Source: Macrolepiota albuminosa (taxonomy: Eukaryota > Basidiomycota > Agaricomycetes > Agaricales > Agaricaceae). Taken from it: a stretch of 64,000 nucleotides of DNA. Shown here in pieces: positions 1-64,000 of the stretch (position 1 is the stretch's first letter; every line of letters begins with the position of its first letter). The notes under the pieces are model-generated. The model was not told where the DNA came from and ran no database searches. It worked only from the letters and a program-made list of their open reading frames with translations. Made by a program: the position numbers and the translations under genes. Location: assembly GCA_027475525.1 (NCBI GenBank), contig JAMWFC010000007.1, positions 248,001-312,000 on the forward strand. Direction: 5' to 3'.

Positions 1-679
1 TTCATTCAAAATCTCACAATGCTATGCAGCATCTATCTTTCTCTGAACTTCTATGAGCTTTTCCACTGTATTCCAACCCATGCAGCACTATACTATTAAA
101 CTGTTTCCTGGTCCATGCTTGACAGTTGATGTGGTGGTGCAGTAAGATAGTAGTTCTCCTGGAATTTTCCACACATATATCTTCTTATCTGATTATTCAA
201 TCTGACTAATCTTTGTTTCATCACTCTGCAAAACTATTTTCCAATCCTCCACTGTCCAGTTTTCATAATACTGAGCAAACCTGAGCCAGTTTGCATGATA
301 AGCAGCCTTAGGCATGAGAACTTTCTTTTTTGTTGCTGAGCAAAAACCTGCCTTTGTCAATGCATTTCTGACTGTCTGAGGATTAATAGAATCGGAGATG
401 ATAGAATTAATGAACCTGTGTGGCTTGAACAGCATTATCTAGCTTCCCAGTAGTAATTTGATGAATAATAGACTGTCTGTCACATGCTTAAAGCTGAGAA
501 GGACAACCTCTAGGATGATTCTCTTTGTTGCTCTTCAGTTCTTTGCTGATCCTCCACATGGTGCCCTTTTCCAGGCCAGTTTTTGTCTGGATTTGATGCT
601 GAGAATACCCCCCATTGAGGAGAGAAGCAACAGAATAGTGATTGGCAGCAGAAATAGGTTGATTGTGGTAGAGTATCAA
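1..679 (-). pseudogene. Tc1/mariner-type transposase remnant, cut by window edge
   Basis: Decayed DNA transposase read right to left. Positions 679-488 encode a helix-turn-helix like that of Tc1 transposases (motif YSQHQIQTKTGLEKGTMWRI). Positions 435-193 give the region before the catalytic core (QTVRNALTKAGF, then WTVEDWKIVLQSDETKI, where the D of SDETKI is the second catalytic Asp position). Reading continues through an in-frame stop into 192-1 with recognisable family pieces (YVWK, TTTSTVKHG, CCMGWN). The third catalytic residue would lie beyond the left edge. The HTH block and the next block are in different frames and there are several stops, so it cannot make protein. In intact elements this enzyme cuts and pastes the transposon at TA sites. 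Confidence 0.85.
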
Positions 680-713
680 AAAGGTGATTAATTAAAGTTG
701 AACATGTCAAATT

Positions 714-744
714 AGTATAAACATTACATGACATTGTTTATACT
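714..744. repeat. Inverted repeat with 9-bp arms
   Basis: AGTATAAAC at 714-722 pairs with GTTTATACT at 736-744 around a 13-base loop. It lies between the transposase remnant and element A and could be a trace of a DNA-transposon end, but no partner copy was found. Confidence 0.35.
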
Positions 745-3700
745 TCTTACAAATCTATCAACCCAGTCCTTCTGGTCAGGATACACAAAGGCTCAAAGTA
801 TCTGCACAATATTTCTATTTGCATGTTCTATCTGTCCATTTATTTGCAGATGAAAAGATGTTGACATGAGCAGCTTTGCTCTCAGCAGAATGTATAGTTC
901 CTTCCATCATTTGGAAGTAAATTTAGAATTTCAATCACTGACAATCAAGCTGAGTAGTCCATGGAGATGTACTATCTTCTTTGAGATAGATCTATGACAA
1001 GTCTGAAGCTGTTATAATTGTTCTCACAGGAATGAGATGGACCATACTGGTCATTTGACAGATCACTACCTACAGGTAGTTGAAACCCCTTGACTCTGAG
1101 AATGGACCAATCAAGTTCATCCTAATTTAGTCCCAGAGTTTGACTGGAATCAGAAGCAAATAAAGCTTCCTTGGTAGTTTTAAGGTTGAAACTTTTGACT
1201 ATTGACTAGTGGCCATATAATCCAATGTTTTCTGAGTTCTGAAGGGGCCTACTACTTTGTGGGCCTGGTTCAGGATAGTTGTAATCAACAACTGCTCCCA
1301 GGGAATGCAAATGACTTTGGATCCAGTAGATCTAGTAAAATAAATGAGCTGCTGCTCTACCATAAAGTGCAGGTGTGCCTGTATATGGTTCATAATCTCT
1401 AGGAAGGAAGTGTCATTTTTATATTCTTGCTAGATACAAGTGCAAAATTGTGCATTGTCCCTATTAATAGGGGCAGAATGATGATTAGACAACTCCAACA
1501 CATGTTATAGCATCATTTTGCTACTGCCAAAAGGCACTTCTAGCCTAGATTCTTTCTGATGCTAGGTGACCTCATGGTCCACCAGTAACTGCACCTTAAT
1601 ATCTTGAGTTTCTTGCTGTTCTTGCAGTTGCTTGCTGTGGTGCATTTTCTGCATGCACATGGCATGTATTTCCACTATATGCTCCTTTATTTCATGGAAC
1701 CTGTATAAGGGCAAGTCTTTGCCTTCTGGGTCTATTTGTTTGTCTGCTTGGACATAGTCATGTATGTCATGAATGTCATCTTGCATGTCATTCTTGAAAT
1801 ATCAAGACAAACAGTCTGCTACCTTGTTCAGTTTGCCTTTCACATAGGTAATATTGAACTGATAGCACAACATGTAGTTGATCCAGCAACATTGTCACAG
1901 TGATAAGTGCACTTGGATCTTGAGGAACTCAAGCATCTTATGATCTGTAATAATGTGGATCTTATATCCCATCATTTTATTCTTCCATTTCAGGAGGGTC
2001 TCCAAGATAGCAAGTGTTTCTAATGCATGTACTGCATAATTCTGCTGCACAGCAGTGAATCTTCAGGACATAAATCCCACTAGACAACCTGTTTGTCAGG
2101 TTGTTCCTTGGCTGAACGTGGCCCTGACACCTGTTTTGGACACATCACAGATAAGCCAAATATGCTTTTTGATCTATAAGTCAATTGGCCATATAATTGG
2201 CATTTTAGTGTATATGTGCTTGATCATTTCAAAGCACTGCTGATGCAGCGATCTTCAATGAAAGGGGGATCCATTCTGAGCCATAGCTATCAATAACCCA
2301 GTATAGGCAGTAATGTCTGGTAAAAAGTTACCAATATAATTCACTAGTTTAACAAAACACTGTATGTCATTGTAAGTGCATGGGGTATGCCACTCTTGAA
2401 TACAATCAAGTTTATCCATGCCAGGATGTATACCCTTCTTGTTGATGACATGTCCTAGACAGTCTATACTAGGGGCATATAACTTGCACTTTTTCTACTT
2501 AAAGTAGAGACTAGCCTTCCTGAGTTATTCAAATATGACTTGTAAATGCTGCTCATGCTTCTCAATAGAGTCTGAGACTATAAAAATATTGTTGAAATAG
2601 ACATGCATAAACTTTCCAATCACGTCTTGGAAAATAGAGGTCATTAATCTCTAAAATGTTGCTGGCACGTTAAAGTCACCAATTTGCATTATATTACTCA
2701 TAAATGTCTCTATTAGGGACAAAAACAGCATCTTTGATATGTCTCCTTTGTGTATGTGAACCTGTTCATATGCATTTATGAGGTCAATTTTTGACCTATA
2801 CTTTGCCTTAGTGACATCTTTATGTATAACTTTCTGATCTAGAAGGGGAGTTACGTCCTTGACTATATTATCATTGTGCCGTTACATATCCAGTGCTGTC
2901 TGTAACATCCCATCTTTCTTTGGAATACATAGTAAAGATGCAGCTTGCACTGCTGGTTGTAGTTCCCACCACTTTGTATTTATATACCTCTTCATTTTTT
3001 CACAAAGCTGGTTTTGAAGTGCTCACAGATAGCAAGGCAAGTGATTAATCTCATGATTCACCTCTCTCTAAGGAGGAAGCTCCTTCTTCATCCCATTGAT
3101 GATATCAGCAAACTTATGTTGCCTTTGCTGGCGTAATCAAGGAATGTCTTCCTTTGTCAGACTCATAGCCTTATCTTTCCCTTTCAATGCATATGCTATG
3201 CATGGGTAAACCTTTGGTTTAAATTGCTCCTGTAAGGCACGTACATGTTCTTCTGTAAAATCTTTCAGATTCAACCTTATAACTGGCTGCATCCTCATTC
3301 TTCTTGTCATCTCCAATGACAATTGCACACTTCTTGCCTTCAGCAATACACTATCAAACATGATATCTGAGGCTTTGGAAATCTCATTCTCTCATGCATG
3401 ATGGTATGCCTCTCTAAACTGGGTTGATTGTACTCTTCCTATTGTATGTGTCACCATTGATGCTACCAGCTCATTCCACTTCTGTGGCATGTGTGGGTTG
3501 TACACTCATTGCATGTCTGGTCAAGGCACCAGTTGATCCTATATCCTATAGCAATTGTGTGCTCCCTACAGTTCCCACTGTACTATACATCTTGTCCTTG
3601 ATAAGATCTTCTACCTTTATTCAAGAGCTCATTGGCTGGCATTTCAGTGACTCCACCATGTATTTATCACACCTTTTCTCTTGTCATTTAGCCTGATTGG

Positions 3701-4133
3701 GCTTTCTAAGACTATACACAGCTGTGTCTAGCTGCTTTCCCTTCTTCAGAGTTCTCTGAAACTCTTCTTCTAACATTAGAATTGCCAGCAAGTCTGCCAG
3801 TAGACTATTTGGTGGAACTTCTTTGTCCTCCACCTCCTGCACCATTGCTCTTTTGCAACTATTTAGTCAGTTGCATTCATTGTAATGTTTTTCTATTGCA
3901 CAATAGTGCCATAGGCAACTATCTGTGTCATGCAACACTACTTTCTCTGTCTTTATAGGCATGCCATTCACAACAACCATGTTGTTCATAAAGTTCAGGG
4001 ACATCTGATTCTTATGCATAAATAGCATACCAATAATTATGTCATAGCAATTAAAGTTTGCTATGTCCATATACTCCTTTGTTGATGTGTCTGATGTCTT
4101 TACCTGTACCTCAGCATCAAACTGCACCATGGC
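745..4133 (-). pseudogene. Element A protease-RT-RNaseH-integrase remains
   Basis: Remains of a Ty3-type pol. A protease-region block (4133-3867) has the segment EYMDIANFNCYDIIIGM, which matches EYMDVANFDRYDMILGT in element B. The RT catalytic YLDD is replaced by YFNN near 2590, so both metal-binding Asp residues are lost. The RNase H and linker region (1786-1562) and the integrase zinc-binding region (1393-1199, LNQAHKVVGPFRTQKTLDYM) align with B. The integrase tail fades out near 745. There are stops and frameshifts throughout. It is clearly non-functional; only the family assignment is useful. Confidence 0.85.
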
Positions 4134-4138
4134 ACAAC

Positions 4139-4764
4139 TGTCATGACCCTTCCTATCCAAGACTATCTCAGGACACTCCCAGAACCCCATCCAGGACTTC
4201 CCTCACAACTCCATCACACAACCCCTGCCATCACAACTACTGACACCACCATCATGCACATCAGACTCTGCCATCATGCCACACCTTCCAACAACCCTGC
4301 ATCATAGATCCTGGAACCATCTGCCAGCACATCTGCTGATCACCAGATTATGTCAATTGCCCTGGCTATCACACATTATGCATCAGGACCACTTCTTCAC
4401 ACCAATTGATCATGTGCCCTGCATGTGCAATCCTGATATACAGTTATATGCTTGGCTGATACACTTTGACTAGCATGCTCAACTTATTTGCGTGCTCTTA
4501 AGATTGGTATATACTTTGTGACTTAAATTCTACTAACTGGGTCTTGTCCTAGAACCCCCAGTTCTCGACTTGACTCTAATCCCTTCAATTCTTTTCAACC
4601 TCACCTGATTCCTGGACTAAGTCTCTTATCCTGGAAATCCCCTGTTTGCATCTTGAATTCTGGAGCACAGTCTGGAGTTTCAGACACCTGAGTACACATA
4701 GATCAAGTCTGCCTCATAAGGGCATTGCTTTTCCAGAAAGCCCCTGACTCAGCGGAACCTGACA
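4139..4764 (+). mobile_element. Solo LTR of family C inside element A
   Basis: Matches the 798 bp LTR of element C from its first bases (TGTCATGACCC against TGTCACGACCC) to its last (GCGGAACCTGACA). It is flanked by a perfect 5-bp target duplication ACAAC (4134-4138 and 4765-4769). The internal region was lost, most simply by LTR-LTR recombination. Nearly every CpG of the intact LTR is TpG or CpA here, and it is about 170 bp shorter through deletions. It lies between the protease and gag remains of element A, so it inserted after A. Confidence 0.93.
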
Positions 4765-4769
4765 ACAAC

Positions 4770-6604
4770 TCCCTACAGTTCCCAACTGAAGCATCAATAG
4801 CTCCTTCAACTCATGAACATGTATTGTGTTAATGTGCGCAAACTAGAAAATTATGCCTGTAGTGGTACTTCCTGAATCTCATAACATCTAGGCTGGATGT
4901 CTATTGATATCAATATAGGTGACCAAGCACTTTTTCTCCTCAGGAGTATAATGTGGCTGCTGCAACTTATTAGTTGCTTTTTGCAGGGCTATGTGTCTCA
5001 TCCTAATGTGTTGATCTCTCCAGCACTCTGTGAGTGCAAACAAGTGTTTATCCTTGTCATCACAAGTGTAGTAGTCACTGTTGTACACATTTACTGTGAT
5101 GTATTTGTTGCCATCAATCTGGATGCTTTCAGTGTTATTCCCTTCTGAGCTGTCAGCCACTTCTTGCAGCTCTTCCTCAGCCTCTTTGATGACTTCCTTG
5201 TCTTTGTTGTCACTGACAACATCACTTGTGGCTGCAGCCATATGAGCTGCATGGATGTGTGCCTTGGGAGGGGCAGGGCATTCTTTAGCAAAATATTCAA
5301 CCCTCCCACAGTTGTAGTACCCTTGAGAGTCTCTGGCAGGCCTTCTCTGGGCCACTCCTGAAGCTACATTTGATTTGCTTACTATACACGCTACAGGCGC
5401 TGGACTCTTTCTAGCTGCTATTTGATTTTGATTTAAATAGAGTTGACTATCTTTTGCTGGCAGATATCTAGCAGATTTTAATCTAGGCCATTGGCCTACA
5501 AAAATTATCTTGTGCATGACAAATTGCAGGTTATAATTCTTCTCCATCTTGGACTATTTAGCAAGGAAGGTTCCTATCTTTACTGCTTGACAATTAACTA
5601 GTTCTTGGCATGAACTACACTGTTTATAATGATTTGCAGTCTATGTCAACTGCTCATATCTAATGGCATATGCCAAGAACTTGGTCATAGTATTGATCTC
5701 TGGAGATAAATTGTCATCATGTATCAATGCCCTCCTCATATCTGCTGGTATTCCATTTAGGAATATCTTTCTAATTGTATACTTATCTGGATAGATGGCC
5801 ATATTCTGTGCATGACCTATCAGGTCATCATGGAATGTCTGGATGCCAGTTTTAACATTGTATACTGTCTTTTTGAAGGCATCATGGGCTTCCTGCATAG
5901 TTGCAGCATTGACAAAATGATTATACAGTCCTATCAGAACCTCTTTAAATGTCCAATGCAATTTATTGTGATTGATATAAAGGACATGGTGGTGGAACCA
6001 ACTCCAAGCCTCTCCTTCCATAAATTCATGTAACACAAATATTCTTTCCTGATCTATGTCATCACCACTATAGCAATTCATCTACTAGCTGAGTAAGGTG
6101 GTCATGCATATGATCTATATGGATCTGTACCACTTCATTCATTCCATACATATTTTCATGCAGATCATGAGGTGCAGGCATTGAGAATGCCCAAGGACTG
6201 TAAAACAGGTATTTGTTGGCCATTCTTTCTGGCTGTGGGGTAGGCTGTTGCCTCACCTTTCAATTTGTTGGTGGTCCACCAGCCTGCCTGCCACCATTAT
6301 GATGATTATTATTGTCTTGATTGTTCTGTCTACAATCATGATCTCCACCATTGTTACTGCAACAATTCTGCTCTCTCTTATTGTAGTGATCACTACTATT
6401 GTCACTACCCTCCAGATTTTGGTCTGGCTCAGCAGTTGGGGCAGCAAACTGTTGCCACATATCATTGACAGGCATCACACCTTCATGCCCTTCAAAGACT
6501 ATTTCCTGATTGTCAATTAACAACTCACCATGATTGCACAAGTCCTGGTTGCACATTCTTTGATAGTTGATGTGTTTATTCTTGTCTGTCAGGGGACTCC
6601 TCAT
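4770..6604 (-). pseudogene. Element A gag remnant
   Basis: Read right to left. 6604-6260 is the N-terminal part, sharing YQRMCNQDL with YQHMCNGDL of element B, followed by a low-complexity Asn/Asp-rich stretch. 6081-5641 is the Ty3 gag core (RIFVLHEFMEGEAWSWF; MAIYPDKYTIRKIFLNGIPA). 5547-4888 holds a degraded zinc knuckle (YYNCGRVEYFAKECP, which lacks the first Cys and the His of CX2CX4HX4C), followed by an acidic tail. It is broken into separate frames. Gag would normally form the cytoplasmic particle that packages element RNA. Confidence 0.85.
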
Positions 6605-7417
6605 TTCTTCCTTCTTTCACACCTTATTCCTTCACTCTCCTTTCATTCATTTCCTTATTTCTTCTATCATTCTCTCATTTTGCTGTTTCTATTCTCTCAA
6701 CACTATCTGTTAGTACTATTCTCAACCTTTGAGGTGCTCTGGTTCTTTAGCTATCATGCAGACAAGTGTGGGCCCCTCAGCACCACTTCCAGACTGCTTA
6801 TATAAGCCAGACTTTGCCAGCCCCTTATTTGTGCAATTGTTTGTATAGGCAATTTTCGAGTTTTTAAGGTTTTGTTGTACTGTACAGTTGTTTCCCATGC
6901 TTCAGAGGCCCCAGAAGTGTCCAACCTGGCATAGGGAATCCCTAGACTTGTTCTCTTTGGATCTCCCTCTGCCTGTTGGACTTTCTGACTTATCACATAT
7001 ATCACACAGTCACTCATCTGCCAACTCAGGGTCGCTCTTTATCATATCACTGTCTTGTGGTGAACAATGGCCCATTGTTCACACATACGTATATAAAAAC
7101 GGACACTCAGTAGATAGGACCCTCAGTCATTTACACCGGACTGAGGGTACATTGAACACATTACACATATTACAACTTACTGACTGTACCGTAGATCAAT
7201 ACTTACATTGCTCTTAGGTACAGTACAAATCTTAGTCATTTACACCGGACTGAGGATCAATACTTACATTGCTCTTAGTCTAACTATCAGGGATCCGGAT
7301 TCTAACACTGCCAGGTAAGTAGTTATCATGATATTGTCAGTACATACTCTAATACACTTTGGATCTTCCTCTGCTAGCTGTGTGACTGAGCTACAGCCTC
7401 TAGAGGTTGCCCTTACA
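6587..7417 (+). repeat. LTR-like repeat F, copy 1
   Basis: Begins TGTCAGGGGACT and ends GTTGCCCTTACA, with a TATA box (TATATAAG) near 6800, so it has LTR form. An inverted copy lies at 11152-11642. After removing a nested 334 bp solo LTR and its duplication it is about 492 bp, the same as copy 2. No target duplication was seen at either copy, so these may be parts of a rearranged element rather than clean solo LTRs. Confidence 0.7.
6974..7307 (+). mobile_element. Nested 334-bp solo LTR in repeat F
   Basis: This segment is missing from the inverted F copy at 11152-11642. It starts TGTTGGA and ends TCTAACA (near-perfect terminal inverted repeats of LTR type) and is flanked by the 5-bp duplication CTGCC (6969-6973 and 7308-7312). 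It contains a TATA box (TATATAAAA near 7090), a 9-bp-arm palindrome around GGCCC (7061-7079), and two copies of a 22-bp hairpin-forming unit (near 7123 and 7233). Its size suggests a Copia-type LTR, but no internal region is present to prove it. Confidence 0.8.
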
Positions 7418-7741
7418 GCCCAAAGTGGCTATTGAGACTGCTGACCCTCACGCTGCTTTGTGCTTGAGGTACTCCATCACTTTGAGTTTAAAGATATGCA
7501 CAAACAATTTGATATACTCTGTTGAATCTGCACGAGGTACATTGTGGCTCCTAGCAGCCAGTAACTGTAATGCTTTACTACATAAAGCTGCAGATGCTTT
7601 TGTGTCAATTCTTTGGCAACTAATAGATATTGGTTCAGCACTAGCTGTAACTGAATAGACGAGGTTGAATGTGACCTCTTACTTTCCTCATTGTCTGAGG
7701 AGTCCAGTTTAGACTCTAAGTCCAGAACATTCCTGAGGCCT
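7418..7741. other. No gene recognised
   Basis: A short stretch to the right of repeat F. A weak open frame on the minus strand (7752-7477) has no recognisable motif, and no confident feature was found. Confidence 0.5.
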
Positions 7742-8221
7742 TCATGCCTCATCTTGGTTCAGTTTCCTTGTCTTTTCCCTTTCTGCATCCATCTGTCCTT
7801 GCTCTGGGTGCCAAAATAGTGGGGTCGTCTCTTGCTTCCTCAGGGAAATTTTTCTCATGTCTGTCCCATCGCAGTCAATGTGGGATAGAGAGAGGGTCAG
7901 GCTTGGGCAGGGTGGGGCGGCATTTGCTCCATTCTTGTTGTCACTGTGCATGCTTAACGGATTGATAGCTTGCCGTTTTGGGCTCCATTCCTTTATCAGG
8001 GAGTCGGAGTGTGGCTTCTTGTTTGAGTCTTGCAGCTTTTTGGTGGCCCTTTTTGCTTTCTTGCGGCTTTTTTTGGGGGTGACAGTTTGCCAGCCTTGCT
8101 TGTCATCTACTGCTTCTGGGAAGATGCCTGCCCTGAGTTGCTCGCTCATCACTTGGCTGTTTTGGTCAACTATGCTCCTTTCTATGTCTAGCTGTTCCTG
8201 TGTGGACATCAACGGCATCAT
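7742..8221 (-). CDS. Hypothetical basic protein, possible retroelement ORF1
   Basis: Open frame of 159 aa, not recognised. Its middle is strongly basic (KKSRKKAKRATKKLQ) after a QGWQTVTPKK segment, which recalls nucleic-acid-binding first ORFs of non-LTR retrotransposons, but no RT domain was found nearby to support that. CpG is commoner here than in the flanks, so the segment may be younger than elements A and F. Confidence 0.3.
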   Translation of the reverse strand: MMPLMSTQEQLDIERSIVDQNSQVMSEQLRAGIFPEAVDDKQGWQTVTPKKSRKKAKRATKKLQDSNKKPHSDSLIKEWSPKRQAINPLSMHSDNKNGANAAPPCPSLTLSLSHIDCDGTDMRKISLRKQETTPLFWHPEQGQMDAEREKTRKLNQDEA

Positions 8222-8962
8222 TGGGGGAGGGGGGTGGGGGAGAGGTTTTTTTCATCATCTTCTAGAACTCTGTTTTTCTGTATCAGAGTTGTTGCCACAG
8301 AGGACAGGGGGGATGGTGGGAGGGAGCGTGTGGTGCTACCAGGTAAGTTGGTGACCGCATTCACATAGGTGCAGTATGTTTCAGTGCTGTGAGCTGTGGT
8401 ATTTATTGTTGTGTTGGTACCTGGTTATGGTAGTTTCTGTCAACTTCACTTGGAGAAAAAAAAATTTTTTTGGGGGAGGGGGGTTCCGGTTCTGCCCGGT
8501 GAACTCATTTTCAGTTTGGAGGTTGGCTACTTTGTGTGTAGTCTCGTGTGGGGGGGTTTTTGATGGGAGGTGGGGGGCCTCCTTTCTCAGCTTACTATGG
8601 GGTAGTGTAAAGTAGATATATATTTGCACCAGAGGTGCTCCTTTCTATCTCTAGAAGGGAGCTTTGCCATGGGAGGGGTTTTTCTACCTCTGTATCCAAC
8701 TTGTTGGCTGTATCTTTTTGGCCACCCTCTTTGAGTACCTCGGGCTCGCCCTTTGCTTAGTGCAGGGGTTGCCTTTGGCGGCGTGGTCATCTGGAGACGT
8801 ACACCTTTTCCTGACCATGATTGTGGTTCAGGTACAAGTTGACCCCAATGATGTTTGTTTTTTTTAGGTAGTTGCGATGGATCCGAATTATGCTTTGCAT
8901 ATATACATATATGCCTCCCCTCCTTCTGTCTGGGCCCCAATGAGCCAAAGCAACAGCTGAAC
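8222..8962. other. G-rich stretch without a clear gene
   Basis: Runs of G (8224-8242, 8470-8485, 8550-8580) and T-rich tracts. Several open frames exist on both strands, but they are low complexity and none shows a domain. Confidence 0.4.
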
Positions 8963-9270
8963 ATGTCTGACACAGATGCAGTAGTGCAGAACAACAGCGA
9001 AGCTGCAGTGGTGAAACACACGACGCCGCTGCCACTGCCAGCGATAGAAGAGGCCACAGCAATGAGGGAGAGAGACGGGGATGCAGACAGGGATGCAGAG
9101 GCTGAGGGAGAGGGAGATAGTGAGGAGCAGGACTAGTTATCAAGCAAGTATGAGTCTAGACGTGTGTTGTGCGACACATGTGGGCTATCAGTGTTGTTCT
9201 GGAACAAGGCCATGGGTGGGTTCTCACTCAAGGAATGTAATAAATGTTCTCTATTCCTAGATGACTAAAG
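8963..9270 (+). CDS. Small acidic ORF followed by a CX2C...CX2C segment
   Basis: A 57-residue acidic open frame (8963-9136), rich in Asp, Glu and Ala, ends in a stop. After it, in another frame, about 9150-9250 could encode a zinc-ribbon-like pair of cysteine motifs (CDTCG and CNKC). It may be an exon pair or simply decayed coding DNA. No family is recognised. Confidence 0.25.
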
Positions 9271-9290
9271 ACCAGCATATACTGAGCAAG

Positions 9291-10106
9291 CTAGTATAGG
9301 TCAAATAAGATGGTTGGATCTGGTGCACATATTACATGTAATGCAGGAAAACTGTCTTCTTTCATGTGCAGGAAGCATCCTGAGATGTGTCTTTGTTTGA
9401 CTATAGCAAGGGTATTTTGACTTTGCATCAGATTAACAAGGTCCTGATACTGCAGCTCTGTCATAAGGAGCCACATTGTTTTATTGTAAAGAGCTTCATC
9501 TGTTTGCTGTGCAAACATCTGAAGCTCTGTAATGAGCATATATGCAACAATTCTGTTGCAATGTGGGACATGCTGATTCATATAATATTTATAAAGCTTT
9601 TTCAGCTCTAGAAGAGTATGTGAGAGACTGCATGAGGCATGTTTGTACACAATAGTGCTGAATATGTTAGCATGGTGTCCAGATGCAAACTTATATGCAG
9701 CAGCCTAATTAATGTTGGGCCCTATTAAGATGGTATTTGTATAGTACACATAATATAAGCAATGGCTAAGTGCTCCTCTGAAGTGCAAGTTCAAACACTT
9801 GACATTGAGCAGTCCCCAAACCTTCATCTCTAGTCTGTTAGGGATTCTTCCTGAAAAGTCATTCTCAGCCTGATATTTAAGGACTTGCTCTGCTTTGACA
9901 CAGTCTGCCTTCTTCTTTGCAATATGCTTATTGCATACAACATGTTGAAAACAATCAGCAGCCATTTCTTCTTCCTCTGCCTCCTCTTCCTGCTCCAAGC
10001 TTGATTTCTTATAGTTGCTCTTGTCAGAGAAGGTGGCAGCCTTGGCCTTGCTTTTTCTAGGCACTGTTTGCTTCTTTTGAGTTGCAACCAGCCTATCATA
10101 TTGCAC
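9291..10106 (-). pseudogene. Unrecognised coding remnant
   Basis: Two open blocks read right to left. 10106-9705 starts with a basic segment and an acidic run (EQEEEAEEEEM), then an ordinary-looking globular stretch. After a stop, 9650-9291 continues in another frame. The composition is protein-like, but I recognise no domain. CpG is nearly absent, as in the neighbouring old transposons, so a decayed element is likelier than a host gene. Confidence 0.35.
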
Positions 10107-11151
10107 AGGAGTGTAGCAGATCTGAGGTCAATACAACTACAGGATACTGTGTCAGTGGGGCCAGCATCTGAATAGGCAATATAAATAACATTTGAGCTGA
10201 TTCAGCTCATTCTGGGACATTAGTGGAGAAGTCTATGACTTCCAACTTTAATGCATCAAGCAGCAGTTTATGGCCACAACACTGATGAGATGACCCTGGC
10301 TTGCCTGGGGCATAAGACAACAATGCCAGATCTTGACTGGCTAATAATGATGGTGGCTAAGTTATTGAGGGTGCAGGCATAATACAGTACATGCCAGATC
10401 TCTCTCTTCAGGCTTAGCTTAAGAGGCAGTACTAGATGCACATGTCAGTCATGCTGCTATTGGAGCCCTTGCTTGTGAAGGGTCAACCAGTCATCCACTA
10501 TCTTGGCCATTTCCAGCTGAATTTGGTCTGTGTCCTCATCCGGGTTGACACAATGTCCAATCCTTTTTCTCACCAAGCTCCATCTCATCCTCCTGGCCCT
10601 GTACCAGGAGAATTTCATTGTTGGTCATTTCCCTTGGATGATCTATCTGCACTTTTTCATTGTGATTTTCCCCACATTTGCTCTACATGCCTCCTGGCTC
10701 CACTGATATGCTAGTTTCTTGCCTCTATTTTTGTCCATTTAAATGTTCTTATTTAAACCACCTGCATATATCTTTGTCTCTCTCTCATTCATTTCCCCAG
10801 CTTCTTCTTCATCACATACATTGCATGTACCTATGCCTGTTTGTCCTGTTCAATTTCAATTGTTTAATCCTTTGTCTTCTTACCCTCCTTATCCATCCAA
10901 TTCTTTGACATTTCTGATCTCTATTTCTGATTCTCTGGTCTCTGCTCCATTCAGACATCTTCTGTCACTCAACAACCTCCAGTTGATGTTCCATGTTTTA
11001 CATCTCCATCTCCTGTCCCAATTTGTCCTTTCCCTTATTCACAGCCTCTGTCTGTTTTTCTCTCCATACCATCTCCTGTTCTATTTGTTCCTTCTTTACC
11101 TCAACATCCTTCTCCTCCTGTTGCTCCTTCTCCTGATCATTTTTCTGCCTT
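10107..11151. other. Low-complexity pyrimidine-rich DNA
   Basis: From about 10600 the plus strand is dominated by C and T. This produces spurious hydrophobic Leu/Ser-rich frames. No gene is supported. Confidence 0.6.
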
Positions 11152-11642
11152 TATAAGGGTAACCTCTAGAGGCTATGGCTCAGTCACATAGCTGGCAGAT
11201 CCAAAGTGTATTAGAATATATACTGACAATATCATGATAGCTACTCACCTGGCAGAGAGAGATTCAAAGAGAACAAGTCTAGGGATTTCCTATGCCAGGT
11301 TGGACACTTCTGGGGCCTCTGAAGCATGGGAAACAACTGTACAGTACAACAAAACCTTAAAAACTCGAAAATTGTCTACACAAATAATTGCACAAATAAG
11401 GGGCAAACTCTGGCAAACTCTGGCTTATGTAAGTAGTCTAGAAGCGGTGCTGAGGGGCCCACACTTGTCTGAATGATAGCTAAAGAACCAGAGCACCTCA
11501 AGGACTGAGAATAGTACTAACAAATAGTGTTAAAAGAATAAAAACAGTAAATGAAATAATGTCAGAAGAAATAAGAGAATGAATGAAGGGAGAGTGAAGA
11601 GATAAGGAGTGAAAAAAGGAAGAAATGAGGAGTTCCCTGACA
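11152..11642 (-). repeat. LTR-like repeat F, copy 2 (inverted)
   Basis: About 491 bp, matching 6587-7417 in reverse. Its ends are TATAAGGGTAACC (left) and GAGTTCCCTGACA (right). It lacks the nested solo LTR found in copy 1 and shows no target duplication. Confidence 0.7.
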
Positions 11643-12270
11643 ACTATCTGTACTATTTTCTCAATTTTCCTCCTTTTCCTTCTTCTTTTTTGTTTCTGCC
11701 TTCTCAGCCACCTCCATCCCAGTCTGTTTCTTCTACTGTTCCTGCCCCTGCTCATCTCCAATCAATACAGGTCTCAATTTCAAACTCCCTCCACTTTCCA
11801 CAATACTTCATTTTAATTCTTCTGCAGATTGAGGCTTTTGGATCCATCCTGTTATGGCCTTAATTGATCATATAGGCCTAAATGGTCACATTTGTCCTGT
11901 TTCTTCTCCAGGCTCCTCTTATGACCCCACTTGCAAGGTTGTCAAAGCACCAGCTCCTCCTCCACATCTTTCTCAGATTGCTTCTTGAACATACAAGATT
12001 TTTTGAAAGAATGACAATATATGCTCCTATATTATCACTGGCAAATTGTCAGCTGAAATCTTTAATTCTCTTTTTTCTACTCATGGTGGTCCTCACAATT
12101 TCCTGGTCTGATGGCATGTGATCTTTTGAATTTTCTTCAGAAGCATTTTAGTATGGGAAGTGCTGAATCAGCTCAGCATGTCAAGAGTTCTATTTTTAAT
12201 CTTTATTGTGCTCCCAATGGTATTTTCTCTTATGTCTAGGCTTGGCATATTGCTATGAATCAGCTTTCTT
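11643..12270. other. AT-rich sequence, no gene recognised
   Basis: Nearly CpG-free DNA with short plus-strand frames full of stops. The pyrimidine-rich sequence left of repeat F2 resumes here, so F2 appears to sit inside it. Confidence 0.45.
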
Positions 12271-12780
12271 GGATGCCATGGGATACTTTTGGCCAGGACT
12301 GAAGAAGGATGTGACCCACTATATTCAATCATCTGAACTCTGCTTCCAGGCAAAGGTCCCCTGGCATTGGCCCTACAGATTACTGAAACCCCTACCAATA
12401 GGACAATGGCTCTGGTCCTCCATCTCCATAAACTACATTGTCAAACTCCTGGAATTGGAAAAAATTGATGCCATCCTTGTCATTGTGTGCAGGCTAACCA
12501 AACAGAGCATCTTTCTACCTTGCCACATGATGGACACTGCCCTGGACTTTGCTTGGCTGTTTCTCAAACATGTTTTCATCAACCATGAACTTCTGGATGA
12601 CATTGTATCTGATCATGGTCCCCTCTTTGTGTCAAAGTTTTGGACCTCTCTGTATAAGGCACTTGAAATAAAGATGAACCTTCCTACTGCCTACCACTCA
12701 GAAAATGATGGCCCAACCAAATGAGTCAATAGTCCTTCAAACAGTACCTCCAGATATACATCAACTATTTGCAGAACAAC
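12271..12780 (+). pseudogene. Family C integrase fragment
   Basis: Diverged copy of the element C integrase: FWPGLKKDVTHYI, the segment VIVCRLTKQSIFLPC, and SDHGPLFVSKFWTSL at the second catalytic Asp. It stays open to 12723, then decays, and ends abruptly at 12780 where an LTR-like sequence starts (TGTAACAGCCC). It lacks the zinc-binding His pair and the C-terminal chromodomain. Most CpG sites have decayed. Confidence 0.85.
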
Positions 12781-13749
12781 TGTAACAGCCCAATTTGTTA
12801 TTATATTATATATCTTGATACTATGCAATGTGACATTGCATTTATACTATTGTTGATAGTTGTTTGGGAGTTAGTTCTTTTTCTTGTGTTTACATAGCTG
12901 AAATTGAGACACTAGTCTGATTCACTTGTGTGACTTGGAATTTAGAACTCTTAACTACTGTAACTATGTTATGTTTTTTCTTCTAGTTCTCAGCTATCAG
13001 CTATTGGCACTCTGTTGAACTTGTCAAACTCTATCAGCTTCTCTTTTTCTCACACAGCTACTCTAAAAAATTTCTGCTGAGAATACTTGGTCTGACATAG
13101 TCAATCCTTGTGGAGAAAACACACCTGACGTGTCCAGTCTGGACAGTAGACAGTGTGTGAAAATGATGACAAAGTTGTTAATATATTTACCTCTGTCCAA
13201 GCATGACAAGGGGTGAGATCCCTCAACCTCAGTCACTAGTGAAGGGTTTGGAATGCCAGGGGGCCTATTCATGAAACAAATGATGGGGATTCTGACCCTG
13301 GCACCTGAAGGCAGCATCCTGGTAGCTGTGTCAACTGGGGCCAAGATGGGTCCAGCTAGACCTGAGCGAAAGCAGGTGGTACCCTTTTGAGCAGCAGTGC
13401 CCAAGGACTGGACTGTGGAGGCATTGCAGTCTGAAGAGGTATGACTAGGCATGGATATGGTGGAAAGCTCACCATTTTGACTGGTACAGGCAGAGATAGA
13501 GAAACACCCTCACACATGAGGTCAGAAGCACATTATGGGGTGTCTATGGGGCAAGCTAGGTCTACATTGCATCATGAGGTATGCACTGTGGTCAAAAATG
13601 AGCCCAAGGGTGGGAACAATGTAGTTATATCATGTGTGAAGGCAGAACAGGAAGGGGATGGTGTAGGTTGCCAAGCATATGTGGAGGATGCATTATCAGA
13701 TGAGGAGGAGCAGAATAGAGCTTTGTCCCTGTGCTATTCATCTACCCAT
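12781..13749 (+). mobile_element. LTR-like sequence plus B-type gag start
   Basis: 12781 (TGTAACAGCCC) to about 13060 shares blocks with 18605-18900 at the 5' end of element B, notably a segment around CTCTATCAGCTTCTC. Beyond it are broken plus-strand frames with weak similarity to the B gag N-terminus (a shared MPGGL and an acidic segment near 13690). I read this as the 5' end of a B-related element inserted in the integrase fragment. LTR limits are uncertain. Confidence 0.45.
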
Positions 13750-15008
13750 TCCTGGTAAGTCTTGAGCTCTGGGTAGTTTGGGATAATAGTGCCAGTGTTA
13801 AGATGACCTTGCCATCAATAGCCCTGCATACTTTACCTTGCCATATATAATTTTCCAAAGTATTGCAATGTCCTCGAGTCATAGTGTGTCCTATTTCACC
13901 ATAGAAGTGGTTATGGCAGAGGCAATGGCAGTGTTGATGGCAGCATTGAGGTCTTCCTTCTTAATGAAGTTGTTGGCAGGTAGGGCAGTAGTAGTCTGGA
14001 CTGGGAGGATACTGTTGGCATGTTTGAGTAGGGTCATCCTAGCGTGTTGTATGTCAATGCCAATACCTGTGTCAGTGCCCTTTAAGATCCATTTACCTGC
14101 CTCAAAGACATTGGCAACAGCGTAGGGTTCCTTGGGGTGGTGAGTCAAATGTACAATTTCTAAATGCCTAGTGATACGAGCCCATAGCAATGTTGGGATA
14201 CCCTGCTAAAATAAGTGACATTCCTCATTGATGTATAGTTTGACATTCTGGAGAAGCCACCTGGCGACCTTCTGAAATTCCTGATAGTAAGTCAAGAAGG
14301 TGCCAAGAGAGTAGGTACTGCTATCAAAAGTGTTTTGGACAAGTTTATGGAGTTTGTTTACCATGTACTGCATAGCCTCTTTAGTGCCAGGATAGAGCTG
14401 AATGATTGCTATTTCCATTGTTCATATGTAGTGCCCACAGCTAGTTATGTGCCAGGCTTGGGAGCAGCAAACTTGGGAAGACTGGTTTAGGTTTCTGCTA
14501 TGTCATAAGAAACGTAGCGTGCCACATATTCCTTTATTTGGATGGAGTTGGTAACTCCACAGTATCTAAACAGATATTTGAGTTCGTTGGAATATTGAGA
14601 GAGCTCACGCCATTTGAACTCATCACATTTTGGTGCTGAGAAGTGGTTGCACAGCAGCATGTGCTGGGAAGGCTGTTCCATAGCGACTGGCCTGCCATGC
14701 AAAGGAGACAGTAGTGGTGATGGAGTTCTAGGGGTTGGCAAAGGAATTCAGGAAATAACTAGTTGGGAAGTGGTGTTAAAGGAGTAGGAGGAGTGAAGTG
14801 CTGAGGATTGGCAAGAGGCAACACTAAGGGGTCGTCCGTGGTAAAATCAAGAGAATGCAGGAAGAGATCAGAAAAGTCGCCTACAGTGGTGTTCTGTAGT
14901 TCCTAAGCAAGAGATAGACCTGGTAAGGCACCAGGTGGTTGAGGAGTTGATGGGTGGAAAGGGACAATGCCTTCTGCCAACTGCTCTAGCAGGCAGCATA
15001 TGCGCTGG
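13750..15008 (-). pseudogene. Family D gag fragment
   Basis: Decayed copy of the N-terminal half of element D gag, read right to left. Shared segments include VFEAGKWILKGTDTGI and KKEDLNAAINTAIASA (14190-13891), and a TFLTYYQEFQKVARWLLQN stretch near 14250. The D zinc-knuckle region is near 13870. CpG is depleted: D-type CGGCAA and TTGCCG words appear here as TGGCAA and TTGCCA. It is cut on the right by solo LTR E1. Confidence 0.85.
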
Positions 15009-15875
15009 TATAGTACTTAGTTGCAAGTAGTACTGATAGTTTTGGGGCTTGCTAGTGTAGAATATGACCTTCAATTCACACTGACTTTGACGACACAATA
15101 GATTATTATAATGTTGAATGCTTTCAATAATCTTTGCAGAAAGCAGAGGCTTTGAGGTATTATAATGTTGAATAAGAATAATAATATTTTGGAAAGTGGA
15201 GGTTTCTCAACAAACTCTGGCCTAAGCAATTCACTCCCTGGAAATCACCGAGCCTTTGCCTATCAATTGCCTGTCTATTCTCTACTAAACTTGGGCTATT
15301 TATACTGTTTTTCTGGTGCACAGACCACTATCTACACATGACTCTTTATTGTCAACTCCCAGCCTCCAGAACATATTTGATAGTCTAATTTCCCTTTTGG
15401 GAGGCCTGTTTCAGTGCCACCAGTTCCACCATTTCTCCAGATGTTTCTAATTGCCACTTCCCCATTTGCTTCAGCTCTATTTAGCATGATCTTATCCATA
15501 GATCCTTCTTTTCTCTTTTAGCCCTTCCCTGCATTCCATGCTTCTTTTCCCTTTCCCCTTTCAGTTATGTCAAATTAGGCTTTTGTCAGATCTGAGCTTG
15601 ATCTAGATTATCACAAATTGATCCCATTTTATCACTTCTGCCAGCTCTCATGCTTCCCCTCCCCATTACACTAGTTGGACTATTGTTGGGTTGATAGCTT
15701 GAGCTGGTTCCTGCCCTTTGTTCTGTACTGTCTGTGTATTTATTGGGGTGTTTTTGGAGATATAATTTGTTGAGACTGCTACCAGAAGACTTATAGTTTT
15801 CAGCCTTATGATTAAATGTTTATTTTGACTTCTGGTGCATGTTGTGTCCCTGACTGCTGGTACAGTGTCATATCA
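15009..15875 (+). mobile_element. Solo LTR, family E, copy 1
   Basis: 867 bp. It matches copies at 22861-23774 (same strand) and 20685-21588 (opposite strand). It starts TATAGTACTTAG (TGTAGTACTTGG in the others) and ends CATATCA. A TATA box (TATTTATACTG) lies near 15300. No clean target duplication is visible. It truncates the D-type gag fragment on its left. Confidence 0.8.
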
Positions 15876-17181
15876 CCAGTAACTACAACTTGTCTAAGGC
15901 TAGAAGCATCCACTGGTGGCCAATGGCAGATCTGCTACCTGCAAACACACAGAGCAAATCATTTGGCAATGGAATGGACACCATTCTATCTGCTGATGGC
16001 AATGTCATGAGCAGCTGGCAGTTGCATGCCAAGAAGCTTTTAATAGAGTAGAAGCCTTGCTGATATATGAGGAGGCAATGCTGCAGTGTTTCATTGCTTA
16101 GAACCTGAACATCTTCTTGGCCAATGTGGTTCCACCAATCACAGCCATACATATTTTTGATTAGATCTTGACAGCCATCAACAAACTCCAGGATCTCTGT
16201 AAGCAAGGTTTGTTGATTTTGGAGAGGGAAAAATTGGCTCATGCTTTTGATAATATCTGGGACATTGCAGACCACATTACATTATTCAGTGATGCAGCCC
16301 TCAGATATGACAATACACAGTTCTATGACACACATTCAGATTATAATATATTGAAATTATCTTACCAACTTCTGCTGAATGATCCATGCCTCTTCTACTT
16401 CAATATTTGGTGCAAGATTGCCAAATATGGAAAGTGCTGCAATGAGGTGTGACTCAATTTAGTCAACAACATCTTGCAAATTTTCTAGTCTATTTTGGGA
16501 GAGGACATTGTGTGAGACAGAGGTAGATGCCATTGCACTCTTGCTTGTAGAAGCAAATACTGCTATGTATCAGATTTTTGTGTCTTATAAACAAAAGTGA
16601 TTTTCAACAATTTTGCATGTGACTATGTCACCAATCCATTTTGATCATCTGCTGATGGCAGCAAGCTATCTATACATTCATCAAATAATATTCTGCATCT
16701 GTCAGTTCAATCTGTTTCTGCATCCATCTCTGTATCAGCTATTTTCACAGCAGATTTCTTGCAGTTTGAGAGGGAATAAAATCAGGAAGCACCTGTCTAA
16801 ATTTATCAATTGCTATAGAGGCTAATTCTTGCCACATGGCCATCTTTTTATAGGCATATGACTGGAGACCTCTTTTTTTCACTGACATACCATGCTTTGA
16901 CCAAATTTCTGCCTGGTTGAAGGAATACTGAACTGTCCACTCCATTTCACTGATGACAAGCTGGCATTCCTCTGTCTATCTGTTGCATTGTGCTCTAGCA
17001 CATAGATAATGAATACAATTAACTGAATAGATATGTTCACAAATGGATGAATTGATAATGGAAATGTTAACAAGAAAACTCACATTCAGAAATAGTAGCA
17101 GATTCATTTTTTGTATTAGAATTAGATTGCCATATCCAAGATATCTTGATTCTTGATGAACCAGGAATGTTGAGATCTCAT
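15876..17181 (-). pseudogene. Unrecognised decayed coding region
   Basis: Protein-like blocks on the minus strand: 16275-15883 (130 aa; contains LLTEILEFVDGCQDLIKN) and 16945-16745 (66 aa; contains MAMWQELASIAIDKF), separated by many stops. I do not recognise the family. The near-absence of CpG and the position among transposon fragments suggest a dead element of another class. Confidence 0.4.
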
Positions 17182-17932
17182 TGTCAGGTTCTGCTGAGTC
17201 GGGGGCTTTCCGGGAAAGCAATGCCCTTATGAGGTGGACTTAATCTATGGATACTTGGGTGTCTGGAACTCCAGACTGAGCTCCAGGGTTCAAGACATGA
17301 ACAGGGGGATTCCCGGGGTAAGGGACTTAGTCTGGGGATTGGATGAAGTCAAAAAAATTGAGGGGATGAAGTTGAGTTGAGAGCTGGGAGTTCTAGGACA
17401 AGACCTGGTTAGTGAAGCTCAAGTCACAAAGTGCATACCAGTCTTTAAGAGCACACAAACAAGTTGAGCGTGCCAGTCAGAGTGTGCCAGACAAGTGTGC
17501 TAGTTAGTGTGTACCAGTCAATCAAAGGGCACGCAAACAATCAAATGTAATATTAAGACTAGTGAATACAACGGAGAACTACGCTATAAGTACTACAGGG
17601 CTGGGTCCAGGTCTCTGGGGTTCTGAGGTGTCTGAGATAAGTTCCAGGAGGCATTGAGTAGTGGGAAGGGGACTGTATACTGGGATCACACGTGTGGGGC
17701 ACACGATCAATTAGCATGGAGAGAGTCGTGATGCGTAATGTGTGATGGCCCAGAAGCAGGTAGCGTGATCTGATCATTGATCATGGTTTGATGGCAGTTG
17801 ATCCTAGGGTCTGTGATGCAGGGTTGCCAGGAGTGCCAGGTGATGGCGGTGTCGGTAGTCATGATGGCAGGGCACGTTTGTGGAGTCAGAGAGAGGGTCC
17901 CAGGGTGGACCTGGAGGGGAGGGGTTGTGACA
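17182..17932 (-). mobile_element. 3' LTR of a truncated family C element
   Basis: Minus-strand LTR of family C: it begins TGTCAGGTTC (reverse of GAACCTGACA) and ends GTTGTGACA. The transcript-start word is present as AATATTAAGACT (17549-17560), one C-to-T change from the family form. No primer-binding site adjoins it on the left and accessory-gene sequence adjoins it on the right, so it is a 3' LTR, not a 5' one. Confidence 0.88.
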
Positions 17933-18060
17933 TCACCTCTCCTCAGCACCGAGACCCTCTGAGGCACACATAGCTGGCAGTCTGGGCCAGGGCCCAAGCA
18001 TGGGATCTGGCACATGTCCTGAGATGTATTGAGAAAAAATTTTTACCATCAAACCCAACC

Positions 18061-18600
18061 ATGTCATATACGCTGACACATTCCCTGATGCCCCCACCCA
18101 CCAACAAAGTTGCCTGGTTGCATGGGAGGCCCAGGATGCAAGGTACCAGCGCCGGCTTGATTGTGAGTGCATGGCAGCGCTCATCCAGCAATGTGAGTGT
18201 TGTCATGTCATCTGCTTGTTACGACTGACCTTCCTTTTCCAGAACAACGTAACATTCCTGCTCTGAAGACAGGTCTTAGCCAGCCCCTGGAGCCCCTTCC
18301 TGAGGTGGGTTTGCCTGACCCTTCTGGGCCAATCCCCAAGCCCGCCCCAGAGGCAGGTCCTAGTCACCCTGTGCCCACTGCTCTGGCATGGATGACTGTG
18401 TGCCCCCCTCGTCCCCGTCCTTCTCCACAGCCTTGATTGCTCACCTCCTGCTTCCATTGCTCTGGGATGGCAGTAGGGGCGATTACAGTAGTCCCGGATG
18501 AGAGGCCCCAGAGGTTGCCCACCCACATCTGATGTGTGAGCAATGGGCCGATAAGTGGTCTCTTACCTCTGGTCCTGTAGCGTAGTCTGCTATGTGGCGT
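18061..18600 (+). pseudogene. Antisense accessory gene of family C, decayed 5' part
   Basis: Aligns with exons 1 and 2 of the accessory gene at 40646-38862: start ATG at 18061 after the conserved CCATCAAACCCAAC, segment WEAQDARYQRRLD in one frame, then an intron ending TTTTCCAG, then EQRNIPALKTGLS and MTVCPPRPRPSPQ. The intron 2 donor GTAAGT is mutated to ATAAGT at 18553. At least one frameshift occurs in exon 1. It lies opposite the orientation of its own 3' LTR, the same arrangement as in intact C. The sequence breaks off near 18600. Confidence 0.85.
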
Positions 18601-18604
18601 TGGC

Positions 18605-18932
18605 CACATAGCTTTACTTACTGTAGTCGATATTATATTATTATTATAATATAATATTATTATTTACTATACTATAACTAGTTACAGGTGCTGCTTACTC
18701 AGCAGCTTATTTTGTTGTAAACTACATTGTCAATAGACTGGTCTGGTCTGATTCAGTGTTTTGTGCACACTAAGCTCTCTCAAATTTGTAACTTCATTAC
18801 ATTTTTTTAAATCCGCCAGCTAGGATTTATTGCCTAGCATTCGACAGCAGTCGCTGAGTTTGTTGACAGAACTCTATCAGCTTCTCGAGCTTCCTGCACA
18901 GCCACACCATGCAAATTTCAAACAGGGGATCG
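18605..18932 (+). repeat. Probable 5' LTR/leader of element B
   Basis: Precedes the gag start of element B. It contains an AT-only low-complexity tract (about 18630-18680) and a block shared with 12781-13060 (GTTGACAGAACTCTATCAGC). TG...CA limits and the primer site could not be fixed. Confidence 0.4.
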
Positions 18933-21900
18933 ATGAGTAATCCCATACCTGCAGTGCCCACTGACAGCGGGTGAAATGCCCACGACCTACGGGGAGACCC
19001 AGCAGACACCCAGGACGCGTTAGCGTCCAATGCGGGTCAGGTAAGACCCAAGGCTCGAGACCAAGGTCAGAGTGCCGACCTGGCCGGGAATGAGAGCGAG
19101 GCCCGGAGAGCTGAAAGCTCACAACAGGATGGTCAGCAACAGCTCCAGGACAGGATGCCAGGGGGATTAACCCCCCCAGTTATGCAGCTGCCAGGAGGAC
19201 TGCGACGGTCTAGCCAACTAGCCTCAAAAGGGCCCCCTGAGGAAGGCCAACAGTCATCAGGCGCCTATGGCGTCTCAGGAGACACCGAGTCGCTGGTACG
19301 GACTGGGGGAGCTATCCCTCCAAGCCAGAGTAGTGGGACCAGGTGGGCCGCAGCAGGCTCAATGCCCTCTAGGATAGTGGAAGCCTGCATAGAAGAGGTA
19401 CTGGAGGAGGCTGCAGGTCCTGAAGTAGCCTGTGCAGAAAACTGATTTCCACGCACACCAGCAGTGCAGGAAGTCCCAGAGGTTGCAGAGCTTCTGGAGG
19501 AGGTGATTGAGTTGTCAAGCAACGACGATGCCAGAGCAGAGGAGCAGCGGTTGAAAACCGTGTACACTGTGTGCTTGTGGGTGTTCTAGGATTTACACTC
19601 AGAGGTGATGAAATACACCACCCAAGCATGACTCGAGTGCTATGCTTCAGCACATGTAGTAGCACTTAGGCGACAAGGGCACAAAGTGCCCAATGTATTC
19701 AGTACAAAATATACTGATTTGATAGTGAGAGTGCTCACTATGGAACTGCAAATGTATTTGCAGTGGAAGGCTGCAAGGCAATCGGAGGTCTCGACCCCCT
19801 GGAGCCACACTTCTGAGGAATGCTCAGCACATTGCAATTAAGATGTTGGAATTGAGCTAGTGGAGACACTAGCACAGGTGCAGAAAGTGCCCAAAGTAAA
19901 ACCAGTGAGTACTTTCTATACTCCAGCAGGACAAGGGTGGTGTGAGGAGCCCCCACACATGTGTAACCGAGACCTTAGGACAGATATGTCAGGCCTGGAT
20001 GGATGTGATAGTACCGGGCTCAAGGTGGAAAGCAAGGCGTCTGTGATGCTACACATGACCATGGTGGAAACGTTGAGCGACAGAGTAGCATATCAACATA
20101 TGTGCAATGGTGACCTCTGGACTAAGGGACAGTCCCTTATTGACAATTAGGGCATTGTATTTGAGGGCACTAAGCCCATTGATGAGATGCGTTGTCGATT
20201 TATGATGCAGGGCCACGAGAATCAAGCTTCCCCAGCCCCAGGGTGGCACAATGATCATGATTGAGGAGACTTCCTTGATCGAGATGGCACCACAAGACGT
20301 GATGTCCCTGGAAATGGTTGGGATGATGGCCCTAGGTCGACTCCTTGAGATGAGGGCAATTATGCCCACAGTCAAGGAGGCTCAGGATGTCTGCTGCAGG
20401 GTGGACGAGGAAAGTCACTTCCCCAAGCCGCTGACTTAGCGACTAGATCTCTGGGTCAGTGGGAGGCCATTCGAATGCATTGTGAAGCCATGCACAATTG
20501 CCTGCATTGAGTAGTTGATGATGCCTTGGGGGTAACCTTATGGTTACCAGATGGGGTGAAGCTGCATAAAGCAAATAGTAGGCACATTTGCACCTATACA
20601 GGCACATCCAAGTTCAGTGACTTGGAGGATTGGGCAATGGATGTATGCACCCACCTTGCTATGTGCTTGTACAGAGGCGACCATTGATACAATGCTATAC
20701 CAGCAGTCAGGGACACAACATGCACCAGAAGTCAAAATAAACATTTAATTATGGGCTGAAAACTGTTAGCCTCCTGGTAGCAGTCTCAACAAATTATATC
20801 TCCAAAAACACCCCAATAAATACACAGCCAGTACAGAACAAAGGGCAGGGACCAGCTCAAGCTATTAACTCAACAATAGTCCAACCACTGTTATGGGGAG
20901 GGGAAGCATGGGAGCTGGCAGAGGTGACAAAAGGGGATCAAATTGTGATGATCTAGATCAAGATCTGATCTGACAATGCCCAATTTGATATGACTGAAAG
21001 GGGAAAGGGAAAGAAGCATGGAGGGATGTCAAAAGAGATGAATAGAATGGTGGCACATGCATTGAATGGAGGAAGGGAGGGATGAATGGAATGGCAGCAC
21101 TGAAACATGCATTGAATGGAGGAAGGAAGAGATGAATGGAATGGTGGCACTGAAACATGCATCACCAAAATGGAAAATGGAACAACAAATTAGGTCAGGA
21201 ATGCTGGGAGGTCAAGAGCAAAAAGTCATGTGATCTGGTGGTCTGTGCACTGGAAAATTAGTATAAATAGTCCAAGTAGAGTAGAGAATAACCAGGCATT
21301 TGATAGGCAAAGGCTCAGTGGTTCCCAGGGAGTGAATCACCTAGGCTAGAGTTTATTGAACCTCTTCTTGGAAGTCTATTGGAAAACAAAGGCTTGGCAG
21401 TTCCCAGGGAGTGAACTGCTTAGGCTGGAGTTGACTGAGAACCTTCTACTGCCCACCAGAGTATTTAATATTCTGTGAAGCACCTCATTACCTCAAGCAA
21501 TCAGCAAGCAACAGTGTGGATTAGAGGGAACTTTCTGAGTTACCAATAAGCCCCAGAACTACAATAATACTTGCCACCAAGTACTACACCGTATGGAACG
21601 AGAACGAATCTTTGTTCTGCCTGAGTTCTTGGCTGGAGAGGCCATGGGGTGGTTTTGATGAGCAGTATTGCACGTCAACCGGGTCCAGTATGAGTGGACG
21701 TTCAAAGGAGTCCTGACAGAACTGTACGATTGATTCGTGCACCCTTCCACGCTACAGGATGCAAGGCGGGACTTCTAGTCTGCCAATTACACCAAGAAGT
21801 TGGGAGTACAAGGGTTCTATGATACCCTTAATGACCATGCTCAGAATATGGCAGTATACCCAGATGGGTATACAATGCTCGAAACATTCTTGGATGGCAT

Positions 21901-22849
21901 TCCAGCAGATATGCACTGCTGACTGATATGTGAGGACGGACTATCCCCAGAGATCAACAATGTGGAGGAGTTTGTGGCGTATGCCATCAGGTATGAGCAG
22001 TCCCTTAAGACTGCTAACCACTACGAGCATTGGAGTGGCCACAAAGGAGGAAGCAGGCGACTACCGCCTGCTGGGGCACCCTCACGGGGTCAGCATGTGG
22101 GGACCTTCTTGGCCAAGAAGGCCAATGTAGATCATGACCACAACACGCGGTTTGTGGTACGCAGAACCCCTGCTGCAAACTGAGGGTGAAGCTGCCCACA
22201 CCCAGAGTGGGCGCCAGATGGAGAACACCCTAAACCAAGGCCAGAGTTCAAGCTGGCCAACCCACCAGGTCAGACAGGGACTTGCTTCATGTGCGGCCAG
22301 CCAGGCCACTATGCTACCAATTGCCCCGCAAAGATGGGAGCCCTGAGGAAGGGGTATACACCCCAGGCCCACCTCCGAGCCACACATACCGCAGCCACGA
22401 GTGGGAGTGATGGAGACGTGTCTGCTGAATCTGAGGCAGAGCACCCCACAAACAACCAAGAGCCCCCAGAGGAGGCATCGGGCACCGAGCCTGAGAGTGT
22501 GGTCATGGAGGGGGAGGAGTACGTCACAGTCAATGTATATGACGACGTCTATGACAACGAGTACTACAGTTACAACAGCAACTCTGAGTGCTTAGCGGCG
22601 ATGACGGATTGGCCATCCACAAATGATCCTGAAAAGAATAATGTGGTTCGAATGAAGAAGGTGACCCTTCGTCGAGCAGAGGGCACTTTGCAGCGCTCTA
22701 CACTGAAACAGGCAGACAAGGAGTGCCTGGTCTATGTCGGGTATAACACCCCAGTTCGCCCACATGTACAGAATATCCATGCAGGAGTTGGATACGCCAT
22801 TGGCGTTGCAGCTAGGCACCATAGAAAGCCGTACTATGGTGCAGTATGA
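18933..22849 (+). pseudogene. Element B gag
   Basis: Starts MSNPIPAVPTDSG at 18933, then a stop at a CGA-to-TGA position, then a long Gln/Glu/Ala-rich N-terminal region. The Ty3 gag core is split by a solo LTR: ...DLEDWAMDVCTHLAMCL to 20684, then RERIFVLPEFLAGEA from 21600. A classic zinc knuckle CFMCGQPGHYATNCP (CX2CX4HX4C) lies at about 22286-22330, followed by an acidic Tyr-rich tail to 22849. Several TGA/TAG stops and frameshifts make it inactive. It is the best template for recognising the more decayed element A. Confidence 0.87.
20685..21588 (-). mobile_element. Solo LTR, family E, copy 3
   Basis: 904 bp, reverse orientation. Plus-strand ends are TGATACAATGC and AAGTACTACA. Flanks CCAT (20681-20684) and CCGT (21589-21592) look like a 4-bp duplication with one later change. 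It interrupts element B gag between residues that are adjacent in element A. Confidence 0.85.
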
Positions 22850-22860
22850 GACAAATGTAA

Positions 22861-23774
22861 TGTAGTACTTGGTAGAAGTATTACTTGATAGTTCTGGGGC
22901 TTGCTAGTGTAGAATATGACCTTGAATTCACACTGACTTTGATGACGAAAGGGATAATTATTATCTTGAATGCGTTTAATAATTTTGCAAAACGCTGAGG
23001 TTTTTGAGGAATTATAATATTGAATGAGAATAATAATATTCCCACCAGTCGAGGTTTCTTAACAAACTCCGGCCTAAGCGATTCACTCCCTGGGAATCAC
23101 CGAGCCTTTGCCTATCAATTGCCTGTCTATTCTCTACTAAACTTGGGCTATTTATACTGTTTTTCTGGTGCACAGACCACTATCTACATATGACTCTTTG
23201 TCGGAAACTCTTCCACTTCCAGAACGTATTTGATAGTCCAATTTCCCTTTTTGGGAGGCCTGTTTCAGTGCCACCCGTTCCACCATTCAACTTCTTGTTC
23301 CGCCATTCTTCCGGATGTTTCAGATTGCCACTTCCCCATTTGCTTGAGCTCCATTTAGCATGATCCCATTCCTAGAGCCTTCTTTCCTCTTTTAGTGCCT
23401 CCCTGCATCGCCTACTTCTTTTCTTTCCTCCTTCCGGTTATGTCAAATTGAACATTGACTGATTTGATGATGAAATGGAAAAATTATAATATTGAATGAC
23501 AATAATAATTTCCCAATTTCATCCTATTCTATCCATTGCCAGCTTCCATGCTTTTCCTCTCCATGACAGTGGTTAGACTATTGTTGAGCTGATAGTTTGA
23601 ACTGGTCCCTGCCTGTTGTTCTGTACTTTTCTGTGTATTTGTTGGGATGTTTTTGGAGATGGTTATTTGTTGAGACTGCTACCAGGAGGCTTACAGTTTT
23701 CAGCCCATGATTAAATGTTTATTTTGACTTCTGGTGCATGGTGTGTCTCTGACTGCTGGTACAGCGTCGTATCA
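22861..23774 (+). mobile_element. Solo LTR, family E, copy 2
   Basis: 914 bp, from TGTAGTACTTGG to GCGTCGTATCA, with a perfect 4-bp target duplication GTAA (22857-22860 and 23775-23778). It carries a TATA box near 23155. It sits between the gag tail and the protease of element B. No complete E element occurs in the window. Confidence 0.9.
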
Positions 23775-23778
23775 GTAA

Positions 23779-26700
23779 CTGTCCAGACACCAGGCTCACG
23801 TAGCCAGGAGTACATGGATGTAGCAAACTTTGATCGCTATGATATGATACTGGGAACACCATTCATGCGGTGTAACAAAGTCATGCTAGACTTTGAGCAC
23901 TGTCAGGTGCTAGTAAATGGGAAAGTAATCCCAGCCAAACGGGCTACCACCGATGACACTGATAATTGCCTGCAATGTCACCGCACTACAGAGAAGTGCA
24001 AGGACTCTCCTTGACTTGGTCGGCGCAAAGCGCCGACGGTGGAGGAGGTAGATGAGGAATTACAGGCTATGCCTGGGCTGAGCTCAGACTACAATGTGGT
24101 GATGATGAGCAAGGAGGAATATCAAGCCTCCAAGACAAGAGACAAGTGAATACTTGCTCATGATGTTCAAGGCATGAAGCCTCCAGATAGATGGCAGCAA
24201 AAGGCGAAGAAGCCTGAGGACTCAGTGGATGTATGTCTGCCTATGTCCTCTCAAGTCAAGTTAGATGACTTGAGGGACAGCAATCAAGAGGCAAAAGCCT
24301 CATACTGTGAGGACACATGGTCCTTATGGGAGCGACCAGCTCCCCTGGCTGAGTACAACTGGGCATACAATCCTTGCATGCCCCAGGAATGGAATGAACT
24401 GGTGGCAGCCACATGTGCGTGAAATGCACACCAGCAATGGACGATTGTCACACTAGCGTATCGCCAACCAGCTTTGGACAAAGTGTCCATAGCGTACTCA
24501 CTCGTACGCGAAGGAACAAGCCTTGTGGCTCGTAAGGCAGCAGTAGTGGATCCACTGCTGAGACTGCATATACCCAATGACAGTGTTAATTGGGTGCTCA
24601 CAATTTGCGAGCAATATGCACTGCAGTTGTGGCCACCATCAGAAATGGTGGAGGTACTTCCCCCAGTGCATCCAAAGAGGAAACAGAAGATGGCAAGCCT
24701 TTGTGAGGAAGAGATACCTCGATTGCATCAGCAATGGCAAGAGGAATTTGCTGATATGGTCAATGGGACCAAAGAGGAGCTCCTGCCTTGGCGGGAAGTG
24801 AACCATGAGATTAATCTCATAGACGAGAGCAGGCAATACAAGTATCACTTGCTGCACTGCCCACATGCACTCCAGGAGCAATTACGCAATAAAACTAATC
24901 GTTATTTGAATGCTCAGTGGTGGTCACTATGCACCACTGCTCAGGCTGCACCATTACTGTGCATTCCGAAGAAGGACGGAACCCTTTGAACAGCTGTTGA
25001 TGCACGTCAGTGCAATGACAATACCATAAAGGATGTAACACCTTTACCAGATCAGGAGGTGATCCGGAAAGACATGGCTTGGGCAAAGTATTGCTTGAAG
25101 ATTGATCTTACTGATGCCTATGAGCAGGTGCGCATCTGCACCAAAGACGTACCCAAGACCATATTTGCATTGATCATGGGCATGTTCACCAGCAACATAA
25201 TGCAGATAGGGGACTGTAATCATGACCTCTATTTTTCAAGACGTAATAGGATATTTTATGCACGTCTACCTAGATGATATCTTCATCTACTCGGATTCCA
25301 TGGAGGAGCATGAGCAGCACCTCAGAGTCGTGTTTGAACAACTGCGCAAGTACAAGTTGTACTTGAAGTGGAAGAAGTGTGAGCTCTACACTCAAAGTAT
25401 AGACTGCCTAGGGCATGTCATCAATGAGTGGGGTATACACCCTGATCAGGACAAGCTCGATTGCATTCAGGAGTGGCACACACCGTGAAACTACAATGAC
25501 ATCCAACGCTTCATTGGCCTCGTCAACTACATATTGAGCTTCTTGCCTGATGTCACTGCCTATACTGGGCCACTCATGGCCATGACACAGAACGGGTCAC
25601 CTTTCAATTGGAGGCCACTGCACCAGTGGTGCTTTGAGATGGTCAAGCGGATCTGTATGAAGACTCCGGTAATTTGACCAATTGACCCTAAATGGGACGA
25701 GCCAATATGGCTCATTTGTGATGCATCTAAGACAGGCGTCGGAGCCATGTATGGTCAGGGGATTAGCTGGCAGACTTGCTGCCCAGCAGAGTTCATATCA
25801 AAAAAGTTCACGACTGCCCAGCAAAACTATGCTGTGCACAAGCTGGAGACTCTAGCTATACTCGAAGCCCTCTTCAAGTGGGAGGACAAGCTGATGGGGT
25901 ACCCCATCCACATCATAACGGATCACAAGGCACTTGAGTTCTTCAAAACTCAAGTGAACTTGTCGCCATGGCAGTGACGTTGGATTGACTACATGTTGAG
26001 ATACCAGTTCGACATCACCTATGTTAAAGGTGAACTCAACAAAGTGGCAGACTGCTTGTCTTGCTACTTTGAGAGCGATGTAGTTGGGGAGGCCTACGAG
26101 CCTCATGAGTATGTGCAGGCAGACTGCCACATAGACCCAGACGGAGAGGATCTACCTCTCCACCAATACCAGGAACTCAGGGAGCATGTCCTAGATGTAT
26201 GCGCGATGCGTGACGATGAGCGGAGGCAAAGCACTTGCCTCAGGGAGCAGCTTGAAGAGTGGGATGTAGCCACCCAGCTGCTTAAGGAGCATGAAGTCAT
26301 GGATCCAGCGTCACCTGTGGAACACGAGTGCTCCAACAGACCCATTACTCTGGCTGAGATGCTCGAAGATGAATTGCCTTCATCCCAGCCCCCTAGCCTG
26401 GGCAGCAATGACTTCCAAATAGAAGTGGTGCAGGAATATGGTGATGATTCTCTCTTTGCTGAGATAATCGCCAATCCTGACGACCATCCTCGGTTCAGGC
26501 AAAAGCCTGGTGGACTGATCACAACAGAAAACCGTCAAGGAGTGGCAGTGGTCTGCCTACCCCATATGCGAACCATTGTTACACGAGTACTGGACCAGGC
26601 CCATGCACTGGTGGGGCACTTTGATGCCGCACAAACATTGGAATACATCCGTAGGTGGTACTGGTGGCCACGTATGGCCCAAAAAGTGACTAAGTTCTGC

Positions 26701-27893
26701 GCTTCATGTGTAGCGTGTCAGAGGGCAAAGTTGCCCCTTGGATCTCCTGCCGGGAAGCTACACCAGCTACCCATGCCGGTAAAACCTTGGGACTCCATTG
26801 GAATGGACTTTGTAGGTCCCTTTCCCGAGTCTAGAGGGTTTGATTACCTCTGGGTGGTAATCTGCCGCATGGCAAGCATGGTGCACCTGATACCGGTGCA
26901 AACTACACTGATGGCGAAGGAGCTGTCGTGGATGTACCTCAGGGAGATTGTTAGGCTGCATGGGCTGCCTAGTACTATCGTGAGCGACTGTGACTCAAAG
27001 TTCACATCTCAATGGTGGAGGGAACTCCACAAGCTATTAGGAGCTAGGCTCCTTATGTCAACATCTTTCCATCCTCAAATAGATGGGCAGACAGAGCGGG
27101 CCAACCGCAGTATCGGCCAGATCTTGAGGGCAGTGGTTCGCTCTGATCAATGAGACTGGGTGGACTGGTGTCCACTCACGGAGTTCACAATTAACACAAG
27201 TATCTTGGAAACAACAGGGTATGCACTCTTTGAGCTCAATAGAGGGTACTTGCCCTCCACGCTGCACAAAATCCGTGTGGATGTGGTGGCCCACCGAGGA
27301 GTGGTTGAGTTTGCCAGGCAGGCCCTGGAGAATATTGTGGCTGCGCATGATGCCATCATCGAGATGCCAGTCTTTCAGGCAAAAAATGCCAATCACTGTA
27401 GGCAAACAGACCTGCCAATATCAGTAGGAGCATTGGTCTATCTGTCAACGCATAACCTGAGACTTCCAAAGGGACGGGCTAGCAAACTCTGCCCAAAATG
27501 GGTAGGCCTGTACCGCATGCTAGATGCAGAGCCAAGTACTTCCAACTATGTGTTGGAGCTGCCTCAGGCATTACAGGAATGATGCATCGTTCCAAAGTTC
27601 CACGTGTCGCTGTTGCGACCATACAGCGCGTCTAACAACGTGCTATTCCCTAACAGGGTGACCCCAGGCCCCTATGATTTTGGAGCATGAGATGATGACA
27701 AGTGGTTTGTCAAGTGCATTATAGGGCACTGGTGGACTGAGTGGAATACACTTAAGTTTGAGGTACAGTGGTCCCTTGGGAACACTACATGGGAGCCATA
27801 CTCCCATTGCTCCAAGTTGACGGCACTTGACCGTTATTTGGAGTTGAAGGGCGTTAAGTGCCCACATCAGTTAGGTAAGCATGCTGGCACTTA
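23779..27893 (+). pseudogene. Element B pol with chromodomain-like tail
   Basis: Order: protease C-terminal part (EYMDVANFDRYDMILGTPFM, 23809-23870); RT with YLDDIFIYS near 25270; RNase H (VGAMYGQGISWQ; ITDHKALEFF); integrase zinc site (HFDAAQTLEY ... CASCVACQRAK) and catalytic core with GMDFVGPF, VSDCDSKFT and the Glu of QTERANRS (about 26620-27110); then a KFHVSLLRPY segment and a chromodomain-like end (WFVKCIIGHW ... NTTWEPYSHC) to 27893. The protease active-site part was lost at the solo LTR. At least seven stops are TGA at expected Arg codons. Confidence 0.88.
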
Positions 27894-27998
27894 AATTGAT
27901 TGGCAGTGCCAATCACAGCTTGGCCGAGTTGGTCAGCAACTGTGGCTGAAACACATCTAAAAATTTGAAATTTCTTTTTTCCCTTTCTTCCCTCAACC

Positions 27999-30418
27999 AT
28001 GGACAACATGCCCATGGACCAGAGTGAGCAGCAGCAGCAGCAACAACAGTTTGAGCTTGTGCCATCAGTCTTACCGTCGGCTGGCAGATGGCTCCCCCAC
28101 TGACCCAAAATGCGCCCCAGTGGGGACAATTGCAACAGGCTGTGGGCTTCCCACAGCAGCAGCAACAACCAGCAGTGGGCTACCCACCACAGCAGCCAGT
28201 GATCAGTGGCTATCCACCACACCAAATCATGCAGGGCAACGTTATGCTTCAAAACGCACCTGTGGGTGGCTATCAGCCCCAACAACCAGTAGCGGGCGCT
28301 TATGCGCCACATCACGCTAAGGGCCAATCCCAGCAACACCAGTATGGGGGGCTTGTCAGCCCCCAAGCAACGTCAGGATGGAGGCAGCTTGCCCCTGTAC
28401 TGGCACTGGGGCCACTGGGGGCACATCTTTTCCCCCACTTTACTGCCCTGGCACACTACCCTGGCATGGGTGGCGCGCCCATAATGATGCCATACCCCCC
28501 GGCTTGGATGGGGTCTTGGGGCGCAATGCCCCAGTACAACACCTCGTACAAGGCGCTAGCCAAGGGAGGCAAGTCGGCTTCTCTGTCGACCACAGTACCA
28601 GTCGACAATCTAGAGAGACGCCAAGCATCCCTCACGCAGGCCCCCATGGCCATTGAGAGCACAAAAACTCTCAATACAGAACTAAGCATCAGTTCATCCG
28701 GTGATGCGCTGATGGAGAGCCTGGCCAGGCTCTCCCTTTTACAGTGGCTGGAGATGCGCACCAACCTGAGCCCTGCTCGGAAGAAGAGTTGTGTTTGCAA
28801 CGCAACAAAGGAAAAGCATGGGCTGTCAAGCCCAGTCTCAACCAGGACTTAGTCCTGGCTACTCTCCTCCAACGCCTGGGAGACAACAGGTACGATGTAC
28901 CTGCAGAGTCATCATTCCTCCGCAATGCAGAGGCAGTTGTCCTCATCAGCTGGATGATGGACGACATGGATCACATGCATGCTCAGCGCAAAACTGATCT
29001 CCTTGCCATTTTGGCTGCTCGTAAGCAGCAGACTACACCCCCGAGCTGGGACACTGACTCCAGCAAAAGGGCGTGTCGGCAAGGAGTGGAGGACGTGCCC
29101 TCCTGCTTGACTCAGTCAAGCGTTGTCATCTCTGGCTGGGAGGCTGGTCTAGGGTGGGACATTCTTCTCTATGAAGATGCTCCTGCTCCAGCTGCCCCCC
29201 GGCTCATCCAGCACCTCGCTAGTGGCACATCTGAGGTTGCATCATCGCGACCATTATCTGTGGTATCCACCACGCACTCTGGGGAGCAGAGTTCCCAGGG
29301 TGGCAGCACACACCCCACTGAGGCTAAGGCCTCACAACTCCAAAAGGATCGTCAGGGTAAGCAACCGGAAGGGCATGCATACGTCAACGTGCACTTCCCC
29401 GAGGATGCCCTGAAAGGGGCCCCAGGGGCTAACATCCCCTTCTTATCTGCAATACTGGTAGAGGGCCTGCCAGCCTGATTCCCATGGTGTGTGTGGGTAA
29501 TGAAACCATGGTCTGACACATCTGTGCCGGAGAGGCTGCCATCCTTGCCCTCCGATGACAAATGGTATGAGGAGCCTGAAGAGGCTCGAATGGAATCTCC
29601 TGTGCCGCACAAGACGGCAGCACAATGCATGGCGCACAAACAGTGCAATAGCAATCGACAGGCCAAGATGGACTGTCGGGCACAAAATAGCACCAAACAA
29701 GGAACCGCCCTCCTTGAGGATGAAACCGGGTGCATCCCTGATGCGCTCAGTGTGGTGATCTATTGTGACCACACTATTGAGCGCCAAAACTCATTCTTTG
29801 GCATGGGGTTATCCCCCCAGTTCTATTGGTCGCCAGTGACCAATACTATTTTCATCAGGCAAGAAGCCCGTGCAGCCAGGGCCTTCAAGGCTGACAAAGA
29901 GGGCAATGCCACACATAGGCTCCACAATAGTAAGGTGTACCAAATTGCACCTCATGGGTTCCCCCGCGGTCCTTGAGAGCTTTGCAGGCTCCATGCACTA
30001 GTGAACAACCAGTTTACGCCAATTCATCAGCATCAGTTGGGCTACCTCCTGCTCAACAAATTCAAATGAGTGACTATGAATTGTCACCCCATGGCCCGAG
30101 ACAAAACAATGTCTCAACTACTTGATGAGATACCGTACAAGACTATTGTAGTACCCTTTGTGAGTTTGGAGAAGCAGGAGAAAGTCCCATGAATGATTGC
30201 CCCTTCGCGGATCTATTGCCACAAGGAAAGTGGGAGACTGGCCTTCATCAGCCTGACTCCCCCTGATCCAAAGCAGCCTTTTGCTTTGGACTACCTGGGC
30301 TCCTATGCCCTCCTCTATGGGCATCCTGGTACGTCCAATGTATGGACCGGTCTGGCCATGGACTGTGCCATGCGCATTTATTGGTGCAGCCTTTTTGAGT
30401 TTGCACTTGTGCGCATGC
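27999..30418 (+). pseudogene. Element B third ORF, sense, Gln-rich start (5' part)
   Basis: About 100 bp after pol, on the same strand, a new protein starts at 27999 with a Q7 run, moves to another frame at 28088 (Gln/Pro/Tyr-rich repeats of the type QQPVISGYPPHQ), then runs through 28744-29478, 29491-29976 and 30193-30418 in one frame with single TGA stops between. The C-terminal part looks globular (SFFGMGLSPQFYWSPVT; DYLGSYALLYGHPGTSNVW). I recognise no domain. Element C is inserted at codon ATG|C; the same frame resumes after it at 41572. Either an element-encoded third gene or a separate gene next to B. Confidence 0.5.
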
Positions 30419-31216
30419 TGTCACGACCCCTCCCCCCCGGAACCTCCCCGGGACACCCCCGGAGTCCCATCCGGGAACCTCTTTCGTCAATCCCACAGCG
30501 CACCCCGCCCCCACCGCTACCGACGCCGCCCTCACACGCATCAAGGACCACCATCAGCCATCAACGATCGCCATCAGCCAGCCCCCCGGGACCCCTGCAT
30601 CACGGACCCCGGGATCACCCGCCATCAACGATCAGATCACGCGGCTCGCATACGGCCATCACGCATCACGCCCCACGCATCACGACTCCCTCCGCACCAA
30701 TTGATCGCGCGTCCCCACACGCGCGATCCCGGTATACAGTCCCCGGCCGCTACTCAATGGCCCCCGGAACTCATCCCAGACACCCCGGAATCCCGAGACA
30801 CGATCCGTAGTACTTATAGTATAGCTCCCCGTTGTATTCGACAGTCTTGATATTGCATAACTGTTACTTGGATATTGCGTGCCCTCTGTTTGACTGGTAC
30901 GCCTCGTTTGGTACGCTTCGACTGGCACGCCTTGGTATTCGCGTGCTATAAGTTTGGTACGCACTTCGCGACTCTTAAATTACTAACTTGGTCTCGTCTT
31001 AGAACCTCCGGTTCACGACTCGACCCCCTCTAACCCTCAGCTACTCTCATCCAAAACCCCCGGACTCTAGTCCCCTCTCCCGGGATTACTCCTGTCCTCG
31101 TCTTGAACCCCGGAGTCCTAGCCCCGGAGTTCCAGACACCCGAGTATCCGTAGATCAAGTCCGCATCGTAAGGGCGTCGCTTTCCCGGAAAGCCCCCGAT
31201 TCAGCGGAACCTGACA
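30419..31216 (+). repeat. 5' LTR of element C
   Basis: TGTCACGACCCC to GCGGAACCTGACA, 798 bp, with no difference noticed from the 3' LTR at 40774-41571. It is rich in CCCGG/CCGGG words, about 16 by eye. It carries the promoter described separately. Confidence 0.95.
30814..30854 (+). promoter_or_regulatory. Element C promoter and transcript start
   Basis: TATA-like TTATAGTATA (30814-30823) lies about 28 bp before AGTCTTGATATT (30843-30854), which is the exact reverse complement of the primer-binding site after the LTR. Self-priming of the Tf1 type needs the first bases of the transcript to pair with that site, which puts the start at or next to 30843. In C' the same arrangement is kept on the other strand. 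Confidence 0.75.
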
Positions 31217-31217
31217 T

Positions 31218-31229
31218 AATATCAAGACT
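31218..31229 (+). promoter_or_regulatory. Self-complementary primer-binding site of element C
   Basis: AATATCAAGACT begins one base after the 5' LTR, where a tRNA-primed element would have a TGG-starting site. It pairs perfectly over 12 nt with 30843-30854, and the next pair out would be a G-U wobble. The same 12-mer occurs at the matching place in C' (reverse at 61474-61485). Confidence 0.82.
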
Positions 31230-31249
31230 CTTTCCTTACACCGTTCTTG

Positions 31250-34053
31250 ATGGCTACGTATACTCACACCTACTACCCCACGGGGTACCAGACCGACCCT
31301 TACGGACGCCCGGTACCCGACCACTACTCCGCACAGACCCCCCGCCCTGTCTACCCACCCCTCCCATACGAACCTCAGTACCTCCACCGCCACTGGGCCC
31401 CCGACCCATCCTTCTATGATCTGGGGCCCTCAGCCAGTTGGGCCCCTCCGCCCAACCTAGCCATGGCACGACCCGTGGAGGTCCCCTCATACCGGAGCAT
31501 TCCCGGGGGCCTGCCGGAGACCCCTCCTGTACCCAGTGGGCCTCGCCTGATTCCCCCCAGCGAGGGTACCGGAGCATTCCCGGGGGCCTGCCGGAGACCC
31601 CTCCTGTACCCAGTGGGCCTCGCCTGATTCCCCCCAGCGAGGGCCCCTTTGCACCCACCCCCTACTACGGTTACCAGCGCCCCGTCCCCCAACCCCGAGA
31701 ACCCCGAGGACCCCCCTACCCCGACTACCCCCCTCGTCATTACCCGGCCGCCGCTCCACCCGCTCGAACCCCTCCCTCGCCAATGGGACGACGACGCCTC
31801 GAGGAGTATGAACGGCAACGGGACGAGATACTCCGCTCCCTCAGGATCTCACCGGAGGACTTCGCGCAACGGACAAGGACGCTGCTTGTGGAGTTCGGGC
31901 ACGACGACTTCGAAGGCACTCCGGAGGAATGGGCTCACTGCCTGGTCGAATTCGGGGATCGCCTCACGCGAGGAGAACTCCCGGAGCAAACCATGGTAAA
32001 GTATAGGCGCAATACGATCCTCCGGGAAGAATTACAACAGCTGCTCGACGAAGTCCACGCGTCCCCCTCCCCTCGGCCCCTCAACGACCCCGCGGACCCA
32101 GGTCGCTCGATTCACATTCGACGGGAACCCCCGGAACCGGCCCCAGCAGTCCCGGCAGCCCCCACGGTCCCCACTCTGGAGCAACGGCAACGGGAAGAAC
32201 GGCAGAACGCCTCAGCCATACTACGGTCCCTCAACCCGACGGGAGGCCTCTTCGATCAACCCGCTGCTCGCACGGTAGGCTTGTCAACTCGCCGCAGGGC
32301 TAACTCCGTTCCTAGTACCTTCGAGACCTGGGGACAGCCTCAAAGACCCCTGGAACCCCTCCCGCGAACAGACAACGCCCGACCCCCGGCCCCGACGAAC
32401 CCCGGTACAGCCCGGGTGGACACCCCTAGTACGGACGACACGTTATGCTACATTGACGAGCTCACGCGCGATAACAACGAACAACGTCCCGCGCCCGCGC
32501 CCGCCCCGGCACCAGCACCGCCCGCCACGTCCGCCCCGGCCCCTCCGGAACGCAACTTCCGCCGCGATCCGCCACCCCACTTCGACCTACGGAACCCCCC
32601 GCGACCCCCGATGCAAGCCCGACCCTCCCGGATTGAACGTCCCCCGCGCAACCCGGCACCCGACCCAGCACCTAACCCCCCTCCGATCGACCCAACCCCA
32701 CCAAACCCTCCCCGACCGCCTCCGCCCCCTCCCGCCGAACCTCGAGGACGACCCCCAGGACCCCCCCCTCCGCCGCCCCCTGCGTGGAGACCCGGGCCTC
32801 CTCCCGGCAGGAACGAGCCCCCGTGGGACAACGGGCCTCCCGGGCGTGGACCCCCAGGTGAGCCACCCGGAGGAGGTCCTCCCGGCGGGTGGGGCCCCGC
32901 CCTTGGTGCGTTTCCTCCTCAAGGAGGGGGGGGCAATCATTATTACTATTATTACAATGCTGGCCCCCCTCCCCGCAACACTGCCGGATCGGACGACGCT
33001 CGCGACGCCCTCGCCCGCGAAGGACGATTGGACATTCAAAAGCCCGACGCTTTCACGGGCCGGGACCCCCGAAAATGGCGTACCTTCCTCACACAATGTC
33101 TCAATACGTTTCAGGCAAAGCCGCTCACGTTTCAGGTTGACAGCTCCCGGGTGGCCTTTGCCGCGTCGTACCTCCAGGGGATCGCCTTCGATCACTACAC
33201 GGCCCTCATCCAGTTCGACCCCAACAACCCGGCACTCGCTCGCTGGCAAGCCTTCGTCGACGAGTTCTCCGGGAAATTCGGGATATACGACACCGTGGCC
33301 GAGGCCGAGGACAACCTCTTCAACCTCCGGATGCGCTCTGAAGAACGTTTCACTACCTTCATCGTACGTTTTGAAAAGGAAGCTTACGAGACAGGTTGGA
33401 ATTACAGCGCCCTCCGGTACGCCCTCCGCCGCGCCCTCCCACAACGTATCAAGGACGTCCTCCGACTCGCCCCGAAACAACCCTCCTACGACGGATACAA
33501 GGCCCTCGTCATGCAGATCGACCAGCGCTACTGGGAAGACCGCAGCGAGTATTCGAACTCCCGACCCCCCTGGAACCCTAGAGGAGGACCCCCTTGGCCC
33601 TCCGGCGAAGCTCCCAACCCCCAAGGTCGAAACCCCGGTCCCCCCGCGTTCCCTGGCGGCCGACCCCCGGTGAGTCGCGGCCCGCCCAATGCTAACCCCG
33701 GCAGCGGCACCCGCCCCCAGGCCCAGCTCAACGCCGCCGTGGCCACCCAAGACCCGGGCGACGCGCCAAGCCCCGAGGAACCCCCGGGAGACCCCGAAGA
33801 CTTCGACTTCGACGACGAACGGGACGAGGAGGCCCTCCGAGCCAACCGGCTTCAAAAGAAGGGACGACCCTGGATCGAGGTCCCGACGGATGTGCAGGAA
33901 CGACGGAGAAGGGAGGGCGTCTGCATACTCTGTGGTGAGAAAGATCATTTCATCTCCGAGTGCCCCAAACGACAGGTCATGGGACGTGCCACCTGGACCT
34001 TCGAAGGAGAGGACGCCACCTACGAGTACTCGGAAAACGACCCGGCGATTTAG
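31250..34053 (+). CDS. gag: Element C gag
   Basis: Capsid/nucleocapsid precursor. The start ATG at 31250 (MATYTHTYYPTG) is chosen because C' begins identically; it lies 33 nt after the LTR. A 77-bp duplication (31490-31643) shifts the frame; without it one frame runs from 31250 to the TAG at 34051-34053, about 908 aa. Order: Pro-rich N-terminal third, a charged helical region near 31800-32050, a long Pro/Arg-rich linker, the Ty3 gag domain (KPDAFTGRDPRKWRTFL to YKALVMQIDQRYW, about 33040-33540), an acidic segment, and a CX2CX4HX4C zinc knuckle ([14 protein letters not shown], near 33920-33965). The tail overlaps pol in the -1 frame. The protein is expected to package element RNA in the cytoplasm. 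Confidence 0.92.
31490..31643. repeat. 77-bp tandem duplication 1 (likely assembly artefact)
   Basis: Units 31490-31566 and 31567-31643 are identical. Element C' has a single copy. Removing one restores the gag frame. Confidence 0.9.
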
Positions 34054-37000
34054 ACCCGGAAGACGCCCTAAATCGCGGAATCGACCCCGACGTCTTCTCC
34101 GCCCCGGTTTCCCACCTTCGCTCCACGACACTCGTACAGGACACCCTCACGGCTTACCTACCCTCCCACTCCTCGCACTCCCTCCTCCTCAACACCCGCC
34201 TCACCCCCTCCGGAACCCCCCTCAACACCCTCGTCGACAGTGGCGCCACCGACAACTTCATCGACGAAGCATTGTCTGCCTTGGCCCCGGAACCCGCTCA
34301 ACGACTCCCGGTCCCGGTACGACTCTGCCTCTTTGACGGAGACGCCTCCACGGCGGGGAACATCACCCATTTCGTGCGTATGCCCGTTACCTTCGCCAAC
34401 GGACAGACTCACACCCTGCGGATGTTGATGACCAAACTTCACCCCTCCACACCCCTCGTCTTAGGGCTCCCATGGCTCCGGGACACCAACCCCCGCGTCG
34501 ATTGGCAACACCTCACCCTTCGCCTGACCCGGGACCCGACGCCCGACGACCAACAACTTCCCTTCGACATCCCCCACCCCCCAAGACCAACCCCGAAGGA
34601 CTCCCCGGACGAACCCCCACCACCCCCGGGACTCCAGTCTCGCTCGTCCCGGTCCTTCGTCATCAATGCCAGGCTGGACGGCACCCCCGGGCCGATATCG
34701 GCCCTCATCGACAGCGGAGCCACCGGGGTCTTCATCAGCGACACCCTCGACCTCCCTCACGACCCCCTCGACCAGCCCCTTCGCCTGCAGCGCCTCGACG
34801 GCACTCCCTCCGCCTCCGGCCCCATCAAGAGGTCTCATTCAGGACGCGTGACCCTGGACAACGGCTACGAGTTCACCTCCGACTTCCTGGTCACGCGACT
34901 TCACGAATCGACCCCGATGGTGCTGGGATTACCCTGGCTGCGCGACACAAACCCCGACATCGATTGGAGGACGCTCACCATGACCTTCCCGGGACCCGAA
35001 GACCACCCCTCGACCGCCGTGCACCTCCGAGCCCTAGGAGGCGACCCGACGCCCGACACCCCCGGGACGACTGCCGCGCCCCCCGCGCATGCCCCACCCA
35101 CGCCCGTCCGAGACCTCAAGGCCCCTGATCGACCCCCAAACATTCCTCGGAACAAGTACAAAGGGCCGAACTACCCCTGCCGGTCTCCGACACGCGTCAC
35201 ACCCGCTCCGGCCGATGCCTCCGCGACCCCGACCGACCCGAGCGCACTCGACATCAAGATCATTGGGGCCGCCCCCTTCGCCCGCCTCATGAGGGACGGG
35301 ACTCCCACGTTTCAGCTGCACACCTCACCTTCTCTCCCGGAAGAACACCTACGAGGGGACGCCATTCCCCCGGAACAGAAAACCGAGGAGCAGATCCTCC
35401 GAGAAGTAGTTCCCCCGGAGTATCACGAGTTCGCTGACGTATTCTCCGAAGGAGACGCCAAGGAGATCCCCCCTCACCGCCCCTATGATCACACCATCGA
35501 CCTCGAGGAAGGAGCCACCCCCCCTTTCGGCAAGGTCTACAACATGTCGGAGGTCGAACTCCGGGCTCTCAAGGACTACCTCGACGAAATGCTCGGTAAA
35601 GGATTCATCCGACCCTCCGCCTCCGCCGCCGGAGCCCCGGTTCTATTCGCCAAGAAGAAGGACGGCTCGCTCCGACTCTGCGTCGACTACCGGGGACTCA
35701 ACAAGATCACCAAGAAGAACCGCTACCCGCTCCCGCTCATCGGCGATCTGGTCGATCGACTTCGCAGTGCCAAAGTCTACACGAAGATCGACCTCCGCTC
35801 CGGCTACAACAACGTCCGCATCGCCCCGGGACACGAGTGGAAAACCGCGTTCCGCACGCGGTATGGTCTGTTTGAGTACCTTGTGATGCCTTTCGGAATG
35901 ACTAACTCCCCCGCTACGTTCCAATACTTCATGAACGACATCTTCCACGACATGAGCGACGTCTTCGTGATCGTCTACCTGGACGACATCCTCATTTATT
36001 CCGACTCACCGGAGGATCACCAAAAGCATGTCCGGCAAGTCCTCGAGCGCCTCCGGGAGCACAATCTCCACGCCAAGCCCGAGAAGTGTTCATTCCATAC
36101 GGAAGAGGTCGAGTATCTTGGCGTCATAGTATCCCCGAATGGCGTTCGCATGGACCCCCACAAGGTCGAGGCCATCGTCAACTGGCCGCAGCCCCGGAAC
36201 GTCAAGGAAGTACAGTCCTTCCTGGGTTTCGCTAACTTCTACCGGAGGTTTATAGACAACTACTCCGGGATCACGAAACCCCTCAACCGGCTCACGCGCA
36301 AGGACATCGCCTGGAACTGGGACAGTAAGTGCCAGAGCGTCTTTAACTTGCTCAAGGAGGCTTTCACAGTCGCCCCGGTACTCCGGCACTACGACCCGGC
36401 CCTCCCGATCATCCTGGAATGTGACGCCTCCGACTACGCCATCGCCGGGATCCTCTCGCAGATGGAACCTGACGGCGGGGAGCCCCGGCCAGTCGCCTTC
36501 TACACCCGGTCCATGATCGACGCCGAACTCAACTACGACATCTACGACAAGGAGCTTCTCGCCATCGTCGAAGCCTTCAAGCAGTGGCGAGCCTACCTCG
36601 AGGGAGCCCGGCACCGGATCCAGGTCTATTCGGATCATAACAACCTGCAGTACTTCACCACGACCAAGCAACTCAGTCGACGACAGGCCCGATGGTCCGA
36701 GATCCTCTCGGAGTACGACTTCACGATCCAGTACCGCCCGGGACGACTTGGCGCCAAGCCCGACGCCCTCACCCGCCGCCCGGACGTCTACCCCAAGAAG
36801 TCGTTCGAGGCGGAACGTAATGCGTTCAATCATCGCGTGGTGATCCCTCCCGAACATTTGAATGCCTTACTAATCTTTCGTTCGAGGCGGAACGTAATGC
36901 GTTCAATCATCGCGTGGTGATCCCTCCCGAACATTTGAATGCCTTACTATCTTAAACGAGGAAGGGACCCTGAGTCAGATTCGCCGCGCCCCCCGAGACA

Positions 37001-38587
37001 AGTACTTCACCGATCACGACCCCCGCAACCCCCCTGATGGAACCGACCGGGACCCCGCCTTCTCCCTGTCCCCCGACGAAAAACTCCTCCTCCGGGACGG
37101 CCGCATCTACGTCCCGGATCACGCCCGACTTCGCTACGACGTCCTCCGTCAACACCACGACCACAAGCTCCGGGGACATCCTGGAATACGTAAGACCCTC
37201 CAGCTCATCTCCCGGACTTACTTTTGGCCAGGGACGACCACAAGCTCCGGGGACATCCTGGAATACGTAAGACCCTCCAGCTCATCTCCCGGACTTACTT
37301 TTGGCCAGGGTGAAGAAGGACGTGACCCGATACATTCGATCATGCGAGCCCTGCCTCCGGGCCAAGGTCCCCCGACACCGACCGTACGGACTCCTGAAAC
37401 CCCTGCCGGTCGGACGACGCCCCTGGTCCTCAATATCTCTGGACCACATCGTCGAGCTCCCGGAATCTGAAGGGTTCGATGCCATTCTCGTCGTTGTGTG
37501 CAGGCTAACCAAACAGGGCATCTTCCTACCCTGCCACACTACGGATACTGCCCCGGACTTCGCCCGGCTGTTCCTCGAGCACGTCTTCGCCAAGCATGGT
37601 CTCCCGGACGACATCGTCTCCGACCGTGGCCCGACTTCGCCCGGCTGTTCCTCGAGCACGTCTTCGCCAAGCATGGTCTCCCGGACGACATCGTCTCCGA
37701 CCGTGGCCCCTCTTCGTGTCCAAGTTTGGACTTCCCTGTGTAAGGCACTTGAAGTAAAGACTAACCTCTCTACCGCCTACCACCCCGAGACCGACGGTCA
37801 AACCGAAAGGGTCAACCAATCCCTCGAGCAGTATCTCCGGCTGTACGTCAACTACTTGCAGGACGACTGGCGCGCCGAGCTCCCCCTGGCCGAGTTCACG
37901 TACAACAACACGCCGCACTCTGCCACCGGGGTATCACCCTTCTTTGCCAACAAGGGATACCACCCTCGACTGACGCTCTCGCTCCGGGACATCCCGTCGC
38001 ATGCCGCCCACGAGGTCGCCCGGGATCTCCAGTCCCTTCACGATTTTCTCCGGGAAGAGATCGACACCGCGAACCAGGCCTATGCGAAACACGCCGACCG
38101 GAAACGGGAAGACACCCCCGACTGGACCCCCGGGACAAAGGTATGGTTAGATCGACGCCACCTCCGCACCCGCCGGCCCTCCCCAAAACTCGATCACAAG
38201 CGCCTCGGCCCGTTCAAGATTCTGAAGAAGGTCTCGACCCACGCCTACAAGATCGAGCTTCCCCCGGGACTTAGGGGCCTGCATCCGGTCTTCCACGTCC
38301 GCCTCCTGGAACGACATCCCCCGGATCCCTTCCCCGAACGACGACCCGAACCCCCTCCCCCGGTCGAGGTCGAGGACGAGCACCACTACGAGGTCGAAGA
38401 CATTCTCGACTCCCGGAACATTCGTGGGCGACCCCACTTCCTCGTACGATGGAAGGGATACGGCCCGGAGGACGACACTTGGGAACCGCGACGAAACCTC
38501 GAAGGCGCTCTCGACAAACTCCGGGACTTCCAGCGACGGCACCCGGGAGACGACCCCCCCGGGCGCAGGACTCACAGACGGCAGTAG
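33960..38587 (+). CDS. pol: Element C pol (tandem protease, RT, RNase H, integrase, chromodomain)
   Basis: Open in the -1 frame relative to gag; translation probably enters by frameshift near 34032, so 33960 is only the first Met of the frame. Domains: two retropepsin motifs in tandem ([12 protein letters not shown] near 34230 and [12 protein letters not shown] near 34705, each followed by a [12 protein letters not shown] segment); RT with YLDDILIYS near 35980; RNase H ([12 protein letters not shown]); integrase zinc region ([18 protein letters not shown]) and DDE core ([14 protein letters not shown]); chromodomain at the C-terminus ([20 protein letters not shown], then [13 protein letters not shown]). 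Three 77-bp duplications plus 1-nt homopolymer losses (after 36945, 37308, 37709 and 37725) break the frame on paper. The chromodomain suggests integration into heterochromatin, as known for chromoviruses. Confidence 0.92.
34032..34038 (+). promoter_or_regulatory. Candidate -1 frameshift site gag/pol
   Basis: GGAAAAC, read GAA AAC in gag and GGA AAA C in pol, lies 13 nt before the gag stop in the only region where both frames are used. The second triplet slips perfectly; the first does not fit the strict XXX rule. C' keeps the same overlap and heptamer. Confidence 0.45.
36801..36954. repeat. 77-bp-period tandem duplication 2 (likely artefact)
   Basis: Units start at 36801 and 36878; 72 bases match, then the second copy lacks one A of CTAATC. 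C' has a single copy here. Confidence 0.88.
37157..37310. repeat. 77-bp tandem duplication 3 (likely artefact)
   Basis: Units 37157-37233 and 37234-37310 are identical. One G is missing just after the second copy relative to the frame. It lies in the integrase zinc region. Confidence 0.9.
37556..37709. repeat. 77-bp tandem duplication 4 (likely artefact)
   Basis: Units 37556-37632 and 37633-37709 are identical. A missing C and a missing T just after it, compared with C', compensate the frame and keep an open but garbled integrase segment. Confidence 0.9.
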
Positions 38588-38861
38588 TGGGCGTAACCCC
38601 CGCCTCTGGACTCAACCGGGATTCAACTCCCACGTATACTTACTGCTTTCCCCCTTTCTTTTTCCGACCTTACCTACCGTTTAGTACTTTCTTTTACAAT
38701 AGCGCCCCTGACTCTGGGCAAGGTATTCTTTCCCGTTTCCCCGCCACTTTACTTACACCATTCTCCCCGAGAGTAACCAGGTATATACATTTTCTTTTCT
38801 ATAGTACACTATACTACAGTACGAATCGCGAAACCGGCAGACGACAAGAAAACGGGGGCCC
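38588..38861. other. Convergent 3' ends of pol and accessory gene
   Basis: 274 bp between the stop codons of two convergent genes. T-rich blocks (about 38640-38700 and 38780-38800) could serve 3'-end formation on the plus strand. No ORF. Confidence 0.5.
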
Positions 38862-40646
38862 CTAGAGTTGGGACCCCGAACTACCCTCCCCCTCCCCTCC
38901 CCTCGGCCAGCCCCGGAAATCCTCCCCCACCTCCTCTGGACCGTGCGCGCGCCAGACCTCCTCGGCCAACTGGTCCCAAGACGGGAGCTGCTCGCCCTCG
39001 TCCAGGACCCGCTCGAACCATGACCCCGGGGCCGGGACGTTTCTCCGGCGATGCGCTACCACCAGCCTCCCCAACAAGTCCAGGCCCCGCTCCACCCCGG
39101 GGTCCCCTGCCTCCGACCGGAGCCCCTCTTGCAGGGACGCGAGCGCCGCGGCAGCCCCGTCCAGGAGCAGGCGATGCTCCCGAGCCCAGCCTGGAGATGT
39201 CAGAATCGACCCAACCGCGAGAAGAGGAAAACACTCACTTAGAGAGGCCATACGTCCGACGACCACGTCCCGGCGCAAGGCCTCAACCAACTCTGAGCCC
39301 GAGGGACCCTGCGCCGGGATCCCCACCCCCTGCTCCAGCCTGGCCCGCATAGCGTCCAGCTGGGCCTCGACTCCCCCCCGGGCCACCCTCGCCTCCTCCA
39401 GCTCCCGGAGGGCGGCCTCGCGACCCTCCTCCAGACCCCTCCGGATCGCCGCCTCCTCCCTTGCCCCCTCCTCTCGCTCCTCTCGCTCCCGGTCGGCCTG
39501 CTCGAGGCGCTCCTGCAGGGCCCTCACCTCGACATCCAACGGCCGCCCCGACAGCGGAGAAAAAGTCGCCGGCGAGAGGCGCACTGGGGAAGGCGGGGAC
39601 GGAGTCTGGGAGGCCGGGGAGGGGGCCTCCGCGGGCAGACGCGCCCTTTTGGAGGGCCCCGGGGAGGGGCTAGGCGACGCCCGCCGTTTTCCCTTATCAG
39701 GGCGCCCGCCGCGCCCCTCGCGCCCCGGGGCTCCGGACCGGGTTACCCGACGCGTGATCAAGACCACGGGCCGGCCCCGGCCGCTCTCCCGGACGACCCC
39801 CCCTCCCCCAGCCCCGCCCCCAGGACCCTCCACTGGCGCCGCCTCCGGAACCGCCGCCGTCCCCGCGACCCAATCCCTCTCCTCGACACCCATCCTCCGA
39901 GTAATGCCCGCCAAGGGCCAACCCTGCTCCCGCGAAACGCAATAGGCCCTCCAAAGGGCCGAAACGGAACACCGCTCGTGATTGAAGCGGCAGGCGTCGC
40001 ACACGGAGGTGTCGCGCCGGGACGAGACGGACGGGACCTCGAAGGAGCAAATGACGTTGCGACGCGCGCAGTGAAGACACTAGGCACCCGGTTTAGCCCC
40101 GGAATCAGAGGTAGGAGGCCACTTACCGGCCCGTTGCTGACACACCACGCGTGGGGAGGCAAGCCCCGGGGCCTCACCAATGCCCCCTCGAAGGCCTCCT
40201 GCGTGGCACTGGCCCACGCAACCCGTTGGGTATCGGGAACCTCCGAAATGGCCCCCACCGCCATCCCGGAGCGACGGAACCGAGGGGCGACGAGTCTAGG
40301 GCGAGGAGGGGGTGGGGGGCGAGGGGGACGCACGGTCATCCGCGCAAAGGTTGGCGCGGGACGACTCGGCTGAGGCTCCGGGGGGACACTAGGCCCAGCC
40401 TCGGGGACGGGCTCCGAGAGCCGGCTGGGACCCGCCTCGGGTGCCGGAATATTGCGTTGTTCTGAAAAGGGAAGGTTAGTAGGGCAAAGGGGCGGCACGG
40501 GGGTACTCACGTTGTTCGAAGAGCGCCGCTACGCGCTCACGGTCGAGACGAGCCCGGTAACGCGCGTCCCGGGCTCCCCACGCCATGAGGGGCGCGACCT
40601 CGTTCGTCTGCGGGGGCGTCGGGGAATGCGTCGGCGTTCGCGACAT
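38862..40646 (-). CDS. Antisense spliced Zn-cluster accessory gene of element C
   Basis: Four exons on the strand opposite gag-pol: 40646-40511, 40461-40127, 40079-39239, 39190-38862, all in phase, 546 aa. Donors are GTGAGT, GTAAGT, GTGAGT; acceptors TTTTCAG, TGCCTAG, CTCCAG. Intron 3 is 48 nt and would stay open if unspliced, but its sequence is not conserved in the C' copy while its borders are. Exon 3 opens with a Zn2Cys6-like cluster, CLHCARRNVIC then CDACRFNHERC (CX2CX6C-X15-CX2CX6C). Then come a basic NLS-like stretch (KGKRRASPSPSPGPSKRARL) and a long coiled-coil-type region (LEQADREREEREEG). Flanking segments are Pro-rich. Likely nuclear DNA- or chromatin-binding; function unknown. Its start lies 128 bp inside the 3' LTR. 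Confidence 0.85.
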
Positions 40647-40760
40647 AGTTGGGTTTGATGGTAAAATTTTTTTTCGTTACGTGGCAGGACAGGCGCCGGT
40701 TCCCACGCTCAAGCCCGGTCCGGACCTCCGGCTACGCGCGCCTCGGAGGGTCTCGGCGCT

Positions 40761-40773
40761 GAGGGGGGGGTGA
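40761..40773 (+). promoter_or_regulatory. Polypurine tract of element C
   Basis: GAGGGGGGGGTGA directly before the 3' LTR, the usual place for the plus-strand primer of reverse transcription. Confidence 0.75.
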
Positions 40774-41571
40774 TGTCACGACCCCTCCCCCCCGGAACCT
40801 CCCCGGGACACCCCCGGAGTCCCATCCGGGAACCTCTTTCGTCAATCCCACAGCGCACCCCGCCCCCACCGCTACCGACGCCGCCCTCACACGCATCAAG
40901 GACCACCATCAGCCATCAACGATCGCCATCAGCCAGCCCCCCGGGACCCCTGCATCACGGACCCCGGGATCACCCGCCATCAACGATCAGATCACGCGGC
41001 TCGCATACGGCCATCACGCATCACGCCCCACGCATCACGACTCCCTCCGCACCAATTGATCGCGCGTCCCCACACGCGCGATCCCGGTATACAGTCCCCG
41101 GCCGCTACTCAATGGCCCCCGGAACTCATCCCAGACACCCCGGAATCCCGAGACACGATCCGTAGTACTTATAGTATAGCTCCCCGTTGTATTCGACAGT
41201 CTTGATATTGCATAACTGTTACTTGGATATTGCGTGCCCTCTGTTTGACTGGTACGCCTCGTTTGGTACGCTTCGACTGGCACGCCTTGGTATTCGCGTG
41301 CTATAAGTTTGGTACGCACTTCGCGACTCTTAAATTACTAACTTGGTCTCGTCTTAGAACCTCCGGTTCACGACTCGACCCCCTCTAACCCTCAGCTACT
41401 CTCATCCAAAACCCCCGGACTCTAGTCCCCTCTCCCGGGATTACTCCTGTCCTCGTCTTGAACCCCGGAGTCCTAGCCCCGGAGTTCCAGACACCCGAGT
41501 ATCCGTAGATCAAGTCCGCATCGTAAGGGCGTCGCTTTCCCGGAAAGCCCCCGATTCAGCGGAACCTGACA
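40774..41571 (+). repeat. 3' LTR of element C
   Basis: 798 bp, same length and, as far as read, same sequence as the 5' LTR. It is followed by the CATGC target duplication. Confidence 0.95.
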
Positions 41572-41826
41572 CATGCTCAGTGCCAGCTGCCCCTCCAAGA
41601 CCACGGTACACAAGTACCTGGCCTATGTCTTCACAAGGCCAGGCCTCTACAAAGAGGCTGTGGCTGAATATGAGGCAGCTACAGGGTAAGCCTTTGTGCC
41701 CCTCCATGCCAATGACCCTACTTTTGAGGCTCAGGCTGTGGACATCCCGGAAGCATCCGCTTCCATGTTCACCACTTCGGACATGTTACACGTCCTTCTC
41801 CACAATCAAATTCCCTGGGTGTCGAC
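41572..41826 (+). pseudogene. Element B third ORF, 3' part
   Basis: Continues in frame from 30418 across the element C insertion (CGC ATG C|TC AGT, giving MLSASCPSKTTVHKYLAYVF), with a TAA at 41688 and then readable sequence to about 41820 (DIPEASASMFTTSDMLHVLL). It ends abruptly where the antisense accessory fragment of C' begins. Confidence 0.55.
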
Positions 41827-41829
41827 ATG

Positions 41830-42400
41830 GGGGGACTCCTGGGCCAGGCAGGGTGGGGGGAGCAGCAGGAGGAGTGGAAGGTCATGTGTCGGGAGTTGGA
41901 GGAGGCACAGGTAGCTCGGGGGGAGGTGGAGGCCCAGCTGGATGCTCTGCAGGCCAGGCTGGGGCAGGGGGTCAGGTTCTCAGAGGGGGTTCCTCCTGGG
42001 CAGGGGTTGGTGGAGGCCTTGCGTTAGGATGTTGTGATCACCTGGATGGCTGCACTAGGTGAGCATCTTCTCTTTCTCAGCTGGTCTGTAACTGACGTTT
42101 CTAGATTGGGCTCGGAAGCACTGCCTGCTCCTGGACAGGGTGGCCATGGCACTTGCCTCATTGTGGAAGGGGCAGTGGCCAGAGCTGACAACTCCCAGAA
42201 ATGAGCAGGGTCTCAATTTGCTGGGGAGGGTGGTCCCAGGCGCTGGTTCGAGCAGGTTCTGGATGAGGATGAGCCGCTCCCATCATGGAACTAGTTGGCA
42301 GAGGAGACGTTGTGGGAGCATGGTCCCGAGGAGATAGGGGGAGGGTCCCAGGGCTGGCCAGGAGAGGGGAAGGGGGGTGGGGGAGGTCCGGGGCCCTGGC
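41830..42400 (+). pseudogene. Accessory Zn-cluster gene fragment of C'
   Basis: Aligns with exons 3 and 4 of the intact gene: LEEAQVARGEVEAQLDALQA, then an intron at 42059-42104 (GTGAGC ... TTTCTAG) in exactly the position of intron 3 in C, then DWARKHCLLLDRVAMALASL. The cysteine cluster is not present. Shifts after 42230 destroy the tail. It lies antisense to the C' pol, confirming the arrangement. Confidence 0.85.
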
Positions 42401-42698
42401 ATTAGGGGTTATTGCTTTTCTTGTCATCCTTTTCTTTTCTTCTTGTCATGGTACCTGTAATGTAGCAATAGTGTAATTATAACAAATGTATATACTTGGT
42501 CTCTGGGACCAGAAAGTAATGTAAGTAATATAGCAAAAAACTGGGGAAGAGTACCTTGCCCAGACTTCAGGTGCTACTGTGGGAGGGTGATTGTTGGTCT
42601 TGTTAAAAGTATCAGAAGGGTAAAGTAGAGAGAGGGAGAGCAGAAAATATACATGGGAGTTGAATCTCTATTGAGCCCAGAGGTGGGGGTTATGCCCA

Positions 42699-44101
42699 CT
42701 ACTGCCATCTGTGAGTCCTGTGCCTGGGAAGGTTGTTTTCCAGATGCCATTGTTGGAAGTCCTGGAGTTTGTTGAGGGCACCCTTGAGGTTTTGGCATGG
42801 CTTCCAGGTGTCGTCCTCTGGGCCGTATCTTTTCCACCATATAAGTAAGTGGAGTCGTCCACGAATGTTCCAGGAGTCAAGGATGTTTTTAACCTTGTAG
42901 TGGTACTCGTCCTTGACCTCGACCGGGGGAGGAGGCTCAGAGCATCATTCAGGGAAGGGGTCCAGGAGGTGTCATTCCAGGAGGTGGACATGGAAGACCG
43001 GGTGCAAACCTTTAAGTTCCAGGAGGAGCTCAATCTTGTAGTCATGAGATGAGACTTTCTTCAAGATCTTGAATGGGCTGAGGCGCTTGTGATTGAGTTT
43101 TGGGGAAAGCCAGTGGGTGCAGAGATGGCGTTGGTCTAACCATATCTTTGTTCCAGGGGTCCAGTTGGGGGTGTCTTCCTGCTTCCGATTGGCGTGTTTT
43201 GCATAGGCCTGGTTTGCAGTGTCGATTTCTTCTCAGAGGAACTTGTGAAGGGACTGGAGATCCTGGGCGACCTCATGGGCAGCGTGCGACGGGATGTCCC
43301 GGAGCGAGGGTGTCAGTCAAGGATGGTATCCCTTGTTGGCAAAGAAGGGCAATACCCCGGTGGCAGAGTGCAGCATGTTGTTGTAGGTGAACTCGGCCAG
43401 GGGGAGCTCAGCATGCCAGTCGTCCTGCAAGTAGTTGACGTACAGTCGGAGGTACTGCTCGAGAGACTGATTGACCCTTTCAGTCTGACCAGCGGTTTTG
43501 GGGTGATAGACAGTAGAGAGGTTAGTCTTTACTTCAAGGGCCTTACACAGGGAAGTCCAGAACTTGGACACGAAAAGCGGGCCACGGTCGGAGACGATGT
43601 TGTCCAGGAGTCCATGTTTGGCGAAGACGTGCTCGAGGAACAGCCAGGCAAAGTCTGGGACGGTGTCTGTGGTGTGGCAGGGTAGGAAGATGCCCTGTTT
43701 GGTTAGCCTGCACACAACAATGAGAATGGCATCGAACTCTTCAGATTCCAGGAGTTCGACAATGTGGTCCAGGGATATGGAGGACCAGGGGCATCACCCG
43801 ACCGGCAGGGGTTTCAGGAGTCTGTATGGTCGGTGTCGGGGGACTTTGGCCTGGAGGCAGGGTTCGCATGATCGAATGTAACGGGTCATGTCCTTCTTCA
43901 ACCCTGGCCAAAAGTAAGTCCGGGAGATAAGCTGGAGGGTCTTATGTATTCCAGGGTGTCCCTGGAGCTTGTGGTTGTGGTGTTGACGGAGGACGTTGTA
44001 GCGGAGTCAGGCGTAATCTGGGACGTAGATGCGGCCGTCCTGGAGGAGGAGTTTTTCGTCGGAGGACAAGGAGAAGGCAGGGTCCCAGTCGGTTCTGTCG
44101 G
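42699..44101 (-). pseudogene. C' pol, integrase-chromodomain half
   Basis: The integrase core is readable at 43715-43317 ([45 protein letters not shown]), followed by a decayed chromodomain ([18 protein letters not shown]) and a stop at 42701-42699 that aligns with the C pol stop. The DNA binding and zinc residues upstream are at 43990-43900. Several CpG-type substitutions occur. It is separated from the RT half by element D. Confidence 0.87.
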
Positions 44102-45054
44102 TGATGACGCCCAAAGTTTTGGTCAGTAACAAATGTAACAATTGTGTTACCGTACCAAGAGTGTGCGTTGGGCGCGCTAAAAGTGATTTGAGGAGTCCCG
44201 GGCAGGTCCCAGAGAACGCGTCTGTGAAAAAGGGGAAAAGTCGGTAACGGGGTCGGCAAGTGTCAAGCGCTAAGGTAAAGCGCCTAAGGAAAATGCGGTA
44301 AGTGAACACGGCAATGTGAGCGGCAAGAGCACGATATGCTTAGCGAAGTCTAAGCGTCGATAATGCCTGCCGTAGTTGCAAGGCGCGAGTATGTCGAGTG
44401 TTGGCGAGCGTCTGCAACTGCCGATGAGTTTTGACGTTGCCGACCGTAGCGTGAATGAGCTCTTGAGCGTAAGTGAGACTGAAGTAAGTGGGGGAAACTC
44501 TGGTCTATTCGTCTGATCTGATGATTGTACAAGTCGGTAAGTACTTTTATACTACAAAGAGTTCGCCGTCGCCAGTGACCAACCATCGCCAAAGTGCGGT
44601 AAACTGGAAAATTTCATAGGGGTAGCTCCAACGGTTTCCGATCCCTACCGTCCTTGGAGGACCCTTGGCGCCACCAGGCGGCAGATCGCGGTGCTAAACC
44701 ATCAATCCATCACCCTTCTGTCTGTCAGAGCACCTAAGCGACGTTTGGCGCCAAATCGAGACGGTAAGCGGTGTCAGACGCCAAGGTCAAACGCCAAGCT
44801 GTCCGTCAGTTTTTGATAGATCATCAAGCTTCTCGCTAAGCGCTGTCATCAGTGACTGATGCCATCTGTCAGTTGTCATTCCTGCTGCCGTCGGCGCTAT
44901 CATTGATTGGATCTGCTTCTTGCCGTGCGTGGCCGTCGGGAATGGCTTAAAATGGGTAGAACGCGTGCGCTAAGTTCGGAACGAGTGCGGCAAGGTTTCC
45001 GGAGCCGGTGCCGAGCCTGCCGTTGATGCGCCTAACCTGTGTAGGGTCCTATCA
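44102..45054 (-). repeat. 3' LTR of element D
   Basis: 953 bp, TGATGACGCCC to GGTCCTATCA on the plus strand, with TGAT...ATCA ends. It contains about 24 CG(G/C)(T/C)AA words by eye, including the 12-bp palindrome TTTGGCGCCAAA at 44744-44755. Confidence 0.93.
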
Positions 45055-45067
45055 TCTCCCCCCAACT
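45055..45067 (-). promoter_or_regulatory. Polypurine tract of element D
   Basis: On the minus strand CAGTTGGGGGGAGA ends directly at the 3' LTR, the expected place of the plus-strand primer. Confidence 0.7.
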
Positions 45068-45091
45068 GAAAAATTGACTGTCCTCAGTCAC

Positions 45092-45157
45092 CCAATAAGG
45101 CTACCGTTACCGCTTTTGTGACAGGTGGTCCGTGCGTTCTTGAGATTTCGTTTATAG
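45092..45157 (+). promoter_or_regulatory. Candidate promoter of the D accessory gene
   Basis: CCAAT at 45092-45096 and TATA-like TTTATAG at 45151-45157, 67 bp before the ATG at 45224. Both lie between the 3' LTR and the gene, so the gene may have its own promoter rather than using the LTR. Confidence 0.45.
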
Positions 45158-45223
45158 TCCTGGCGCGCAAGATTGGACTTCACCTCTCTTCTCTGATTTT
45201 ACCTGGCGCTCTTCAAAAATAAT

Positions 45224-47634
45224 ATGTCTTTCCACATTCCAACTCCGCCCCCCGTACCGTCTCGCGAGGCTCAAGACGCTGCCTCTGCCTATATCGACAA
45301 GGCGAATAATTTCATTAGGCGCATCAAGGGTGTAGGCGCGGAGGCGCCTCCAAACTTGGTCGTTGCCGTGATGAAGCTGTTGGAACGTTGGTATGAAGTT
45401 CGTGTTCTTGGCGTAGGGTGGGATAGGGAGATCGAGGTGCGGGAGTGGTGCCGGGCGCGGTACGTCGACAATCGTGGCGCCGACTGGTTAGCGCCATTTT
45501 CTCGTTTTGTAAGTTGTTTTAGTCCTTGCCGTGTCGCTAGCTGATTGGGTTCCTAGGCGCCTCCGCCTGTCCCAACGATCGAGGACGAGTTGGAGGACAT
45601 TTTGTCTGGTGCCTTGCCGATGACGGTAAGCGCGCCAGCGGCAGAGTGAGTATTCCTAACCCATTTTTGACTTAGCTTTGGTCTGACTTGTCACCACACA
45701 GTAAACAAGAGGTGTTGGCGCCTTTGGCGCGCATGCAGGTTGCGGAGGAGGTCGCGGCAAGGCAGGAGGAGATATCTCAGGACGCCCGTGAGATCACCAG
45801 GGCGCTAGAGGAGAGAGAGAGAGTGGCCGCATTGGCGGCAGAGATGGAGGACGTTGCCGCTGGGAAGGCGCCAGTCGCCAGGGAACAGAGCAAGGTTTCG
45901 CGCGCCGGCAGTGCACAGAGCCCAGCACTGCCGGCTAGCAGGAAGGGCTCCCCAGTAAAGCCGGGTAAGGCTTTGAAGAAAGTGAGTTTTTGCTCTTGCC
46001 GCTGCCGCGCCACGCTAACCACTGTTTCCAAGTCTCGCAAGGGAAAGGCTCCCCAGTACGCGGTAAGCGGTCTTTTGGAAGTCTGATTATTTTTATTTAC
46101 CGTGTTTTGTCTAGGCGCCCACGCAGTCTAGCTTCGACGACAAAGAGCTGAAGGGACTGCTCTTGCCGCGTCGCGATGAGGCCGTCCTTGACGAGGGGCA
46201 GGAGGCCGGGGTCGTTATGGAGGAGATGAAGGGGAAGAAAACCGTTGCCTTGGCGACCCGGCAAGCGTTTAAGGAGGCTCGGGGGGCGGTAAGCGACATT
46301 TCTGTCTCCTTTAGTCTCTTGCTGACTTGTAGCGCTAGTGTGATAAGTGCTGGGCCGACAACGACCCAGAAGGCTGTTGGTTCCCGACCGGGGCCCAGCC
46401 TTGCTATCGCTGTGGTGCCCTCAAGCGCGCTTGCACCATCGACGGGGCCAAAAGTCGCGAGCGTGGCGGCGCGCCAGACGCCCTCGTTGAGAAGACATTT
46501 TCGCGCGCGGTTTTGGTGAGGAGGGCCAGGGAGTTTGTGGAGGGCCAGAAGCGGAAGGTCGCTGCCGGTGGCATGGCAGCTATTGGACGAGCCGCCTTGG
46601 CGTTGCCGACACGCCAAGGGGATGGGACGGAATCTGTCGGCAATCGAGGCGCCGGCGAGCGCCAAGGGACTTCGGTCCCAGAAAAACGACAAGCCCCCTC
46701 CCCAAGCAAGGGGAAGGGCAAAGCAAAGCGCCCCCGTGTTGTATCGTCGTCGCCTTCCCCCTCGCCAGCGCCAAAGGACACCGAAATGGAGGACCTGGAG
46801 AAGGCGTTGGCGGCTAGTCGCCTCCCGCCTCGTGACTCAGAGGCTGGCCCAAGTGGCCTCTTGTCGCCTATTCATTTGGCGGCACGGTCCCTTGGCGAGG
46901 AGCAGGTGGAGGCAGAGCGGGAAGAAGCTGGCGACTTGGCGCCACAAGAGGAGCGAGAAGAGGCCCCCGCCGACATCGAGATGGGGGAGGAGAAGGCAGA
47001 GGGAGCGGCAGCTGGAGGGGATGAGGACGCTGAAGGGGAGGAAGACGAAACCTTGGCGACGCAGCGCGAAGGTGAAGAGGAGGAGGCCCCCGCCAAGGAA
47101 GAGGTAGCGGGAGCAGGAGAGGGAGCGGAAGGAGTCACCAGGGAGGAGCCAGAGTGGCACTGGCTACCTCCCTATGGTAACGTTGCCCCATGGGAGGTGT
47201 CCGACCCCGAAGACGTTGCCGGTTTGGAACCTAGGCGCCCCGTAGTCGCCAGGATCAATCCCGCCTGGACCCCTCGTCCTGAACCGACGGTCACTGGCGA
47301 CGCTTTTCAATGGCTGGGGCAAGACCTCGTCTACCCAGTTATTGCACTTAATCCCCGTGATGTGCTGGAGAGGTACTCCCAGAGGGCTGCAACGATGGAG
47401 GCCACAATGAGTCGGGAGCGGGAACGGGTTCGAGGGCAGTTGATGGCGCTAAGGCTGCGCTATTCTAACTTGGGTCGAAGTCTACATGTCCTTCGCGACT
47501 ACCAAGCCGATTGCCAAACCGCCCTGGACTGGCAAACGGCTAACAATATTTTGCCTGGCGACCTCCTTCCTCTTCGCGATTCCTCCTTGCCTGCGACCGA
47601 CGACTCCCTTTCGATGGACGACGTTAGCGAATAG
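45224..47634 (+). CDS. Antisense spliced Zn-cluster accessory gene of element D
   Basis: Six exons that stay in phase: 45224-45508, 45557-45645, 45702-45981, 46033-46062, 46115-46288, 46339-47634; 717 aa. Donors are GTAAGT, GTGAGT, GTGAGT, GTAAGC, GTAAGC; acceptors include CCTAG, ACACAG, GTCTAG and GCTAG. The exon 4 acceptor is a non-standard CCAAG and is the weakest point. Exon 6 opens with CDKCWADNDPEGC and CYRCGALKRAC (CX2CX8C-X8-CX2CX6C), a Zn2Cys6-like cluster, preceded by a phase-0 intron exactly as in element C. Then come a basic segment (KGKGKAKRPRV), a long acidic Glu-rich region (about 46900-47150) and a helical Arg-rich C-terminal part. Exon 3 is also charged and helical. It lies opposite gag-pol, convergent with pol. 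Likely nuclear; role unknown. Confidence 0.82.
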
Positions 47635-48067
47635 ACGGACCTTAGCGTAGATAGGCCGTCTGTGTAAATAATACTTTGTTTTTGTTACCGCCTGAATATC
47701 GCTTTTGCCGCTTTGCTTTGAAGTGAAATGATAAGTTCCCTGGTCTGAGTTAGCGCAGCCTCAGAAAGCAAAGAGAGTAAAGCAAAGAGAAGGCAAGCGG
47801 CAAGAGCTTTCTAAGGTAGGTTTTAGCAAGAGCAATAGTATGTGAGGGACTTAGACAAATTTGGAGGAAAAAGGGAAACGCTCAGTAGATCATCATAGCG
47901 AAAAACCCTTGGCGAGAGTTGCGCAAGGCGCTAAGCGTTGGCGATACGCTAGCGCTGCGACTTGACTATGTAAAGAAATGTCTGTTGAATATAGTATAGT
48001 AAGTCACGGCAAGAAAGATAAGTAAGGTATCTAATAGAAAAATAAGAGCTTATCAGTATAGTCTTTT
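47635..48067. other. Gap between convergent accessory gene and pol of D
   Basis: 433 bp with no supported ORF. It contains several CGGCAA/CGCTAA/TTGGCG words and should hold the 3' ends of both transcripts. Confidence 0.5.
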
Positions 48068-51000
48068 CTAATCATTTTCTTCTTCTTCAACTAAAGTCGG
48101 CAAGTCATCATCGTCCAATAATTCGGTTTCTTCAAGTTCTCTCAGCTTGGCGGTGTCGATATCTAGCGCTTCAAGCGGCAAGTCGATTCGTTCCCTGGCG
48201 AGATACGGTAGTAGGCGAAAAGCGGCAACAGGTCGATGCAGTACTGAACCATCTAGTTCACAGATCGTTCCCTGGCGAGATACGGTAGTAGGCGAAAAGC
48301 GGCAACAGGTCGATGCAGTACTGAACCATCTAGTTCACAGAGCACGTAAGCGCCTCCACAGTTACGAGAGATAACTACCAAAGGTCCAAGATAGCGCGGT
48401 CGCATTTTCTTGTTGTATGAAGTCTCGATTTTGGAGTTGCGCATAAGCACTAGCGCGCCCCTCGGGAAGTTGTAATCTTTGATGGTAGCGCTATGCTCGG
48501 TCTCGAATCGCAGGGCTGCTTGGCGACGGGCGCTAAAGACTACTTCATGAAGTCGCTCCAAATCTTCTTTCCTTCGTTGGAGGTCAATAGCTCGTCTGGC
48601 GACAAGGTCGGTAGTCGCTAAGATACTGTTGGGCGCTGGCTGAAGATATGTCGCTTCTATAATGTCGGCAGGGAGTAACGGATGGGTGCCAGTAGCCGCG
48701 TAATAGGGAGAACAACCCATGCGCTTACGAATAGTAACTCTTTCCGACCAGAACACTGAATAGGTCGCTTCGCTCCAACGAGACTCGTCACCATCGACTG
48801 CCTTGAAGAGCGCTTGCCGAACGTCAAAGTGGGGTCTCTCTACCAGGCCATTGGCGCGCTTGTTGTAGCCAGATACTCGAATGTGATGAATGTTGTACTT
48901 CTTGGCGAGATATGTTAGCGCTTTGATGATGGGCGCACCATTATCCGTGACGATCTCTCTTAGCGCTCCCCAACGGCAGATGATGTCCTCAAATATCCAC
49001 TTGGCGACCGCGTCGGTATTTTCTCTCTGGAGCATTCGAAATTCAGGCCAGTGGATTAGCGAGCAACGACCTTGAATGATGTACTTGTAGCGACCAGACT
49101 TGGGCATATGCATGGTGTCGACGTAGATTTTGCTGAAGAGGGGAGCTGGCGTTGCAACGGTTGGCGGTATGAGCACTTGGCGTGTCTGTTGAATTTGGCA
49201 GAGGTGGCAAGTCCTAATGTACCAGGCGATGTCGGCACTAGCGTGTGGCCACCAGAAGCGTTCTAACAGAGAGGCTCGAGTAGCGTACAGACCTCTATGT
49301 CCTAGCTCGTCATGCATGGCGCGCAGGACTCGTAAACGACCTTCTGGCTTGATGATCAGCTTGTGTGCGCCATCTCGATTTCGTCGCCAAAGTCGGTTGT
49401 CGGTAAAGAAGAAGTGGGTAGCATAGCGGATAAAGGTAGCGTATTGTTCGTCGGTAAGGTCTGGGGGTCGCTTAAGGTCTTGTATCCATTGCTCGACTAC
49501 TAACAGGCGACTATCTTCCGCCTTTGCCTTGGCGGATCGGGGAACGGCATCGTAGGTCAGGTTTCTGCTGTCTTCCCTTAGCGGATGGGGCTCTTGTACG
49601 ACTTTTACTGGAGGCGAGTTTTGACTGTGGATGCTTGCCGTGTAGAACGTGAGGGGTGCGCTAAAGATCTCGGGGCGGTAAGGGACAATGGGATGTAACA
49701 GGATGCTGGTAGGCTGTTGCCGTCGTAGTAGGGGTATTGGCTGTTGTATAAGGTGCACGAAACCATGCAATCGGTCGATCCAGTCCTCGAAATCGCTATC
49801 AGCCTGTGGGTCCACTGCCGGGTCGCCAGGCTGCCGTGGTCGCCTAGAGAGTCCATCTGGCCCGTGGAAAGAGCTCTTGACGTGTACCAACTCAAAGTGA
49901 AACATGAGGATGGCGACTACCCACCGATTCATGCTAGCGGATGGCTGAATATCGGGATTCTGCAACATGCCCTTGATGTACCTAGCGTCGACTTCAACGA
50001 TAAGGTTCCGTACGCCAATCAAATACATCTTTAGCGACCGGAAGGCTTTGAAGAGCCCATAGAGTTCTAGCTTAGGCTGACTGTAGCGAGACTCTCGGTC
50101 GTTTAGCGTGATAGACCCAAAGCGGTTGTAGCGTCGCTGTTTTCTAGCTTAGGCTGACTGTAGCGAGACTCTCGGTCGTTTAGCGTGATAGACCCAAAGC
50201 GGTTGTAGCGTCGCTGTTTCCGATTGTCGCTAAGGCACTGGCACAAGAAGTAGCCAACAGCAATGTACGAGGTATCCACTGCCAAGATAACAGGGTCGGC
50301 AGAGGTATAATCGATGGGGACTAGGGGCTTGGCGTCTTGTAAGGCTTTTACTAAGTCGCGTTGGGCAGTGACCTGGTCTGGCCCAAATTCGAAGGGCTCG
50401 TTAGCGCGGGTGAGTCGGTTGAGGGCATGTGCGCGATGGGCAAAGTTCTTGACGAATATCCTGAGAACGCCAACGGTGCCAAGAAAGGCGCGAACTTCAG
50501 ATAAGTCGCGGCAAGGACCCCATCGCTCTAGGAGTGCTAAGCGAGACTCGTCGGGAACGCGACCGTCGGGAGTGCATATGTGACCGAGTATTTTGAACCT
50601 TGGCGCACAAAGAAGGAGCTTGTGGCCGCTAAAGGTACCACCGCTATACTTCATGCGCTGGAGAACTCGATTGAGCAGCAAGAAAAACTCCCATAGCGCT
50701 AAGCGAATGTTGGGGTTCTCGGGATGGGTCGCCGGTAAGCCGTTAACGAGTCGCCAGTCTTTGGGACCTTTGACGCCAACGTCATCAATGAAGCTAAGGA
50801 CATGGTGCGGTATCTCGGGTTGGAGGATGAAGGTAATGTCATCATGGAATATAGGGACTGAGTTTGTCCAGCCCATCGGCAAGGTGACTAGGCGCAGTGC
50901 GCCAAACGGAGTTTGAAACGTAGTGAGGTCGCGGGAAGAAGGGTGAATCAAGCGCTCGTCGTAGCCAACGTAGAGGTCAAGGGTGGCGCCACAAATACGC

Positions 51001-51971
51001 CCGGCAAAGGACTCGGCAACGTGGTCAGGGAAAGGCGGTACGCCAGAGTGTCGTATGGTGACTCTATTTAGCGGCTCGAGACTATGGACTATGCGTAGAT
51101 TGCCGTTCTTTTTGAGGACACAAAACCAACGAGAGCGGTAAGAACTATTGGAGGGTTCGTAAACGCCAGCCTGTATTTTGGTCCTAATGATCTGGCAGAC
51201 CTCGGCTTCGATCCCAGGCGGTAACGGTCGGTTGTGCTCAGTCCACGGTACGTGAGGAATGGTCGGGATGACGACAGGCGGGAAGAAATCTGTACGTAGA
51301 CTGCCGCGTTCTGAGTCCTCCCAAGCGAAGGCTTTGTCTTGCTTAGCGACGAGATCGGTAAGGACGTTCAACTCATCTTTGGTCAAAAATCCTGTGTCGT
51401 GCTCCTTGGCAAACTGCTGCTGGCGTTCTGCGGTAAAACGTCCTGTGGGCTGAAAAGGTGGCGGATTCGGCGATAAGGTCGGCATGTCGGCAAGAGGGTC
51501 GCCAATGATCTGGCGCTCGATCCTAAACGTCTCGGGAGAGTGCGTAGCGATAGGTTTTGTTTTAAGCGCAACTGGCTTATATTTCTTTTTAACTTGAACC
51601 CCTTTCCTTTTGGGAGCGTTAGCTTGGTTATACACAGAGGTGGAAAGGGGAACTGTAGCCTGAGGGGCGGCAAGTCCAAGAACGGCAGGAGACGAGGCTC
51701 CGGGAAGAGTGGTGAGATAAGTATCGGTAGACGCAATATTTTGAAATGACTCGGAAGCGGTAAGGTACAAGTAGGCAAGAGAGGAGTCGGTAATATTTTG
51801 GTTTTTCTGGGAAGGTTCTGCGTCGGTAGTGGGTAAAGTAGTTAAAACGTCTTGGTCAAGAAAAGCAGTAGACAAAACAGTTACAAGACCAGTTGAATGG
51901 TCAAATTCCAGCGTTAGCGCTACATCTCCGTGATCGTCGCCAATCACCTCCTTGATGGTCTGTGAAAACAC
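48068..51971 (-). CDS. pol: Element D pol (RT, RNase H, integrase)
   Basis: One frame once two 77-bp duplications (50065-50218, 48188-48341) are discounted; about 1250 aa. The frame has no ATG at its start (GTG at 51971) and is open upstream in the -1 frame of gag, so a gag-pol frameshift is likely. RT has the active site FIDD (SFIDDVGVKG near 50800) in place of YLDD, plus a WFCVLKKNGNLRIVH segment. RNase H (ILAVDTSYIAVGYFL) and the RNase H tail (FHGPDGLSRRP) follow. The integrase has the zinc site (HDELGHRG, CHLCQIQQ) and DDE core (YVDTMHMP, TDNGAP, LVERPH). Removing the duplication gives an acidic C-terminus (ETELLDDDDLPTLVEEEEND) and a stop at 48070-48068. No chromodomain. Confidence 0.9.
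48188..48341. repeat. 77-bp tandem duplication 5 (likely artefact)
   Basis: Units start at 48188 and 48265. It truncates pol at 48253 on paper; the single-copy reading extends pol to 48068. Confidence 0.9.
50065..50218. repeat. 77-bp tandem duplication 6 (likely artefact)
   Basis: Units start at 50065 and 50142. It splits D pol inside RNase H; removal joins the two halves in one frame. Confidence 0.9.
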
Positions 51972-54256
51972 CGGTGGGGAGGCTCGTTGGCGTGCTGGTC
52001 GGTAAACTCCGGGGGCTTAGCGCGGGCGCCTTTTCGTTGTCCCCTAGGGAACGTTGGCACCGTTCGTCGGATTCCGGAATTTGGGTCGCTAATTGTGAGG
52101 GTCGTTTCCTCGTCGGTAACCGTCTTGACGACTGATTGCGCCAAGACGTCGAAGGGTCTGCCGAGTAGTAGGTCGTAAGCTGGTGAACGTAAGATGTGGA
52201 TCTGAAGATAAAACGTGATGTCGCCAAGGGTGCACGGCACATTCTTGGCGAGGCCTAGGGATCTGTCTACCGTACCGTTAGCGCTCTGCATATTTAGTAT
52301 AACGGTAGGGTCGTAAATGAGGCCTAGATCGTTAGCGACTTCTGCTGCCATAGAAATAATCTGAGACCCGCTATCCACGATTGCCTCTACTTCGTGCTTG
52401 TTGTCTACGGTTAGCGCTACCGAGCGGATAGCGTGCGATTCTTGAGCGACGGTAAGAATGGCGGGGTCCTCTCCATGGTCTACAGACCTAAGGTAGGTCT
52501 CTACTGGGTCCACCGAGGTGGCGTTAGCGATGGAGTCGGCTGGAGAATCTTCAGCGTCGGGAGAGTCGATGGTAACAGAGAAACCAGGAAGCGCGTCGTC
52601 GAGTTCATCAACCTCGGCAACGGCTGTCGCCAAGGGTCGTCGAGGAGTGACTGCCGTCTTGACTTGGTTGCGGACGTCGGGAGCAATACTACAAAGCTCT
52701 TCTACTGACAAGGTGACGGCGGTTTTCATAATACGGTTGAAGACGTGGTTGGATTTTTCTATGTCGAAAATTGGCGCGGTAGGTCGGTAGCCACCCTCAG
52801 GACGCTTCTCGGGAGCGGCAAAGTTTCGTTGTGCGGGAGCATGGTAACGGTCGGGAATCCCGGAGTAGGGATGGAGAGGCGGCAAAGGCGGTTCGGGAGC
52901 GGTAGCGGACGACGAGGGTTCTGGAGCAGGAGCAGGGGCAGTAGCAGGCGGTGCGGCAGGAGCGGGAGTCGGTAACTTGCTAGCGGGAGGCATTGGCTTG
53001 TATCCTTTAAGAGGTTGTTTAGGCTGCTTAACTTCAACCCCATCAAAGACCTGGTTCTTTAGCGAATCTAATTCCTGCTGCAGCTTGGCGATACGCTCTT
53101 CCCGCGAGAAAGTAGGGTGGTCGCCAACGCTGTCGAAATGTAGGACCTCGTGAATCATCTGCTGTTGGGTCGCCTGTTCGGGGTCGGGGTTAGCGTTGCC
53201 AGATAGCGTGCCGGTAACGATTTGTCCTGGGTTGCGCCTATGCCATTCATCAACTCGCTCCTGGAAGGACTTCTTGTCTGGGTAGTTGGGGATGGTGGCG
53301 CCAGTGGTGAGGACTATCTTGCCGTCGATAGCTCGTCGAATTCTACCTTGGCGAACGTAATTCTCGAGGGTAGCGCAGCGTCCTCTAGTCATGGTGTGGC
53401 CAATTTCCCCACAGAAGTGGCAAGGGCCAGGTGCGGGTACGTTAGCGGGTCGGTTAGCAGTCAGGTTGGTGGTAATCATAGTTTCGATACGTGTCATCGC
53501 GGAGGCGACAGCGGCGGTAATAGCAGCATTGAGCTCTTCTTTCTTAACGAAGTCGGCAACAGGAGGCGGGATGGGAATGATACCGTTAGTTCGCTCAGGG
53601 GGTGGGCTCGTCCTAGCGCGCTGCAGTCCAACGCCAGTGTCCGTTCCCTTGAGAACCCATTTACCGGCTTCAAAGACGTCGGCAACGTTATAGGGCTCGT
53701 CAGGGTGATGGGCCTGATGAACTATCTCTAGGCGACGAGCAATACGAGTCCAAAGCGAAGTCGGGATGCCTTGCTGGAACAGGCGACGTTCCTCGTTAAT
53801 GTATAGCTTGCCGTTCTGCAGAAGCCACCTAGCGATTTTCTGGAACTCGCGGTAATACGTGGAGAACGCGCCAAGCGAAGATGTGCCGTTATCGAAAGAT
53901 TCCTGGACTAATTTCTGCAACTCGTTTACCGTGTAGCGGGTAGCCTCCTCAGCGCCAGGGTACAGCTGGATAACTGCCGTCTTCCAGTCCTCATACGAAG
54001 CGCCTTGAGCTGGAGCTGGCGGTGCGGCAGGGACAAAGGCGGCAAACTCCGTAAGACCTGTCCACGTCTCTGCCGTGTCATACGATACGTATCTTGCCGC
54101 GTACTCCTTCATCTGCGTGTGGTCGGTAATGTTACAATCTCTGAATAGATACTCCAACTCCTTGAAATACTGGGAGAGCTCCCGTGGCTTGGTCTCGTCC
54201 CATTTCGGTGCCGAGAAGTGGTTGCGTGGCGGCATGCGCTGGACTTGTTGTTCCAT
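51944..54256 (-). CDS. gag: Element D gag-protease
   Basis: 770 aa, uninterrupted. Starts MEQQVQRMPPRNHFSAPKWD. Gag core (ELSQYFKELEYLFRDC; TYYREFQKIARWLLQNGKLY) in the first 200 residues; a zinc-knuckle-like CHFCGEIGHTMTRGRC (CX2CX4HX6C, two residues longer than usual) near residue 285; a Pro/Ala-rich linker; then a single retropepsin with EAIVDSGSQIISM near residue 640 and DLLLGRPFDVL. The protease is therefore in the gag frame, not in pol as in element C. The last 28 nt overlap pol in the -1 frame. A decayed homologue is at 13750-15008. Confidence 0.92.
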   Translation of the reverse strand: MEQQVQRMPPRNHFSAPKWDETKPRELSQYFKELEYLFRDCNITDHTQMKEYAARYVSYDTAETWTGLTEFAAFVPAAPPAPAQGASYEDWKTAVIQLYPGAEEATRYTVNELQKLVQESFDNGTSSLGAFSTYYREFQKIARWLLQNGKLYINEERRLFQQGIPTSLWTRIARRLEIVHQAHHPDEPYNVADVFEAGKWVLKGTDTGVGLQRARTSPPPERTNGIIPIPPPVADFVKKEELNAAITAAVASAMTRIETMITTNLTANRPANVPAPGPCHFCGEIGHTMTRGRCATLENYVRQGRIRRAIDGKIVLTTGATIPNYPDKKSFQERVDEWHRRNPGQIVTGTLSGNANPDPEQATQQQMIHEVLHFDSVGDHPTFSREERIAKLQQELDSLKNQVFDGVEVKQPKQPLKGYKPMPPASKLPTPAPAAPPATAPAPAPEPSSSATAPEPPLPPLHPYSGIPDRYHAPAQRNFAAPEKRPEGGYRPTAPIFDIEKSNHVFNRIMKTAVTLSVEELCSIAPDVRNQVKTAVTPRRPLATAVAEVDELDDALPGFSVTIDSPDAEDSPADSIANATSVDPVETYLRSVDHGEDPAILTVAQESHAIRSVALTVDNKHEVEAIVDSGSQIISMAAEVANDLGLIYDPTVILNMQSANGTVDRSLGLAKNVPCTLGDITFYLQIHILRSPAYDLLLGRPFDVLAQSVVKTVTDEETTLTISDPNSGIRRTVPTFPRGQRKGARAKPPEFTDQHANEPPHRCFHRPSRR

Positions 54257-54615
54257 AGCGACTGTGTTGGCGAGTTCGGTTAGCGGTAATGGGGAAGGAG
54301 TTCTTGGTATTGGCGACGGGGTAAGTGAAATTACTAGTTGCGAAAGAGGCGTTAATGGCGTGATAGGAGTAACTGGTTGCGGTACGGTAAATGGCGACGC
54401 TAAGGGGTCGTCGGCGCTAAAGTCGAGAGAATGCGGGAAGAGATCAGGAAATGCGTCTACAGTGGCGTTCTGTAGTTCCTGGGCAAGAGAGAGACCCGGT
54501 AAGGCACCAGGTGGTTGTGGAGTTGATGGGTGGGAAGGAGCTATGCCTTCTGCCGACTGGTCTAGCAGGCGGCGCCTACGTTGGAGACGGGTTTCTGGCG
54601 GAATTCTGCCCTAGA

Positions 54616-54636
54616 GATCCCTCGCGGTGGGCTCCA
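54616..54636 (-). promoter_or_regulatory. tRNA-type primer-binding site of element D
   Basis: Three bases inside the 5' LTR the minus strand reads TGGAGCCCACCGCGAGGGAT. Its complement ends in ...GGGCTCCA, like a tRNA 3' end with U before CCA. A U at that place is typical of tRNA-Cys, so that tRNA is the first candidate. It contrasts with the self-priming site in element C. Confidence 0.6.
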
Positions 54637-55081
54637 ATTTGATGACGCCCAAAGTTTTGGTCAGTAACAAATGTAACAATTGTGTTACCGTACCAAGAGT
54701 GTGCGTTGGGCGCGCTAAAAGTGATTTGAGGAGTCCCGGGCAGGTCCCAGAGAACGCGTCTGTGAAAAAGGGGAAAAGTCGGTAACGGGGTCGGCAAGTG
54801 TCAAGCGCTAAGGTAAAGCGCCTAAGGAAAATGCGGTAAGTGAACACGGCAATGTGAGCGGCAAGAGCACGATATGCTTAGCGAAGTCTAAGCGTCGATA
54901 ATGCCTGCCGTAGTTGCAAGGCGCGAGTATGTCGAGTGTTGGCGAGCGTCTGCAACTGCCGATGAGTTTTGACGTTGCCGACCGTAGCGTGAATGAGCTC
55001 TTGAGCGTAAGTGAGACTGAAGTAAGTGGGGGAAACTCTGGTCTATTCGTCTGATCTGATGATTGTACAAGTCGGTAAGTA

Positions 55082-55089
55082 CTTTTATA
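55082..55089 (-). promoter_or_regulatory. TATA box of element D
   Basis: TATAAAAG on the minus strand (also at 44544-44551 in the 3' LTR). The transcript start is expected about 30 bp further along the minus strand. Confidence 0.65.
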
Positions 55090-55501
55090 CTACAAAGAGT
55101 TCGCCGTCGCCAGTGACCAACCATCGCCAAAGTGCGGTAAACTGGAAAATTTCATAGGGGTAGCTCCAACGGTTTCCGATCCCTACCGTCCTTGGAGGAC
55201 CCTTGGCGCCACCAGGCGGCAGATCGCGGTGCTAAACCATCAATCCATCACCCTTCTGTCTGTCAGAGCACCTAAGCGACGTTTGGCGCCAAATCGAGAC
55301 GGTAAGCGGTGTCAGACGCCAAGGTCAAACGCCAAGCTGTCCGTCAGTTTTTGATAGATCATCAAGCTTCTCGCTAAGCGCTGTCATCAGTGACTGATGC
55401 CATCTGTCAGTTGTCATTCCTGCTGCCGTCGGCGCTATCATTGATTGGATCTGCTTCTTGCCGTGCGTGGCCGTCGGGAATGGCTTAAAATGGGTAGAAC
55501 G

Positions 55502-55655
55502 CGTGCGCTAAGTTCGGAACGAGTGCGGCAAGGTTTCCGGAGCCGGTGCCGAGCCTGCCGTTGATGCGCCTAACCTGTCGTGCGCTAAGTTCGGAACGAG
55601 TGCGGCAAGGTTTCCGGAGCCGGTGCCGAGCCTGCCGTTGATGCGCCTAACCTGT
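55502..55655. repeat. 77-bp tandem duplication 7 (likely artefact)
   Basis: Units start at 55502 and 55579 in the D 5' LTR; the 3' LTR has one copy. Confidence 0.92.
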
Positions 55656-57786
55656 GTAGGGTCCTATCATCGGGGGGGTTGCGGGGGTCGTGGTCGGTGA
55701 AGTACTTGTCTCGGGGGGCGCGGCGGATCTGGCTCAGGGTCCCTTTGTCGTTTAAGATCAGTACGGCATTCAGATGTTTGAGAGGGATCATGACGCAATG
55801 ATTGAATGCATTGCGTGCCACCTCGAATGACTTCTTGGGATAGACGTCCGGTCAACGGGTGAGGGCATTGGGTTTAGCTCCAAGTCGTCCCGGGCGGTAC
55901 TGGATCGTGAAGTCATATTCCGAGAGAACCTCGGACCATCGGGCCTGCCGTCGACTAAGTTGCTTGGTTGTGGTGAAGTACTGCAGGTTGTTGTGATCAG
56001 AGTAGACCTGAATCCGGTGCCGGGCTCCCTCGAGGTAGGCTCGCCATTGTTTGAAGGCTTCAATGATGGTGAGGAGCTCCTTGTCGTAGATGTCGTAGTT
56101 GAGCTCGGCATCGATCATGGACCAGGTGTAGAAGGCGACTGGCTGGGGCTCCCCACTGTCAGGTCCCATCTGCAAGAGAATCCCGGCGATGGCGTAGTCG
56201 GAGGCGTCACATTCCAGGATAATCGGGAGGGCCAGGTCATAGTGCCGGAGTATGGGGGCGGCTGTGAAGGCCTCCTTAAGCAGGTTAAAGACACTCTGGC
56301 ACTTACTGTCCCAGTTCCAGGCGACGTCCTTATGCGTGAGCCAGTTGAGGGGTTTCGTGATACCGGAGTAGTTATCTATGAACCTCTGGTAGAAGTTAGC
56401 GAAACCCAAGAAGGACTGTACTTCCTTCACGTTCCAGGGTTGCGGCCAGTTGACGATGGCCTCGACCTTGTGGGGATCCATGCAAACGCCGTTCGGGAAT
56501 ACGATGATGCCAAGATACTCAACCTCTTCCGTGTGGAACGAACACTTCTCAGGCTTGGCGTGGAGGTTGTGCTTCTGGAGGCGTTCGAGGACTTGCCGGA
56601 CATGCTTCTGGTGGTCCTCCTTCGAGTCAGAATAGATGAGTATGTCGTCCAGGTAGACTATCACGAAGATGTTGCTCATGTCGTGGAAGATGTCGTTCAT
56701 GAAGTATTGGAACGTGGCAGGGGAGTTAGTCATTCCGAAAGGCATCACAAGATACTCAAACAGACCATATTGCGTGCAGAACGCGGTTTTCCACTTGTGT
56801 CTCAGGGCAATGCAGACGTTGTTGTAACTGGAGCAGAGGTCAATTTTTGTGTAAACCTTGGCACTGCGGAGTCAATCAACCAGATTGCCAATAAGCGGGA
56901 GCGGGTAGCGGTTCTTCTTGGTGATCTTATTGAGTCCCCGGTAGTCGACGCAGAGTCAGAGCGAACCGTCCTTCTTCTTGGCAAATAGAACCGGGGCTCC
57001 AGCGGCGGAGGCGGAGGGTCAGATGAATCCCTTACCAAGCATTTCGTCGAGGTAGTCCTTGAGGGCCTGGAGTTCGACTTCCGACATGTTGTATACCTTG
57101 CCAAAAGGGGGGGCAGCTCCTTCCTCGAGGTTGATAGTGTGGTCATAGGGGCGGTGAGGGGGAATCTCCTTGGCGTCTCCTTCGGAGAATATGTCAGCGA
57201 ACTCGTGATACTCTGGGGGAACTACTTCTCAGAGGATCTGCTCCTCGGTTTTCTTTTCTGAGGGAATAGCGTCTCCTCATAGATGTTCTTCTGGGAGAGA
57301 CGGCGAGGTGTGTAGCTGAAACATGGGTGTTCCATCCTTCATGAGGCGGGCAAAGGGGGCAGCTCCAATGATCCTAATGTCAAGTGCGTTCGGATCGATC
57401 AGAGTTGTGGATGCATCGGCCAGAGCAGGTTTGACGCATGTCTGAGACCGGGCAGGGTAGTTCGGCCCTTTGTACTTATTCCGAGGAATGTTTGGGGGTT
57501 GGTCAGGGGCCTTGCGGTCTCAGATGGGCGTGGGGGGCACGGCAGTCGTCCCAGGGGTGTCGGGCATTGGGTCGCTTCCTAGGGCCCGGAGGTGCATGGC
57601 GGTCGAGGGGTGATCTTCGGGTCCTGGGAAGGTTATGGTGAGCGTCCTCCAATCGATGTTGGGGTTCGTGTCGCGCAGCCAGGGTAGTCCCAGCACCATT
57701 GGGGTTGATTCGTGAAGTCATGTGACCAGGAAGTCGGAGGTGAACTCGTAGTCATTGTCCAGGGTCATGCATCCCGAGTGAAACCT

Positions 57787-57940
57787 CTGGATGGGGCCGG
57801 AGGAGGAGGGGGTGCCGTCAAGGCGTTGCAGGCAGAGGGGCTGGTCGAGGGAGTCGTGGGGGACTGGATGGGGCCGGAGGAGGAGGGGGTGCCGTCAAGG
57901 CGTTGCAGGCAGAGGGGCTGGTCGAGGGAGTCGTGGGGGA
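57787..57940. repeat. 77-bp-period tandem duplication 8 (likely artefact)
   Basis: Units start at 57787 and 57864; the match is about 75 bp. Confidence 0.88.
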
Positions 57941-58227
57941 GGTCGAGGACGTTGCTGATGAAAACTCTGGTGGCTCCGCTGTCGATGAGGGCTGATATTG
58001 GTCCCAGGGCGCCGTCCAGCCTGGCATTGATGACAAAGGATCGGGATGAGTGGAACTGGAGTCTGGGGGGTGGTGGGGGCCCGTCCTTCGGGGTAGGGTT
58101 TGGAGAGTGGGGGATGTCGAAGGGGAGTTGCTGGTTGTTGGGCGTTGGGTCCCAGGTTAGACAAAGGGTAAGATGCCGCCAATCGATGCGGGGGTTGGTG
58201 TCTCGGAGCCACAGGAGCCCTAGGACC

Positions 58228-58381
58228 AGGGGTGTGGAAGGGTGGAGTTTGGTTATCAACATCCAGAGGGTGTGAGTCTGTCCGTTGGCGAAAGTAACGG
58301 GCATAGGGGTGTGGAAGGGTGGAGTTTGGTTATCAACATCCAGAGGGTGTGAGTCTGTCCGTTGGCGAAAGTAACGGGCAT
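58228..58381. repeat. 77-bp tandem duplication 9 (likely artefact)
   Basis: Units start at 58228 and 58305, within the first protease of C'. Confidence 0.9.
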
Positions 58382-58685
58382 ATGCACAAAGTGAGTGATG
58401 TCCCCCGCCATAGAGGCAGAGCCATACCAGGACCGGGAGTCGCTGAGTGGGTTCCAGGGCAAAGGTAGACCATGCTTTGTCGATGAAGTTGTTGGTGGCG
58501 CCACTGTCAACGAGGGTGTTGAGGGGGGTTTTGGAGGGGGTGAGGCGGGTTTTGAGGAGAAGAGAGTGCGAGGAGTGGGAGGGTAGGTAAGCTGTGAGGG
58601 TGTCCTGTATGAGTGTCATGGAGCGAAGATGTGAGACCGGGGCAGAGAAGACATTGGGGTCGATTCCGTGATTTAGGGTGTCTTC

Positions 58686-61453
58686 CAGGTCTAAATCGCC
58701 GGGTCGTTTTCCAAGTACTCGTAGGTGGCGTCCTCCCCTTCAAAGGTCCAGGTGGCATGTCCCATGACCTGTTGTTGGGGGCACTCGGAGATGAAATGGT
58801 CTTTCTCACCACAGAGTATAAGGTCCAGGTGGCATGTCCCATGACCTGTTGTTGGGGGCACTCGGAGATGAAATGGTCTTTCTCACCACAGAGTATGCAA
58901 ACACCTTCCCTCCTTCGCTGTTCCTGCACATCCTTTGGAACTTCGATCCAGGGTCGTCCCTTCTTCTGAAGCCAGTTGGCCCGAGGGCCTCCTCATCCCG
59001 TTTGTTGGTGAAGTCGAGGTCTTCAGGGTCTTCCAGGGGTTCCTCGGGGCTTGGCGCGTTGCCCAGGTCGTGGGCGGCCACAGCGGCATTGAGTTGGGCC
59101 TGGGGGCGGATGCCGCTGCCAGGGTTAGCATTGGGCAGGCCGCGACTCACTGGAGGTCGGCTGCCAGGGAATGCGGGGGGACCGGGGTTTCGACTTTGGG
59201 GGTTCGGGGTTTTGCCGGAGGGCCAAGGGGGTCCTCCTCTAGGGTTTCAGGAGGGTCAGGAATTCGAGTACTCACTGCGGTCTTTCCAGTAACGTTGGTC
59301 AATCTGCATGATGAGGGCCTTGTATCTGTCATAGGAGGGTTGCTTCGGGGCGAGTTGGAGGACATCCTTGATACGTTGCGGCAGGGCGCGGCAGAGGGCG
59401 TACCGGAGGGCGCTGTAGTTCCAACCTGTTTCGTAAGCTTCCTTCTCAAAACGTACGATGAAGGTAGTGAAACGTTCTTCAGAGCGCATCCAGAGGTTGA
59501 AGAGGTTGTCCTCGGCTTCGGCCACGGTGTTGTAGATCCCAAATTTCCCAGAGAATTTGTCGACAAAGGCTTGCCAGCAAGTGAGTGCTGGGTTATTGGG
59601 GTCAAACTGGATGAGGGCTGTGTAGTGGTCAAAGGTGATCCCCTGGAGGTATGAGGCGGCAAAGGCCACTCGGGAGCTGTCAACCTGAAACGTGAGTGGT
59701 TTCGCCTGAAACGTATTAAGACACTGAGTGAGAAATGTACGCCATTTTTGGGGGTCCTGGCCTGTGAATGCGTCGGGCTTTTGAATGTCCAGATGTCCTT
59801 TGCGGGCAAGGGCGTCGCAAGCGTCGTCCGGTCCGGTAGCATTACAGGGAGGGGGGCCGGCATTGTAGTAGTAGTAATAATGGTTACCACCTCCTCCTTG
59901 TGGAGGGAAGGCACCGAGGGCAGGACCCCACCCGCCTGGAGGGCCTCCTCCAGGTGGCTCACCTGGAGGTCCACGCCCAGGGGGGTTCGTTCCTGCTGGG
60001 GGGAGGCCCGGGTCTCCACACAGGGGGTGGCGGAGGTGGGGGGCCTGGGGGTCATCCTCAAGGTTTGGCTGGAGGTGGCGGAGGCGGTCGGGGAGGGTTC
60101 AGTGGTGTCGGATCAACCTGAGGGGGGCCGGGTGTTGGGTCAGGTGCCGGGTTGCGCAGGGGACGTTCAACCTGAGAGGGTCATGCTTGCATCGGAGGCC
60201 ATGGAGGGTTTCGCAGGTCAAAGTGGGGCGGAGGGTCGCGGTGGAAGTTGGGTTCTGGAGGGGCTGGGGCTGACGTCGAGGGCGGTACCGGGGCAGGCAC
60301 AGGTGTGGGACGTTGTTTGTTGTTGCCGCACGTGAGCTCGTCGATGTAGCATAGCGTGTCGTCCGTGCTGGGGGTGTCCGCCCGGGCTCTACCGGAGTTC
60401 GCCAGGGGCAGAGGTCGGGCGTTGTCCATTTGCGGGAGCGGTTCCAGGAGTCTCTGGGGCTGTCCCCAGGTCTTGAAGGTACTAGGAATGGAGTTAGCCC
60501 TGCAGCGAGTTGACAAGCCTACCATGCGGGCAGCGGGTTGATCAAAGAGGCCTCCAGTCAGGTTGAGGGACTGCAATATGGCTGAGGCGTTTTCTCGCTC
60601 TTCCCATTGTCGTTGTTCCGGAGTGGAGGCCGTGGGGGTTGTTGGGGCTGCCGGGGCCAGTTCCTGGGGTTCCCGTCAAATGTGAATCGAGCGACCTGGG
60701 TCCACAGGGTCGTTGAGGGGTCGAGGGGAGGGGAACGCGTGGACTTCATCGAGCAGCTGCTGCAATTCTTCTCAGAGGATCGTATTGCGCCTATACTTTA
60801 CCATAGTTTGCTCCAGGAGTTCTCCCTGCGTGAGGCAATCCCCAAATTTGACCAAGCAGTGAGCCCATTCCTCCGGGGTGCCTTCAAAGTCGTTGTGTCC
60901 AAATTCCGTGAGCAGCGCCCTTGCCTGTTGTGTGAAGTCCTCTGGCGAGATCCTGAGTGAGCGGAGAACTTTGTCCCGTTGCTGTTCATACTCCTCGAGA
61001 TGTCATTGTCCCATTGGCGAGGGAGGGGTTTGAGCGGGTGGAGCGGCGGCCGGGTGGTGACAAGGGGGGTCCTTGGAGTTCTTGGGGTTGGGGAACGGGG
61101 CGCTGGTAGCCGTAGTAGGGGGTGGGTGCAAAGGGGCCCTCGCTGGGGAAAATCGGGCGAGGTCTACTGGGGACTGGTGGTGTCTCCGGTAGGCCCCTGG
61201 AGATGCTCCAGTACGAGGGGACCTCCATGGGTCGTGCCATGGCTAGATTGGGTGGAGGGGCCCAGCTGGCTGAGGGCCCCAGATTGTAGAGAGATGGGTC
61301 AGGGGCCCAGTGGTGGTGGAGGTATTGGGGTTCGTATGGGAGGGGTGGGTAGGTGGGGCGAGGGGTCTGTGCGGGGTAGTGATCGGAGACCAGGCGCCCA
61401 TAAGGGTCGGTCTGGTAGCCCGTGGGGTAGTAGGTATGAGTATACGTAGCCAT
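58686..61453 (-). pseudogene. C' gag
   Basis: Starts MATYTHTYYPTG at 61453 like C. It keeps the Pro-rich head, the gag domain (59669-59256, AFAASYLQGITFDHYTALI; RIKDVLQLAPKQPSYDRYKA) and a zinc knuckle ([14 protein letters not shown] near 58890). The overlap with pol and the GGAAAAC heptamer are conserved (about 58710). It is broken by stops, shifts and one 77-bp duplication. Confidence 0.88.
58743..58896. repeat. 77-bp tandem duplication 10 (likely artefact)
   Basis: Units start at 58743 and 58820, in the zinc-knuckle part of C' gag. Confidence 0.9.
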
Positions 61454-61473
61454 CAAAAACGGTGTAAGGAGGG

Positions 61474-61485
61474 AGTCTTGATATT
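61474..61485 (-). promoter_or_regulatory. Self-priming site of C'
   Basis: Plus strand AGTCTTGATATT, one base from the LTR; minus strand AATATCAAGACT. Its partner is at 61944-61955 in the LTR, again perfect over 12 nt. Confidence 0.82.
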
Positions 61486-61486
61486 A

Positions 61487-62280
61487 TGTCAGGTTCCGCT
61501 GAGTCGGGGGCTTTCCAGGAAAGCAATTGCCCTTACAATGCGGACTTGACCTATGGATACTCGGGTGTCTGGAACTCCGGGGCTAGGACTCCGGGGTTCA
61601 AGATGTGCCTTACAATGCGGACTTGACCTATGGATACTCGGGTGTCTGGAACTCCGGGGCTAGGACTCCGGGGTTCAAGATGTGGACAGGGGTACTCCCG
61701 GGAGAGGGGACTCGGTCCGGAGGTTTTAGGTGGCGAGTAGCTGGGGGATGGGGTGGGGGTCGAGTCGTGAACCGGAGGTTCTAAGACAAGACCAAGTTAG
61801 TAAGTTAAAGTCGCGAAGTGCGTACTAGTCTTAGAGCACACGATTATCCAAGTGTGCTAGTCAAGTGTGCCAGTCAATGCGTACCAGTCAAGTAGAGGGC
61901 ACGCAACAATTCAAGTAACCAAGTTAAAGCAGTGTAACAGTGTAATATCAAGACTAACGAATACAATGGGAAACTATGCTATAAGTACTATGGGGCCAGG
62001 TCTCAGGGTTCCAGGAGTCATTGAGTAGCAGGCAGGGACTGTATACCTGGATCGTGCATGTGGGGCGCGTAATCAATTGACGTGGAGGGAGCTGTGATGT
62101 GTGATGCGTGTGATCCAATCGTTGATCGGGGCTGGTGGCAGCTGATGGTGGTCCTTGATGCACATGATGACGGTGTTGGTAGTCGTGATGGCGGGGCATG
62201 TCCTGTGGGGTCAGAGGGAGGGTCCCGGATGGTGTTCCAGGGGTGTCCCGGGGTGGGTCCGGAGGGAAGAGATTGTGACA
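61487..62280 (-). repeat. 5' LTR of C'
   Basis: TGTCAGGTTCC to GATTGTGACA on the plus strand, 794 bp including one 77-bp duplication, so about 717 bp. A TATA-like TATAGCATAG on the minus strand (near 61980) precedes the conserved start word. Confidence 0.9.
61531..61684. repeat. 77-bp tandem duplication 11 (likely artefact)
   Basis: Units start at 61531 and 61608 in the C' LTR; the intact C LTR has one copy. Confidence 0.9.
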
Positions 62281-62437
62281 GAGTTGGATGATTCCGGTTC
62301 TCAGATATTGAGGGCAGGTGATCTCATCGCCTATTGCCTATTGCTGCAGAACTCAACAAGGGATGTGGGTGTCTGCACAGCCTTGTTTTGGCTTTCTGTG
62401 TATAAAATGACAGTATACTGTCTGGACAACTATATCA

Positions 62438-63263
62438 ATGCTCAGCACCCAACCTGCCCTCCAGATGACCAAAAAGCCCACTGTATTAGGAGAGCATCCA
62501 CCTGTCACATGTGTTGTTGACATATCAGACTCAGTTGTCACGAGAGACTATCCAGGTGCTTTCATAAATGTTATCGACAACGTCTTTACACTCAAAGAAT
62601 GCACCACTCTTATATTGTGTGCGGAAGCCTCAGAGAAATAGTGAACAGCAATGATACAGACAATTCATGGGGAGTGCGTAAATAAGGAGGTCAGGAACAA
62701 CGATAGGATACTACTTTTTAATGACAACCTTGCAAAAGAACTCACCTAGAGACTGCTCCCTCACATTCAAGAAGTAGCTGAAATTGCACCTGGCTCACAG
62801 TGGAAACGCATTGTTGGCGTTCCAGGTTTTGTCACAGAGACATGGAAACTTCTTGGATATGCAAACACATCATCTCATTACTCCATCAGAAAGTTGCAGA
62901 ATCTCACATTCAAACAGAGTGAATGAAAGGCTTAGCTTTCTTTGTTATGGCCCAGGTCATTATTTTAAGCCGCATTCCAATGGCCTGCTCCAATTGCCAG
63001 ATAAACGATGGTCCTGGGTGACAGTCCAGATCTATCTTAATGATGATGGTTTGTCTGGAGGTGTGACTTGGATGTTTGGAAAGGTGAGTGAGGATGGTGA
63101 TTTCTTCGATGTTGTATCAAAGGCTGGGAGGGTTTTGATTTTCGAACAAAAGCATTTTGTTCACAGCAGAGAAGAAGTTGTTCAAGACATAAAATACACC
63201 ATGAGGAGTGACTTCTTGTTCAAGAGTGTACAACCATCCAGGTTTATGCAATTTTTTCAGTGA
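62438..63263 (+). pseudogene. 2-oxoglutarate/Fe(II) oxygenase, prolyl 4-hydroxylase-like, damaged
   Basis: Host-type gene. The N-terminal part (62438 or 62465 to 62641) has VTRDYPGAFINVIDNVF and ends in two stops where the frame plainly continues (AMIQTIHGE, NNDRILLFND, another TAG, RLLPHIQEV). After an intron or shift at about 62810-62915 the catalytic domain follows: ERLSFLCYGPGHYFKPHSNG, WVTVQIYLNDDGLSGGVTWM, AGRVLIFEQKHFVHS, YTMRSDFLF. Family enzymes bind iron through H-X-D...H and 2-oxoglutarate through a Lys/Arg; here the Asp is Asn (AAT, 62979-62981) while the distal His (63162-63164) is kept. With three stops and a changed iron ligand it is probably dead. The family hydroxylates protein or small substrates. 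Confidence 0.75.
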
Positions 63264-63643
63264 TTGTGAATCGAATTACCTTACTTAAAACTACTACTAT
63301 GCCCTATGGTGCAGTCGACACCTTTTGATGTAGCAGCAATTATGGCTCTCTCTCATGAGATTTCTTACTAGTCCATCCTAAACTGTGTATTGTAAGACAT
63401 ACAAGGTTGAACTGAAGAAAAATATGCAGAAACTATTGAGTCCCTTCTCAGCGACAATTTGAGGGTTTGTTACGCTTTTTTCACTTCTGCCATACAATGC
63501 CGCAGTGGACTACAAATGATTCTTTTGTTGATCTGAATAAACAAACACGTCAAGGACATGTGACTTTGTTCAATCAAATGTCTTTCATTTATTGAGATTA
63601 TAGCGATCAAAAAAAACATACTTAAAGTGAGATCGTTCATTTC
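63264..63643. other. Intergenic, no gene recognised
   Basis: AT-rich spacer between the oxygenase and the pogo-type fragment. A minus-strand open frame (63727-63470) overlaps the pogo exon and has no recognisable domain. Confidence 0.5.
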
Positions 63644-64000
63644 CACAACAAACATGACATCCAAAAGCGTCGCATTCTGCACCCACAGTCCACTGTCAAC
63701 CCTGCCAAATATGAAGTCCAGATTCAAAGTGCCATCACAGGTCTTACTAATGGAGAATACTCATCCATTTCAGAAGCCGCAAGAAAAACTCAGGTGTGAA
63801 GTACTTTTATCAACTCTTGGTATATAAATACTAACATTGATATGCAAGGTTGCATGAACTACATTACAAGAATGTGTCCAAGAAAAACATCAATCACACA
63901 TGGAAGTTAACAAAAAGAAGCAGCTTCTTGAATCTGCACAGAAAAAAGTCCTTGTTTACTAGTGTGGTCATTTGGCTGTTTCCAGAAGGACTCTTCATCT
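63644..64000 (+). pseudogene. Pogo/CENP-B-type transposase, N-terminal part, runs off window
   Basis: Exon 63644-63793 encodes an HTH-psq-like start (IQSAITGLTNGEYSSISEAA, then RKTQ). An intron at 63794-63848 has donor GTGTGA, branch site TACTAAC (63829-63835) and an unusual AAG acceptor. Exon 2 continues in phase with the second helix and CENP-B-type linker (TTLQECVQEKHQSH; LLESAQKKVLVY). Stops are TGA for an expected Arg and TAG for an expected Trp. The DDE domain lies beyond the right edge. Confidence 0.72.

What the first reader, a model, noticed from the sequence alone, without database searches (positions are those of the whole stretch)
45224..47634. A second, unrelated-looking Ty3 family carries the homologous antisense gene
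Element D has different gag, protease placement, LTRs and primer type and no chromodomain, yet it has a six-exon, 717-aa antisense gene in the same slot with a Zn2Cys6-like cluster (CDKCWADNDPEGC, CYRCGALKRAC), a basic segment and a charged helical tail. In both C and D a phase-0 intron ends directly before the TGT codon of the first cluster Cys. A shared intron position argues for common descent, so the module is old or has moved between families.
Basis: seen in the sequence. Interest (0 to 1): 0.88.

Follow-up and report, generated by a model that had tools for sequence, protein, structure and literature searches.

The report
Retrotransposon with antisense zinc-cluster gene
A mushroom retrotransposon carries, on its opposite strand, a real intron-containing gene for a likely DNA-binding protein, and the whole element is packed with a short DNA word that this protein may use to recognise its own copies.

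Summary
In detail: element D has a six-exon, 717-aa antisense gene at 45224-47634. Own-genome copies show strong protein constraint (median dN/dS 0.09 in 29 of 30; AG|TGY acceptor in 30 of 30). All 83 database relatives found are Termitomyces proteins.

The homology claim fails its sequence test: C and D cluster profiles score no better than Cys-preserving shuffles. The shared phase-0 intron before Cys1 is real, but two of 13 host Zn2Cys6 loci read have it too. Separate capture from host genes fits at least as well as common descent.

New here: D is saturated with CGSYAA, 198 sites in 11.55 kb against 26.8 in shuffles. It lies on both strands, in the LTR and in gag-pol beyond synonymous shuffles, and is retained between copies (0.82 against a 0.57 control median). 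Element C and a D-related subfamily show other, weaker words; two copia elements show none comparable to D's.

I propose a self-recognising nuclear factor, VANC-like or HBZ-like. Binding is not shown.

The parts
44102..45040 (-). 3' LTR of element D (element sense is the minus strand); repeated sequence runs on to 45056
   Evidence: identical to 54640-55578 over 939 bp; 24 CGSYAA, shuffles 2.3
54640..55671 (-). 5' LTR of element D, with an internal exact 77-bp duplication at 55502-55655
48188..54610 (-). gag-PR / RT / RNaseH-INT of element D in three ORFs; no chromodomain hit
   Evidence: Pfam scan; the RVT_1 match is below its curated cut-off, RNaseH and integrase H2C2 above theirs; two exact 77-bp duplications inside
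45224..45508 (+). antisense gene D, exon 1 (ATG 45224)
   Evidence: ATG kept in 28 of 30 copies
45557..45645 (+). antisense gene D, exon 2
45702..45981 (+). antisense gene D, exon 3
46033..46062 (+). antisense gene D, exon 4 (30 nt; 27 nt in six of seven copies looked at)
46115..46288 (+). antisense gene D, exon 5
46289..46338 (+). phase-0 intron 5, ends directly before TGT of Cys1
   Evidence: AG|TGY in 30 of 30 copies
46339..47634 (+). antisense gene D, exon 6: six-Cys cluster CX2CX8CX8CX2CX6C, basic NLS-like segment, acidic stretch, charged C-terminal tail
   Evidence: dN/dS median 0.09
44102..55655 (.). dispersed word CGSYAA throughout element D (198 sites, 17.1/kb, both strands)
38862..40646 (-). 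antisense gene of element C for comparison (exons 40646-40511, 40461-40127, 40079-39239, 39190-38862; 546 aa)
   Evidence: exon 3 dN/dS median 0.20 in the 20 of 30 copies with dS>0.05
30300..41560 (.). element C region with its own enriched word CCGGGA/CCCGGA

Best explanation
Element D encodes an accessory nuclear protein from an intron-containing gene on its antisense strand, starting 168-184 bp from the inner edge of the 3' LTR, so probably driven from that LTR end (inferred). SHOWN: it is a selected protein gene, and the element is filled with one degenerate DNA word (CGSYAA) kept at DNA level on both strands and inside coding sequence. INFERRED: the zinc cluster binds this word, so the protein coats D copies along their length and recognises its own family. 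MOST LIKELY EFFECT (inferred): it counters CpG-methylation or heterochromatin silencing, or activates transcription, of its own family only, as VANC does for VANDAL transposons. Introns can persist in this gene because they are antisense in the genomic RNA and so are not spliced out during retrotransposition (established logic). C carries an analogous gene and a different, weaker word. Whether the two genes share descent is undecided; I lean to separate recruitment from host Zn2Cys6 genes.
For: Gene: dN/dS 0.07-0.14 at dS 0.33-0.79 (29 of 30 copies); 98 exon-6 match rows from 97 scored of 1237 candidates in the own genome, about two thirds without a stop; Termitomyces relatives keep CDxCWADNDPxxCW. 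DNA word: 198 sites against 26.8 sd 4.7 in dinucleotide shuffles, falling to background outside the element; synonymous-codon shuffles: gag-PR 46 against 9.7, RT 32 against 8.2, RNaseH-INT 25 against 3.7, antisense exon 6 15 against 4.2; 14-17/kb in 30 of 30 D-family loci L009-L038 against 0.5-3.1/kb in 30 of 30 C loci; retention between copies 515 of 626 in 11 pairs against a control median of 0.57 over 265 patterns. Other families: C CCGGGA 40 against 12.2 in gag-pol, retained 0.70 against median 0.44; E subfamily GCGCTA 39 against 5.4 over 8.5 kb. Site geometry, second copies of repeats left out: same-strand offsets of 12-13 bp 11 against 2.4 (0 of 1000 simulations), pairs within 10 bp 9 against 26. 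Decayed relatives keep the word in CpG-deaminated form: relic D-like gag 0 intact, 25 deaminated against 12.2 sd 3.6; C-like relic 21 against 6.5 sd 2.7. Two copia ORFs: best word z 4.0 and 3.8 against 10.7 in D.
Against: No binding, expression, localisation or methylation data. The link between protein and word is co-occurrence in three families (D, E, C), and E is related to D. The words of C and E are much weaker than D's: in E's one long pol ORF GCGCTA is 10 against 2.4, z 4.4, barely above copia's best; C's best z by dinucleotides is 8.6, while an AT-rich word (ATAATA) reaches 7.1 in the old 10-20 kb stretch; C's antisense exons show only CCGGGA 7 against 3.7. Two further C-type subfamilies carrying the gene (L092, L093; 2.6 and 2.0 kb, mostly antisense gene) show no CpG word like D's; their top words, such as GGAGGA and CATATAC in L092, look like low complexity. 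AlphaFold pieces are low confidence (mean pLDDT 52 for D, 61 for C); Foldseek (C model only) and PDB sequence searches gave nothing useful. The loop between Cys2 and Cys3 of D is acidic, unlike DNA-binding Zn2Cys6 domains as I recall them. The close-spacing depletion partly reflects that hexamers cannot overlap freely.
Confidence: 0.42

Rival explanations
1. The C and D antisense genes descend from one old antisense module that diverged beyond sequence recognition.
For: Same slot and orientation, short introns, phase-0 intron exactly before Cys1 in all D and C copies and subfamilies read, six Cys in two CX2C groups, KRRASPS-like basic segments in the C family and in P0003-type relatives of D, less clearly in the window's D; nominal hhalign P 0.0078. 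With 5 introns in 2151 coding positions, hitting one fixed position by chance is about 0.2% (my arithmetic).
Against: No profile similarity beyond shuffles; other intron positions and phases differ; host Zn2Cys6 loci can have the same intron; N- and C-terminal parts look unlike.
Confidence: 0.3
2. Two independent captures of host Zn2Cys6 genes into the same slot, each bringing the intron before the cluster.
For: Each cluster matches a host Zn2Cys6 profile a little better than the other (scores 16.4 and 18.8 against 10.4); apparent host introns near or at Cys1 in 7 of 13 loci read, two exactly there in phase 0; antisense orientation protects introns.
Against: The host matches are weak (E 0.012 and 0.0021, one comparison each, half a cluster, no shuffle control); no specific host donor gene was found; Pfam Zn_clus does not hit D and hits C only at E=0.2.
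Confidence: 0.5
3. The protein is an HBZ-like transcription regulator of the LTR rather than an anti-silencing factor; body sites are by-products.
For: Gene starts beside the 3' LTR; the LTR has the highest density of CGSYAA among the D parts counted (25.6/kb).
Against: Density is still 15.7/kb through gag-pol, above synonymous expectation, which LTR regulation alone does not need.
Confidence: 0.25
4. The word serves integration targeting or self-marking: the factor tethers new D cDNA to, or away from, existing D copies, in place of a chromodomain.
For: D has no chromodomain hit.
Against: C has both a chromodomain and an antisense gene plus word.
Confidence: 0.1
5. The word is unrelated to the antisense gene: a host factor's site or a mutational or reverse-transcription signature.
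For: Only co-occurrence links them; L092 and L093 carry the gene without an obvious word in the part read.
Against: Different families have different words; in D it is two-stranded and retained between copies; two copia elements in the same genome lack one.
Confidence: 0.3

Closest known systems
Plant Retand (Ty3) antisense ORFs with TRP28 domain, PMC11963269 (abstract and passages read)
   Same: Ty3 element; conserved antisense ORF between pol and 3' LTR; predicted DNA binding; regulatory role proposed
   Different: TRP28 domain absent here; plants, not fungi; the words zinc, intron and fungi do not occur in the paper's main text, and the passages read mention no dispersed word
VANC anti-silencing proteins of VANDAL transposons, PMC5735166 (passages read), PMC10398659 (abstract and outline seen)
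   Same: TE-encoded factor whose relatives have different short target motifs enriched in their own elements
   Different: Different kind of element (VANDAL is a DNA transposon, recalled); motifs form tandem repeats in noncoding regions, whereas here the word is scattered through coding sequence and both strands; binding and demethylation are shown there and not here
HTLV-1 HBZ (as described in passages of PMC11963269; further detail recalled)
   Same: Nuclear protein from the antisense strand of an LTR element
   Different: bZIP-type (recalled), no zinc cluster; sequence not compared here
Fungal Zn2Cys6 binuclear cluster factors (Pfam PF00172)
   Same: Six Cys in two groups; CX2C...C repeated; NLS-like segment nearby
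   Different: D spacing CX2CX8CX8CX2CX6C with acidic first loop; no Pfam hit
Fungal DNA transposons encoding TET/JBP dioxygenase, PMC12730594 (search listing only)
   Same: Fungal mobile element carrying a possible counter to DNA methylation
   Different: Enzyme, not a sequence-specific binding protein

Membership tests
Zn2Cys6 (PF00172) | profile hit over cut-off | tested here: not met
   D no hit at E<=1; C E=0.2, 12.2 bits against cut-off 21
Zn2Cys6 (PF00172) | CX2CX6CX5-12CX2CX6-8C spacing (recalled) | tested here: not met
   D CX2CX8CX8CX2CX6C; in relatives 22 of 39 with a cluster start could be parsed, 20 with 8 and 8, 2 with 7 and 9; C has a 15-residue middle loop
Zn2Cys6 (PF00172) | two-zinc, two-helix fold | tested here: inconclusive
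   mean pLDDT 52 and 61; short helices after each CX2C only in the C model
Ty3 LTR retrotransposon | LTRs plus PR, RT, RNaseH, integrase in that order | tested here: met
   LTR pair, Pfam order on the minus strand; RT match E=0.0017 below curated cut-off, integrase seen through the H2C2 domain only
Retand-type antisense ORF | antisense ORF between pol and 3' LTR | tested here: met
Retand-type antisense ORF | TRP28 domain (PF04195) | tested here: not met
   no Pfam family for the 717-aa protein at E<=1
VANC-like anti-silencing system | short family-specific motif enriched in own copies | tested here: met
   strong for D; weaker for C and E; not seen in the parts of L092, L093 read
VANC-like anti-silencing system | motif in noncoding tandem repeats | tested here: not met
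   dispersed in coding and noncoding sequence
VANC-like anti-silencing system | protein binds motif and removes methylation | not testable with these tools
   needs EMSA/ChIP and bisulfite sequencing
C and D as one homologous family | profile similarity above Cys-preserving shuffles | tested here: not met
C and D as one homologous family | shared, fixed intron position | tested here: met
   30 of 30 and 30 of 30, also L069-L072, L092, L093; also seen in host loci L084, L087

The most novel reading that the evidence does not exclude
Ty3 retrotransposons of this fungus write a family-specific DNA recognition word into their entire sequence, coding regions included, and carry on the antisense strand the zinc-cluster protein that reads it, so each family identifies and activates or unsilences only its own copies. 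Word and reader diverge together between families (D CGSYAA, E GCGCTA, C CCGGGA).
Probability: 0.36. Interest if true: 0.93.

Novelty: new variant of a known kind. Interest (0 to 1): 0.8.

Why it matters
If the protein reads the word, this is another, independent case of sequence-specific self-recognition by a mobile element (beside VANC), in a retrotransposon and in a fungus, with sites imposed on coding DNA through synonymous choice. It makes the evolution of TE-versus-silencing specificity testable by simple binding assays on natural protein-word pairs (D, E, C), and would offer compact sequence-specific chromatin tools. It also shows how a retrotransposon can keep a gene with introns. Even without the mechanism, an 11.5-kb element with one degenerate 6-bp word about every 58 bp, retained between copies and falling to background outside the element, needs an explanation.

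Tried and rejected
Chance ORF: rejected by dN/dS, conserved splice sites and Termitomyces relatives. Codon-usage or composition artefact for the D word: rejected by synonymous shuffles, by the LTR and by two copia elements. RNA signal: unlikely, as both strands carry the word (109 and 89); one variant, CGGTAA, is 34 to 7 against the sense strand, perhaps because it resembles a splice donor. Common descent of C and D by profile: not supported. Structure route: low-confidence models, no fold match for the C model; the D model was not searched. PDB sequence search: one chance match for D, none for C. Zn_clus search of the own genome gave 62 matches, from which I chose 16, mostly starting near profile position 1, as intron controls. 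Words in the old stretches at 1-30 kb: no CpG word comparable to D's; an AT-rich word reaches z 7.1. Paper searches for fungal antisense ORFs, Zn2Cys6 in retrotransposons, or dispersed motifs: in the titles and abstract starts listed I saw no report of this gene or word; long lists were cut to 8-20 titles, and the library holds only open-licence PMC papers.
Full report
WHAT IS THERE. Element D lies on the minus strand with LTRs at 44102-45040 and 54640-55578, identical over 939 bp; a further 16 bp of LTR sequence is shared beyond an internal 77-bp duplication. Gag with protease, RT-RNaseH and RNaseH-integrase ORFs fill 54610-48253. It starts 184 bp from the identical LTR stretch, or 168 bp if the LTR ends at 45056. 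Element C has a four-exon, 546-aa gene in the same slot. The two six-Cys clusters are the only matches to a permissive pattern in six frames of the window, against a mean of 0.025 in 40 shuffles.

IT IS A REAL GENE. Single-sequence searches found nine relatives of D and six of C, all Termitomyces hypothetical proteins. A profile search gave 79 hits, five of them among the nine already found, so 83 distinct D-type relatives, all named Termitomyces. These searches score only the roughly 8000 candidates sharing most short words, so other fungi are not excluded. The own genome (100 Mb, 129 contigs) gave 98 match rows for D exon 6 (97 of 1237 candidates scored) and 141 for C exon 3 (138 of 1222 scored), which are lower bounds. 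In the 30 D copies fetched, dS to the window copy is 0.33-0.79 and dN 0.03-0.08 (29 with dS>0.05; median dN/dS 0.09); for C, 20 of 30 have dS>0.05 and median dN/dS is 0.20. The 30 and 30 are the best-scoring copies and several are near-identical, so they are not independent, and constraint in older copies was not measured. The gene does not overlap gag-pol, so this is constraint on the antisense frame itself.

ARE C AND D HOMOLOGOUS? The intron before Cys1 is phase 0 and fixed: AG|TGY in 30 of 30 D and 30 of 30 C copies (three D copies have a GC donor), in D-type L069-L072 and in C-type L092 and L093. The proteins are not detectably similar: whole-protein hhalign probability 5% with nominal P 0.0078; cluster-focused profiles fall below shuffles that keep only the cysteines in place. 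Each resembles a small host Zn2Cys6 profile a little more, over half a cluster and without a shuffle control. Of 16 host Zn2Cys6 loci that I chose from 62 Zn_clus matches, 13 were read upstream of the cluster: an intron seems to end exactly at Cys1 in phase 0 in two related loci, and 2-7 nt before it in five others. So the intron may be an inheritance from host factors. I give separate capture 0.5, one old module 0.3, other 0.2.

THE WORD. Counting words in element D showed CGCCAA, CGGTAA, CGGCAA and CGCTAA each at 6.6-8 times expectation, i.e. CGSYAA: 198 sites in 11.55 kb against 26.8 sd 4.7 in 100 dinucleotide shuffles; other stretches of the window have 0.5-2.0/kb, two copia pieces 2.7 and 1.1/kb and host Zn2Cys6 pieces 1.6/kb. 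Leaving out the second LTR and two local duplications, 170 sites remain. Over the whole window it is 252 against 87.1 sd 8.8 (0 of 100 shuffles as high). Each position matters: single changes at positions 1-4 drop counts from 198 to 7-21 for each excluded base, position 5 to 14-44, position 6 to 29-87. Inside coding sequence the excess survives synonymous-codon shuffling in all four ORFs tested (46 against 9.7, 32 against 8.2, 25 against 3.7, 15 against 4.2). It is on both strands (109 and 89). The 30 D-family loci L009-L038 carry 14-17/kb and the 30 C-family loci L039-L068 0.5-3.1/kb. Comparing 11 chosen copies of those 30 with the window copy, 515 of 626 sites are kept as CGSYAA (0.82), second among 265 patterns of the form CGxxNN (median 0.57), behind only an overlapping pattern that shares CG[CG]CAA. 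One of the 11 pairs, L012, aligned at only 0.75.

OTHER FAMILIES HAVE OTHER, WEAKER WORDS. Element C: CCGGGA 40 against 12.2 in synonymous shuffles of gag-pol, and CCCCGGA 7 against 0.6 around its LTR; it is raised in the six C loci examined and retained 0.70 against a median of 0.44, rank 10 of 161 CpG words. A D-related subfamily E (L073 plus L069, 8.5 kb): GCGCTA 39 against 5.4 and AGCGCT 30 against 5.7 (a palindrome, counted on both strands), with CGSYAA well below D's density; in its longest pol ORF alone GCGCTA is 10 against 2.4, z 4.4. Two young copia elements: best word z 4.0 and 3.8 with no coherent set, against 10.7 in D and 7.6 in C. In the old stretches at 1-30 kb no CpG word compares with D's, though ATAATA reaches z 7.1 by dinucleotides, close to C's 8.6. 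Because the C and E words proved weaker on recheck than I first wrote, I lowered the probability of the novel reading from 0.38 to 0.36.

DECAY. A relic D-like gag at 13.70-15.55 kb has no CGSYAA but 25 sites of the form TG/CA-SYAA against 12.2 sd 3.6; over the wider 13.7-23.5 kb there is no excess (65 against 59.1). A C-like relic at 41.56-44.10 kb has 21 deaminated TCCCGG against 6.5 sd 2.7. So the words look like old features whose CpGs decayed as methylated CpGs do (inference).

MECHANISM. The word is two-stranded, spread over the whole element, retained between copies, spaced (an excess of same-strand pairs at 12-13 bp, 11 against 2.4, 0 of 1000 simulations) and differs by family. That is what a family-specific DNA-binding protein would need, and the one extra protein of the element has a zinc-cluster-like motif beside a basic segment. 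I therefore propose self-recognition followed by unsilencing or activation. The first step (binding) is inferred, and the second is by analogy with VANC, whose relatives have different short motifs (passages of PMC5735166). Retand elements in plants show the same anatomy with another domain (abstract and passages of PMC11963269). Antisense placement lets the gene keep introns through the RNA stage.

CAVEATS. The window contains ten exact tandem duplications of 77 bp, which look like unmerged k-mer overlaps of an assembler (inference). Three lie in D (48188, 50065, 55502), none in the antisense gene. Repeat copies may therefore be assembly composites, and the LTR identity should not be used to date the insertion. 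Host identity (Termitomyces or a close relative) is inferred from protein hits only.

Noticed in passing
31490, 37157, 37556, 48188, 50065, 55502, 57787, 58228, 58743, 61531: Ten exact tandem duplications, all with a 77-bp offset; they lie in or beside retrotransposon sequence and look like unmerged k=77 assembler joints.
   Followed up: partly
13700-15550: Relic of a D-like gag (pieces 60-73% identical to D gag) with CpG-decayed CGSYAA words.
   Followed up: partly
41560-44101: Decayed C-like element on the opposite strand, with a C-terminal antisense-gene remnant at 41926-42339 (43% identical) and words TCCAGGA/CCTGGA, the deaminated form of C's word.
   Followed up: partly
55744-61283: Another C-like element (pol 87% identical to C) in which CCGGGA is not enriched but CCGGAG is; possibly a shifted word.
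   Followed up: no
L058 (own-genome C copy): C-family locus in which GCGCTA, the word of subfamily E, is enriched 13 against 1.3 beside CCGGGA 16 against 5.1; possibly a neighbouring E element.
   Followed up: no
44102-55655: CGGTAA is 34 to 7 in favour of the strand opposite to the genomic RNA, as if splice-donor-like GGTAAG were avoided in the sense RNA.
   Followed up: no
44102 and 55671: No clear target-site duplication at the ends of element D.
   Followed up: no
P0021 (Termitomyces sp. J132 protein): One database relative is annotated as a 909-aa protein that also carries Pfam PF14223 and PF22936, so it is probably a fused gene model.
   Followed up: no
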